Part shown: piece by piece, positions 1 through 64,000 of the stretch
How positions within the stretch are numbered: the first letter of the stretch is position 1
Layout of the letters: each line of letters begins with the position of its first letter
Assembly (NCBI RefSeq): GCF_035083965.1
Contig: NC_089735.1
Location: 7,156,001-7,220,000 of the forward strand
DNA: 64,000 nucleotides
Reading direction: 5' to 3'
Source: Branchiostoma lanceolatum
Taxonomy: Eukaryota; Chordata; Leptocardii; Amphioxiformes; Branchiostomatidae
The notes under the pieces: model-generated
The model's database searches: none
Told to the model about the DNA's origin: nothing
Seen by the model: the letters and a program-made list of their open reading frames with translations, nothing else
Position numbers and translations under genes: made by a program

Positions 1-360
1 CACCAAGATGGCCAATTCTTGATAACAAAGATATTAAAAAAACATATATTAACAAGATGAGTTTTCTAATCGCCCCTGAAATTATTTTTCAACCTAATTT
101 TTGTCAGGCACAGTATGTAATTGGAAACCTCAGTCTAGTTTAGCATAGCCTCCCCAAAGTACATGTATGTTTTATATTGTGCAGGCTGCAGGCAAGGCTC
201 TGCATAGGAGAATGACAGGAAAGAAATAAACCCACAGGATGATCTGCAAATATTACAACACTGTTCAATCAATCAATGTGTGGTTTATTTTTTTTATCAT
301 GTATTGCAATGATTCAGACCTTTTGATTTGTGGAGGATAATTTTTTTGTACTTATTTCAG

Positions 361-3300
361 ACTTCGAGTGTGAAAGGATGGACTGTGGTCTTTTCTGTCC
401 TTATGGATTTGCCACAAACAAGGAGGGATGTGAGATGTGCCAGTGCCGCAAAGCACGTACGTTAGGATCAAATTTAAAGCTATCTTGTAACGTTGCACAT
501 TAAATACTATATAAGAAATGTGCAACACCACATATACTGCTACAGCACAGGTTCTGCTGGTGATGTTTTAACCTCACATGCTGTAAATATTTGTATGAGT
601 CATTGCTATCAAAGACGACAATAGATACATGTATGAAAAAAAGCAAAACGCACTCTTTAATTTGTCATTATTGTGTTCATTTTGTTTTATGTGTCAAATG
701 GTTTGTGAGTGTATATTCTAATTTTCGACACAAAATGCCCTGTTTGTCAACTAAGCTTTGTAATTTTTTCTTGTCACTCGACAGTTAAGACTACTTGTAA
801 GCCAATTGCCTGTTCGGAACACTGTGAGTTTGGCTACATGACTGACAGCTATGGCTGTGACATGTGCCTGTGCAAGAAGAAACGTGAGTACTGAAGACTT
901 CATATTGTCATCTTAAGCCACACTGACTTGATCATATTCATCTTTCCCCGGATTATCTGGATAATATCTATATGCATCAATTTCATCCGTCCCCCCTTTC
1001 CCCAAAAAGGATATTCCAAATCACAAAAAGAAGCTGGAAAATGAGAAAATATGTGCCATAACTATAGGCAGTTAGTGAAAAAGCATCGGAAAGCAGTGAA
1101 TATGATATTATCTTATATTATATACTAAATGAGCAAGTCTTCCAAAGTGCCAGTTGTGAAAGAACAGAAATGAAGCATATTTTTGTGTATATATACCATG
1201 TTCCGTGCGTTCAGTTATTTGTTCAACCTTCCTGATTACTTATATTTCATAATGAAGTCAACTATATTGTTGCCCAACTTTTTTTTGCACGCTCAAATCA
1301 GTTTTGGGGTTCCCAGATCACATCATTAATGTAGTCAAATCAGTGTGGGCTTACATAATTCTAGTTCTCCTGTTCTTTCTGTGGAGTACTTTGTACATGT
1401 GCTGAAAGGCTGTCAGTGAATATGGCTGTCAGTGTACATGTCCTTGGTGCTGAAAGCATGGATGTAGCTGTGTACCCATCCCTTGGGCTGAAATGTCCTT
1501 TTCCAGGGTTCAACCCAAAATAAGGGTTAGGGTTGACAGGTTTTTGCTAGGGTCAGTCGGATAAATGGAAAAGCACTATTTTTTACTCAGGCCTTAACAG
1601 GCATTGCTTTCACTAGCTGAGGGGACGTGGGTTAGGTATTTGTCATACTATATACTGTCTGAGTAACTACTCCTTGTTACAATTTCTTTGTTAACCTTAT
1701 GCTAGCAGTATTTTCATTATTTGTCAATCAGCCTTTTGTCAATTACAGTATAGTTTTAATTTGGACTTTGGTTTCCATCTTGTCGGCTTAGATTCATACA
1801 CATGCCTTATACTTGATGAAGGTTGTAATGGACACAAAACTTCTTTTCAGCATCTGAATGCGAATCTTTCGATGGTTGCTCTTTGGATTGTCCCTTCGGC
1901 TGGGCTACAGACAGCAATGGATGTGACATCTGTGTATGCAAGCCACCAGGTATGTCAGCTATATACATGTATCATCACATATTACTGTTTGTTTTCGGTT
2001 TATTTGTTTGTCTTGGTGTGTATGCATGTTTCTCCTGCTGACCAAGGAGGCAGGGTGTGAGGTAGAATGTGGTGTGGCTGGAGACTTGCAAGATGTGAAC
2101 ACTGGTTTGGTCCGGTTCCATGGTTGGTGCTGTAGGCTTGGTCTGGGACTATAGTCCTGCAGGAAAATGTATATTAGATAGAACAATAGGAGAGAAATTC
2201 ACAATAATGAATAGAATAAGAAACTCTAACACTTGTTGATTTGTATTTGTTGCAAGGGTCATAACATGCTAGGTCATCGTTGTTCTGTGTTTCTATTGAA
2301 TGTTCCTTTTGCCTTTCAGTTGCCATTCAGTGTGAGCCAGTGAAGTGCCGCATGATGTGCGTACACGGCTGGGCAACAGATGAGTATGGCTGTGAGACAT
2401 GCAAGTGCAGGGTCCCACCAACAGGTAACTGTTAAATGGTGCAGACATTCATAGTAAGCAGCACGCATAGTCCAGTGGTTATCGACCCTGCCTCTGGACC
2501 AAGAGGTTGGGAGTTTGAGCCCTGCTAATGCCCTTCACTCGACATTTACACTAGTCACATACTATACTCCTCGGAAGGGTTGCTATTTATCTGTTCATCA
2601 TACTTGTGGAAAAAAGCTAGGGCAAGGAATTTCCCCGTTACAATGAACTTATAGATACACTCTCTGTCATGACCAGTGGAAGACTAAGCTCTTCGGTGAG
2701 CTGAACTAGTTCAAGATCGCTTTCCCTTTTCACTCATGTAGAAACTGTTTTGATGCTTTATTTTTGTCATAATGGAGAGTCAAGACTCTTGTTGTTCTTA
2801 TAAGTCTCCTATGCAAACAAATTTTGATGCAATGAAAACTGACACTCAGAATTTATGTGGAGGATTATTATCCTTCTGAGAGTTCTGTTTTAGAAAAAAG
2901 GAGGCTCATGCTACACATAGTTTAGAATGTACTTTTTATGTATATGGAGACCACATTGCATTATCTTGGGAATGTCTACCATTTTGATTGTTCTTTTGAA
3001 ACATAAGTTTCGGTACAGTGTTAGACTATCCAGGTATTCTGTGTAATACAGCGAGTAGTTTGAGTGCCCTCTAACCATTGCTTTCCCTTGTTACAGAGTC
3101 CCTGTGTGAAGATATGGACTGCTCCATCAACTGTCCATTTGGCTTTGCCACTGATGAGCAGGGCTGCCAGGTCTGCAAGTGCATGCTGCCCAGTACGTAG
3201 CCTCTTTTGTATCATACTTGGGCCAGGATAACATTTGATATAGGTGTTCCAGACCAGTCCGTATTTTATGGTATTCCACAGATTTCTATTTGTAGACACT

Positions 3301-4334
3301 TACCTTTGACGATATGTAGGAACATGTCTTGTGTGCACTATGTAACTCTAGTAATGTGTCGCAAGATAAAGATGGGAATTCAAAAGTGCATGACTTACAT
3401 TAGGACAGTGGTAAACTACATTGTGAGCTTGTGAGCATTTCTAATTAAGTCTACAAATGCTTTTGACAAAGGGATGGATTTGAAGCAACGCCTGTGGTAT
3501 GCTGATCAGTGAAAGGTGCCTTTTCCCATGTAACTTGCAGCACCTTGCCCAGCCCTCGGCATGGAGAGGTGCGACCTGACCTGCAAGCACGGCTTCATGA
3601 CCGACGAGTCCGGCTGTCAGATCTGCCAGTGTCAGGAGCGCCCATCCCGCTGTCCCGCCCTGGAAGACTGTCGCCTCAGCTGCCCATGGGGAATGAGCAC
3701 CAATGAGGAGGGATGTAACATCTGTCAGTGCAGGAAGCCTTGTAAGTTGGTAAATTCTGCAGCCAAAGGAGCAGGGCGGTCTCCAACTTTCAATCTTTTT
3801 CCGCACCACTTATGTTTTTGATTTTCGTTGATCAATCTGTTGTTTCAAGCTTTGAAGAATACCTTTTTATCAATCTCATGTCATGAATTTCAAATTTTTT
3901 TGAATGGACGTGATTCAAGTTTTGTCCGTCCCTTTATATGTGCCACTAGGTGCTACAAGGGTCGGAAGAAAGGAATGAATGAACTGATTTACAACCATTT
4001 GTTTTCTTTCTTCCAGCTGTGTGTACCCCACTCACAGAGCAGACCTGCCCCCTGACCTGTGTGGAGGGATATGCCACCAACACCTTTGGCTGTGAGATCT
4101 GCAAGTGCAGGCCCTCTGGTAACCACCACATTTTATAAGTTGGAAATCACGACAATGTAACATAACATTTTTCGTTCGTTTTCACTGGAGGTTTGTCACT
4201 GATTTGAATCAAACCCTTGCTTACTACATCTAGTCACACACACACATACATACATACATACACAAACACATACACATTGACACACACCCACAAGCACACA
4301 CACACGCAAGCTCACACAAGCTCACACAAACACG

Positions 4335-4366
<32 letters not shown>

Positions 4367-5608
4367 AGCTTACACACACACAGAGCACATGCACAAAAAC
4401 ATACTTGTCCTTGGTGCTGAACACCACCCACTGAGTGCAACAAACTTTGTACCTGTCCTTGGTGCTGAACACCATCCATACACAACTACTGTACTGTAGT
4501 AATAATATACACCACATGTGGATCTGAGCAAAAATGACTTTTTTAGTTTATTGCACAGTGTGTAATGATTTCTACAGTGTTCATTTAATTGTTAAGTACA
4601 TGAAAGGTTGCCTGTCAGTATGTTGTACTTTTGATGCGTAACATGACATTGTGAAATTTTTCTTAGCATTTCTACATGGTTATTATCATTATCTCCACCG
4701 AAGGGAAACTTATTGTTTTTTCTCCGTTTACTCTTCTTCTCCAAACAAATCAGGTCAATGACCTTGACTAAAGTAAAGGGCTGTCACCATGGTAACTGGT
4801 AAAGTAGCAAACACCCTGTGGTGTTCAATTACATAATGTAGCAAGTGGCAGGACAGAGCTGGAGACACTGGTCACCATATATATGAATGTGTTGGAGTTA
4901 GACTAAATAGAGCAGTAGTTTGTTAAGCTAACCCATGGCCATTTTATGTTAAACATTATTTACAAAACAAAGTAACATGTAGTAGCTTGCAAATGTTACC
5001 CTTCTAGTGATATACAATGTATTTGCAATGACGTCTTGAGATGTAATGAGTCGTTACCGTTTCAGCTGAAGTGTGCCAGACAGACGTGAGCCTGTGTAAG
5101 GAGTACTGCCCGTACGGCTTCATGACCAACAAGGATGGCTGTGAGATCTGTCAATGCAGACTGCCAAGTAAGACTTTCTCAAACTCACAGAGTATTAGTT
5201 TCTCGGTAGGAGGGGAAAGGAGTCTTTTACAGTGTTTTAACTTTGCATTTGAAACAATTCTGTAGTACAGTAGCAACACATTTAGAAATGCAACCACTTT
5301 CTAGTGGTCTTTTTTCCCCATTGACATAAGAATTTAGAATCCTATTTTTAGTGACCATCTGTCCACATAGACCAGATTTACCGTTCCCCTTTATGGTCTT
5401 CTTGGGCAGTTTTGACTGTATTCATTTGTGAATGTACTGTAGAAAGCAGAAGTTTGCATGTAAAAAAGATCTAATTTCAATTGTTGTTTCCTGTGAACAG
5501 CTACTATCCAGATCACATCTGTCTGCATGAAGTGGCAATGTCACAAGTTCTGTCCTCATGGCTACCTCACCGACAGCAGCGGCTGCCAGACATGTACCTG
5601 TGCTGAAC
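361..5608 (+). CDS. Exon block encoding ten antistasin-like units
   Basis: Nine exons (361-456, 785-883, 1851-1949, 2320-2424, 3097-3192, 3541-3741, 4017-4118, 5066-5167, 5501-5608) carry ten repeats of the pattern C-x(4-5)-C-x3-C-x-(F/Y/H)-G-(F/W/Y)-x-T-(D/N)-x-x-G-C-x-x-C-x-C. That is the six-Cys antistasin-like fold with the usual G-[FYW]-x-T core. Each exon of 96-108 bp holds one unit; the 201-bp exon at 3541 holds two units fused without an intron. All begin with two bases of a split codon and end with one base. The first unit here is probably not the first of the protein, since the reading frame is entered through a phase-1 acceptor. Whether individual units keep a protease-binding loop cannot be judged from sequence alone. 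Confidence 0.9.
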
Positions 5609-8600
5609 GTAAGTATGAGACTGTAAGCCTTAAACAAGTGGAACTATAGTAGGAGACCTATAATAGCCTTCAGCACCTAGAAGTGTTTTATCCATCTGTG
5701 CAGGGCTGTTTTTAGCTATTGATTTTTCGCTGTAGTATCAGTTTGATGTTTTGAGCACTACAATTTAGTCTGTTTGAAAAAAGGCACAATTTTATGCTAC
5801 CTGAACTAGAGCAAAAGGTGTAGACTCTTGCTTTTCTTATGCATAAGCTTCCAATGTATATCTGTTATATCATTTTGACTTGTTGATTTTTTTTGCTTTT
5901 ATTTTTTTACCTGAAGTAACTACAAGTTACAACACTAACATTCTTATATTCTTGAGTTTTTGGGGAGGCCCATGAAAAACCATTTAAGTTTCTGGCCCCC
6001 CCTACCTGTCTTTTTTTTTACTGCAGTTCTTATACAATTTAATGTCCTTCTGATTATATACATACAAATAAACAATAAACATCTTTTTCACTTTTTGACA
6101 GTGCCCGAGCAGGTGTGCCCACACATCAAGTACGGCACCGCCGGCAGGTGTGTGGATGAGTGCAGCCATGATGGCATGTGTGCACCCAACCAGCTCTGCT
6201 GTTCCAACGGATGTGCAAGGACCTGCATGGAGTCAGTCTCTGCCCGTATGTAAAATCTCCAGCCACAATTCTTAATCCGACCTTGTTTTACATTTTTCTT
6301 CCATCCCAGACAGCCCAGTCCAAATTCTGCATTTTTTGTTATTGTACTGTGTCGTATTTGTTACCTATTGTCACAACATAAATTAGTCATCAGCCATATC
6401 ACATATGCCTCATCATAGCCCGATCAATCTTCCACAAGTTGAAAGTTGTATTCAATTGATCCATGAATAATGTCAGCAGGTTGTTAAATGACTGGATAAT
6501 AACATTCTTTGATCACAACCAAGGAGTTACAACAAGCCAATGTTTCGGTGACTGTCTCATGGTCACCTTCCTTATGTTCAATGACCAATGATATATATTT
6601 ATTGGAACAAGTTGATAAGTCTACTAGTCTAGTACTAACCTCATCATTGTGTTTGCAGACTGTGTAGATGAGATGGGTGAGTCCCACACCCAGGGGTCCA
6701 CCTGGGAGAGAGATTCCTGTACCGTCTGCAGCTGCATGAATGGCGACATCACCTGCCACACCTCCAAGTGCATGCCTGTCCCCCACGGCTGCCTCCCTGT
6801 CCATACTCCCGGACACTGCTGTCCTGCCTTCGACTGCCGTAAGAGTTTACTTGTATTTCCTACACGTATAACTTACAGCAATTGTAAAGCTTGTATTACT
6901 GTAACAGTGGTAACTTCTGCAAGTACAGTAGAAGCATTTAGGATAAATTTGTCAACACCTAGAGCACAGTTTACACTGCTGGCCTGCCTTTGATTCGCAA
7001 AAGATACTTTTAAGTTTGTAGTACAATCACAACATCTAGAGGTAAAACTTATCTGGAATAGCATATGAAACAGAATGGTGGATTCAAATGTTTTTGACAA
7101 ATTAATGATGATATTGCATAACTTTAATGATGATATAATTTTTGCCCTTGCAGCTATCAAGGAGCGTCTGTGCACCAAGGAGGGCAAGCACTGGGAGGAA
7201 GACGTCTGCACCAACTGCACCTGCCAGTCAGGAAAGGCTATTTGCATAGCCCAGGCCTGCCCCCAGGTTCCAAGTGGCTGCAAGCCCATCTTCAGCGACA
7301 CCGAGTGCTGCCCACGCTTCGAGTGCCATGACAGTAGGTGTCTCATTTTCATATCAGTGTTACAGTAGTATCTTCTCGTCCCTGATACCATGTTTAAGCT
7401 AGTAACCCTTTTTGCTCTCTGAGAGACATTGGAAACTGTAAATAATCTCCTACGCAGAGCCTTGCCCGCGGTCTGTACAATATACCTTTGGGAGGCTCAG
7501 ATAAACTGGGGTAAGGTTTCCACTTTTGTGGGCTTGACGTCTAACAAGCTGCCATCCAATCATCAGAGAATTGTAATGTTTTCTTTGGGTAAAGCCAATT
7601 CACTGATTGGCTGACAACTGAAAACCTCAGCCTGGTTTAGCAGAGACTCCCAAGGTGTGTTGTACAAGCCCCCCCCCCGCTTGTGAGGCTCTGATTTTAA
7701 CTGACGTTAATCAATGGCCTTGAAATTATGGAGGTTTTCAAAATGCAAGGACATCATTTGCCTAAAGTACAATTTAGCATGTCCAGGTATGGTTGGTAAC
7801 TCTGGCTGTGGCTAAGTATCAGGCAGTTTAAGTGTGGGCCTTTGTTGTAGTTGCTCAATTTAAGTCATTGACATCATTGCAATTTACATGATTGTTCTGA
7901 CACTAAGTCTCCTCTCCCATTGCTCAGGCTGCATGACCCAGAGTGGTTCCATGATTCCCCATGGTGAGACCTACAATGTGGACAAGTGTACCAGCTGCAT
8001 CTGCAAGAAGGGCAAGAGCATCTGTACCCCCACAGTCTGCCCCATGCCTCGTCCCGACTGCGACGTCGTCCACGTGGAGGGAGCCTGCTGTCCAACTGTC
8101 GTCTGCACTCATGGTAAGGCAACATTTCCATTGGACAACCGATGAGCAACCAAAAATCATTGGTTATCAAGATCATGTCCCCATAGCTTAACAGGTATAG
8201 CCTCTGTGACAACTTAGCTCTTGGATTCAATTAGTTGCTAACATGGTGAAGCACAATGCTAGACTTGCTCTCAAAGTTAACAAGTATGAATGTTGGTTGA
8301 AAGTTTTGTATGTCTCTCTTTCCCTGCTTGTGTAGAAGCCAAGAAGCGCCCATGCCACTTTGCCCTCAAGAAGGTTCCGTCCCTGATGCTGATGGGCAAG
8401 ACTGTGCCCATGACTGGTGTGTTTGTGCCATCATGCGACATCAACGGATACTACAACGCCACCCAGTGTCACGGCTCCACCGGCTACTGCTGGTGCGTGG
8501 ACCGCTTCGGTCAGGAGACCCCCGGCTCACGGGTCCACCACAGCACCCCCATCTGCAGTAAGTACTCATTCGTAGTCATTCAGACTAGAAAGAGAATAGG

Positions 8601-11600
8601 CAACCAACAACCAAATATTAACACAAGATGCTAGCTAAAGCCCGGATCACATACATTGCACAGTCATTTGATCATCCCGCCAGCGATAGCACCAAACGTC
8701 ATAGGTTTGAGAAGCAGCCGGTGCAATAGTTTAAATATATAAAGTCGTGGTCACTATGGACTTAAATAATCGTACGATAATGGAAAAATTTCAAACACTC
8801 ATCAATAGGTTATTTTGCCTGAGATTTACCTGCGATTATCCTATGATTGATCCAGGCTCTATTCCTTGACCCAATTGCACAATAACCTACAAATTTGTTA
8901 CCAGATTTTTAAATAAGTTCAGTTTTATATATAGAAACTCTGTGTTACAGAGCCCAGCACCTGTGTGCACAATGGTCACATGTACCGTGAGGGCGACCAG
9001 TGGCAGAGGGACACCTGCACCACCTGCACCTGTATGGGCGGCCAGGCCATGTGTCACAGCGACACCTGTGCACCTACACCAGATGGCTGCACCCCCATCA
9101 TCGCTGAGGGACAGTGCTGCCCACAGTTTGTTTGTGAAGAGAGTAAGTTTAGCAGGCATTATGTAGATATTTTATAATGCTATAAGTAGTAGTGATGTTT
9201 ATTCAATGCATTAGGAAATCAGTTTTTTTTTAAACTTCTGACTTATTGTTTGCTATGCCAGCATGAGAACCAGTAAAGTCCTATTTGAGAATGACAGTCT
9301 CTGCCATAAAAGGCACATATTTACTTGTGATATGCCATCACATCACCAATGCTAAAAAAGAGACTGAACTTGTTGCAGAGTGTATTGATATCGTGGGTAA
9401 GGAGTGGTCCATCGGAGAGAGCTGGATGGTTGAGCACTGCACACACTGCACATGCGCCCGTGGAGACATTAAGTGCCGCGTGGAGCAGTGTCCTCGCACT
9501 GAGGCAGAGTCTGGATGCCAGGTCATCCCCAGCGAGGGACAGTGCTGCACCAGCGAAGTCATGTGTGATGACGGTAAGAACATGGTCATCTAACGATTGG
9601 GTCACTTTTCAATTTGCGGGAATGAAAAGTATAATCTTATGTAAAAGTTTATTTTGTTTTCATCCATCTTGATTTATTTTATTCCATTTTTATCTGAAAT
9701 ATATTATATCATTTATATGTGAAAGGGGGGGAAACAAATGTATAAACACCTTTACAAGTTGCCCTCCCCCGCACTGAAGACAATGCCAACAATATAGGTA
9801 TACAGTACAGTGAGAATTCACAATATTTAGTTACTGTACACATGTTCAATACAACTCATTACAGAAAGTCACTGGTCTTAGAATAGCTACAAAGTAAACA
9901 AGAAACATGTATTTCTTTACAAAGCAGTATTATTCATTTTAGTTATGGTGGAGCAAAAAATTATTTTGAAAGCTGTGACTAAAAATGACAATCATTATGT
10001 CTATTGTTTTGTATCCCAGAGTGCGAATCTTCCCACGTTGCCCACTGCCTGAAGAACCCGTGCCTGACCGCCACGTGCCCAGGATTCCCCGACGCCACCT
10101 GCAAGCCCAGCTACTGCGGCAGCTGCAAGGCCTTGTGGGTGGACAGGTTCGACCAGGAAGTCGTCTGCCAAACAAGTAAGACTTCACCCATCAATCAAAA
10201 TACTGTAAATGCAGAAATGTTTGCGGGGTTTCATGTTCACGGTTTTTGCGATGAAAACTCTTTACTGCAAACTTAAAACCACAGTGAAAAGCCATTCCAT
10301 TGTTTAACTGTAGTGCTACTATGGATTCAAACGCGAACTAAAAACGAGAATACTCCATTTCTTCCCTACCATGAAATTAAATCCCCACGAAAATTTCTAC
10401 ATTTGCAGTACATAGAATTTTGTTAGATCGGTCCCTAGAACGTGTCCAATAGCATAGATCGCTGAGTTGACTGAAGTTTTGATAAACAAGTAAAGAAATA
10501 AAGCTCAACTCAAGATTTGAAGAAGATATCAAAGTTAACGGTTAAACTTATACTAGGGATCAGAAAGCAGGTGGTATGCAAAGTATTAATTTACATCTCA
10601 ATCACTAATCAGATCTGCAAATTTAGATATCAATTAAATCTAATCTACTAAAATGTACTTTGGCCTACCAGTCGTCGAATAGCCCAGATGTAAAGAAAAA
10701 CAGTTATCGCTCGCATTCAATTAATAATACTGTTTTGTATGCAGCTGGCCCTTGTGATGCGACTGTGACCAAGCGTACCAACTGGAACACCATGTGGAAC
10801 CCGAGATGTGCTGTCAACGGCTTCTACACCCCCAAGCAGTGTGACAGCGAAGGGTCCTGCTGGTGTGTGGGTCGTGACGGAGAGTTGATGCCCGGCACAC
10901 GTAAGGAAGACGGCAGCACTGTGGACTGTATTGATGGTAAGAACTTAGTGTTCTATTACATCAGAGTTAGCAAAAAGTCCTGATGATACCCAAAACTGTA
11001 GAAGTCAATTTGTTTTCTACAATGAAATACATGACTGTACAGTACCAAGCAAAGTCATAGCAAAGGCTCTTGGCACATTCTAGTACAGATATGATGAAAA
11101 CATTAAATAAACTAGAGTTCCACGACCTCATATCTTCGCCAAATAATATGAATTGTACCGACAGATGCAAGTACTGAATTCCCGCCATTTACCAATATGG
11201 CATTACAAAGCCGTTTTTCTAAACAATAGTTAAGTTCAAGTCTTTATTTGCTTAAATAATATCTATCAATGTTCCCCTCTTTCTCAGTGGCTTGATATGC
11301 CACAGGTCTGAAAGTCCTCTCACGGAATGTCAATGACGGTTAGACATCCAGGTAATAAGATACGCAATAAAACTGGATGGATTTTCGAAACGTAGTGAAA
11401 TACACATGTAGTATAACTCTATCAAATATTAGACCCTGTTTTGCATAATCAGCATCTTATTGTGTAATTTGGCTTGGCTATGTCAATTATCAGATTCAGC
11501 TATTTTGAAATACCCAACATGAATATAAAAAGTCCTGTCATTTACGAACATAGTGTTATTATCTTTGTATAATCTCAGCAATAATTCAAATGAGGTCAAT

Positions 11601-14245
11601 TGAATAATTGATATTTCGATTATGATTGATATTTACTAGCCTCTCTTTCTCAGTGAAGGATGACACAGTTTTCAAAGGTGATTTGTTTTTATTTGTTTTT
11701 TTCGGCTGTAGAGAAGTACAGCCAGGGCTACCAAAGGCTAAAGCTATTACAAAGGGTTAGCCCTGGTAACTGAACAATATGCAGACCTTGATATAAGCTT
11801 TAACAAAGACTAAAATACGACTAAAATGCATATAAACGGGCACAAACATAGAACTCAGCGCATTTTAAAATATTTCATTAATCATGCAAATTAGGTCCTG
11901 TTTGGCATAATTACCATGTTACGTCAATCGTAGGATCCACTTTTAAATCTTCATACCAAACATAACAGATACATTTTAGTCCTGTTTTTTTCAATTGCCT
12001 AGCTTCTAGTAGTAAGCTAGCTGTTGACCTAGATTCAGGACGCCAGCTGTTGACCTAGATTCTGGACGCCAAGTGTGTACTAACACATGCCGCGCACTAT
12101 GCTGCGGCAGTCCTATATATGCCAATTATTACGTAAAGTAGGTCATGATCTGCATAGTGAGCATATCAGTATGCTGATCATCACCTAAGGAACATATATA
12201 CCAAATACAAGAATAATCCATCAACCCCTGCTTGAGTTATCCTCCTCAAAAGTTACAAACAAATAGGCCCACTGCAGTTTAAGGCAAGCTGCAAGGGGGC
12301 CCAAACTTGCATCACTTATTCTCTGCCCCAAGATCTATCTACCACTCAAAAAATTATAACCTTAGTACCTACAAAAAATTCGACCACAAACTTTAAGCGG
12401 ATTGATAAACTTTCTTCATTTATTATGCAAATTAGTTCCTGGTTTTCATAATATATATTTGATTATGTAAAATATTACCCAAGCTATTTACATACCAAAA
12501 ATCATGACGATCCATCAACCCCTTCTGTAGTTATTAGCATCCAAAGGTTTCAACAAAAACGCCAACTGCAGGTCCAAACAAGCCGCTAGGGGGCCCAAAC
12601 TTGCACCACCTATTCCCTGTTCCAGACCCTATGTATTGGTGAAAAATCATGAACCTGGCACTTTCAGAAAATTCGACCACAAAATTTTAAACTCAGATGC
12701 AGTACCTTAATTATCCGCTAGGGGGCCCATTATCGAACTTGACCTTCCTCTTTAACACTCCTACCTACCAACTGAATATCATGCACAGCCGTCAACAGCA
12801 CCTCGAGTTATGCTGGCGACATACAAATTCACACACATATAAAGCCCGCTGCAGTACCGACGGAACATGCCAGGGAAACCATTTTTGAACTTGACCTCCG
12901 TTTCCACAACATCTACACACCTGCAAAAAAACACGAAGATCCATCAACGTTTCCGTCACTTTTTTTGCCTACATACAAACACAAAAAAATGCAAAGTCTA
13001 CTGCAGTACTGTTGGAAAACGCCAGGTAAACCATTTTTGAACTTGACCTTCCTTTGCACAACCCCTACACACCTACCAAAAATCATAAAGATTCATTGAA
13101 GCTTTCTTGAGTTATGCTCCTAACATACATAAAGACCCACCCAACAGATTTTTCAACCGAAAACATAATCTTCTCCGAGCACAAGTACTCGGCGAAGATA
13201 ATGATATCAGGGCCGGTATTTGACATGCAGATCTAGAACTAATAGAATGAAAGATAGACAGGAGCTCTATGTGTAGTGTAACATTATAATTAAGGTTTCT
13301 TTCTCAATTCAGATGCCATGACTGCAAGCACATTTGAAATATTTTGTACAATATTTGTTGTGACTTTTTGGTTCCTACTTGAATTTTACTACTGCTTCTT
13401 CTGTCCCATCTTAGAGCCTCCATGCTGGGAGGAGCAGCAGAACATCCAGACGCTGGTGTCTCAGGGACATGACATCACCAGGGACCCTCAGTGTGACACC
13501 AGGGGGTACTACAAGTCCCACCAGTGTGACCCTGTCACCAACAAGTGCTGGTGTGTCGAGAAGGACGGCCATGTTGTTCCTGGATCTGAGACGACCACTC
13601 ACCAGAAACTCAGCTGTAGTAAGTCTCATGTCTCATGCCAACAATGATCTAAGACTGCCTTTTTAGTAACAAGACAGCTAAAATTTGCAGGACATAAAAA
13701 TACTACTAGACTGCATCACTACCCCAAGAATGCCCTAAGTTTGCGATCGTACGACAATTATATGACTCACGTGACCGGGCCTTTACTAACTGACTGTTCC
13801 TTTAATTTGTTGTAGACAGTTCTTACTTCTGAGTAACCGACTGTTCCTTTGTTCCAGGCAAGCCTTGCTTTGGTCAGAAGCCCCAGAAGGAGACGTGTAC
13901 TGAGTATGGAAGCTGTAGTGGCAACAACTTCTGCCACATCCTCCCTGGGAAATCTCAGGGCTACTGTTGTAAGCCAAGAGGTAAGACTTCATAGATATCA
14001 TAAATTATATATCTTTTATAATGTTTAGTCTCACGGAAGGGAAATGATATTGTTTGTTTTTTCTTCTTCCTCTTCTTCTCCAAACAAGTAAAGTTTTGTA
14101 TGTTCTGTCATTTTGTCAGCACGTTGTAGCATTACCCAGCTTTTGGGATGTACATTGTATGATGTAATATTGTAGGATAAACAATTCTTTTATCAGTACC
14201 TACATTTTACAATCAAACACACCTCTCTCGTTTTCTACAGCCTAA
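361..14245 (+). CDS. Secreted Cys-rich mosaic protein (antistasin/WAP/VWC/thyroglobulin-1), 3' portion
   Basis: The 3' part of a multi-exon gene; the start codon and signal peptide lie left of the window. Exons read by frame and GT/AG sites: 361-456, 785-883, 1851-1949, 2320-2424, 3097-3192, 3541-3741, 4017-4118, 5066-5167, 5501-5608, 6102-6245, 6659-6838, 7154-7333, 7928-8113, 8336-8557, 8951-9142, 9379-9573, 10020-10175, 10745-10936, 13415-13618, 13858-13980, 14241-14245. Joined they give about 995 residues ending GCC-TAA. Every junction is phase 1 and every internal exon length is a multiple of 3, the classic sign of domain-exon shuffling. Known roles of the parts: antistasin and WAP units are compact disulfide folds often inhibiting serine proteases; thyroglobulin-1 units can inhibit cysteine proteases; VWC units often bind BMP-type ligands. 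An extracellular inhibitor or ligand-binding matrix protein is inferred, not shown. No membrane segment is visible in the window. Confidence 0.9.
914..1353. mobile_element. MITE-like foldback element, family 1 (intron copy)
   Basis: The left end reads TTAAGCCACACTGACTTGAT and the right end is its approximate reverse complement (ATCAGTGTGGGCTTA at 1339-1353). The interior carries the family hallmark of a Cys/Arg-like GCACGCTC..ATCAG stretch near the right arm. No coding capacity. It lies in the intron between the second and third mosaic exons of this window. Compare the copies at 39324 and 40711. Confidence 0.6.
2460..2650 (+). mobile_element. Possible tRNA-derived SINE remnant
   Basis: A box-A-like TAGTCCAGTGGTTA is followed about 40 bp later by a box-B-like GAGTTTGAGCCCT, the spacing of an RNA polymerase III promoter from a tRNA-type SINE. 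The body after it is unique. Weak, because box B departs from GGTTCGANNCC. Confidence 0.35.
4221..4385. repeat. (CA)n-rich microsatellite
   Basis: Degenerate CA/CACAAG/CATA repeats in an intron of the mosaic gene. Open frames over it on both strands (Thr/His-rich and Cys/Val-rich) are by-products of the repeat. Confidence 0.9.
6102..6245 (+). CDS. WAP four-disulfide-core exon
   Basis: A 144-bp phase 1-1 exon between a tttttgacag acceptor and a gtatgt donor. It shows the eight cysteines of a WAP domain in order: C, C, C, C, the adjacent C-C pair (QLCCSNGC), C and a final C in CARTC. The spacing between the fourth cysteine and the CC pair (MCAPNQLCC) is typical. WAP domains are commonly inhibitors of serine proteases or antimicrobial. 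It separates the antistasin block from the VWC block. Confidence 0.88.
6659..8113 (+). CDS. Three VWC-type exons
   Basis: Exons 6659-6838, 7154-7333 and 7928-8113 each encode about 60 residues with C-x-D/x...-W/Y-x-x-D-x-C-T-x-C-x-C-x-x-G-x-x-x-C, then a second half ending G-x-C-C-P-x-x-x-C. This is the von Willebrand factor type C (chordin-like CR) pattern with ten cysteines or close to it. The third lacks the usual Trp and has Tyr at that place (GETYNVDKCTSC). VWC modules in chordin and kielin bind BMP-family ligands; the same role here is inference. Acceptors (ttgcag, ccttgcag, tgctcag) and donors (gtaaga, gtaggt, gtaagg) are clear. Confidence 0.88.
8336..8557 (+). CDS. Thyroglobulin type-1 exon 1
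   Basis: A 222-bp phase 1-1 exon. It has the thyroglobulin-1 signature: Y-Y-N-A-T-Q-C followed by G-Y-C-W-C-V-D, with Cys before and after to make six. A long first loop is rich in Lys/Met (about 25 residues between the first and second Cys). It is flanked by VWC exons, so VWC and thyroglobulin modules are interleaved. Confidence 0.9.
8951..9573 (+). CDS. Two further VWC-type exons
   Basis: Exons 8951-9142 and 9379-9573. Both contain the W-x-x-x-x-C-T-x-C-T-C motif and the G-Q-C-C segment. The second has a Thr-Ser pair (CCTSEVMC) in place of the usual Pro-x after the double Cys and a longer inter-Cys loop with extra charged residues. Both are phase 1-1. They sit between the first thyroglobulin exon and the unassigned Cys-rich exon at 10020. 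Confidence 0.87.
10020..10175 (+). CDS. Unassigned Cys-rich module exon (NPCxxAxCP type)
   Basis: A 156-bp phase 1-1 exon with eight cysteines. The pattern is N-P-C-L-x-A-x-C-P-x-F-P-D-A-x-C, then Y-C-G-S-C-x-A-x-W-V-D and a final V-V-C. It does not fit antistasin, WAP, VWC or thyroglobulin-1. Similar short NPC/CGGC modules occur in various invertebrate extracellular mosaics as far as I can recall, but I cannot name a family with certainty. Confidence 0.75.
10201..10410. mobile_element. 210-bp foldback element (TACTGTAAATGCAG ends)
   Basis: The left end TACTGTAAATGCAGAAATG and right end CATTTGCAGTA are imperfect terminal inverted repeats of about 28 bp. The interior holds CGCGAA/TTCGCG-type words and no ORF. 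Similar words occur at 16629-16716 and 34779-34901, indicating a family of non-autonomous elements. Confidence 0.6.
10745..10936 (+). CDS. Thyroglobulin type-1 exon 2
   Basis: A 192-bp phase 1-1 exon with G-F-Y-T-P-K-Q-C and S-C-W-C-V-G-R-D-G, the thyroglobulin-1 core, and a final Cys in VDCID. The upstream acceptor is ttgtatgcag and the donor gtaaga. A 210-bp foldback element lies in the intron before it (10201-10410). Confidence 0.88.
11820..13200. repeat. Cluster of a long dispersed repeat in an intron
   Basis: Several partial, tandemly arranged copies of one family. Recurring words are TATGCAAATTAG, ACCAAAAATCATGACGATCC, ATCAACCCCT, GCTAGGGGGCCCA and TTGACCTTCCT. The same family recurs at 14760-15060, 27060-27370, 56890-57175 and 60520-61200. 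It ends at a short hairpin of CTCCGAG/CTCGGCG words near 13173-13200. No coding potential is visible. It accounts for most of the 2.5-kb intron before the third thyroglobulin exon. Confidence 0.65.
13415..13618 (+). CDS. Thyroglobulin type-1 exon 3
   Basis: A 204-bp phase 1-1 exon with G-Y-Y-K-S-H-Q-C-D and K-C-W-C-V-E-K-D-G, and flanking Cys residues at PPCWE and KLSC. It follows the longest intron of the gene in this window (10937-13414), which is filled with dispersed repeats. Confidence 0.88.
13858..14245 (+). CDS. C-terminal Cys-rich exon and terminal stop exon
   Basis: Exon 13858-13980 encodes 41 residues with six cysteines (CFG, CTE, CSG, FCH, YCC). It is spliced to a tiny final exon at 14241 where CC-TAA supplies Ala and stop. 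The module is not one I recognise. The splice into a 5-nt coding remnant is supported by the phase-1 donor gtaaga and the acceptor ttttctacag. Confidence 0.8.
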
Positions 14246-14540
14246 GAAGTCCTGACTGCTTGATCCAAGCTCCGATGGGCTAGGATATTTTTGGCCTTGA
14301 CTCCAGCCATATTCAGTGTATTTGTCTAGATTTTTTTACTGCGTTCTTCCTTTGTCCACGCCTACAACTGCATGTTGCATTGCATGCTTTGTGGTGAACT
14401 CTCTCATTTTTGTTACAATTTATAGTTCCTGCATTTGGTGGTGATTAGTATTAACGTTACATGTTACAATGGAATATTGATGATATAAGTATCTGTTCTT
14501 TTTCTCTTTGCAAATAAAGTTTTCCAACAGCATTCTCTTT
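14246..14540 (+). other. 3' UTR of the mosaic gene with polyadenylation signal
   Basis: After the TAA stop comes about 270 bp of non-coding sequence. An AATAAA hexamer lies at 14513-14518, followed by a T-rich stretch, a normal cleavage context. The 3' end of the transcript is therefore placed near 14530-14540. Confidence 0.7.
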
Positions 14541-14759
14541 GTTATCATCAATGTTGTCATGTTGAAGTTGATTATCAGCACAGTAATGTAACTGCAAGTA
14601 AGAAAGTGTAATTCTACAGCGTAGCGATCGACCATAGTTGTAAAACGTTTTAAAAAAACCTATGGCTTTAGCTCACCAACTCAATTTAGAGTCAATGATT
14701 GGTAACGTTATGTGGCATTTGGCTATCAATGACAATTCAGAAACTTGACAGAATAGAGG

Positions 14760-15060
14760 CATCACAAAGACAACAAGATTTTACCAAAAATGGCCCTGCA
14801 GGTCCAGAGCAAGCAATCTACACCACTTTTTCTTACAAGAAATGCTATCTGCCACGAAAAAGTCAAGACCACAGCATGTCCAAGACAAAAGATTAAAGAA
14901 AGGAAGATCTGGTGTAGTACCAAGGACAGTGCCAGGGTACCCCAAACGCCCTTGACGCTTTACTTTGTACCACGTACCAAATATCATCACAATCCATCCA
15001 GAGGTTCTTAAGTTATTGCTCTGGAAACACGCACACACAATCCAATACCTCCATCTTTAT
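14760..15060. repeat. Dispersed repeat copy (ACCAAATATCATC family)
   Basis: Contains the family words GGTCCAGAGCAAGC, CCACAGCATGTCCA, TACCAAATATCATCACAATC, CCATCCAGAGGTTCTTAAG and a CACGCACACAC tail. It lies just past the 3' end of the mosaic gene. From 15061 to 16140 I see nothing beyond AT-rich unique sequence. Confidence 0.6.
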
Positions 15061-16156
15061 GGAAAGACATCAATATACAATGCAATACATCCTACTTATT
15101 GAGACATTGGAGGAGAATGATTTAAGAAGAGGTATTTTTGGTATTGGAAGCATTTCAGCATTTGGAAGTGAAGTAGAGATAAACATCGTAAGACATGAAT
15201 CATTCAAATCACTACTTCATTCTCATGTCGATTGCCTTAAAAGGAAATAATTAACCTTGCTAAAAGAAGAATTTCATATACTTTGTACAACTTGTCTTAT
15301 TTGGGGCGAGAAGATGATCAACTGACATATCGTGTACAAATGAGACATCATTTGCACAATCAATGAGATACATCAGTCGTGAAGTTTGACATCGTCTGAC
15401 GAAGGTATGAAATCGTGGTACTTTAGTTTTTCTCATTATGACATCCCAACCCGATGCAGGCATTCCCGGAACATCATTACCATGATCTAATCAATGTCCG
15501 TTATCACTAATTCAAATTCAGACTAATACATTATGATGTATGAAACTTTTGATGGCAATTTCATCACACTAACCAATATCGATATGAACGATGCATGATT
15601 TTTATTTTCAGACTGGTTTATTCAATGAAATGATGTTGGAAGAGATTTAGCGAAGCAAACATTCACTAAACTAGACAATTACAAACTGCACATCCTGACA
15701 GATTTATTTGGCGAGAAACTCTGGCAGGACTCCCCCCAATAGATAATCAATCTGTCAGGATTTAATTTCCACGTTTTGATAAAAGACAGCAATTTTCTTT
15801 CGTTTCTATAGAAATAAAAAAAGAAGCTTGCAACCACACTATAAATCGTACAGAGAAGCTGCAAAGGGAGAAACTACATGTATATGCCGTAAATGGCTAA
15901 AATAATACCTCTTTTCCTATCGTAAAATGTACTGATTTTGTCGTAAGCTTGCTCCTTGTACAAAATCTATATCAAGCCCTGAGCGAAGATTTCCAAAGAC
16001 TCCCACGAAGATGTTAAACGTTTGATGTTAAACGTTTGAAAAAAAATTGTTTTGTAAACCATGTTCTCTAAGTTCAGTTATCCGTGAGATGTCTTTATAT
16101 AAGTGTACTACCTACGTAATGCTCGCTTGATCATCAGATCATGCTGACTTGTTTTT

Positions 16157-16325
16157 GTGGATGACATTCTCCGGGCACCCAGAAACTGACGCGAGCGAGA
16201 CGTTTGTGCATCGTCCATGCACTCCATGGCTCTGATTTCATTATGAAGACAGCTATTTTTGCCCAAATCTTATTTTCTTCGCACGCTTGCCTCAATTTTT
16301 GGGTGCCTGGTGGATGTCATCCACA
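16157..16325. mobile_element. Short foldback element, family 1 relative
   Basis: The ends GTGGATGACATTCTCCGGGC and its inverted partner (GCCTGGTGGATGTCATCCAC) bracket about 169 bp. Inside the right arm are CGCACGCTTGC words shared with the elements at 39324 and 40711. No ORF. Confidence 0.5.
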
Positions 16326-16739
16326 TATCAATTGAATCAAGTATGACGTATGTTGTACACGTATGTAAAGACACCTCAAGGGTCAAATGAAAATGTCAAC
16401 AACGGGCATGTAATGCTGATAGGTCTGAGTGATCCTGTTTCATATTTGACCAATTTATGGAACCAGAATCCTACTCAAGCTGTCGTTTTCATTTCATTAT
16501 GTTTACTCACATTCCTTATGGCCTTTTAAATCACATGTACTTTCGAACATCAGACAGTTTTTTCTCAATTCTGAGTGTTTGTTTGTGACGGTGGTGTTTG
16601 GCCACACCTCCGCAATTGCCATTTGAATGCTGTAAATTTGTTCGCGGTGGTTTTATGTTCGCGGTACGGTTTTTCTCCCTACCGCGAAATTAAAACCATG
16701 CGGCACGATTCCGTACTTATTTTTTAGATTGTGTTTTGA

Positions 16740-17475
16740 TTTCAATTTCCCTTTCATCATGACATCCAGGTTGCAGCGATTTACCTCGGACAATGTGACC
16801 AGTCTACAAGTAGCTGGTACTCTGGATCCACAGGTCTTTTGTGGATTAGATCACTTCTATCTTATTTCTCTCAAACACAACAAACTTGTCAGTCTGTCGC
16901 CGGGAACCTTCACCTCCGTCCCTAAGCTGACGTACTTGTATCTTGACCACAATAACTTGACGGTACTAAAGCTTGGAACATTCAAAGGTTTACCGTCCCT
17001 TGACACACCTGCGTTGAACGACAACTCTTTGGTATACGTCGGTCCCGACTCTTTTCCGGACAACAAGGTGATTGACCTTCTTAATCTGTCAGGCTGCAAG
17101 ATTCGCAACATCGAGGAAGGCACCCTGACCGCGAGGCGTTCCCAAACATGACAAAAGTATTGCTAGATGGAAACAACCCGTTGCATTTCCTGCCTGAAAA
17201 GATCGTAGAAGGCTTCCAAAGTTTCAAACTCTCACCGTGGGCGACGACCCTTTCAACTGCGACTGTCAACTGAAAGGCCTTGGCTTCGCAAGCAAGTCAA
17301 CCCACCTAATGTTTTTCTGGTCTGCAACAGCCCAGGGATAGAGGTACAAACGAACGGTTCGTTGGTGTTGGAAGATGCCAGGGAGGAGGACACAGGCAGC
17401 TACACTAGTACTGCCGCCAACTACGGTGGGAAGAATAGCAAGGAGACATTTCTCAGAGTGGGTAATGAATGGTAG
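16740..17475 (+). pseudogene. LRR-Ig receptor-like pseudogene fragment
   Basis: Frame 1 (to TGA near 17149) encodes about four leucine-rich repeats of 24 residues (L-x-x-L-x-L-x-x-N-x-L pattern, e.g. LTYLYLDHNNLTVL). The LRR signal then continues in other frames: a shift near 17131, another near 17217 leading into a C-terminal LRR cap with F-N-C-D-C-Q-L, and a third near 17281. The last frame passes from the cap straight into the C-terminal half of an Ig domain (D-T-G-S-Y-T). There the canonical Cys of Y-x-C is Ser, and it ends at TAG 17473-17475. Three frameshifts, a missing N-terminal cap, no signal peptide or membrane segment and a truncated Ig half make this a decayed copy of an LRR-Ig gene rather than an active one. 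Unrecognised exon structure is the alternative. Confidence 0.72.
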
Positions 17476-18660
17476 AAGTTGGAGTCAGAAAAGTCATTCT
17501 TCGTCATCTTTAAGTGTAAATATCAACGACATCGCGACTAGTTAGCCCATAACCCATTGAAAAAAAATCAAATAATCTCAACTAAAGCATGAAAAAATAC
17601 ACATTGTAAATACCGTCTTGCTTGTTATTGATTTCACCTTTACTAAAATCTTCCTCGCAAGAATTTCTGATTAGAACATCAGACGAATCCATCCACAGTT
17701 ATGCCTTCCACAGATATATAGATAATATAAATTAAGAACACACCCAGACACACAAACGGCTCCGAAAGAATAACCTTCTTGGCGAAGGTCATAAAACAGC
17801 ACCAATCGTTAATATAACCTTCACCGCGACTGAGGTCATAAAGGTCGCTCTCTTCTTCTTCACCAGAAAGAGCGCTCCTGGGTTCTTCTGATCATTGAAA
17901 AATAATTGACATTAGCAAAAAAGCGTAAGATGGCTCAAGGGGGCCTTGTATAAAAAGGCACAAAATGTTGTGTTTCTGGTTACTCAACCGACCCTAGCAA
18001 AAACCTTCCGACCGTAACCTTTTTTTTTCGGCCGACCTCTAGCAAGGGACATAACATTTTCAATCTGATATCTGAGTGGTTCAAAACAGAATCCAAGTAA
18101 TGCAAATTTTCTAACCGACTTTATATATTTCACACTCTCTGAACAGATTTAGGCTTCGAGCATTTGATGTACGAATGTGTAGTGCACATAATTGTTCAGT
18201 TCTCGAATGTGCTGGTACGATGTATATCTGTACAATCACAACATCGTATTGAAAACTCCATCGTCCTGATGCATTCAAGGTTTACACTGTTAAACTGTAT
18301 TTGGTGGATCACTTCGGTCGAAATCTTGAAAAAAAATCCCTACCTACCAACCGTATTTTTTCAGGACCATGATCGGAAACATGACATGTTTTTTCTTGGG
18401 TGCACTTCTTGACTTGAGAGATTCCTAATTGTTACATGATCCATAGGCTCTAGTAGGGAGGAAATGAGATGTCTTATCCCTGAAGGGTTGCTATGCCATG
18501 TTTGTATAAATGCTCAGCTTTTCAATTACCTCAAACGAAACTCAAGGTTCTGTTGGTTTGATATTCAATTCAAGACCACGAAATTGGATTGAAGCACACG
18601 TGTCAGGCTTCAAACGCGACATGTGAGGGATTGATTGCCATTGAAAATGCTATTTTTTGA
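17476..18660. other. Intergenic stretch without recognisable genes
   Basis: Mostly AT-rich unique sequence. Around 17690-17900 there are fragments of the dispersed repeat family (words such as CACACAAACGG, TTGGCGAAGGT). No ORF here shows family features. Confidence 0.5.
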
Positions 18661-18675
18661 AAATCCTTTCTGCAT

Positions 18676-18860
18676 TTGTCGTGGGCCGCCGTACTGAAAT
18701 GTCAAGATTTGCGGCATAACGAATATGATTGGGTGTCATCGCCAGCGGCCCTGATTAGTGATGCAGATCCAGTAGAGCCGCACAGCCAGAGACCGCGCAC
18801 CGCACTCCAGCAGCTGCAGCGCCGAGGAGCAGACGCCGCCAAGACGATCCTCGTGCATCG
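18676..18860 (+). promoter_or_regulatory. Probable 5' UTR exon of the GPCR gene, with a short upstream ORF
   Basis: A locally GC-rich segment ends in a strong donor, CG|GTAAGTAG, at 18860/18861. Joined to the acceptor TTATACCTAG|GTTCCAG at 22893/22894 it leads to the receptor start. In that joined frame TGA at 18759-18761 stops upstream translation and no ATG follows before 22939, which supports 22939 as the start. A four-codon upstream ORF (ATG 18761, TAG 18773-18775) is present. The 5' boundary and the splice itself are inferred. Confidence 0.45.
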
Positions 18861-19144
18861 GTAAGTAGATTCGTTGTTGTCTGTTTGATAAGTACATGAT
18901 AAAACTGGACAGACAGTAAGTTTATAGTAGAAGGGTCGCAGACTGTTGAAAGTGAAGTGAAGGGATGGTGGAATCTTTCGCCCTCTGAAACGCTATCTCT
19001 CCTATTTAAGGAGTGAAATATCATCTGTTGGTAGCTTTTGCCTCGGCACCTGCCTCCTCCTAACTTCGATCTAGTACGATTTAATGATTTTACAACGGAG
19101 AGGTCGTGGAGCATGTAGATTCTGTACATGTTAGATGATTATAC

Positions 19145-19341
19145 CCCCACTGAACTAGGACGGCGCTCTCGCCGCGCGCTCTCTGCGACCTAAAATTTAA
19201 CAGAACGCTCAACGAATTTTATATTAACAACTAACCTTTTTACAAACATGCATTAATTTGGAAACATATTCCAATCATAAAGTCAAGGGTTACACAAATC
19301 CGATTAAGATCGCAGCGAGAGCGCCGTCTATTGGATTGGGT
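19145..19341. mobile_element. MITE-like element, family 2
   Basis: The left end CCCACTGAACTAGGACGGCG and the right-end reverse complement CCCAATCCAATAGACGGCGC form imperfect terminal inverted repeats. They contain GCGCTCTCGC words and about 100 bp of AT-rich interior. A better preserved copy is at 47711-47952; a partial one lies near 36000-36100. No ORF. Confidence 0.6.
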
Positions 19342-21040
19342 CCTTACGTACGTACAAATGTCCATAAGGGCCCAACCACAGTAACTCTCATCTTAAAGGC
19401 GCATCTTGTAGAATAGGACCGACCAAACATTGATACAAAGCCACTGTCTTTGTCATTTTGTACATCATAAGTTTCATCTACCTTTAAGTTACATTACACA
19501 GCGATATTCACAGCGTATGAATGCGGCTTTGTTGTGTCCTGAGAACAATTTCGCACTTCCTACCAGCGCTTGACAGCCATTTTGTCAAGCTGGGGTGTTT
19601 TCGGTAAGACACCAAAAAAAGTGAGACTTCGCGCGGCTTGCTTTACCGCTGTTAACCAACGCTGGAAATGCGAAATAACTGTTGGAAATAAATTTCAAAT
19701 GTCAATCTAAATGGAGATTTTGAAATGCAAAATATTTTCAGTTTCGTCGCCGAAATTCCACAATGTGTGCCATTATAATTGTCATTACATGACATGAATG
19801 TACAAACAACCACATGCACCTCCTTGTAGTTAACTGTTGTGTGAAAACTGATTTCTAACGAATAATTGGTTCAGCAGTTGCGTAATTATCGTCGGAAGAA
19901 CTACGCCAGTGTATCCTGAGATAGCTTGTCTGATTTCAAATTGTTGAATCTCTGAATCTAAAGGATTGTGATTTGAAAATCTGTCCTCTAATTCTACCAT
20001 ATTTGGTTTTAATCTGTGTCTGAAAGATGTTGTCAGTTTCAGGCACTTTGGATTTAGCGTCACTTAGCGTAGGTATGGAAGTACGCATTGCGTGCTGGTT
20101 TGTCATTTGTTTCTAGAGTGCCTGGTGTCTTAGCTTCTTATTATATCAAGTGAGAGTCGATCCTTTCGGTTCCATTCTTTTTCTTCTATTCACAAGACAT
20201 CAAAAAATCAAACATACAAGACAAAGTTAAATAATCATTACCTCGCCGCCACTTACACAGCATGAAAAAATTGCACGACAGAAAATTCTTCTTTCAAAGA
20301 GTGTCAGTTCTGAATTCAGATGTCACTCCATGTGCAGCGTATACGTGTTTAATGTTTAAATTTTCTTCTTATTCAGGTTGCAAAGGTTAAGTTAATTTTG
20401 TCATTTCAACCTGACAGGCCCAGATGTTTGGTGGGTGGGAGAGGCGCTTGGCAGAAAACACACTCTACACGCAGGCCTGAGAGAATCGAATTTCACATAA
20501 TTAAGACCATATACAGCCACTCCGGCACCGGTGTTAAATTAAAATGGGGTAGGGAATATGTTCGCGAGCACCCTTGATAATCCTCACTCCAAATAGCCAT
20601 GCTTGTCTCGAGCATAATTTTTCGCAGAACACGGTATTTATCCGCGAAACTGCATAGCAGTTTGGGCATAAAGTAGTGCGTCACAGTACTTGACAATTCT
20701 TCCGTGAGCGTCAATGAGGCGGAAGCTGTGCTCAATGGTAAATGATTACAGTACGTCAGTTTTCAGACTGTATGAGTTGGATCACGATGTTTGTTCGTTC
20801 GTTCGGCGTGGCATTAGATTTGCGCCTTAATGCTGTAACCGCCAACTGCTGTGCGTCTGCTGCAGTTAACATGACCTTCGCTGGGCGTCAAATAAAAGTG
20901 GCTTCTAGAATCGAACGAGCCGCTAAATTTAAGCTCATTTTCATTTGAATTGTACCCTGAAGTCAAATATATTCAATTTTCGTACATTCCTTGTGCACCT
21001 TTTGAAGCGGCGAAGCTTCTCACTATTGGAGCCTTAACCA
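19342..21040. other. Putative GPCR 5' intron, unique sequence
   Basis: No recognisable coding exon, RNA gene or clear repeat. Short ORFs here have no family features. If the leader exon at 18676-18860 is correct, this is intron 1. Confidence 0.4.
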
Positions 21041-21049
21041 TACTTCCCC

Positions 21050-21169
21050 CGTACCATTCCCCAGTGGAATGCCCTGCCTGGCACGGTTGTGACGGCTCCC
21101 ATCGTTGAGTCGTTCCGTGCCGGGCTGGAGACCTGGGACCTCAACTCCTCCCCCCTACTTTGCCCCTGA
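21050..21169 (+). mobile_element. Non-LTR retrotransposon 3' coding end
   Basis: One frame reads R-T-I-P-Q-W-N-A-L-P-G-T-V-V then E-S-F-R-A-G-L and ends at TGA 21167-21169. The W-N-x-L-P-x-x-V-V-x-A...S-F-x-x-x-L pattern is the usual C-terminus of LINE reverse-transcriptase proteins of the CR1/Jockey type. Only the last 40 codons survive, a typical 5'-truncated insertion. Confidence 0.7.
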
Positions 21170-21309
21170 TGGCTATATGGGGGTAGCAATTATGATGGAA
21201 TCCAAGAAAAATTGTGTTCTGCTACCTTAAGGAGAAGAGGCCTTCGGGTCTTGTTACGTTGGTGATAATAGATTAGAAAAAAGAAGGTCTACGTGCCTTT
21301 TTTCCGTGA

Positions 21310-21990
21310 GGCTTTTATAATTCACATGTAATCGTAGCCAGCCCGCTTTAACTCAAGGTTAAGCGATGCCGGCAAATAAGTCACGAAGCATAATTGGTTA
21401 CTTCAATTCTACGTCTCAGGTTATTTGTTATCCTGAATTTAAAGTTATAAACAAATTCTTCGTATCGTATCGGAGCACCCGGCATCCGCCGACTTGTTTT
21501 GCTAGACACCCCGTGAATACAAAGGAAGAATCCAATGAACTTATTCCCAGAGCATTACACAAGAATAACAGAATTAATTTACCTATAAGCATTGCCGCAT
21601 TGCTGATTCTGTATCTTAACTTGCCTTGACTTACCGGAAGATGTACTTAGAGATTACCAACTTTAACCCTCGGTATCGAAAGCGTGTAATGATTTTATCG
21701 TGCCTATTCTAATTGGTCGTTAATCGTAGCCGGCCCACTGTTGAACCTTAAGCGTTGTTCAGAAAGCGTGATTAGTCGCTTAAATTCTATACGTGTAGCA
21801 CTTTGTTTGTTACGCTGAACTCACTGTTAAGGGTTGTTGACAAATGATTCGTATCATGATCACGTAGTCAACACCAGATTGCCCCAAAGTCATGACAAAG
21901 CGCCAGGCTGTGTCAGTGTTCGTAGCCTAGCTTTGCCAGACACCCTATGAAAACAACGGGACAATCCGATGGATTCTTTCTTCCCTAAAT
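21310..21990. repeat. Diverged tandem duplication, offset about 390 bp
   Basis: The segment beginning TAATCGTAGCCAGCCCGC (about 21329) recurs as TAATCGTAGCCGGCCCAC (about 21722). The following landmarks keep the same order: an AAGC block, ATTGGTTAC / GATTAGTCGC, AATTCTTCGTATCGTAT / AATGATTCGTATCATGA, and TAGACACCCCGTGAATAC / CAGACACCCTATGAAAAC. Non-coding in both copies. Confidence 0.6.
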
Positions 21991-22135
21991 CTTTTGCGAG
22001 AACGGATCGATTTAACGTTAAGCGTTCTGTCTCTGCTTACGAAACATGACCACAGCAAGTCCCGGACAAAAGATACAAATATCGGAAATTTTGCTGCAGT
22101 ACCAAGGTCAGACACCAGGAAGCCCAGAATCGGCC

Positions 22136-22420
22136 TTGACCTTAGCGTCAACAACACCTACCCACCTTAGAAATATCAATGTAATCCTAACTTGACATTA
22201 GCGTCAACAACACCACCCACCTACTACCTAAGAAATATCAATGTAATCCTAGCTTGACATTAGCGTCAACAACGCATACCCACCTAAGAAATATCAATGT
22301 AATCCTTAAATTGACATTAGCGTCAACAACACCACCCACTTAATAAATATCAATGTAATCCTTGACATTAGCGTCAACAACACCTACCCACCAAAAAAAA
22401 TATCAATGCAATCCATCCAG
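22136..22420. repeat. Tandem repeat, about 55-bp unit, five copies
   Basis: The unit contains TTGACATTAGCGTCAACAAC, CACCCACCTA and AAATATCAATGTAATCC. Five successive copies differ by small deletions and substitutions. The unit derives from the dispersed repeat family, whose ACCAAATATCATCACAATCC core and leading words (22040-22100) are seen next to it. Confidence 0.8.
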
Positions 22421-22631
22421 AGGTTCTCAAGTCATCCATTCACGCGCCCGCCCGAGTACAATCTGACCCGAGTTTCTAATGTTAACAATGTGCAAATGCA
22501 GGGGTCCAATCCCTTCAACGACAACTTCCAGGGCTGTTTTCTTTTCACACAACTGAGAGGCGTTCATAGTTAGACCTGTACAGGATCTTTTAATTTTGTA
22601 CTGTCTGACGCGTCAGTTTGAAATGGATATA

Positions 22632-22843
22632 CTCTGGGAGACCAGACCCCGTGATTCGGCACGATCATCCACCGCACGAGCGCACGAGCTTTACCGGCCC
22701 GGGCGGCCCCACTATCCCACTGGCTCCCACGATCCAGTAAGCCCCGACTATAGGGCTAATTTCGGCGGCCACTGCCTGCCTTGGCCCCCGAGAGTAACTG
22801 GCAAGGCAGTAACTGGCCCGGTCCTAAGTCTGGTCTCCCAGGG
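22632..22843. mobile_element. GC-rich foldback element with 14-bp perfect termini
   Basis: CTGGGAGACCAGAC at 22634-22647 is the exact reverse complement of GTCTGGTCTCCCAG at 22828-22841. The interior is GC-rich and non-coding. It ends only about 50 bp before the proposed acceptor of the first coding exon of the receptor, so it may act on splicing or transcription; that is inference. Confidence 0.6.
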
Positions 22844-22938
22844 TAGCGATGACATGATGGTCCAATCTCTCCGTTTTGTCGTCTTATACCTAGGTTCCAG
22901 AGCGCCCGCCGTTGGGGCCTAGCCTGCCGTGGGACGGC

Positions 22939-25900
22939 ATGGAGGAAACCGGAGAGGCTGGGCTGATGGCAGGTCTGCAGGAGGACCGGATACACGGCTG
23001 CAACGCCACCACAGGTGACACTCAAACATTAACGTCACTACCACACCCACTTCTATCTTTTTAAATTCCATTACGACCAAGTTGATTTGATCATATTGAT
23101 GCGCGTGTATCCGTCTCCCCCCCCCCCCCCAAAGAAAAGAATTCGGGCATACTGTAAATCAGCAAAAGCAGCTGCAAAAGGAAAAATATATACTGTAAAT
23201 TGCAACACAATATTGCGGAAAACGGATCTTAATGCCTATAAAATGAAAGAACAAAAACGAAGAATCTATTATTCGGCATACCATATATACATATCTCTAT
23301 ATATCTCTGCACACCCTCAAGTCTAGGTACCGTCCTTTCCATGGAATTCTTCTTAATCAAAGTATATGTGTATGGGATGAAAGCCTATCCCTTCCACTAC
23401 ATGACCGTGTTTTGAAATTTAGCATGTTTGCGAATGATAAAACTCGCTAAATTTTGTCGCCATAAACGGCTGATGTTGTCAGAAAGAGAAAAACTCACTT
23501 ATTATCGAGCCAATTAGAAAAAGATTCATTCCATCACTTTTAAAATCATCCACGGTACGAGGCATAGCCACATAAATCACAGAACGCTACATCGGGCAAA
23601 GAGACCCTTCACTTTCAACGCGGATGAATATCCGGAAGTTAGGCTCGGACCTAAGTCAATTTTCACAAAAACGATACCCACCAATCCATACGCTTTTCAG
23701 CCATGTTAGTTTTCAATGTCAGTTAGCAGTACATCATGAGAAATGTGATCTCAAACAAAGGCAATCGAAACCCTTTTGTCGCGCACTAACTGGGGTGTGC
23801 GCCGTTAACGTAAAACTATATTCCCTGCAGGAAACGCCACCTTTACAGAGGACCTGCCCGGGGAGATGGGGCCTCTCGGGGCGGAGGCTTGGGTCGTCCC
23901 GGTGCTGTTCGTCCTCATCGGGGTTGTGGGTGTGGGAGCCAACGCTCTGGTTATCTACGTCAGCAACAAATTCAACGAGCTGAAGACGGCCACAAACCGG
24001 TACATCGTGAGTCTGGCGGTGACAGACTTGTGCTTTCTCCTCGTGTGCGCTCCCTTCACCGCCTCCCTATTCGCCACCACCAGTTGGGCCCTGGGGAAGT
24101 CCATGTGCAAGCTCGTCTTCTACTTCATGCAGGTGACGTCACTTAACGGTCATACATGTTTCTATTTCTATTCTTTATTTCACGCAGGTAAAAACAATAC
24201 ATACATACATTTAAGCAAGGTGCATTAGCATTTGTGCTGGGGAAAATTGAGACCAATATGGCCTATGAGAGTCCCTCCCAATTTTTCTTGGAATAACAGG
24301 ATCAACGATGATAACTTAAGGTTAACGACGATAACTTGTCTGTTGATAACATATCTGTTATATATAACATTAACTAAACTACGCACAAAAAGTTCGGAAA
24401 CTTAACTTTGGTCGATCATATTTCCGTTATTTTTTTTACCGATTTCAATATATTACATATCATTTAAAAGCCTATTTGATTTCCTTTCCCATGACACCAA
24501 ACTTATTGTGATTGCAAGTTCATGAAACGAGCATTAGGCCTGCTAAAGTGAGTGGTCGAAGAAATAAAGTGCCCAGATTACCTTACTATAGTCAAACATG
24601 CTATTCCGTACATATTCTTCTGTTGATATTGACTTCTGTACGAGAGTATTGTGAAAAATCAAAAAGAATAAACAAGACATATTCAAGAAAGCTAAGTTTA
24701 TTCTTTATCAAAACCAACAATCTGTGTCTTAGTAACGGGTTAGCAAGGAGTCTTAGTAACGGGTGGTCCAGCCACACGCTGTCACTACAGCACGGCACCT
24801 CCTCCTCATACTCGTCACCAGTCGCGCAATGCGATGCTGTGGGATAGCGTCCCATTCCTCCACCAGCAGTCGTCCTAGGTCAGCCACCGTGTCTTGCACG
24901 GACAGCTCGCCCAAGCTGATCCCATGAGATGTTCGATGGGGTTCAGGTCCGGGCTCTTAGAGGGCCACTCCATCCTCTCTACACCTGCATGCTGGAGATG
25001 GTCGTTGATGATCCTTGCCCGGTGTGGGCGGGCGTTATCATCTTGCAGCAAGGCATTCGGCCCCATGTTATGGAGGAAAGTGATGGCCACCGGATCAAGT
25101 ATTGTGTCACGATATCTTTCTACACTGAGGGTTCCTGGTACAAGTCTTGTCTTTCCCCTCGAGTTTATGCCTCCCCATACCCCAATGTTTGTTGTGAAAC
25201 AATAACAAAAAATAACACCTGTGGATGACGATACCGTTGCAGAACGCAGGTGTTTATGTGGTGTAAACAATTGGTTCTTCGATGTGCTAAAACTAACCTT
25301 GGATATTCTGTGTGCTAGAAATAACCTCGGATGGTCTGTGTTCTAAAAATACCCTTAGAACCTGAGGAAACAATATATTGAATCATCATCCGCGCCCATA
25401 CCGATAGGATGTCACAGCGCGCGTATGACACCAACAGGGAATTTCGGGCACTTTTTCTCCGTGACCAACTCACGTTGTTAGTCCTGGTACTTGTTCCGTG
25501 GGTTTTCAATCACAATAAGTTTGGTATCATTGAACAGGGAATCACACAAGCTTTATAATGATATATAATGCATTAAAATCGGTAAAAAAACAACGGAGAT
25601 ATGATCAACCAAAGTTAAGTTTCCGAACTTTTTGTGCGTAGTTTATTCATTATCTCCGTGAGGGTGGTCAGTGACCTCCACTTTGACTACTCACTTGGAG
25701 AAGAAAATTAAACTAGATGGAACTTATACTTCACTTCTACGCAAAGCACAGAACTTGAGTTGGAAACATCACCCAATTATTCAGACCATTTACGGTTCTC
25801 TACCACGGGTGTCACACAGACTCAGGCAGAGAAGGGTCCAGTTTGCTGGTCACTGCCTTCGGGCAAGTGAGGAGATTATCTCCTCACTCATTCTGTGGAG

Positions 25901-28900
25901 GCCCCGGGGGAAAACACGATCCAGAAATCTGACTTTCCCGGGGGCTCTATCGAGAGACACCTCTCATGATGATGACAACGCGACAACTCAAGAACAATGT
26001 TATTTTTGATGGATTTGTTTGACTTTTTGCATCTTGATACAATTCGGTGCAATGAACCTGTAATGCTCTACATAGCGTCTGCCATCACTGTCACAACCAA
26101 TGGAAGATTAGCTGATCTGTTTATTCAGTATATCAGCTAAAGTGGTTCGTGATCACATTGAATTTCACAAATTTTGGAGATTGATTGAATGGGCGGTATT
26201 GTGTACCTCAGGTGACGGTTAAGGCGATGTGCCTGACCAGGTGTGCCCTGACTGTGGACCGGTACTTCGCCGTCGTCCACCCCATCGCATCCATTGACTA
26301 CCGCAGCCCCAGGTTCGCCATCACCGTCAGTGCGCTCATATGGATCTGTGAGTAACCAAATCGCGAATCTACCAACTTCGCAGTATTCGTTCATTCGTTC
26401 GTTCAGACCATTGTCAGTTTTTTTCCGCTGTTTAAGTAGCAGGGTAGGGTATCATAACAGATAGGGGGTTGCTAGGCTTTCCTATTTAGCGCCTTCAGCA
26501 CACTCGACATACCGGGCCCAGGTTCTTTTGTTGGAGAAATCGTATTGCTGCCCGTCTACGATCTTTAGAGGAGGCTAATTTCAGCCTACAACAAACAGAA
26601 AGAAGTCAGAGAACTCTATAGATCTTAATTCAATAATGGCTCTTTTGGTTCATAGTTCGCACCTCAGGAATATATACTCGTCTTATCTTCAAACAGATAA
26701 AGAGTTCGGCTCACCGTTTTTGGCGTACATATTGTTGAGTCATCTTCTCTTTCTACGTATTTCTTCACCGCGCGCGATCAAAGATATGCCGGCATCGGGA
26801 ATCTTCAAAGGCCATCAAATCTAATCTTTGCCACTTGATATGCTCGTCTTTGGAGTAGGAGCCAAGTGCGTCAGAAGCTTCCGCTCTAGCCAGGAGGGAG
26901 ACAACCTTTAATGTCAACAACAGAGACGCAGAAATTGTCTCAAAACACTGGGATAAACCCTGTATCTGCTTGGAGAGCATCGTCTTCAATTTGCGACGGG
27001 GGTCGCTGTTAACAGCGTGGTATTTAGGGAGGGCCTCAGTTAACATGTTTTGCTATTATAACAGTAACAAGCTTAAGCTATCTGCCACCAAAAATATCAA
27101 GACCATTGCACGTCCAGGTCAAAAGATACAATAACGGAAGTTCAGCTGCAGTATCAAGGGACCCAAAATAAACCTTGACCTTTGTCTTCCCAACATCTAC
27201 CCACATACCAAATATCATCATAATCCATCAAGAGGTTCTTTAGTTATACTGACTACAAAATCCGTATACACAAACACACAAACAAACAGACACACAGAAA
27301 GACACTCCGACAAACAGACGGACACACATTCAAAACAATATCTTCATTTTTCATCGAGACAAATATCTTGTAGTGTGATAGTAACAATATATATATATAT
27401 AGCGAGAGAGAATACAACCAGGTGTATTCCGTACCAAAATTGGTTTTGAATAACTGTCAACCTTTTTGAACTTCTAACGCATTGTAAATCACAGTCCACT
27501 TTGTATTACCATTGATGCAGTAAATAAACCTTTCATCCATTCATCAAAGAACGTTCTTTTCGTAAAGAAAAGAAGCTAGAACCATTAAAAACTGATCTGT
27601 TTGCCCAGGGTCGGTGAGTACCCTCGCGTTAAATAGGTATGATATCAGAAGTGCTTTAATCAAAGGAAATACATCGGCAGAAGCAGAGGGACACAGAATG
27701 TTCTTGGTCGTTTTGAAATGAGTTGACGCGTCTTGTGAGGCGAGACAGCTGACAATCTAAAGGTTGAAAGGTGGCCTTGTAGTCAGGGTTGTTTATTTAA
27801 AATCTGATTTTTGAAATATGTTTTTATTCAAATGAGAAGAGACTACAGATATAGTGGTGACGCACTCACGTTGACAAAGTTGTATTAGCGTCACCACTCA
27901 ACATATATACACAAGACATAAGTGAAACGATAAGAATACAAACTTATAACAAAACATAATGAACTTATGAAGTAATATGATGATCTAATAAATATGCTAG
28001 AAACAAATTATACGGAATGTTCTGGGTTCGAATCCCTAGTAGACCCCAATGTTACGACATAAGAAAGGTACTTTATACCAATATCCTCACTCAACTCAGG
28101 TGAAAATGAGTAACCTAGCTTTGGCTAGTAACGTCCTCTCGGATTGGACGTAAAGCCGTACGTACCAGTCCGGCCTTATACACGGTTGCACTCAATGTTT
28201 AAACTGACACGCTGTGTTCGTCTGTGAATATTAGCCATATGCATCCAGGACATTGAAGAATAGAATTCTAATTTGAATTTTACCACTGGATTACAATATG
28301 AAAAAAATAGACGTTTCAGATGTCATTCCAATATCTTTCTTCTTTGATTAAAAAAAAGCTGTTGTGTGGCTGTTTCCTGCTTCTGCTAAACAAACAAATT
28401 AACAAAAGCAAATGTTGTGTTGTGTGGCTGTTTACTGGTTATGTGAAACAAACACAAACAAATAAACAAAAGCACACAGTGCTTATCCATTTTTATAGGT
28501 CCGCTGTAATTAACGATATCCAGCCCGTGATGTCCAAAGTAGACAGTTACAGTATTTCATCCATTTTCATTTTTTCTTGATTCATCACAGTTTTCCTGTG
28601 AAATATCTATTCATCTGAATCCAGCCCGAAGTACAATGTACGACACTTTGATCCGTTGATGTGAACCCCATGGCTTGAGTAAACATCAAATGCCTTTCCA
28701 ACAGAGGAAGCTTGTGGTCCATGCTTTACAAATGATTGTATTGACATCAGAATGAGGTACAAAAGTTGCTTTGAACATCAGAATGAGTGGAAGCACTCCG
28801 AAGGAGACTGTATATAAAATGTAAAGCTTCTGAGCATGTTTGTATTTTTCCGAGAAATGTCCTCCCAGTAGTTGTTTTGGAGTCTAGTCTGGTATCGTTT

Positions 28901-31900
28901 TATTCATTCTATTCATTTATTTAGCACACATCAAGATACATGGAAGGGTGGCCAAAAGCTTGCAAGCTTATATGTTGGACACCCAGGTAACTACGATTAC
29001 AGCATAAATCAAATCAACCAAATCACCATCAATCATCATCAAGTAATGAATACTACATAGTGAAAATTTCAATCCGAAGAATGAAACTAAACATAAGTGA
29101 AGCTAAACATAGAAATAAAGATTAACACAAAGGGACAGGCACGGCTCAAAAAACGAGTGGAGCGTTAAAAAAAATGACATGATAAAAGATGTTTATTTTC
29201 CAACCAAATGCGAATACAATAGTCAACTGTCGAGTTAGATAGTTCTTGGGGGAAAAAAAGGCCAGGGGCGTCTATTAACATTTTACGTTTTCTTCATCTT
29301 TGATATACCGCGCCACTGAGACTGAATAAGAAAATCCCCGGGGCGTTTCACATCCTTTAATCTCCAACTGCGACGTGGCCTTTATTCTTTGTACTGATGC
29401 TGTGCGAGCACGTAGCTCAATTAGCGATTGAAAATGAACCTCTACATGTAATTTAGGAATCGTGCGTGAAACCACTTATTGCGCATAAACACAAAAGTCT
29501 TCGTTTAAAATTTGTGCTTCTGATGAATCCCCTTGGGAGCAATATTAGTAGTTTGGACCCTGACTGTATAACTGTGGCTTTACTTGCTGTTACAGATATC
29601 ACTGTAAGATCTCCTGTAAGATTCCTAAATGTGCCCTGTTTCTTGATGTCCAATACTTTACCACTACTGGAATAAACATTGTAATGATGAAATTTAAGGT
29701 TGAAATAGCCGGTTATAGCTAATCTAGTAATATTGTCGCCATCTTAGATTTTGACCGATGACGTAATCAAATATGCATGAATTATGAATATCAAATCATA
29801 AAAGTGATAGTGAATTACATTTGTTGGTATTGATATAAGAAAATAATCGCAGTTTAAAAAGACAGCTATAGAATTACATTGTAAAATCCAAAATAAGCGA
29901 CTTTTCCCCAAATATGGCTCTCAGAAACCGGTTGCCATGGCAACATGAAAACAATAATTAGTTATTTCATTAAGTTCAGATTGTTGCCAACGAAATTTTA
30001 GCAAAGCTGACCAAGTTTGGTTGTTCTAACGTAAGACATTCAGATGCTATATGACATCAAGTGTTGGCGCAGGCCTCAAAAGAGCCCGCCTGTCTGAATA
30101 GCGTAAGTTGCAAATGACTATGTTCCCTATTTTTGCATAGATTATGATAATGAGCAGAAATTATTCACACCTGATCATGTCAAACTGTCCCTTACAGATT
30201 GCTTGAACTATACATATATACAAAACACAAAAATTGTCACCAATAAAGCTGTATTTGCAGGAAACATTTTGAAAGCAATTGCACAGTCAAATATCTCTTT
30301 ACTTTTCAAGTGATTGTTTCACTGTTGGAACATGTTGGAACAATTTGCATCATTTTTCAGATGGTAGATTTGGGTTAAGTAGGTGCTAATTGTACTCTAT
30401 TGTCTGCCTCTGTATATTTTTAGATTTCACGTCTGGACTTTTGTCTTTGGGTACATATGCATGGCACCTAGGCCTAATCCCCTATACTTTGAAGGGATCT
30501 GTGAATTGCCCTGTTCCCATCCCACTGACCCAGTTACACAATGTTGTTATAATGTTGGAACATGTAGTAACAAATGATCAACCTATGTAACAACAGTTTC
30601 GAAAATAATGCAAATAACATGTGCAATGTTAGAAATTTATCTAACATGTTGGAACACAGCAGAAACTATTTAGAACATCAAATTAATGTTGGAAATTGTT
30701 CTTAACAGTCCCTTAGACTGTTACAAAGGTTTTGCAAATTCTAGAACAAAAGGCTACAAACACCCACTCGGTAATGTGGAATTGACTCTATTACTTGGAT
30801 CGAGAGGAACATCAAAGTATATAAATTATGCAAATCGTGACCTAATTTGCTTAATCAACGAGAGTATAGTATTTTGCAACCTAGCTTTGAGGCGAATAAT
30901 TATCACAGAAATAAGTGCGTATAATACATCAGTCGAAATGGTTTTTAAACATATAGATATGCTGAATCATACCTTCGCCAAATGATATAAAAATCATTTG
31001 GCGAAGGTATGATTCAGCATATCTATATTATTAATTGCATTTAACACAAAAAATCTTGTGGAAGTGTTTCTTTTAAAATTTAGATTCAAATGTCTGCCTG
31101 ACTTTGACCTTTGCAGTCGCCATGCTGATGTCCGCACCTTTGGCCGTGACCCTTGACCTGCACCAGACAGAGTGGCATGGTACGCAGACATACTGTATGG
31201 AGGTAAGGCAACGATAGGTCGGAAACATATGGATCAGTTACTGTAATAAGGAGGTTCATGGTTTCCAACTGCGCATGAGCAGCAAATGAATCGTGGGTAT
31301 TGTGTCAAAAGTGAAGGCCCATGAGACATGAACAAAGCACATCTGGGCATTGGTATGCAAATCGACCTGAACATGCGTGAAGACACTCTGTTTGCCCAAA
31401 TCTGAATATGCACTGATTTTTCCGTTTCGTATCTGGGACGGTAATAAGTACTTTCATAGATTCGAGTACGCATGTGCAGTGTCAAAGGCGAAGGCCCCTG
31501 AGAAGTAAACAAAACTCGTCTGGGCAATATTATGCAAATCGAGACAATGGTCGAGACAGAACTGTTTACAACCCACAGGACTTCACCTTTGACACTGCAC
31601 ATGCGTACTCCAACCTACGAAAGCGCTTATCATCGTCCCACGGTCCTACCTTTATCATCCTTTCTAGTTCGTGTCCCATATGTGACAACATGTTTCTGCA
31701 TCTGTTAAGTACATCGCAAATATAATAAAAAGCCAGTCGGCTTTACAGGCTCGGTAGCAGCTTGATAAATCAGTACATCGAGCTACCTGTAACATATTAT
31801 CTTTGCACATCTAACTGTAAATTTTATTTAAAGCTATCATTTAAAGATGCTCCTACAGTGCTTGGTGAAAACGGGTTCTACTCTACGGGAGTTGTAGGGA

Positions 31901-34900
31901 AAAACGAATTTTTGAACACCTTTAATCTGGGTACTTGAAGACATGCTTGACACACGATCTTGTATCCCTTCCAGCGGTGGCATTCCCACGCCGGCCAAAT
32001 AACGTACTGGGTCACCGTTGTTCTGCTGACCTACGGGCTCCCCCTAGCGGTCGCCATTTGGAGCTGCGTTGTGGTGGTGGAAAAGCTCTGGGGGCGCAAC
32101 GCTGTCGACCCGAACATGGGCTCCCTGATCAGAAAAAGAGCTCTTTCGAAGAGAAGGAAGGTGAGTGAACCAAGCTGTTAGTCAGCTATTCAATGTGTTT
32201 CTTTAGAATGTTACTGTCAAGCGTTTCCTTGTCATTGGCACCCCCTCAATATCATGGTTAGTTGCTATTGTTTGAATTATAGGGACACGTGCTCTTGCTC
32301 CGTGCCCATTGTCTTGTTTCAGCTTGTTTGTGCATTAAAGTTTACATAGCTAACACTATGACTAGCTGTGGCCTAGCACCAAGGCTAGGTGTAACCTAGC
32401 AACCAGCTTAGCTATAATCTTTCACCGTGGCTAGCTGTAACCTAGCACCAAGACTAGATGTAACCTAGCACCGCGTACCGATGCTAGATGTAACCTATCA
32501 CCAGTGCTATCTGTTACCTAGCTCCACGGCTATCTGTAATCTAGCCCCACGGTAAGATTTAACCTAGCAGCATGGCTAGCTGTAACCTAGCCCCACTGTT
32601 AGATATAACCTAGCACCGCAGCTAGCGGTAACCTGGCACCACATCTAGATGTATCTTAGCACCACAGCTAGCTTCAACCTAGCACAATGACTAAGTGTAT
32701 AAGTGTAACCTAGCACTATGGTTAGCAATAACATACCACGGCAAGCTATTTCATTCTTAGAACCAGGCGGAGACCCTCCTCCCGATCCCCAACTTCCAAA
32801 CCCTTACCGTTGGTGTTCAGTATTCAGAAAGGATGTCCATAACACACGTTCTGTTTGTTTATTTGTCGTTGCTAGGTGTGTCTGATGATCATCACCATGG
32901 TGCTGATATTTGCCATCTGCTGGCTGCCGACCCAAGTGCTGCTCCTCTGGCAGGTTAGAATGATATCATACATTCAAGTAACTTTCAAATGTTATCATTA
33001 ACGAATGTCATTATTTGCAACAACAAAAATACAATAAGATATAAGTCTATTACAACAGCCAACTAAACATGTGTTTTTTTTGTTTCATGATCTAACTGTA
33101 CGTAATCAGGATTTGAGGAGAGAGGAGAGAAAATAGTAGAGTTCGTACAAACTTTTGGTTAGAGTTGTGTTTTATTTTGCTCAAGCACGTGCACACGCAG
33201 GATATTGTGCGTAAAGACAGAAGCTAATGCATTTTTGATACCATATTGTATCATATACCATAACAAAAACATATATTGTATAAGCATAGGTATATTGATT
33301 AACTGAGCACAAAAAGTACAATGCACACATCCCTGCATCGACTGTTCAAAGCCTTAGTCTATTACAGAGTGTGAAATACAGGAATTCTGTTTTGTATTTC
33401 ATCATTAACATGTCAGATTGAACCAATTATATTTACCTTGCCAGTGGTGGCGACCCCAAAATTTGTAAACTATTGTTAACTTTTGTAAACATTTGTAAAC
33501 TTTTGTAAACTTTTGTAAACATTTGTAAACTTTTGTAAACTTTTGTAAACATTTGTAAACTTTTGTAAACTGTTGTAAACGTTTGTAAACTTTTGTAAAC
33601 ATTTGTAAACTTTTGTAAACTTTCGTAAACTTTTGTAAACTTTTGTAAACATTTTTAAACTTTTGTAAACTTTTGTAAACATTTGTAAACTTTTGTAAAC
33701 TTTTGTAAACATTTTTAAACTTTTGTAAACTTTTGTAAACGTTTGTAAACTTTTGTAAACTTTCGTAAACTTTTGTTAACTTTTCTAAACTTTTGTTAAC
33801 TTTTCTAAACTTTTGTAAACATTTGTAAACTTTTGTAAACTTTTGTAAACATTTGTAAACATTTGTAAACTTTTGTAAACGTTTGTAAACTTTTGTAAAC
33901 GTTTGTAAACTTTTGTAAACATTTGTAAACTTTTGTGAACTTTTGTGAACATTTGTAAACATTTGTAAACTTTTGTAAACGTTTGTAAACTTTTGTAAAC
34001 GTTTGTAAACTTTTGTAAACATTTGTAAACTTTTGTGAACTTTTGTGAACTTTCGTTAACTTTTGTAAACATTTGTTAACTTTTGTAAACTTTTGTAAAC
34101 TTTTGTAAACATTTGTAAGCTTTTGTAAACTATTGTAAACTTTTGTTGATAATGAAGTGCAAATTATGCTAATGCGGCTTAATTTGCATAACTAATGAGG
34201 AAAATTTATTTTTGCAGTGTTTTTAATCGTTAGACTCAAATACATGTAACATGTGTAGTTTATGGCAAGTGGAGCATTAACAGATACCAATTTTGCAAAT
34301 AGATTCATAATTTGCATAAAGCGCCATGCAAAAGCGCCATGATTCATCTAAGTGGTAAATAATAGGACTGTCAATATTGCGACATGTGTAAGTTTGTTAA
34401 AGGTGTTTATGACCGAGCATATTTCAATGTTAATGTGTAAGTCATTTGCATGAACAGAATAGTTCATGGAAAAATGAGGTCTACGAACTCTTGTTATACA
34501 AGGCAGTACAATGTTTTCTTTGGTCAAAGGAATCTGACATTACAACGACAGCTGACAGTATTACTCATAGATGTGATATGATGTCTTCTTCCTCTAGGTG
34601 ATTGCCAGTGAAGATTTCCCCTTCACTCTGGTGACGTTCTCTTGGAAAATCACGGCTCTGATCCTGACTTACCTGCAGTCTGCCGTCAGCCCCGTTGTCT
34701 ACATGGCATTCGGACAGACCTTCCGCAGAAAGCTGAAACAGGCCTTCCCACGGATGTTTCAGTGAGTAGAGAAACATCTACTGTAAATTTCGCGTGTTTT
34801 CGCCCTAAAGTTCGCGTGTTTTTTTTATTTCGCGATTGGCAGAAATGGAGTGTTCGCGGTGGTTTTAAGTTCGCGTTTTAAAAACAAAGTAGCGCTACAG

Positions 34901-36603
34901 TCATAGGTGGGCAAAAAGTTTCGCCTACCGTCACTATAGGCTAACGGACACGAGATCAAGAGGTCACGGGTTCGTTTCCCGGTGTTCCTAGCTATAGATT
35001 GACGTCCTTCCATTAGGCACTTTACACGGCTTTCTTCACTCCATCCAAAAATGGGTACCTGATTTCGGTTGGGGGGGGTAAAGGTGGTGTAAGTAAATCA
35101 AAAGGGATGAGCTCCGCCTTCCAATACCATGCATTCAAAGCGGATAACAACCCACTACCTCTACGGCCTCGAAAAGGCAATGGGACTACTGTGTACCTTT
35201 ACTTGCTTCAAACCGTGAAGTGTTTCGTTATTAGGGTTCCTAATATACTTCCTATTGTGTATCACGATGGATAAATCTGAAATGTGTTTGTTTGTTTGTT
35301 TGCTTGTTTGTTTGTACTTTTAAGGTCCAACCGCGTGAACCAACTGCAGGCGGTGCCGCTTAGAACAGTGGGGCGGGCTGCTGGAGGGCTGGCTGCGGGG
35401 AGAATAGCGGGCGCCCGGCCGGGCAACAACGGGATCCTACCGTCCACAACTCGGCGCAACCCCGTTGACCATGAACCGGAGGATGTATTTGGTGGTGTCT
35501 GGAACAGGAATAGGAACAGGTAACGTAGCGTTACCAATTCGTCGTCTTATTTATTCAAAACGTCATTCATCTTTAAAACATTGAGACAGAGCAAAATTAG
35601 TAAAATGATGAAATGAAAACCAACCACACTTATCGAAAAGAGTAGGAGTCCTTCCCGATGTGAATAAAACAAACCTTAAGGTCTGGTATTACGCAAATTG
35701 TACTTTCGGTACAAAACTGGTGTGTTACGGCTATATATGGGCGGTTCACCGGTTATGCCATTAAAAAAACAACACTTAAGCAACAAAATGAATACGCGAT
35801 GTCGAATTACATATGAAATACGTCATGCATGCATGATGCTTCCATGTAACTTGTTGTGGCTTTAGGAGTTTATTCTGTTATCTTACTCAATGTAAACTTA
35901 TTTGTATTTTTGTTTTGATTAAAGAGACGTATTGTAGTATCTTACCGATCAAAACAAATTCGTTGTTTTCGGTCAATAATTTTTCTACCTCTCACTGGAC
36001 CAGCGACACGTTGGCGACCTCGCTGCGACCGAGTGATTTGACAGGGCGCGCAACGAATTTCATCGATAAAAAACGAATCTTTTTACGCTTTACGCAAAGG
36101 TCGATTCGTTTTGCGGTCTGTGGCTGGCTTTTGATACCTTTGGTAGGAAGAACTTGCATAAAATGTATTTCGAGCCCTGAGAGAAGTTTGTCGAAAGTCG
36201 TCCAAGAAAATAAAGAACAAAAATAAATAATTTATTTCTTTTATCTTCAGTAAGTTTAGTCATTTGTAAAACCTTCCTGACCACATATGCATATATTTGC
36301 AAACTTTTCTTGTGCTCAAAATTTTTTTCGCACGCTCGCATCAATTTTGCAGTGCTAAGGTGACGTAAAATCAATATGGCCTTACTTCACGTCCCCAGCA
36401 TTTGCAAATATCATGTCTAAACGATAAAGATTTTGTTAGAATTCTTCCATCTTTTTTTTCTCGACAGGAATCCTGCTCAGATGGACGAAGTGGCTGGGGC
36501 TTTCGTTATAACGCCCACACCCAGATGCGCTGACGTTGGGTACCGCAAAGGGGCGCTAAGACAGATGACACCTCGTTCTCCAACCTGTACCAGTCATGAT
36601 TAG
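22939..36603 (+). CDS. Class A GPCR, kisspeptin/galanin/allatostatin receptor-like
   Basis: Exons: 22939-23014, 23831-24132, 26212-26347, 31117-31202, 31975-32160, 32876-32953, 34598-34761, 35325-35519, 36468-36603; joined 452 aa with matching phases. The short N-terminus has two sequons (CNATTGNAT). TM1 ~46-70 has G-x-G-A-N63; TM2 has S-L-A-V-T-D91; W111 and C118 precede TM3; DRY is at 142-144; W170 in TM4; C198 in loop 2; TM5 ~207-232; CWLP 277-280 in TM6; TM7 has SPVVY 319-323 in place of NPxxY. Motifs such as TNRYIVSLAVTDLCFLL, APFTA, W-A-L-G-x-x-M-C-K and the QVTVKA stretch before DRY resemble kisspeptin (GPR54) receptors most, galanin and allatostatin-A receptors next. It should couple a peptide ligand to G proteins at the plasma membrane. 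The third loop is basic (KRRALSKRRK-like) and the C-tail is Arg/Gly-rich. Ligand and exact orthology are inferred. Confidence 0.88.
23831..24132 (+). CDS. GPCR coding exon 2 (TM1-TM3 start)
   Basis: The most diagnostic exon of the receptor. It enters in phase 1 (the split Gly codon gives the second glycosylation sequon), holds TM1, TM2 and the W/C of the TM3 entry, and leaves in phase 0 at CAG|GTGACG. An in-exon ATG at 23866 could be mistaken for the start. The upstream exon at 22939 fits frame, phase and N-glycosylation context better. Confidence 0.88.
24377..25643 (-). mobile_element. Tc1-like DNA transposon, internally deleted, long TIRs
   Basis: Termini AACTACGCACAAAAAGTTCG and its reverse complement (CGAACTTTTTGTGCGTAGTT) are flanked by TA on both sides (24375-24376, 25644-25645), the Tc1/mariner target duplication. 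The inverted repeats extend about 137 bp (24377-24514 and 25507-25643) with few mismatches. The minus strand encodes only the C-terminal part of a Tc1 transposase: VWGGI, the D-N-A-R-P-H catalytic-region motif and S-P-D-L-N-P-I-E-H (about 24920-25200). A frameshift follows, then the family's usual tail (S-M-R-R-R-C-R-A-V) near 24780. The N-terminal DNA-binding half is missing, so the copy is non-autonomous. It sits in intron 2 of the receptor. Confidence 0.9.
25646..25980 (+). mobile_element. LINE 3'-end fragment
   Basis: A frame from 25671 contains K-L-D-G-T-Y-T-S-L-L-R-K-A, W-K-H-H and R-Q-R-R-V-Q-F-A-G-H-C-L-R. This is the conserved C-terminal segment of many non-LTR retrotransposon proteins (the R-R-x-x-F-A-G-H pattern). 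The fragment directly abuts the right end of the Tc1-like element. It has no reverse-transcriptase core and is a relic in intron 2 of the receptor. Confidence 0.7.
27060..27370. repeat. Dispersed repeat copy (ACCAAATATCATC family)
   Basis: Family words in order: CTATCTGCCACCAAAAAT, CATTGCACGTCCAGG, CTGCAGTATCAAG, ACCAAATATCATCATAATCC, ATCAAGAGGTTCTTTAG, a CA-rich tail, and CTTCATTTTTCATCGAG. This is the most complete member in the window and gives the best view of the family's 3' organisation. Confidence 0.7.
28017..28190 (+). mobile_element. SINE copy (tRNA-derived family)
   Basis: A perfect box-B-like GGTTCGAATCCC at about 28024 is followed by the shared body (TACTTTATACCAATATCCTC, CAGGTGAAAATGAGTAACCT). 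The same body follows tRNA-like heads at 34903 and 47369. The box A part is poorly preserved here. Confidence 0.5.
29931..29944. promoter_or_regulatory. RFX X-box-like palindrome
   Basis: GTTGCCATGGCAAC is a perfect 14-bp palindrome equal to the optimal RFX X-box. It lies in intron 3 of the receptor. Related sites are at 4787-4800 (GTCACCATGGTAAC) and about 60354 (a half-site GTTGCCATGG). Function is not shown. Confidence 0.4.
30951..31028. repeat. 36-bp perfect inverted repeat with 6-nt loop
   Basis: Arms 30951-30986 and 30993-31028 are exact reverse complements; the loop is ATAAAA. The arm includes ACCTTCGCCAAATGAT, a word related to the dispersed repeat tails. It lies 88 bp upstream of coding exon 4 of the receptor. 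Confidence 0.95.
32366..32731. repeat. 23-bp CTAG-rich minisatellite in GPCR intron 5
   Basis: About 15 diverged copies of a unit like ACCTAGCACCAAGACTAG plus ATGTA. Each unit carries one or two CTAG words, so neighbouring units can pair with each other. Two units are longer by 7-8 bp. Non-coding. Confidence 0.85.
33461..34140. repeat. 10-bp satellite, 68 units, in GPCR intron 6
   Basis: Exactly 680 bp made of 68 consecutive 10-bp units TTTTGTAAAC (first base T, A or G; rare internal changes such as TTTCG or GTTAAC). No insertion or deletion is seen across the whole array. A loose three-unit order (T-T-A starts) gives a 30-bp period. Long minus-strand ORFs across it (K-F-T-N-V-Y-K-S-L-Q repeats) arise because 30 bp equals ten codons in every frame; they are not genes. 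Confidence 0.95.
34779..34901. mobile_element. Short foldback element next to exon 7
   Basis: Starts TACTGTAAATTTCGCG and ends GCGCTACAGTCA, with internal TTCGCG words. It resembles the family at 10201-10410. It begins 17 bp after the exon 7 donor. Confidence 0.4.
34903..35200 (+). mobile_element. SINE copy (tRNA-derived family)
   Basis: A tRNA-like head (GGCTAACGGACACGAGATC, then box B GGGTTCGTTTCCC) is followed by the family body GGCACTTTACACGGCTTTC and ATGGGTACCTG. Same family as 28017 and 47369. It lies in intron 7 of the receptor. Confidence 0.6.
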
Positions 36604-36805
36604 AACTGGATTGTTGAATAATGTGCATTGAAGACCTGCGGTTTTATGATAAAGTACATATCATAGTGTAAGGTGAGACTGAAATCTAAGGATGAGCCAG
36701 GAAGGGTTGGATGAAGTTTTTGAAACTGAAAGTTCATGCATTTTCCTGCTATTTCCTTCTCTCTGTCTCCCTCCGTCTCCCCCCTCTCTCTCTCTGTATG
36801 TGTAT

Positions 36806-37070
36806 GCATTATTGTTATTTGTGTGTATCTCTGTGTGTTTTTGTGCGCATGTCGCTGTGTGTGCGTGCGTGCGTGCGTGCATGAATGAGTGTGTGCGTGT
36901 GAATGTGTGTGTATTTGTGTGTGTACGCACTTGCGCCCGTGTGTGCAAGTGTGTGTGCGCGTGTGTCTGTCTGTGAATGTGTGTGCGCGTGTTTGTGTGT
37001 GTGCGTATCTCTGTGAATGAGAGTGTGAGTGCGTTTGTGTGCGAATGTATGCATGTGTGTGTGTGTCACT
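36806..37070. repeat. (GT)n-rich microsatellite
   Basis: Degenerate GT/GCGT repeats, 200 bp after the receptor stop codon. They would form part of the 3' UTR if the transcript extends that far. Opposite-strand His/Thr-rich ORFs are by-products. Confidence 0.9.
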
Positions 37071-37469
37071 ACATGTATCTATAGGTATTTTGTGCACTTG
37101 CGTTAGTGTGTTTCCCTTTCAGTTGGATTGGAATGTTAGCGTGTGGTGCGTACATAGTTTTTTTTCTGTCACCCAATATATATAAAGTCACTTGTATATG
37201 TTGTTTAGACCAAGGAATTTCATCAGGATTTTATTACATGTTTATTTTTCCTGATTCGCTTGCCAGTAGCATCTCTTTCGTTGTTGTTGTTAGCTGCGTG
37301 AAGGAGGAAAGTGACCTCCAATGGGGGGTATTGTTTTGTCTGTGTCTGTGTGTTCATGCCTGTAACTCAATTTTCTATGGATGGATTTGTTTGGCTTTTG
37401 TCACGTCGGTAGTTATTGAACTTCCAACGAAGCACTGTCATTTGGGGCATCGTAGCAGTATTTTCATAT

Positions 37470-38010
37470 AAGGCCACAACAAATAAATTTTATGGATGAC
37501 ATCCTCTGCAGACTCCAAATCTTATTCGCACGGGCGAAAAAAAACAAGGCGGGTAAAAAAAAAGACATCCACATCTTCAAACTTGAATGCCATAAAACAT
37601 GTAAGAAGAATTGAAGCGATAAGACACGTTATTACAACAACTCTTTTGTCCCTGTGTGCAATAAAACATTAATCAACACCGTTATAAATTTAGATCCGGG
37701 TTTGTATAGCACATCAAGACGGCAGAGACACGGTTCCCGTACACTTATAGCATGGGAGTCTCCGGAGTCATGTGCCAAACTTACGGTGACTTCATGTTGC
37801 TTGCTCTCCTCACGTTTCCTCAACTAAAGTTCTCTTACAGACTAGCTCTCTGCTATTGCTGGCCCGTCTGTCTGACTGAATTGCCGTGCCTTAGAAATCA
37901 CCCATCTTGTCATTCCGTCTTCAACGGCTGTTAGACAATGGTCAACTCAAACCATATGACATTAGTTACTTCATCTGACCCTGTTATTGAATTTGATAAT
38001 ATAATTGCAC
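37470..38010 (+). repeat. 530-bp dispersed repeat, copy A
   Basis: Shares its whole length and word order with 50657-51200: AATTTTATGGATGA, CATGTAAGAAGAATTGAAGC, GGGTTTGTATA, GGAGTC, TGTCTGACTGAATTGCCGTG, CATGACATTAGTTACTTCAT-like words and ACCCTGTTAT. A third, 3'-only copy is at 56155-56270. The start overlaps family-1 foldback words, so it may be a larger relative of that family. No ORF is conserved between copies. Confidence 0.75.
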
Positions 38011-39320
38011 GGCTATATCCTATTTCAAATTTGATATGAGGGCTGCACTTTGTCTTCCTGTAAGTTGGTGACGAGGAGAAATCTTATTACAACTAGCATA
38101 CATAATAATTGTACAACGCATTTGTACGGATTTTCCACTATTCTTACATGTGCAAATACCTTTTTACGGCATCTACAACGTTTTTGCGATAGAACTATCA
38201 GTAATTTGTAACATATTGTACTACTTTCGTCGGTATATTTACCATTGCCGAAGGGTAAAAATCGGGCGAAAATCAATGCGCGCGCTGAGGTCACCCATAA
38301 AATTTACTTGCTGTGGCCTATTGCAGATTTCTAGAATGACAAATGTTGTGTCGTTTATCTGAAAAGCACTGCCCCCTTGGTAGTACTTGTGGTAGTACTG
38401 CCCCTCCCAATCGCAATTTTGGTATAGAAAAAAGACTCTATGGCCCACTTTACACTTTTGCCTTTGAAACTGTAGTACTATACACATCGTAGTCTACTTC
38501 TCTAGTAGACTACAGATTCGCGTCCGCTTTACACTCACTGACAGGAAGCCGAGCAGGGCACCTGTCGTATCGCCACGAAACCGAAGTGACCTATTGTGAC
38601 CTTTGACAGATCGCGGGTGAAAATTTCAGCACGATTTATATTTGTGAAAAGGTATTTTCTGTTTGCGAGAAGTAGACTAAAATTCTAAAAACAAGTGCAA
38701 AGTGGGACTAAGCTTGTATCATGTCATGCCGTTCTGCCTTCATGATTATGATCACAAAAAATAATACAACAAGACGAGCCGCCCAAAATGCACAATTTGT
38801 ATGTTATCATGTATATCATTCACACACATTTTTTTATATCGATGACAGGAGGTAATGATGCCTTTGCAACATTCTCCTCTGATAATTTGTAAAGTATTTT
38901 CATGATGATCATATTATCATAAAAACTATCTTGGCTTAGCTTCCGTGAAAAGTTGGATTGGAGACGAGTACTTAAATCAAGAAAAAAATTGACTGATGTT
39001 TCTGGAAGCAAGCATTACAAACCAATCATACAAAAATTCCGGAAGTAACTGATAATTGTTAAGTTCCTTATTATTGTGGCTGGACAACATCTATCTAATA
39101 AAAGATGTATATATGTAAATACTTTACGTCTGGGACCGTATCTGTTAGCAGCGACACCTAGCTGCACTGCGAAATAGAGCCAGTCAGAACGCATTTCACT
39201 GAGGAAGGTGACAGAAACGTCGGCTTAAATGAAACACTTGGTTGTGTATAAAGATCTTTCAAATTGTTATCCAAAAGAGAGTAAAGTCTTGAATTTCATC
39301 TCTATTCTTAAAAGATAGAG
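38011..39320. other. Intergenic, no genes seen
   Basis: Unique sequence with a small hairpin near 38489-38513 (GTAGTCTACT / AGTAGACTAC). No ORF has family features. Confidence 0.5.
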
Positions 39321-39323
39321 TAA

Positions 39324-39720
39324 GGCCATGTTGATTTGATTATATGGATGACATCCTCTGGGCCCCCGTAAACTGATGCAAGCGTGCGAATAGAACAAGA
39401 GTTTAGCAGAATGTCTTCATTATGAAATCTACGTGGTCAGGAAGGTTGGAAAAATGATTTAACACAAAGAGTATGGTATAGCGGCGGATAGATTCTTCAT
39501 TTTCATTTCTTCACATCTTCTTTGGCCTTGGAAATTGATTCTTGCATTCTACGACATTATTATCGTTTTCCAATATTTCCTTTGTAATATACGGCATATA
39601 TATCATCATTTTGCAACTGCTTTATACGATTTACAGTATGATGGAAACTTTTTTTTTTTGGAATCCGACGAAAATTGATGCGCGTGTGGATGTCATTCAT
39701 ATAATCAAATCAACATGGCC
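39324..39720. mobile_element. MITE-like foldback element, family 1
   Basis: GGCCATGTTGATTTGATTAT at the left is matched by ATAATCAAATCAACATGGCC at the right (exact over 20 bp). Subterminal blocks are GGATGACATCC / GGATGTCATTC and CGTGCGAA-type words. 397 bp, no ORF, so non-autonomous. Confidence 0.85.
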
Positions 39721-40307
39721 CAAAGTGTAAATACACATCTCAACAATACTGAGACTTGCTGCCCCGTAGAGCTCCCGGCCTATTACGCCCGGCCTAACGG
39801 CGATTTCAACTGGACTATACAGGTTAGATTACTCTATAGGGTTGTTTAGTGTTCTTGATGTAGAATTTAGACAATGTAAGAACGTGTTCACGTTATATGT
39901 ATGCTGCTTTTTATTTGAATGTTAAATCGTGATACTGAGAAAGGCAGACTTTTACATTACATTGAAACGGCTACATCATAGACCACATTGCACTTATAGT
40001 TACGTCACACCCTATAAGGGTGAAATTCTCCGGAGAGCTAGGAATAAACACACCGTCGCTAAGATACATGAAGTAAACATGTACAGGATTGGACTATCCA
40101 GTAGATATCGCACGGTCCATTGCGAATTCGTGATAACGTTATTACACATGAGTGGGATTATGAATACTCTAGATTTGCTGAACGATCAAAGACTCTGTGT
40201 CTGACTGTTATGATTGTGTTTTTATCTGTTCGTTAACATTTCTCCTCATTCGGTGTGGACCAAAAGAATAAAAATGAAGCTGATAGTGCAACAGATCTGG
40301 GATGGTA

Positions 40308-40308
<1 letters not shown>

Positions 40309-40339
<31 letters not shown>

Positions 40340-40357
40340 GATGACGATGATGACGAC

Positions 40358-40389
<32 letters not shown>

Positions 40390-40472
40390 CGACGATGATG
40401 ATGATGACGACGATGATGATGATGATGACGACGATGATGATGGTGGTGTTGATGATGATGATGACGATGATA
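40309..40472. repeat. (GAT/GAC)n trinucleotide repeat
   Basis: Over 50 GAT, GAC or GGT triplets. The poly-Asp and poly-Ser ORFs over it lack any other coding feature. Confidence 0.95.
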
Positions 40473-40710
40473 AGCGCATAGCTTTACGATGATACATAAG
40501 ATGAAAATAAAGTGCCGTGGCGGACAACGGAAGAGGAAAAAAAATCATAATTTAACGTCTTATCACATATTGATACATTTTAGCATTATTCCGCGAATCA
40601 GGCATAACTTTAAACAGTCCAGTATATCCAGCTTCAGCTCCTGAAACAACTACATGACTTCCCCTGACCCCAAATTAGACTGTATTCCCAAGGCTTTTTT
40701 CTACAACTTA

Positions 40711-41007
40711 GGCCATGTTGATTTGATTATATGGATGGCATTCACGCCCGCATCAATGTTCGTTCGTTCAAAAAAGTTTTCGAAAAGTCAAAAAAGAATT
40801 AAGATATGAAAGATCAAAAATTAAAAACCTGATTATTCGGTATACCATGTGTGTTTAGTTTTGGTCATCCTTCCTGGCCACGTAGACTTTACAATGAAGG
40901 CAACATTCTTTTTTGTTGGCCAAACCGTTTTCTATTCGCAAGCTCACATCATGATCAGTCTTCGGATTCTCAGAGGATGACATCCATATAATCCAATCAA
41001 CATGGCC
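40711..41007. mobile_element. MITE-like foldback element, family 1
   Basis: The left end GGCCATGTTGATTTGATTAT is identical to the copy at 39324. The right end is AATCCAATCAACATGGCC, one mismatch from the inverted partner. Flanks are TTA and TAA. 297 bp, so shorter than the neighbour copy by about 100 bp, with different interior deletions. Confidence 0.85.
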
Positions 41008-41787
41008 TAAATGTACTAGTTTGGAACGTTGTCACTTGATTGACAAACGCACAAACTACCGGCGCTGCATCCTGTGGATAGGTTTCTGCTGACAAGAAGA
41101 CATTACCGCGGGAATACAGTGATCATGCCTCGTACCCTTTTCCCACCCTGCACCCTTAAAATGCCCCTACCCAGGGTTCGAACTGACCAGTTCGCATCTA
41201 CACTGAAGAAAATAATTTTAGTCCAGTGACTTCTAGATTTTTACCGAATGCCTTCTAGAACCATTACCGTGCTTAATTTCAGCATTGGGTACACCTGCAC
41301 CATTACACGGTGGGGTTTTCAGTCCTCACAAGGGAGCCTTGCACACTAGTTATCGACCGTTGTGATGTCTGGATAAAATGTTATCTTGTCCTAATAATAA
41401 AGAGACGTTCTTTGAAAGAAGAACGATTGTTGTGGAACATGAAAGAACCAACAACGATTGATGTGGAACGTCACAAGAACGACGCTCTTAGGAAACACTT
41501 GTTTGAAAAGAAAACAAAACCGTTCGTGTTCTATCGAACGGGATGAGTCGAACGAACGCTGTGAGTTTGCCGGCTCGTATTGAATCGTTTCATGATTTGT
41601 TTTCGTTGGCTTGCCATGTAAGCAAATCTGTAGGGATACCGACAGTTGACGTCATCGTAGACGCCAGCTGAAACGTTTAGGGCACGGTGCATACTTGTGG
41701 AAAACCGACCCTTGAACGGCACATCACCTGAAAGAATGAAGGATCAGAGAATCGTCGCGATGTAGCACGCGCAGGCTGTTTTCAGCA

Positions 41788-44700
41788 ATGTGGAACTTAA
41801 AGATTGTGCTTTTGGTGCTTCTCAGCATCGGATCGTCGTCTGTAGTGGAGGGGGTCCTACATAGACAGGTGAGTGTGATCTAAAATCAACAATTCCCAAC
41901 TAACACTAACTACTAAAACGCAACTAACCAAGGAAACGTGAAGTTCCCACTACCTTTTAAAAATGTTTTGAAGATGTTTCACCGCCAAGACGTTTCGCCA
42001 TAACTCTAACCCTAACCATAATTTCAATCCTAACCCTAATTCATCTCCAGCACTAACTAACGATAACCCTAACAATAGAAATTTTAACTACAAGCTTCGG
42101 ATGAAAGCTCATCATTCTGTGTTGGTAGAGTACATATTGTGAGGTTTTGAGCTTTGATCCAGCACAAAGAGGGGAAGTTACTGTGAATTTTCGGTTGGAA
42201 CTCCGACCTTCCTCAGATGTCTGATTGCGCTGAACGCAGGAAGCCGGAAGCCTAATAACTAACGTTACAAGTTAAATAGATATACAAACAGTGGGTTTAT
42301 TTGAAATTGATCTTTTCGGTGCCTTTGTCTTACATGTACGACCTACAGGAAAAGAAGGGGGAGACTCAAACAGATACCGTGTACAACAACAACAACACCC
42401 AAGATTGCGGTTCTCAGAAGAAAACAGGATCAGAAGAGCCCCCTAGTGAAGGGACAGTTAATTACAGTATCCTGAATCTGCGGAACAACGGACCAGTCCA
42501 GTCCGACAGGAAACAACTGAGTGAGTACAGGGACACTTCCACTAATCCACATTGAGAATATTTTTTTGGCGAAGCTTCAGGAGCGAGCTTATTTCGGTTT
42601 AGCGACTGACAAGTACACACATTGTATCGCACACGGAATCCACCACACGTAAAATAGAAAATAGAACAAAGCCTTTTGTCATTGTTAATTCTTTCGGTGC
42701 ACTTCAATTGTTTATTAGTGTTATTTCCCATTCTCCTATAGTTGAAACTGACCCTTTGGATAATCATGGTCTTACGCTTAAGACTTACGATGGACAACAA
42801 CATGCAAATGAAGCACGGGTGGAAAGAACGAAGACATCGACAATGGGAAGCAAAGAAACCGGACAGGGGAAGCGCAATAAACGGAGAGCCAGATCTAGGG
42901 GGGCACGTCCCAGACCTAAAGGCGCACGTCACAGACCTAGAGGGGCACGGCCCAATAAGCGACCTAGAAGGCCCAAACCACCAAAGCCAAAGAAGACAGC
43001 AAAAATTAAAAAGAAGCCGGAAGACCAGAAGATGAGCGCGAAGGCCCCAAGGAAAAATAAAGCCAAGCTGATAGAAGAACGAAAGAAGAAGGAAAGGGAA
43101 AGGAAAAACAAGGAAATGGAAAAACGACAGAAGCAGAAGAAGGAAATGGAAAGGAAAACGAAGCTGGAAGACCAGAAAAAGAGCACAAAGACCCCAGCTA
43201 AAGGTGCTCGTCCCAGAGGTAAAGGGCCACGTCCCAGAGGTAAAGGGCCACGTCCCAATAAGCGACCTAGGAGACCAAGGAAAAACCCACCAAAGCCAAA
43301 GAAGATAGCAAAAATTGAAAATAAGCTAGAAGACCAGAAAAAGACTGAGAAGATGGATAAAGCCAAGTTAAAAGAAGAACGACAGAAGGAGGAAAAGGAA
43401 AGGAAAAAGGAGATGGAAAAACGACAGGAGAAAAAGGAAAGGGAAATGAAAAAGAAGGAGATGGAAAAACGACAGAAGGAGAAAAGGGAAAGGGAAAGAA
43501 AAAAGAAGGAGATGGAAAAACGACAAAAGGAGCAAAAGGAAAGGGAAAGGAAGAAGAAGGAGATAGAAAAACGACAAAAGGAGGAAAGGGAAAGGGAAAG
43601 GAAAAAGAAGGAGATAGAAGAACGACAAAAGGAGGAAAGGGAAAGGGAAAGGAAAAAGGAGATAGAAGAACGACAAAAGGAGCAAAAGGAAAGGGAAAGG
43701 ACGAAGAAGGAGATAGAAAAACGACAGAAGGAGGAAAGGGAACGGAAGAAGGAGATGGAAAAACGACAGAAGGAGAAAAAGGAAAGGGAAAGGAAAATGA
43801 AGGAGATGGAAAAACGACTGAAGCAGAAGAAGGAGAGGGAAAAGAAAAAGGAAGAGACGGAAAAGCGACAGAAGCAGAAGAAGGAAATGGAAATGAAAAA
43901 GATGCTGGAAGACCTGAAAAAGAGCACAAAAACCGAAAGCAAGGCTGTGGCTGAAAAAGTGACACAGACGAAGAAAGAAGTCCATGGTACGAAAGGACCA
44001 GAGGTGATGCAAGAGAAAAACAAGAGCGCAGACAAAAAACAGAGCGCAAGCGAGGCCAGTACAGATGAGGGAGAAGGAAAAGGCGGTACCACGGCCTCGC
44101 AAACCACCAACGAGGCTGAGAAAGCGTTGTTTGGAATGTTGAAGAGTGAAATGTTGGGCGATAGAGATGCCGAAAAAAAGGCAAAACACCTACCAGCCCA
44201 GGAAAGAAAAGAGAAACCAGGCCATGAGAACTGGAATACGCCTTTTGAAAAGGCAGTTGAAGCCATTGCACGAGGGCGGAGGCGGGTTGAGAGCGGGTTA
44301 CTTGCATTCAGAGTTGCCCAACATTCTTTAGCATCGGATAAAACAAGGCCTGAAGTAGAGTGGGGTAAGGGACTAGTAGAGCAGGGTCTGCAGATCGTGA
44401 AGGAGGGAGAGCAACAACTCAATAACTGGCTCGGACTTGGCTTGAAATCACCCGACATGCCAACTTCAAAAGTTCAGGAGAAGGACTTTGGCCTGCAAGA
44501 ACAGAGTACAGCGACGACAAAGTCACAGAACAGCTATGGCGGTGGAGAGGAGCCGACCGAAATGGACTGGTTGGCTCACAGAGCAAAGACAAGCATGGAT
44601 GTTGGAAACGGTAAGAATGTGAAGAAGATTAAAGGAGCGGTAGGCGGAAAAGAGGGAACTGGAGCGCTTGGTCAACTGAAGGAAGGTTTGAAGAAGATCA

Positions 44701-45296
44701 AAGAAGGTCTGAGTCTACAAGAAGCTGGGCAGAAGAATGTTGGCACCAAATCTAAAGGAAAACAAGACAAGGCGAAGGTACAACAAGGGTTAGAGGAGGT
44801 GAGGGAAGGCGTGGAAGACGTGGAGAAGGGACTGAACGTAGTGATGGTTGGAAAGAAAGAAGTAGAGGAAGGAGTGATGAACATTGGAGACACTACGGAG
44901 AACGAGAAGCACGGGGAAGACGTGGGAAACAAGGGTGAAGACGACCTGAAAGCATTGCTGGGTCTGAATGGGTTAAGAAAGGTTCCTCTTTACCATTTCG
45001 GAGGTAACCCCTTCGTTGACCCCACACCGACTGAACACGACATGTTTCCGCAACGCATGAAGAGCATGATCGAGTCAACATCGCCAAAACCTGCCCAGAG
45101 GACCCTGTTCTACCCGAGCTATCTTCAGGTGCCGCAGGCGGGTACAGTTCCAGCGTCTTCCGCAAGGAGCGCTCCACAACAGAGAGGCAACAACAAATCG
45201 GCTGGTGGGAAACCAGAAGATCAGAAACGCCAGGCGCTGGGAGGACCAACAGTACCAACAAGTCTCAGCGGCAAAGACCTTCTGAAGGTAGTATGA
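41788..45296 (+). CDS. Secreted Lys/Glu/Arg-rich low-complexity protein, paralogue of the 57.7-62.8 kb gene
   Basis: Exons 41788-41868, 42349-42520 and 42742-45296; joined 935 aa. Exon 1 is a signal peptide: Lys then a Leu/Val-rich core and S-S-S-V-V-E-G. Exon 2 (57 aa) contains YNNNNTQDCGS with a sequon and ends in phase 1 on a single A. Exon 3 has no introns. It starts with short acidic text, then a basic segment with R-P-R-G-K-G-P-R-P and N-K-R-P-R-R-P (about residues 135-168, repeated about 260-300). Two E/K/R helices follow (the second about 295-480), made of units like KEMEKRQKEK-RERERKK. A non-repetitive region (about 570-790) has amphipathic G-L-x-x-(I/V)-x-E-G repeats, and a Pro/Ser-rich tail ends the protein. 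Predicted to enter the secretory pathway; the function is unknown to me. Alternating charged residues predict a long single alpha-helix rather than a globular fold. Confidence 0.85.
42001..42078. repeat. Degenerate telomere-like (CCCTAA) stretch
   Basis: TCTAACCCTAACC, TCCTAACCCTAAT and GATAACCCTAAC occur within 75 bp in intron 1 of the Lys/Glu-rich gene. Short and diverged, so probably a chance or relic interstitial repeat. Confidence 0.5.
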
Positions 45297-46370
45297 ATGT
45301 ATCACTACGTTCTCAGTGGTGGGGTGTAGGGGCGTTTATTGTAGCCTTTTTTTTACTGTGATCCTTCCGTGTTCATTGGTGCCCATCAATATTACCTCAG
45401 AATGTCAAATATTCTAGTATTCTTAATAATCATGAAGAGATCAAGTCAACACTTCAGTATTCGTCGTTATAAACTTCCTGGCACGGTTGACCAATTACTG
45501 ACGTGACGTATCTGTAAAGGCACGCACGTACCAATGATAATGTCACGTGTCTGTAACTCTCGCGAGTGTACGGTCGGAAGCGATTGGTCATCATTAATTC
45601 TGAAAAAGTCGACAGTAGTCCTTGAAAATTTGATCCGTGTATACCCTAGTGTTGGAAGAAAGTCCAGCATTGTACTAGTATTCGTCGTTGTTTGTACAAT
45701 ATATCAAAGTGTCATTACTAATCTGTAGGTCATCTCATCTTGGGCAGAAGAGTTGAAATGCAATTTTACTTATAACGCTATGTAACCTACATATTTATCT
45801 ATGCCATTCTGAATCAATGTTCTGCAATTTCCAACACAAAAATTGGACTTACCCAGATTTTCGACTGATTTCCAGTCTTTGTAAAGGAATGACGCTTTCT
45901 GTGGATTTATGTTCTTGATCACCTTTTATAAAAATTCTCCTCGATCAAAAAAGAATGTAGCTAACACAATGCTTGGACGCAACACATTCAACCCCTTTTT
46001 TCACTCTGCCCCACGAAAGGAGATCAAAGAACTCCAAAACGAAGTTGTGGAACTGGAGGCTAAGAAGGAGGGCAAGGGTCAACCCAAGAAAGGCAGGCGC
46101 CATGTTAGAAATGTCGGATCTGAGTGAACAAGATCATCACACACTCAATCTGCAGCGGGAAGATTCCCACTGTACAGATGGCGACTGGGTGGCTGATTTT
46201 CTTGGATCTAATAAAAGACGATCTGTGATCTACTTTCCCCTGATTATGAATGAATGAATGAACGAATGGGCGAATAAATGCCTTAAATGTACATTTTTGC
46301 CCCACTGGGCTAAGTATATGTCACATATTAACAGACATATACATATTCATGTGTAAAAAAACGTCTAATA
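45297..46370. other. Intergenic stretch
   Basis: No family-level coding signal. A small frame at 46013-46127 (I-K-E-L-Q-N-E-V-V-E-L-E) looks like a coiled-coil end followed by ATGAATGAATGAA repeats; it may be a retroelement tail. Confidence 0.4.
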
Positions 46371-46378
46371 TACTCTTA

Positions 46379-46668
46379 CTAGACAGTACGTTCGGCTTCC
46401 TCTCGCTTCTTGGTAATCGTATAAGTGTAGGAGGCTGTATAATTAGTTAAGAGTTGGTTTATCGAAGGCTGCATGGAATAAAAAAAGTCTCTGAAGTCGG
46501 AGAATTTACTTAACACAAAATCGAAAGGAATGATTCTATCGCTATCATACAAAGGACATTCTACCGTAAAGTGTACTTCGTCTTCTACTTTACCTAAACT
46601 ACACTCTAGAGAAGTGTGGTTATGTTTTCCAGATCGATTCGCAATCTGTGACAACTGATTTTTAGTTT
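46379..46668 (-). mobile_element. Non-LTR retrotransposon C-terminal fragment
   Basis: The minus frame contains C-S-L-G-K-V-E-D-E-V-H-F-T-V-E-C-P-L-Y, the conserved Cys/His end motif (C-x-x-G-x-V-E-D-E-x-H-F-x-x-x-C-P-L-Y) of many LINE reverse-transcriptase proteins. It ends at a stop at 46379. The coding sequence is not continued upstream, where a (GT)n array begins. Confidence 0.75.
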
Positions 46669-46687
46669 TGTATGATTCTCCGAAATC

Positions 46688-46690
<3 letters not shown>

Positions 46691-46770
<80 letters not shown>
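46691..46770. repeat. (GT)40 microsatellite
   Basis: Eighty bases of uninterrupted GT. Located 266 bp upstream of the proposed start codon of the following gene, so in its promoter or leader. Long perfect GT tracts can adopt Z-DNA. Confidence 0.98.
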
Positions 46771-46774
<4 letters not shown>

Positions 46775-47036
46775 CAGCGTTCATAGAGTTATTATGATAA
46801 TACCGATTAAAAAAAACGATGGCCTACCGCCTATGGTGGAACCGATTCCCATTCGAGTTCTAACCGGCTATGTTCGCGTTATTTTGTTCCAAATTACGTC
46901 GCCCATATCGACACACAACGGTTTCTATAAACAAAACTACACGAGTCCCTGGTTACCGACTGCGCAACATAAAAAGAAGACTTGTCAAGCGCTATAAGCA
47001 CTCAGTTCCGTCCCCAAATATCACAGAGTCTCAAGC

Positions 47037-49915
47037 ATGCGGCAGACGACTGACACCGCCGTGTCTAGCACTACATCTGGCGGAGGAGATAGCATGGAGC
47101 CCCGGTCAGGAGACGCAGTCACTGTGGTGAATCTTGGTGGAGGCGACGCCGATTCTTCTGTCAAAGACGTTCAGCTTCTACAACTTTACAACAATCTATG
47201 GTTTGTTAGTTCACCGTATTCTACAAATCCGGAAGAAGTTAGTTAATTGTTTGATAGTCACAGGTCAAAAGTGTTGTTTTCTTTGTCTGTCACTGTTAAG
47301 ATTTCTATCCAGACTTTGGGAATTAATCATTATCACCATATCATGACGTAATGTAATTCTTGAATTGTGGCATCGAATAGCCGAGTGGCTAGGCTAGCGG
47401 ATGCGAGGTCTAGAGGTTGCGGGTTCGATTTTGACGTTCATGGCTAGTCGTTGTGTCATCGGGAAAGGCCCTTTACACGACTTTTCTCACTTCAACCTGG
47501 TGTGAAAATTGCCTGACTTTGGTCGGGTAGATTAACGGAGGAGAGGGTTGGGCTCCACTTTCGAAAATCGTGCTCTTGACACAGTGGATAATTTCAAAGG
47601 ACTTCTTTTACTTTATAAATACATAACATTCATAACACCTTTTTCATATGTTTCGTTTTTGTTCATGTTTTGCCTTACGACTAATATGGTACATGGTATC
47701 CAGAGGTGACGTTATAGCCCCATTCCACTAGGACGGCGCTCTCGCCGCGTACTCTCTGCGACCTAAGATTTAACAGAGCGCTCGATGAATTTCATAGATA
47801 AAAAATGAATTTTTTCATGTGTTTTGGTACATTATCAGTAATACTTTTACATTTTGCACGATATTCCAAGTATGATCAGGGGTTACGCAATCCGATTTAG
47901 GTCGCAGGGTGAGCGCAGCGCGATCGCCGTCCAGTGGAATGGGGGCTTTAACGGAGAATGATCCCCAAATGACCCAAACTCCCACGGAATAAGCATCGTT
48001 TCCATATCTCCGCAGGTATGGGCAGATGTGTACGCTTCCCAAACTACAGGACAGGCCCGCAGGAGGTCAGCGGGCTCTCTCGGCGTCTACCCCGCCCAGG
48101 CCGATCCAGTGCCGCCTTCCGATCTCATCGCCCCTGTCCATTGGTAAGAGTGCTATGTCACCATCGGTCTCAACCACACATGGGATATACACAAGCAGCA
48201 GTGCACACAGTCTCTCCAGCGACACCGGGCTGTTTTCTCCTCTCTTTACTTCAACCCCTGCTAAGATCCAACCAGCGAAGCAAAGCTTTGGTCCACCTGA
48301 CCTCAGCCCGTTTTGTTACGTTCAGGATACCGCAACGTCAATGGTTATGTCAAATTCTTTGTCGGCAGAACGTCACTTCGTGTTTACTACGTCGACGCAT
48401 CTCGCAGTGCCTGTGTACAGACCGCATAGTGGTTTGGCCCCTACACCAAAAGGAGGACACCAGACCGTGCTAGGAAATTGTCTATCACCGCCATCTTATG
48501 TGGGTAAAGCACTTACCCATGCAGCGGAGAGAGTGTTTACAACAATCGCGTCTCATACGTTGCCCAAGCCGCCCTGTACAACTCCACGGATAAGCGGGCC
48601 GACCTCCTTGTCAAATGTTTCTTCTTCTGTGGAAAATAAAGGCAAAACACAAGATTCTAACCAAAGGAAGGAGGTGATGATTCCACAGCCACGATATCAA
48701 GTCGGACCACGGAGGTGTCTGGCTGAAGAATTTGGACAGCAACAACTTCGAAAACATGGTAACCATGCCGCAAAGGACGACGGGAAGGACGACAGCGAGT
48801 GCTCGGTGCTTCCCAACACGCCTTGCACAAACTCGTTCCCAGGTCAACATGACTCGTGCACATCTCCAATCGGTGAAGACGGTCCATTCAGTGTACCTGT
48901 GGTCACAGCAGTTCGTCCAAGCCCAGTATTCGTAACCAGTCCTTGTCTACCCATGCGCAAGCCTAAATCTGCGCCAGCCATCCCGGCGTATTTGACAAAG
49001 TCCCACGAAGATAGACCCTACATGCCCTCCCCTGTATATCTGCTGTCACATAAGCAGTGTTCAGCCCAGCCCCACAGCCAGCTGCAGTCTTCAGGCTTGT
49101 CCATTACCAGGCCAATACCCGGCGTGAAACCCTCCGTCAGGATGCGAGCAACGGTTCCACAACAAGAGAGTTCTTCTTCTTACGCGGTCCGGCTCATTCC
49201 CAGATCCAGCCAGGCCCTCACCTATCTATCCAAGGGAACTGCGCGGGTAGAGAAGACAGGAGTTTCTCCTATACTTCTCTCGGGGAAACCTGGGTCTTTC
49301 CCGCCACATCGCGCTAACAAGACCGTTGTTCTTCTGTCTCCCACGGGGCAAAAAAAGAAGCCGTTTGTGGAAGGAAACCGGCCTCACTACAACACACCAC
49401 GCAGCCATTCAGCCTCGGACAAAATCTGTACCCCACCGGAGATACATTCATCGGATTTCGATCCGTCCGTGTTCCTGGTAGCTTTACCGGCTGCGGAGAT
49501 GGGTGTCCGCAGGAAAGAAAAGCCTGGCTCTTTTATCTCAGGAGCACCCTCCCCACGGAAAGATTTAGCGCGAAGTCTCCAACAGAGCACTGCAGAAAAT
49601 GGGATCACGATGTCTCAGTTGCAGAGCCATGCCACGAAAGATCCTAACCCCGATGTTCCTTTGGATATTCTCTCTAAATACCATGAAAACATGTCAAGCT
49701 ATGGTCGAAAATGTAGAGGCGCAACAAAACTGTATGGGTTCTCTCTCGCTCCCATTCCACAACCTGAAGGATATCACGCCATTTGCCCGCACTGTGGCAG
49801 GGACCTTTCTAGGGGGAAACTTCAGCCCATCCCCGCTACTGACCCCATTAGTTGGTACGATAGGAACTGCTACATCTGCCAGCAAAACCCTTACAAAGCT
49901 AGATGTTACACGTAA
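47037..49915 (+). CDS. 687-aa protein of unknown function with terminal two-CxxC region
   Basis: Exons 47037-47200 and 48016-49915. The junction TATG|gtttgt ... cgcag|GTATGG joins CTA-TG to G-TAT and gives L-W-Y-G-Q-M without disturbing frame. Most of the protein is Ser/Pro/Thr-rich and probably disordered, with scattered basic words (KPSVRMRATV, RPSPVFVTSP). The last 60 residues are different: YGFSLAPIPQPEGYHAICPH, then CxxC (CPHC), a D-P-I-S-W-Y-D-R-N spacer and CYIC. Four cysteines in two CxxC pairs suggest a zinc ribbon-like fold. No signal peptide or membrane segment, so intracellular. I do not recognise the family. The upstream exon is weaker than exon 2, and further 5' exons are possible. 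Confidence 0.7.
47369..47600 (+). mobile_element. tRNA-derived SINE in an intron
   Basis: The head imitates a tRNA with box A (TAGCCGAGTGGCTAGGCTAG) and box B (GGGTTCGATTTT) at normal spacing. The body GGCCCTTTACACGACTTTTC and GGTGTGAAAATTGCC is shared with copies at 28017 and 34903. It does not close a full cloverleaf, so it is a SINE rather than a tRNA gene. Confidence 0.65.
47711..47952. mobile_element. MITE-like element, family 2
   Basis: GTTATAGCCCCATTCCACTA at the left and the reverse complement of the right end (GTTAAAGCCCCCATTCCACT) form terminal inverted repeats that continue with GGACGGCG / CGCCGTCC. 242 bp, ending 63 bp before the acceptor of exon 2 of the CxxC gene. Confidence 0.75.
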
Positions 49916-50069
49916 AATTTTCAAGAGCGAGGTCTAACAAAGCTAGATGTAGCACGTAATGTTATGAAGGGTGAGTTCTAACAAGGCGAGATGTTACACG
50001 TATATATAACAACTTTAGAGCAATTTCTAACAATGTTATATTTACACGTTATGTTAAGAGTGAGTTTCA
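49893..50069 (+). repeat. 44-bp tandem repeat spanning the stop codon and 3' UTR
   Basis: Unit 1 (49893-49936) includes the last six codons and the TAA. Unit 2 (49937-49980) repeats ACAAAGCTAGATGT with few changes. Unit 3 (49981-50029) has ACAAGGCGAGATGTTACACG. Unit 4 (50030-50069) is more diverged. So the C-terminal coding tail was duplicated into the 3' UTR. Confidence 0.85.
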
Positions 50070-50244
50070 ACGTATTTGTGATAGTAGTTGAACACTTTCA
50101 AAACTCTCCATATTTCTTCCGTCGTTGTAGTGAATGACTTTCCATCATTCGTATGTGGTGGTTAGACATCTATGATCTTCGAGTATGCGTCGATGAAGGT
50201 TAGACATCCAGGTAATAAGTTCGGTCCAGCTACCTTAATAGAGC

Positions 50245-50250
50245 AATAAA
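50245..50250 (+). terminator. Polyadenylation signal of the CxxC gene
   Basis: AATAAA about 330 bp after the stop codon; the first canonical hexamer downstream on this strand. Confidence 0.5.
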
Positions 50251-50656
50251 CGCCGAAGCAGCTGTCACTGGCATATAAAATACGATAAATTATTGAATAG
50301 AAAATTCATGATGATACTTTTCTTTGGTTACGTCGATTGTAACTTATCACATCAATAAACTGTTACTGAACTTTGTGACTTTTTTTCCATGGAAGTATAT
50401 CCGTATTGTCGAAAACATGCTGGATTTGGTTAGTGCTGAAGTATATTGGTCAGTTTCATACTAAATAGAGTAAAGAGACTGAAGACATTGTAGAGTCGTT
50501 GCAGTGGAGATCCTTCTTGCTTGGTGGCGGTTACACTACCTTTGCTGTAGTTGGAGTCAGAGTAGTCAGAGTACTTGTGACCGGGGCATGTACACATCAT
50601 AGTGAAGATGGATGTGGGAACCTGTGACAAAAGCTGCCATCATGTTGAAATACATT

Positions 50657-51200
50657 AAGCCACAGCAACTAAATTTTATGGATGATATCCCCTGCAGACT
50701 TCAAATTTAGTGCGCGCGGGCAAAAAGAACAAGATATCCACATTTTCAAACTTGAATACCATAAAGCATGTAAGAAGAATTGAAGCGATAAAACACGGTA
50801 TTAGTATTACACCAACAAGTCTTTTATCACTGTATTCAATAATACAGTAAACATCCGCCGACTGATGTCAACATTAAAATTATAAATTCATATCTGGGTT
50901 TGTATAACACATCAACATCAAGAAAGCGGAGACAAGGTTTCCCGTACGGTGGGCACGGGAGTCTCATGAGTCATGAGGCAGACTGACTAGATAATGCTGG
51001 CTCTGCTCACTTCGTATCAACTGAAGTCGTCTACACTATTGTTGTCCTGACTGTCTGGCTGAATTACCGTGCCCCCGTCTTTTCATTCTGTCTTCAGCAG
51101 ACAGACAGCTAAACGATGGTCTACTCAAACCGCATGACACTAGTTTCTTCATCAAACCCTGTTATAGGATTTGTTATCTAGTACTTAACTTAATTGAAGG
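50657..51200 (+). repeat. 530-bp dispersed repeat, copy B
   Basis: Same orientation and order of words as 37470-38010 (for example CATGTAAGAAGAATTGAAGC and GGGTTTGTATAACACATCAA here). It carries small insertions, such as a TGATGTCAACATTAAAATTA stretch. Followed by AGGATAACACATCGAATTGC, which is also found after the third copy at 56235. Confidence 0.75.
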
Positions 51201-54200
51201 ATAACACATCGAATTGCACGTAATTAGACAGACGCAAAATACCCCGCCAAACTAACTGTCAAAACTGTTTAATGTGGATACACCCCAAGATATCCTAACA
51301 TCACCCCAACGTTAAATTTCCGAGAATAATTTAATGGAATCTGATGTATGGGTGCAAATGGTAAGGTTGCCAGAGACCAAAAGTCAATCTTTTTTACTCT
51401 GAACTAGGGAAAAATGAAGTTATTACTCCGGGAAGGAGGTGTGACCTCCTTCTGGGGTATTGGGATTGCTTTTGCTTGCGCGTTCGCAGCTATAACTCAC
51501 GATCCCGTCGTCGTATCGGTGTGTAACTTGGCATATAGTGTGCCTGGTTGGGTGTGGTGATGCACGATGTCTTAGTTACACCGTAACTACTTTTATCGTA
51601 AATGCAATACTGTAATTGCACCCCTATAATTAATGCTATGTCCCACTGCCCTGCCGTAGACACCGTGCTATAATCCGTTCCGCTTGAGTAGAATACTTCA
51701 GGCAGATACGGGGTATAATTCTTTCCAACCTGCTGTGATCGTATAGTCACTGTTACATTGAAAAATAGACAACGTGCATCACCACACGCAACCTAGGAAA
51801 CGATATACCAAGTTACATACCAATGCGGCAACGGGAATTGTGAGTTTTGGCTGCGAACATGTGCCGAGTGAGTTCCAGTCTGTGTATTAAGTATGCCGTG
51901 TCCCTCGCAACTCGCATACAGTATGTGCGCACGGGACGGACGATGTATTTTTACGCACAGTGTGAAAATGGCAAATCTCTGGACCTTCAAACTTACCACA
52001 CTTGTAGTTTATAATACGGAGGCTGTGACAATGTAAAAAGTTTACACAGGGGATGAAAGATTGTTGAGAAATATCTCTCAGAAAAGTGCGCGCGCCAGTG
52101 TCACTTCCGGGTGGTTAGATCCGGTGACCTTTGACCTTCGTGAAATGTTACGATAATATAGATTTGCCTTTTTTATTGCAAATAGCTTGATAGCTATAGA
52201 TCAGGCTGGCCTGCAATAAATTGTGGAAAGAGGATTTACTGCATATTTGTGATTTCTGATGCATCTTAGTTGTAACTTGTAAGGCTGAATGGTTCGTTGA
52301 TAATTGAAAAGGGGCCATCTAGATCTAACTTTGTGACTTTTCCCGGAATTTCTAGATCCCATCTGTGCCATGCTGTAAAAACATACTTTTCAGCAGGTTG
52401 ACCACTCCTGTATTGAAAGAAAAAGATAAACAAACACTTTTTCTTTACTTGCTCTAAAACACTACTTGGACTGAGCAGAGATGCAATTTGTGTGGGTCAA
52501 TACTTGTACATACTATAAATACTTCACGGAGAATTGTGTCCTACGGACTCTTGTTAAGTCTTCAAATTGTGCACAAACTTACAACAAAAACAATTTCAAC
52601 ATCGCTTCAAGATTTCTTAAAATAAGAATAGAAGCAGAATAGCTGATTCTATTCTATTCTGACATGATATGCACACTGGCATAAGTGAATACATGCATCT
52701 TTGAAAAGACGTAATGCAAAATTTCCAAGGGAAAATGGAAACAGTTAAGCCACGTTATCCACTCGTATGTTAAAAATTTTATGGGTACAGGTTTACAAAA
52801 TAACCTCTATAGACAGATGAGGAAAGCAGTATACGCGACGATCAAATGTGTTCTGTTCGGTATCATCTCCGTAAAAAAAATTGTCAAAGAAATGTAAATA
52901 CGGACTGGAACATGTGTGAAGGAGCCCTTACTTTCCAAATTGCAGAAACACAGAAAAAGTTAGTGCTCACCTCCCTGACGAATGTTCTTGAGCGGGATCG
53001 TATCCAAGAAGCCGACAGAAAGGACAGCGATTGCCTTGCAAACGACCCTCCACAGTCGGTACTTTGAAAGCTGTTATGTGCACTTGCCCACTCTCTGCCA
53101 GTCGTGCTCCTCTATATGTGGAAGGGGGTCTATTACCGGTCTGAAGTCTGGATGGGAGTCGACTGCTGAAGTTGTAACTGTGCCTACAGTTTATATAGTA
53201 GAGACTTAATGGACAGGTCGATGTAGCAAAGCTAGTGACGTGTGTTTAGTTTTTGAAATGCTTCAACGGTGACGCATTCAGTCAACTCTGAAATAAGCCA
53301 GGTGTGTGGATGGAAAACCTTTCTTTTTTTCTGATACAATAGTTCAAGGATATCATTAACGAGATGGCGTGACTTGAGCCTTCATATTTTACCTATCTCT
53401 GACGTATTTTTTTCTACTTAAGCATTATCATAAGCTTTTCATCATTACTAACCGGTAAACTGATGACGTTTATAGTATTTTCTCCTACGCAAGCATCATT
53501 ATACTAAGCTTACAATTTTCATCATTACTGACCGATGACGCTCATGGTAGCAGCCACCGTAATAGCAGCTTAGCTTTGTTAAACGGCTTTTCAGTCCTTG
53601 CGCACATTAGATAACTTGGTAGTTATAGGTGAAGGTTATAAGAATGAATTCTCACTACCTCCCTCCCCAGAAAAAAAACCTGAACACTCTGACAAACATT
53701 CTCCAAAACAAGTCTTCAAAGAAAAATGAATGTACAGCTACATGCAGCAAGCGCTGTTGCGAACATTAGGCTCAATGTAGAAAAAAAGGCCATGTCTTTA
53801 AGTTAGATAAGAAAAACATATTCTATAAGGTTTTTAAGAGAATACCGAACTTTTCTTCCTCTGGTCGTATTTTTTGTCTTAAAAAGCCCACTGCACTTTA
53901 CTCATCTATGCAACACAATATACATATCACAAAAGTTAAGACCCCAAAGGCATGAGATTGGTCCATTTCATTACCATTCGTTTAACAAAACAACAACAAA
54001 GCAACAACACAATAAGAATGGCACCAACGAGCAGGCTTCATGTTGTTATTGATACTCTAGCTAGGCATCGACTTATAAAATATGAAGTTCTTAATGTGTC
54101 AGTATCAATAGTTGCCTGGCACATTTCAAAACGCTGAGAAAACACCCGACAATAGTGACGGAGCATCGAAAGAGGGGAAGACAAAAGAAATTATTGAAAC

Positions 54201-55234
54201 ATAAGATAGTATAAGTGAATATGATGGATTGAGACTAGCAGTGGCAATACTGAGGACAGAAGGACAGTGGAGAAAGACTGTGCACAGATCTTTCTTGGTG
54301 CCCCAAAACAGCCAACTGGTCGAATTTAAGGGATGGGTGAGTTGAGGACAACCTGACGTGCGACACAATGGTCACTCAGCATTAAGTCAAAGTCCCTGAT
54401 GACATGATTGATACAACTGGCTAAGGAAAGCTATTCTTCAACTTGTTAGCTCCTAATCTCTAAATAACCGAGAACAATGTTGATATATTTGCCAAAGATT
54501 AGGCTCTTAGTAGAAGAAAGAGACAGGAACAAACGGGTTAAACCATCGACGCCACATGAAACGGAAATGCGGACATTATAGGATCTCCTGCTGTTTTTTC
54601 TAAAGTAAAGCATCGTTTAAGAAATCTTGAAATGACTAACATTAGTGACTGGTGACGTTAATGACATGCGACGATGGCCGTAATGTTAGTTAAGATGTTT
54701 TTAGGGTCTACGCAATGAGCGACATTTTCAGTTCGGGTGATGTCAATGATATTAATTATTTTTGCTCAATACGTAGTTTTTAATCAAAGATCTGATTAAT
54801 AAATGGACTCTGCATGGAGAGTAAGTAACACCACAGACCAGCAGCTATTTGAAGCAATGGGCTGATTTAAATCAAGGCCCCTAATCAATGATTAGAAGAG
54901 GCTCACAAAACGTTAATATGTTTGAAACCGTCTTTGAAAACGAGGACATTTCCTATGACTTTGTCGGAGATGTGAAATCCATGAGAAGAAATAGCCAGCA
55001 CAAAAACTTCAAAGTAATCAGCGTATGGTGTGTGAACCACGGTTTATCATTTCCAATCTGTTCAGAGAAAACTTTGCAAGCATTGAATCGTTGTCCGTTA
55101 AACTCAAAGTGCTGTGCCTGTTGTCATCGGACTGAGACTTGTAAACTTGGCGAGTCTTCGTTAATTACACAGCGCTTTTTCAGAGCGAATGACGTGAGTT
55201 TAATTTTTCAAACGCATCATTGGCGTTCATGTGT
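51201..55234. other. Intergenic stretch, no genes seen
   Basis: AT-rich unique sequence. ORFs at 52846-53067 and 54888-55394 have no domain features, and the latter is extended only by a CCTT repeat. No clear splice-site-framed exons. Confidence 0.5.
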
Positions 55235-55391
55235 CCTTCCTTCCTTCCTTCCTTCCTTCCTTCCTTCCTTCCTTCCTTCCTTCCTTCCTTCCTTCCTTCC
55301 TTCCTTCCTTCCTTCCTTCCTTCCTTCCTTCCTTCCTTCCTTCCTTCCTTCCTTCCTTCCTTCCTTCCTTCCTTCCTTCCTTCCTTCCTTC
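55235..55391. repeat. (CCTT)39 microsatellite
   Basis: An uninterrupted polypyrimidine tract of about 157 bp, with mirror symmetry that allows triplex (H-DNA) formation. Pro-Ser-Phe-Leu and Lys-Glu-Gly-Arg repeat ORFs over it are artefacts. Confidence 0.98.
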
Positions 55392-56880
55392 TAATAGCCG
55401 AGCTCCAATTCAGCCAGTGGGCTGTCATTGTTCGCGACATGTGAATCCATCAATCGATCAATCAATCAATCAACCAACCATTACTACTTTCGAAAAAATA
55501 CAACTTTGCTAGAAAGTAGACCATGCTATCTGGCTAGTTTGCAGCATCGTAAGAAAGAAGCTGACACACGGTTTGTAACGGCAACTGCAAGTTTATTCAG
55601 TTATAAGAAGAATAAATACGAGGCTTTCTATAATACACTAGAGAAAGGCAGCACGCAATAAATCGTGCAACTTTCATAAAATGAAACAAAATGAAATATA
55701 ATAGAATGAAATAGGATGAAATATCCAGATCGTTTTGATCAAAGTTTCAAGATTTGCTAACTCCACAATTTCTTGTATTTCTTATTTTCTGTTGCATATT
55801 GTGTGCATTGACTGCATATGATTTATTGTACACTCACATAGTTAATGTAAACTTGTTGTCATAGTGGTTGTCAGTGTGATAACCTGCGAAGATGCAGATG
55901 GGCTGTTTTATTTGATTAAAGACCTATACGATTATGCTCTTACAAGCTAAGTACAGGTCATGGTGATAAAGCTGAGGTACAATTAGTGATATCAGAATGT
56001 GGTATCTTACTAGAGCTACAATCATTATGACTAATGTATAATAGTACCTATAGGCTCAACTTTTTCTCACAAGACTATTCATCATACCATACTATTTATC
56101 ATTCATTTATCATATCATACTGTTTATCATCATTTATCTATAAATTAAATTTTACAGACAGCTAGACAATGTTCTTAAACCACATGACATTAGTTACTTC
56201 ATCTGACCCTGTTATCGGAGTTATTAGAAGTTTCATTCAAGAATAACACATCGGATTACACGTTGTTGATATAATGGCACAGCAAGTATAATTTTGGATG
56301 ACCTTACGAAGGTCGCTGTCTTTTTATTGTGTCAATAAAGATAATTTTGTTTATTCCTCGCGCTTGCGATCTCAGATAAAACAATGGTGTTTATCGTGTC
56401 TGTGGCGTCAAACAATGCGCTTTTGGGGCTTCACGGGTCTACCAGACATGTCGCAACTTGGCTGTTTTTTATGTATAGTTGTAGAACCCCCTTAATTTAT
56501 GACGCGCAAACACTTACGGTCGGTCATCTAATATGCAAACGCTTACTTACTTTATCCTGCCGCCTGAATAGCCTAACACAGGATTAGGAGATAAATTAAA
56601 CTTAATGCATCAAAATGGTGAATGGGAATCGGGACTATATATCTTAGCATTTTAACAAAGAATGAATTGAAATTTTTAAAAAAATGTCGTTTTTTAATTA
56701 ACTTTAAGCTTTCTGGCCACTCAGATTTCATATTTGTTTTGAGTGTGTGGGTACAACTTATTTTTTCGCACGCTCGCATCAGTTTTGCGTTGCTCAAAGG
56801 ATGTCATACATTTAAGAGCACAGCCGAGATCCAGATGGTTAGACATTTCCTGCTAGTGTACAAAAGTAGTTGCAAAAGAA
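55392..56880. other. Intergenic, with a third partial copy of the 530-bp repeat
   Basis: Positions 56155-56270 match the 3' end of the repeats at 37470 and 50657 (AGACAATG, CACATGACATTAGTTACTTC, ACCCTGTTAT, AATAACACATCG). Around 56690-56815 are right-arm words of foldback family 1 (TTTTTTCGCACGCTCGCATC). Otherwise nothing recognised. Confidence 0.55.
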
Positions 56881-56889
56881 AATAGTGGG

Positions 56890-57175
56890 CCCAAATTTAC
56901 ACCACGTCTTCCTTATTACCTCAGCTGCCTGCCACCAGAAAATGTCCAGAACAGAAGATACAATAAAACGGAAATTCTGCTACAGAACCAATCTCACACA
57001 CTAGGGAGCCCAAACCTTGACCTTCGATTTCCCAACACCTACCAAATATCATTACTTTAGGTTCTAAAGTTATGCTGGCCACAAATACATCTATACGAAA
57101 ACAAACACACACACACACACCCATACACACACTCACACCAAAACAATCCTCCATTTTTCATGGAGGTAAAGATAA
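56890..57175. repeat. Dispersed repeat copy (ACCAAATATCATC family)
   Basis: Words ATTTACACCACGTCTTCC, CTGCCACCAGAAAATGTCC, ACCTACCAAATATCATTAC, a CACACA tail and CTCCATTTTTCATGGAGG. Same layout as 27060-27370. Confidence 0.65.
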
Positions 57176-57687
57176 TGATACAACAACTGAATGAAATGGC
57201 AGACGCAGTAGGTTTATTTGTTTTGTAACGTAGTGTCAGCTGTCAGGGCAGTTAAGTAAAGGTGTATGTAACGGATTTTCGATATATCTTGGTACATTTC
57301 TGGATGTGTGACTTAAGTGTGAAGTATTTCCAGTCGTTGCTGCGGTCTATCTTGCAACTTCGTTCGTCTGAACTAGTATCGAATACCTTACTACAACACG
57401 TTCCCTGATTTGTAGCCAGATATGTTTGAATGATGCAGGTTTAATAAACTTGTGACCAAAGGGACCTTAGCGATCGGGGAAGAATCGTATTGATACAAGA
57501 ATGGAACTTACCAAAATATTTAACGATGTCTTATTATCGAGTTAAAAAAAACTACTTGTGCTATATGTGGCCTATATCGGCTGTTTCTGACAGGGATCTG
57601 AAATTTATATTGAATTGCCATAAATGCTATAGTGTGTGACGTATATCATAACCATTTCTGCAGCCTGCCATCTCCTTTTCAGAAGCT

Positions 57688-60600
57688 TCAGGGCCAGCCC
57701 TGCCACCTCGATGACCTCGAGCGCTGTCGTCTGTCGGAAGTGCCCTGAGACCTCGTGCGCTGTCGTCCGCCGGAAGTGCCCTGAGACCTCGTGCGCTGTC
57801 GTCTGCCGGAAGTACCCTGAGACCTCGTGCGCTGTCGTCTGCCGTACGAACTCTGAGGTCTTGTGCGCTGTCGTCTGCCGTACGAACTCTGAGGCCTCGT
57901 GCGCTGTCGTCTGCCGAACGTACTCTCAGGCCTCATGCGCTGTCGTCTGCCGAAAGTACGTTCAGGCCTCGTGCGCTGTCGTCTGCTGGAAGTACCCTGA
58001 TACTCCTTGCGCTGTCGTCTTCTAGAAGTACGATCAGGCCTCGTGCGCTGTCGTCTGCCGAAAGTACGTTCAGTGTTTGTGCGCTGTCGTCTGCCAGAAG
58101 TTCCTTCAGGCCTCTTGCGCTGTCGTCTGCCGAACGTGCGTTCAGCCGCTTCCGTCTTCTTACGCTGACGCCTGCCAGAAACCCCACCTTGGCGTCTGTC
58201 TTGACGTCCAGCTTGCCCCTTTCTTCCTCCCCTTGCTCCATCTTGAGACCGCATCCGCTGGCGTCTGTCTTGGCGGCCAGATTTACCCATTCCGAGGCCC
58301 CCTCTCTGGCTCTTCCTTTTTTGCTGTCGTTTTTTCTTTCTGCGGGATTTTGCGGGAGCTCCAACTTCCCCCCGGGACGACTTCTTTGTCTTTCGTTTCT
58401 TCTTCTTTCTCCGTTTCACAGACTTCCCCGTGTCAGTTTCACTTTCCTTCCGGCGAGAAGCTTTATTCCTTCTTCGTTTCTTCTGTGGCTCTTCAGCGAC
58501 CTCTCCGAAAAAGCCTTCGTCCTCTTCTTCTTCTTCTTTTTGTTTCCTCCGGCGAGAAGCTTTATTCCTTCTTCGTTTCTTTTGTGGCTCTTCAGCGACC
58601 TCTCCGAAAAAGCCTTCGTCCTCTTCTTCTTCTTCTTTTTGTTTCCTCCGGCGAGAAGCTTTATTCCTTCTTCGTTTCTTTTGTGGCTCTTCAGCGACCT
58701 CTCCGAAAAAGCCTTCGTCCTCTTCTTCTTCTTCTTTTTGTTTCCTCCGGCGAGAAGCTTTATTCCTTCTTCGTTTCTTTTGTGGCTCTTCAGCGACCTC
58801 TCCGAAAAAGCCTTCGTCCTCTTCTTCTTCTTCTTGTTTCTTCCGGCGAGAAGCTTTATTCCTTCTTCGTTTCTTTTGTGGCTCTTCAGCGACCTCTCCG
58901 AAAAAGCCTTCGTCCTCTTCTTCTTCTTTTTGTTTCTTCCGGCGGGAAGCTTTATTCCTTCTTCGTTTCTTTTGTGGCTCTTCAGCGACCTCTCCGAAAA
59001 AGCCTTCGTCCTCCTCTTCTTCTTCTTTTTGTTTCCTCCGGCGAGAAGCTTTATTCTTTCTCTTCCCTCCTTTTCCTCCCTTGCCTCCTTTTCCTCCTCT
59101 TCCCTTGCCTCCTTTCCCTCCTTTTCCTCCTCTTCCATTGCCTCCTTTCCCTCCTTTTGTTCGTTTCTTGCGTGGCTCTTCAGTGACCTCTCCAAACAAA
59201 TCTTCCTCTTCTTCTTCTTCCTCTTCATTTTCTTCTTCGGGGTAGTCGAAAACCATACGTCCTTCCTTGTCTGTATCATCGATGTCCTCTAAGCCGTACT
59301 CCAACTCGTCCTCTATATCGTATTCCAAAATTTCGGCATCCTCAGCTGCCACACGTAGACGATCCGCTACTTCTTCCAGCATGTCATAGTCTTCCTCCAT
59401 CTCCATCTCTTGTTCTTCAAGTTTTTCTTGCAGCAGGTCCTGTTCTTCTCGTTCCTCCATTTGCCGATCTCGCAGCTCCTCTAGCTCCTCTGCCACACTC
59501 TCTTCTTCTTCTTCCAGATATGGTTTCTCGGCTAGCTCCTCTCCTATGCTTTGCTCTTCTTCTTCCAGATATGGTACCTCGGCTAGCTTCTCTTCGATGC
59601 TTTGCTCTTCCTCTTCCATGTATGGTTCTTCGGCAAGCTCCTCTTCGATGCTTTGCTCTTCCTCTTCCATGTATGGTTCTTCGGCAAGCTCCTCTTCGAA
59701 GCTTTGCTCTTCCTCTTCCATGTATGGTTCTTCGGCAAGCTCCTCTTCGAAGCTTTGCTCTTCCTCTTCCATGTATGGTTCTTCGGCAAGCTCCTCTTCG
59801 ATGCTTTGCTCTTCCTCTTCTGAATACGGTTCCAACTCTTCGTCTTCGTCTTTACCTTCTTCTTCTGCTCCTTCTTCTTCTCCTTCTTCTTCTCCTTTTC
59901 CTCTCTTTCCTCCTTTCCCTCCCTTTCCTCCTTTTCCATTCTTTCCTCCCTCTCCATTTTTTCCTCCTTTTCCATTTTTTCCTCCTTTTCCATTCTTTCC
60001 TCCTTTTCCATTCTTTCCTCCTTTTCCATTCTTTCCTCCTTTTCCATTCTTTCCTCCTTTTCCATTCTTTCCTCCTTTTCCATTCTTTCCTCCTTTTCCA
60101 TTCTTTCCTCCCTTGCCTCCGTTTCCTCCCTTTCCTTTTGCTCTTCTTTTGACCCTTTCCTTCCCAGCGGCGTCTGAATCCAGTTGTTTAGTATCAACTG
60201 ACTCATTTTCTGCTTCCTCCAGAGGATGGTCTTCAACTGCAACACATTGTGACAAGAAAGCAATATTCAATCAACAAGTCTCAGTTTTGTTTAAAATAGT
60301 TGCAGATGCTGACAACCCGCCAAAAGTACAAACATGATTGGCAACATAAAAAGATGTTGCCATGGAGATGGTGGTCTCTGTTAATGTTTTCGTTTTTTAG
60401 CCCACATGCAAATAAGGACCTCGCATTAAATCATATCAGTTTATCACCTTTTCTACCCAAATAACACAAGTTGTCCAATGTATGAAAGTCTTGTTTTCAA
60501 AAAAAAAGGATATCGTACCATTTCCTCATAGATTATGCAAATGAGGCCTCATATGTAAGATTTGTGTCTAATAGTGGCCACATTTACTTAACTTTCAAAT

Positions 60601-62830
60601 GGTGCAAGAATGAAATCCCCATCATTCACCACTATGGATTTATAGTATTTTGTCATTAATTGTGCAAATGAATAATTAATTTTTATAATTGATATCTATC
60701 GATATTCATCTCTTTCTCAGTTACATATGTCATGTGTTTGAGAGTCCCATAATGGAATGCAGCTGATTTATAAATTTTCCTCATTGATTATGCAAATCAG
60801 ATATAGATTTGCATAATTGGCATATGATTATGTAAATCCGCACTTAAGCTATATACACACCAAAAATTATGATGATCCGTCAGCCCCTTCTTTCGTTCTT
60901 CTCTTTCAAAGTTTGAGACAAAATCAGCTCCTGCAGTTCCAAAAAAAGCCGCTAGGGGTCCAAATCTACAGGACCTATTTTCCCAACAAAGGGAATCCAC
61001 CACTAAAAAAATCATGACCATAGCATGTTCAGAACACGAGATTTGAAAAGCGAAAGTTCCCCTGCAGTACCATAGAAACTCGCTAGGGGGCTTTAAATCC
61101 AATCATTTCAAGCTCTCACACAAACCTACCCACCTACAAAATGTGAAGACAATTCATCCAGGCATTCTTGAGTTATCGTTCCATGGACTTTCACGTTCCT
61201 GTACAATTCCTAGAATTCTTGCAAACTGCACACAATATATACCAATTTGGCTCGCCCCTGAGGCGTCGCCAAAAACAAACGTCTTGTTATCTCCGTTGTA
61301 CTCTGAGACCAACTCAACTTTTCAAGATGGGTGATCAAGGCAAATACCAAACTTTAGCCCATGACCAAAGGTTCTGACCATTTTGTCTAAAAGCAAATTG
61401 AAAACGGAATTTCACTTGTCTTGGAATGCTCTAGATATGATGTCTTACGTAATAGGTTACGCACATTTTTTGCTTAAGTACAACAGATTTCAAGACACTT
61501 GATGCCACTAGCAGATTTAAACATAGCTTTAGATTGGGCAACTTTCACGACGCAAAAAATAGATTAATATATCAAGTTGACATTAAGCTGGTGTGTTACG
61601 CCGAAGGGCGGTTATACCGGCTATACAGATACAGAAGTATTGCTTTGCTATTAGAAAATGTACTGAAACACACGATTAGCCCTACCTACTTGTATCGAGA
61701 TATTAGAGATTCACGTATGTTAGCCTATATAGTAAGTCGATTTAGATTCATTTTAAATTTTTCTTTTGTAGTTTGTACTTGACCGTAAAAATGTCGCTGT
61801 AGTTTTTATTGTGTCGATAGACATAAATCTTCTAGTAAAAATAGACAGGATTCTCAAAACAGGTGACAGCATGTTTCGACTGGTCAATTTTTTTTACATA
61901 TGTAACGGAAGATTACTTACTGGATTTGATCAGTCCGCCATCCAAACGATCTGAGTCCCTGCGATTTTCGAGATGCTGCGTAGGGGGCGCTTCCACTAAA
62001 GAGCCGACATCATGGACGGTGTTGTTACTGTAGGGGGCGCTGCTATCAACTGTCGCGTCCTTTTGCTACAAGCCACAGAGGAAAAGAATTTCTTAGCAAA
62101 ATATTTTCATGACAAGCCCACTACGCTCTTTTTGTAATGAATGTATGTTTATCTAATAGAATGAATGGTTTATTGTGCAACTTGATAAACGCGTACGTTT
62201 CAAAGCCTGAGTCGGCTAAATTGCAAGTTCACACGAGGTAAACACACATGAAGGTATTAGCTGACTGATGGAACGTTGATTACAATTATTATAACAAACA
62301 AGTATTTGAAAAATACCATAAACGTAATCTACAGCAATAGAATTCATGAGTTAAACATTTTGAATTACTTGTGGTAAAAGAAATTCGGAACAATCAAACG
62401 AATGCGAATAATCATATAACAATAATAAAGTATTCAACTTTTGAATACTTTATCTATTTGTCCTTCTAATTGCAACATATAAACCTAACACGGAGAGTTT
62501 TGCGTTATTATTCTATCAAACGCGCTGTATAAATCTGATCAGAAAGCTTGTTTATTGCTGTGTATAATGGTACTCCAATACCTCCATGAGCTAACATCTC
62601 TGCGTGAATAGAGCGTGCTAATTCACTTATGGGAATTTATTCATTACATATCGGAGTGTCTTGTTTGAAAACGATCCGAAAGGGTTTCATAAAAAAGATT
62701 ACGTTGTTATGGTATCATATCCATGAGGAAAACATTGCTTAGTGTCTGAACTAACCTGAGAGATGACCTCTGCAGCAGACGAGGACGCGATGCTGAAGAA
62801 GACCAACCACAGAACCGCCGAGCTCAGCAT
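57688..62830 (-). CDS. Secreted tandem-repeat polyampholyte, paralogue of the 41.8-45.3 kb gene; possible multi-peptide precursor
   Basis: Minus-strand exons 62830-62756, 62065-61921 and 60236-57688; joined 922 aa. Exon 1 is a signal peptide (L-W-L-V-F-F-S-I-A-S-S-S-A-A-E). Exon 2 (48 aa) has PYSNNTVHDVGS with a sequon and ends in phase 1 on A. Exon 3 opens I-E-D-H-P-L-E-E and then runs through repeat blocks. First G-G-K-N-G-K x about 11 (about 106-180). Then acidic 17-residue units with E-P-Y-M-E-E-E-E-Q-S x 7. Then a non-repeat acidic region (Y-D-M-L-E-E-V-A-D-R-L, about 330-410), a G-G-K-G block and six 33-residue units with D-E-G-F-F-G-E-V-A-E-E-P. A Lys/Arg block follows, and finally thirteen 12-residue units starting Q-R and mostly ending G-R-R. 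It should enter the secretory pathway. No known family; the function is open. Confidence 0.85.
57691..58167 (-). repeat. 36-bp coding tandem repeat (QR...GRR units)
   Basis: Thirteen units encoding 12 residues each (the first has 15). Examples: QRTRPERTFGRR, QRTRPQSSYGRR (twice), QRTRSQGTSGRR. Eight of the twelve complete units end Gly-Arg-Arg. The last unit ends W-Q-G-W-P and stop. The same DNA word (GTGCGCTGTCGTCTGCCG) recurs on the + strand every 36 bp. Confidence 0.95.
58470..59080 (-). repeat. 99-bp coding tandem repeat (GFFGEVAEEP units)
   Basis: Six units of 31-33 codons, period 99 bp in most (units shortened by one or two Glu codons in two cases). Each alternates an E/D run, F-F-G-E-V-A-E-E-P and a K/R run. 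High nucleotide identity between units suggests recent expansion or ongoing homogenisation. Confidence 0.95.
59510..59840 (-). repeat. Acidic 51- to 54-bp coding tandem repeat
   Basis: Seven units around P-Y-M-E-E-E-E-Q-S-(I/F)-E-E-E-L-A-E. The four central units are nearly identical in DNA. They are preceded (on the minus strand) by the G-G-K-N-G-K block at 59930-60140. Confidence 0.9.
59930..60140 (-). repeat. 18-bp coding tandem repeat (GGKNGK units)
   Basis: About eleven 18-bp units encoding Gly-Gly-Lys-Asn-Gly-Lys, flanked by G-N-G-G-K and G-G-K-R-G-K variants. On the plus strand the unit reads CCTTTTCCATTCTTTCCT. Confidence 0.95.
60237..61920. other. Intron 2 of the repeat-protein gene, with dispersed repeats
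   Basis: 60520-61200 holds a copy of the long dispersed family (GATTATGCAAATGAGG, ACCAAAAATTATGATGATCC, GCCGCTAGGGG). 61200-61900 is unique AT-rich sequence with no features. The acceptor is TGTGTTGCAG at 60246-60237 and the donor GTAAGTAA at 61920-61913, both read on the minus strand. Confidence 0.7.
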
Positions 62831-63787
62831 TTTCCAACGTTATCGTCAGCTCAGTTCAACACCACAAACACTCCGACTTCAGTTCGCATCCTCACCAAAC
62901 TCAACGTTAAGCCGGCCACGCTGGGCAGGCCGGGGTCTCAGCGGCAAAGTTTGAAATTGAGACGTTTTAAACTTCACCGCAGGTGTAACATCTCACGTTA
63001 GCAACAAACTGAAGACAGAAACGTTACGAATTTGAATATTACATCTGAGCTGCAGCGTAGCTGTTCTATGGAATGTGGACGTTTTAGAACTGGCCTCGGG
63101 GTTTCCATGGCCACAGAGCGAGGATGATACGAACAATGCTCAACATGTTCCACGTGTTCTACTGATCTCCAAGCAGATGTAATGGTATTCGGCTCAGTCT
63201 CATTGTTTGACGCGGGTTTTTGTAACACGATCTGTTTTATGTAATGCAGTGAGTGTAATCTACATATACGGACTATAAGGCCATACCATCTTAATCTTAT
63301 GGATGACATCCGCGTGCGCATGATTTTCACCTCCTCCGATGCTCCATGGAACTCAGGAACTTGCAAGCCTGAACTTATATTGACGCAAAAGGCCAGCATT
63401 GGGCCGGCTTGTCGTTAAACTCGTTATGTACTACCACAAAATACGTCAGCATCAAAGTTCACAAGAAAACTGGGAGTGTAATTGTGGATTGGTATGCCAT
63501 CGACGTTGGCGAGGGGAATGTTACGTTTACGCAGTTGTAGCGGCGGCCAGCGAGTAGCGCCCAGACATAGACATCATATCCAGAGGGGCTCTCACACGTT
63601 TCTTTTGAAACATTGCCATTGGTATAGGTCTCCCAGTAGGATTTGTGTGAATTATGGAATGCTTGATATGGAGTTCAATGCCATGCATGTTGATTTGATT
63701 TGATTTCATGTTGAAGCTGCCCTTATGAGTATTCTAGCTGGCACATTCATATATGATCCACTGTCCTTGGAGCGTACCTGCTAATAG
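62831..63787. other. Upstream region of the repeat-protein gene
   Basis: Includes the promoter and leader of the minus-strand gene (not resolved). A foldback family-1 arm lies near 63270-63315 (AGGCCATACCATCTTAATCT, GGATGACATCC). No gene is recognised. Confidence 0.4.
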
Positions 63788-64000
63788 TCTACGAGTCTTT
63801 CCTCGATCGCCCGGCTGTTTGCCGACGATACGATGGCACATAAGAGTGTTCGCTCCAGTTTAGATCAGCAATCCTTACAGAGCGATTTGGATCGCTTAGC
63901 TGACTGGGAACAGATATGGCTGATGAAGTTTCACCCAGACAAGTGTAACACGCTTCACATCAGCAGGAAACGGGACCCCTTGACTTACAGCTACAGCCTA
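63788..64000 (+). mobile_element. Non-LTR reverse transcriptase fragment, cut by window end
   Basis: An open frame of 71 codons to the window end. It contains A-R-L-F-A-D-D-T, the reverse-transcriptase catalytic (F/Y)-A-D-D box, then L-Q-S-D-L-D-R-L-A-D-W-E and M-K-F-H-P-D-K-C-N, the standard following motifs of Jockey/CR1-type LINEs. A TAG at 63785-63787 stops the frame upstream, so it is a degenerate or 5'-truncated copy. Confidence 0.88.

Follow-up and report, generated by a model that had tools for sequence, protein, structure and literature searches.

The window, by which we mean the whole 64,000-nucleotide stretch of Branchiostoma lanceolatum DNA analysed here, holds two neighbouring, convergent genes, A on the plus strand and B on the minus strand. 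In gene A, exon 1 (41788..41868, 27 codons) encodes a signal-like peptide (MWNLKIVLLVLLSIGSSSVVEGVLHRQ) and ends in phase 0 at the donor CAG|GTGAGT. Exon 2 (42349..42520, 57 codons and one base) encodes part of a leader with an N-N-T sequon and ends in phase 1 at A|GTGAGT. Exon 3 (42742..45287) carries the end of the leader up to a furin-type site (residues 85-133), then a basic R/P/K block, an E/K/R single-helix-like block and a helical region. A predicted exon 4 (46020..46127; EIKELQNEVVELEAKKEGKGQPKKGRRHVRNVGSE, stop) would be joined to it in phase 0 across AAG|GTAGTA...CGAAAG|GAG. Gene B follows the same plan from the other side: exon 1 (62756..62830, 25 codons) encodes the signal-like peptide MLSSAVLWLVFFSIASSSAAEVISQ and ends in phase 0 at CAG|GTTAGT, and exon 2 (61921..62065, 48 codons and one base) encodes a leader part with an N-N-T sequon and ends in phase 1 at A|GTAAGT. 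Exon 3 of B (57688..60236) contains the leader end up to the furin-type site (residues 74-105), a GGKNGK block, an acidic PY.EEEEQS block, alternating acidic/basic 32-33-aa repeats, a 12-aa QR..GRR tail and the stop. The signal peptides were assigned by eye. The encoded proteins comprise 968 residues (A, with the predicted exon 4) and 922 residues (B).

Splice sites were consensus-like, with donors CAG|GTGAGT and TGA|GTGAGT in A and CAG|GTTAGT and CCA|GTAAGT in B, and acceptors TACAG, TATAG, TGTAG and TGCAG. When exon joins and splice sites were read again, the exon coordinates of the initial annotation were confirmed for both genes, as was its plan: the signal-like exon closes with CAG in phase 0, the second exon has 57 or 48 codons, and the giant exon after it is entered in phase 1. 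This last entry reads A|TTGAA in both third exons. AG|TTGA occurs 38 times on the two strands of the window. In four cases it opens a phase-1 frame of 100 codons or more, namely at the third exons themselves (counted to the stop, 850 codons for A and 848 for B) and at two positions within these exons (345 and 835). The third exons, which had been described as the two largest coding exons, do lie in the two longest stop-to-stop open reading frames of the window (897 and 860 aa; next 640 aa). By coordinates the third exons encode 848 residues each, which was taken for chance. A 640-aa open frame (47993-49915, plus strand) lies between the two genes; it had no Pfam match and ends in a CPHC...CYIC cysteine pattern.

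A fourth coding exon, absent from the initial annotation, is predicted for gene A. Read through to its own stop, exon 3 would end the protein in ...DLLKVV, with more than 900 bases to go before the nearest AATAAA or ATTAAA. The donor AAG|GTAGTA at 45287 and the acceptor ...CCCCACGAAAG|GAG at 46019 join in phase 0 to give DLLKEIKELQNEVVELEAKKEGKGQPKKGRRHVRNVGSE, and an L-I-L-V-L coiled-coil heptad runs over this junction. The stop of the predicted exon is at 46125-46127 and the first AATAAA at 46210. The predicted exon 3 donor is weaker than the other donors. The best seven matches of the exon 4 peptide in the window were, outside itself, K/E-rich stretches. Gene B ends in exon 3, and no fourth exon was seen for it by eye in 55600-57800; with the predicted exon in A, the two genes would not have the identical exon architecture first proposed.

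The leaders of A and B were aligned as translated sequences and compared with shuffles (BLOSUM62, gap 11/1). The first 105 residues scored 78, with none of 2,000 shuffles as high (26.4 +/- 4.7). Exon 1 alone scored 36 (shuffles 19.4 +/- 3.8; 1 of 2,000 as high) and exon 2 alone 44 (shuffles 22.3 +/- 4.4; 0 of 2,000), which bears out the original observation that the signal cores and the second exons align. The first 40 residues of exon 3 scored 28 (shuffles 20.5 +/- 4.2; 127 of 2,000 as high) and were not significantly similar. With the signal peptide removed, the leader up to the basic site scored 64 (shuffles 29.0 +/- 5.3, maximum 62; 0 of 10,000 as high), and with the basic tail removed as well it scored 57, a value reached by five of 10,000 shuffles. 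Real sequence served as a further control: the window was divided in all six frames into 3,192 overlapping segments of 79 residues, and each was scored against the A leader without signal and basic tail. The best segment from neither gene scored 52 against 57 for the spliced B leader, while unspliced segments of B exon 2 scored only 46 and 43, below this decoy; the post-signal leader alone is for that reason a modest case.

The two introns of A and those of B agree in aligned position and in phase (0 and 1). Because intron positions played no part in the leader alignment, this agreement strengthens the argument for homology. In a MAFFT alignment, 37 of the 105 leader residues of B were identical in A. 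With tblastn in the window, the top match of each gene outside its own locus was the other gene, with weak E-values (exon 1, 0.28 and 0.25; exon 2, 0.072 and 0.18, the B exon 2 query also including the first 17 residues of exon 3). The second-exon peptides had been read correctly, including the N-N-T sequon, which lies at N42 in A and N39 in B; each leader has one further sequon (N65 in A, N84 in B). At the DNA level, comparison of 39000-46500 with the reverse strand of 56501-64000 gave one match of 51 bases (E 1.8e-7), overlapped on its A side by a dispersed repeat, and four that were short and weak (E 0.17 to 0.58). None of these matches marks a recent duplication. Homology of the leaders is supported by the translated sequences, if not overwhelmingly, and A and B appear to be old paralogues.

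The shared module extends past exon 2 into exon 3 and ends at a site that was not part of the initial annotation, RNKR|RA in A and RVKR|RA in B. Similarity resumes just ahead of it (GKRNKRRAR in A, GKERVKRRAK in B). The part of exon 3 that leads up to the site scored 36 between A and B (shuffles 20.8 +/- 4.0; 17 of 5,000 as high), or 42 with softer gaps (3 of 5,000 as high); the p-value of this extension is to be discounted, since it was chosen after the motif had been seen. We take R-X-[K/R]-R in these proteins to be a furin cleavage motif. It is found at four positions in A (129, 158, 259 and 595) and two in B (101 and 429), the first being the border site in both. Behind residue 100, shuffles gave 4.9 +/- 2.1 such sites for B and 2.1 +/- 1.4 for A, making the motif rare in B but not in A. 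The border motif could merely begin a K/R-rich body. In its translated layout, leader plus site is that of a prepro-protein, in which cleavage is presumed; as in furin-processed proproteins, the motif is present in both A and B, and at aligned positions.

The body of A begins with a basic R/P/K block containing a duplicated stretch, continues with 51-nt E/K/R repeats at 43390-43902 and a helical region, and closes with a coil tail; its net charge is +92. The helix contains 91 opposite-charge i,i+4 pairs (57.5 +/- 5.3 in shuffles) and is free of G and P over 188 residues, a combination which we regard as typical of a single alpha-helix. In its repeat units, sense-frame pN/pS was 0.30 (the initial 14 residues of 8 of the 11 units that follow from residue 296) or 0.31 (all 11), the lowest of six frames in the first set and again the lowest in the second. 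In the duplicated stretch pN/pS was mixed, 0.49 in one part (the lowest of three frames) and 0.68 in the other (not the lowest). For the helical region (44103-45287), AlphaFold run without an alignment gave helices only, with a mean pLDDT of 52.5; 74 of the 395 residues reached 70-90 and none exceeded 90.

The body of B consists of GGKNGK units, acidic PY.EEEEQS units of 17 aa, 32-33-aa units alternating between acid and base, and the 12-aa QR..GRR tail. Its blocks, two of which overlap by three residues, have net charges of +26, -110, +16, +6 and +82. Sense-frame pN/pS was 0.20 in the 17-aa units (7 copies), the lowest of six frames, and 0.10 in the GGKNGK units (10 copies), the lowest by a hair, one antisense frame giving 0.11 and two frames being undefined. 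The core of the 33-aa unit (6 copies) showed zero amino-acid changes and few silent ones, although the similarity among these copies is high enough for an antisense frame to be at zero too. In the 12-aa tail pN/pS was 0.90 (12 copies), two other frames being lower (0.56 and 0.85), and it was 0.86 without the odd last copy, two other frames again being lower (0.62 and 0.81). Constraint on the protein is thus suggested for parts of both bodies, but not for the B tail. Along with the gene models, the likeness of the leaders and the shared motif, the charge blocks and this constraint within repeats are directly visible in the DNA and its translation. A period of 51 bases is common to the A helix repeat and the B acidic repeat and was taken for chance.

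Neither body contains a cysteine, the sole one being C47 in the A leader. S-x-E, which we assume to be a kinase motif here, was not enriched, with 7 occurrences in B (shuffles 11.1 +/- 3.0) and 2 in A (shuffles 6.1 +/- 2.3), and a reading based on it was dropped. Of the 15 tyrosines in B, 11 lie within five residues of at least four acidic ones, a context that presumably corresponds to tyrosine sulfation; it was given up as little proof, the block being acidic throughout.

The printed sequences and repeat units support the view that the two bodies are of different kinds. It had been proposed that a secreted family keeps its leader and swaps its body. The kept leader, which scores above shuffles, the same intron phases and the unlike bodies agree with this proposal, but the putative family has only two members in the window. 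A swapped body is compatible with these two sequences, and ordinary repeat expansion with divergence would look alike.

The reading we favour, tentatively and with somewhat less than an even chance of being right, is that A and B are prepro-proteins whose conserved leader is cut off to leave cysteine-free polyelectrolyte bodies for extracellular matrix or mucus. The signal peptide would direct both proteins to the ER; behind it comes a leader with N-glycosylation sequons, about 111 residues long in A and 84 in B. A furin-like convertase would then cut at R-X-K-R-R, directly ahead of the body, and the body set free (about 835 residues in A, 817 in B) would be exported as a polyelectrolyte to serve in mucus or extracellular matrix. 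The A body would be a stiff and basic rod-like chain whose C-terminus is a coiled-coil tail, and that of B a chain of oppositely charged blocks. Secretion, cleavage and the extracellular structural role are all things that we infer from the predicted proteins. As a more speculative extension, and something of a long shot, A and B may represent an unnamed, lineage-restricted family of convertase-released polyelectrolytes that act as charge partners, the stiff cationic rod of A and the anionic block of B condensing on release into a two-component extracellular material.

The cleavage step is where another reading departs from this proposal: the proteins may be secreted paralogues in which the basic motif is not a processing site and the leader stays on as the N-terminal domain of a matrix protein. 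We consider this unlikely, though a serious alternative. Body starts rich in K and R make a basic motif at the border unsurprising, and further R-X-[K/R]-R sites occur in both proteins, in A above the shuffle mean (4 against 2.1 +/- 1.4); yet the first motif is aligned in both as R-X-K-R-R-A, and in B such sites are rare, with 2 in the body where 4.9 +/- 2.1 would be expected. More extensive processing, with B and perhaps A being a polyprotein cut to small peptides, for example amidated Q-R-...-G peptides from the QR..GRR tail, seems improbable. The tail contains 13 units starting with QR (the first of 15 residues, the rest of 12), and 8 of the 12 units with a successor end in G-R-R, presumably an amidation-type site. 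The 12-aa units, however, are without amino-acid constraint (pN/pS 0.90, or 0.86 minus the last copy), and no such units were seen in the printed sequence of A. Tandem amidated peptides were accordingly set aside, attractive as the QR...GRR motif is, the amino acids being unconstrained.

Two further readings reject either the kinship or the secretion of the proteins. To the first, that A and B are unrelated and resemble each other through similar signal peptides and low-complexity composition, we give little probability. The tblastn E-values between exons (0.07 to 0.28), the score of 52 reached against the A leader by an unrelated segment where the spliced B leader reached 57, and DNA similarity limited to one 51-base match and four short weak ones are what it would lead one to expect; it is contradicted by exon 2 alone (0 of 2,000 shuffles), by the leader up to the motif (0 of 10,000) and by the shared intron positions and phases. 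Many nuclear or cytoskeletal proteins are of low complexity, and the composition of A and B is like theirs, as it would be if the first exons were mispredicted and the charged bodies acted in the nucleus or cytoplasm. We regard this as very improbable, since both proteins have signal-like N-termini (by eye) followed by similar leaders, and open frames are combined with consensus-like splice sites. Of the readings considered, the prepro-protein remains the one that we prefer.

The plan proposed for A and B is known in kind from other precursor families. Conopeptide superfamilies are characterized by a short, disulfide-rich mature peptide. The conopeptide precursors of cone snails consist of a highly conserved signal peptide, a pro-region and a hypervariable mature part encoded by 1-4 exons, and one precursor given as an example is split over three exons (PMC7900195). 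In the printed sequence of the two genes A and B, a shared signal and pro-region likewise stand before unlike mature parts. Conopeptides, in contrast, are short, with an example of 64 aa, and have small exons; the bodies of A and B have more than 800 residues (835 and 817), lack cysteine and give no hint of a toxin. S100 fused-type proteins combine a short kept N-terminal part with a giant repeat exon, E/K/R-rich in trichohyalin, as do A and B, but their N-terminal part is an S100 domain and they are not known to have a signal peptide. Trichohyalin and filaggrin are epidermal differentiation complex proteins, filaggrin being of the S100 fused type (PMC12101200). No Pfam match to an S100 domain was found at E 0.1 for either leader or either exon 3, and neither protein had any Pfam match above cut-off. 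Secreted, disordered and fast-changing bodies behind a kept leader exon, as proposed here for A and B, are also found in the SCPP secreted phosphoproteins of vertebrates. To our knowledge, SCPP introns are all in phase 0, whereas intron 2 is in phase 1 in A and B, and the giant repeat exon of A and B is not the usual SCPP plan. Neuropeptide precursors contain a conserved repeated peptide between convertase sites, a plan that the 12-aa units of B do not follow, their pN/pS being 0.90, or 0.86 without the last unit.

Database searches placed the translated proteins in no named family of Pfam or NCBIfam above cut-off. Pfam gave nothing for the A leader, either exon 3 or A exon 4, and for the B leader one match under the cut-off (AcrF2, E 0.036), which was taken as chance; NCBIfam had no match to the second or third exons of the two genes or to A exon 4. 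Searched by sequence against the PDB, A 44103-45287 had one chance-level match to a designed helix bundle (E 0.19), while no match was obtained for A 42744-44102 at 1e-10, for B exon 3 at 1e-5 or for the second exons of A and B at E 1. A search of viral contigs with the leader alignment gave 109 pattern matches, none of which was confirmed. Such a family was not described in the titles and opening lines of abstracts in the literature searched, most subscription journals lying outside its scope, which is weak evidence of absence. If other lancelets hold the same leader with further bodies, the genes would offer a clean case of a steady secretion-and-processing module whose released protein is remade by repeat turnover. 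The leader and the R-X-K-R-R site could in that case serve as a search handle for orphan structural proteins, which may escape ordinary searches by similarity.

Several other features were observed in the window. Exons with antistasin, VWC and thyroglobulin type-1 domains (3534-13647, plus strand; four by Pfam, the others by eye) probably belong to one multidomain secreted gene. A leucine-rich-repeat exon (LRR_8; 16636-17475), followed by an Ig-like stretch seen by eye, has the IGF-binding acid labile subunit as its nearest PDB chain. A rhodopsin-type receptor exon (7tm_1) was identified at 23809-24228, and transmembrane-like exons were seen by eye downstream of it up to about 36,600, that at 31951-32178 being without a Pfam match; a DDE_3 transposase fragment (24875-25342, minus strand) lies between the receptor exon and these exons. 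An extended array with a unit of about 10 bases, similar to CTTTTGTAAA, occupies 33450-34150, where 216 codons are open in one antisense frame. The dispersed repeat, with the core GATTWTATGGATGACATCC (pattern by eye), was found on both strands, at 16151-16169, 37486-37504, 39338-39356, 39688-39706, 40725-40743, 40975-40993, 50672-50690 and 63293-63311, that is, 8 matches at up to 3 mismatches where 0.09 were expected.
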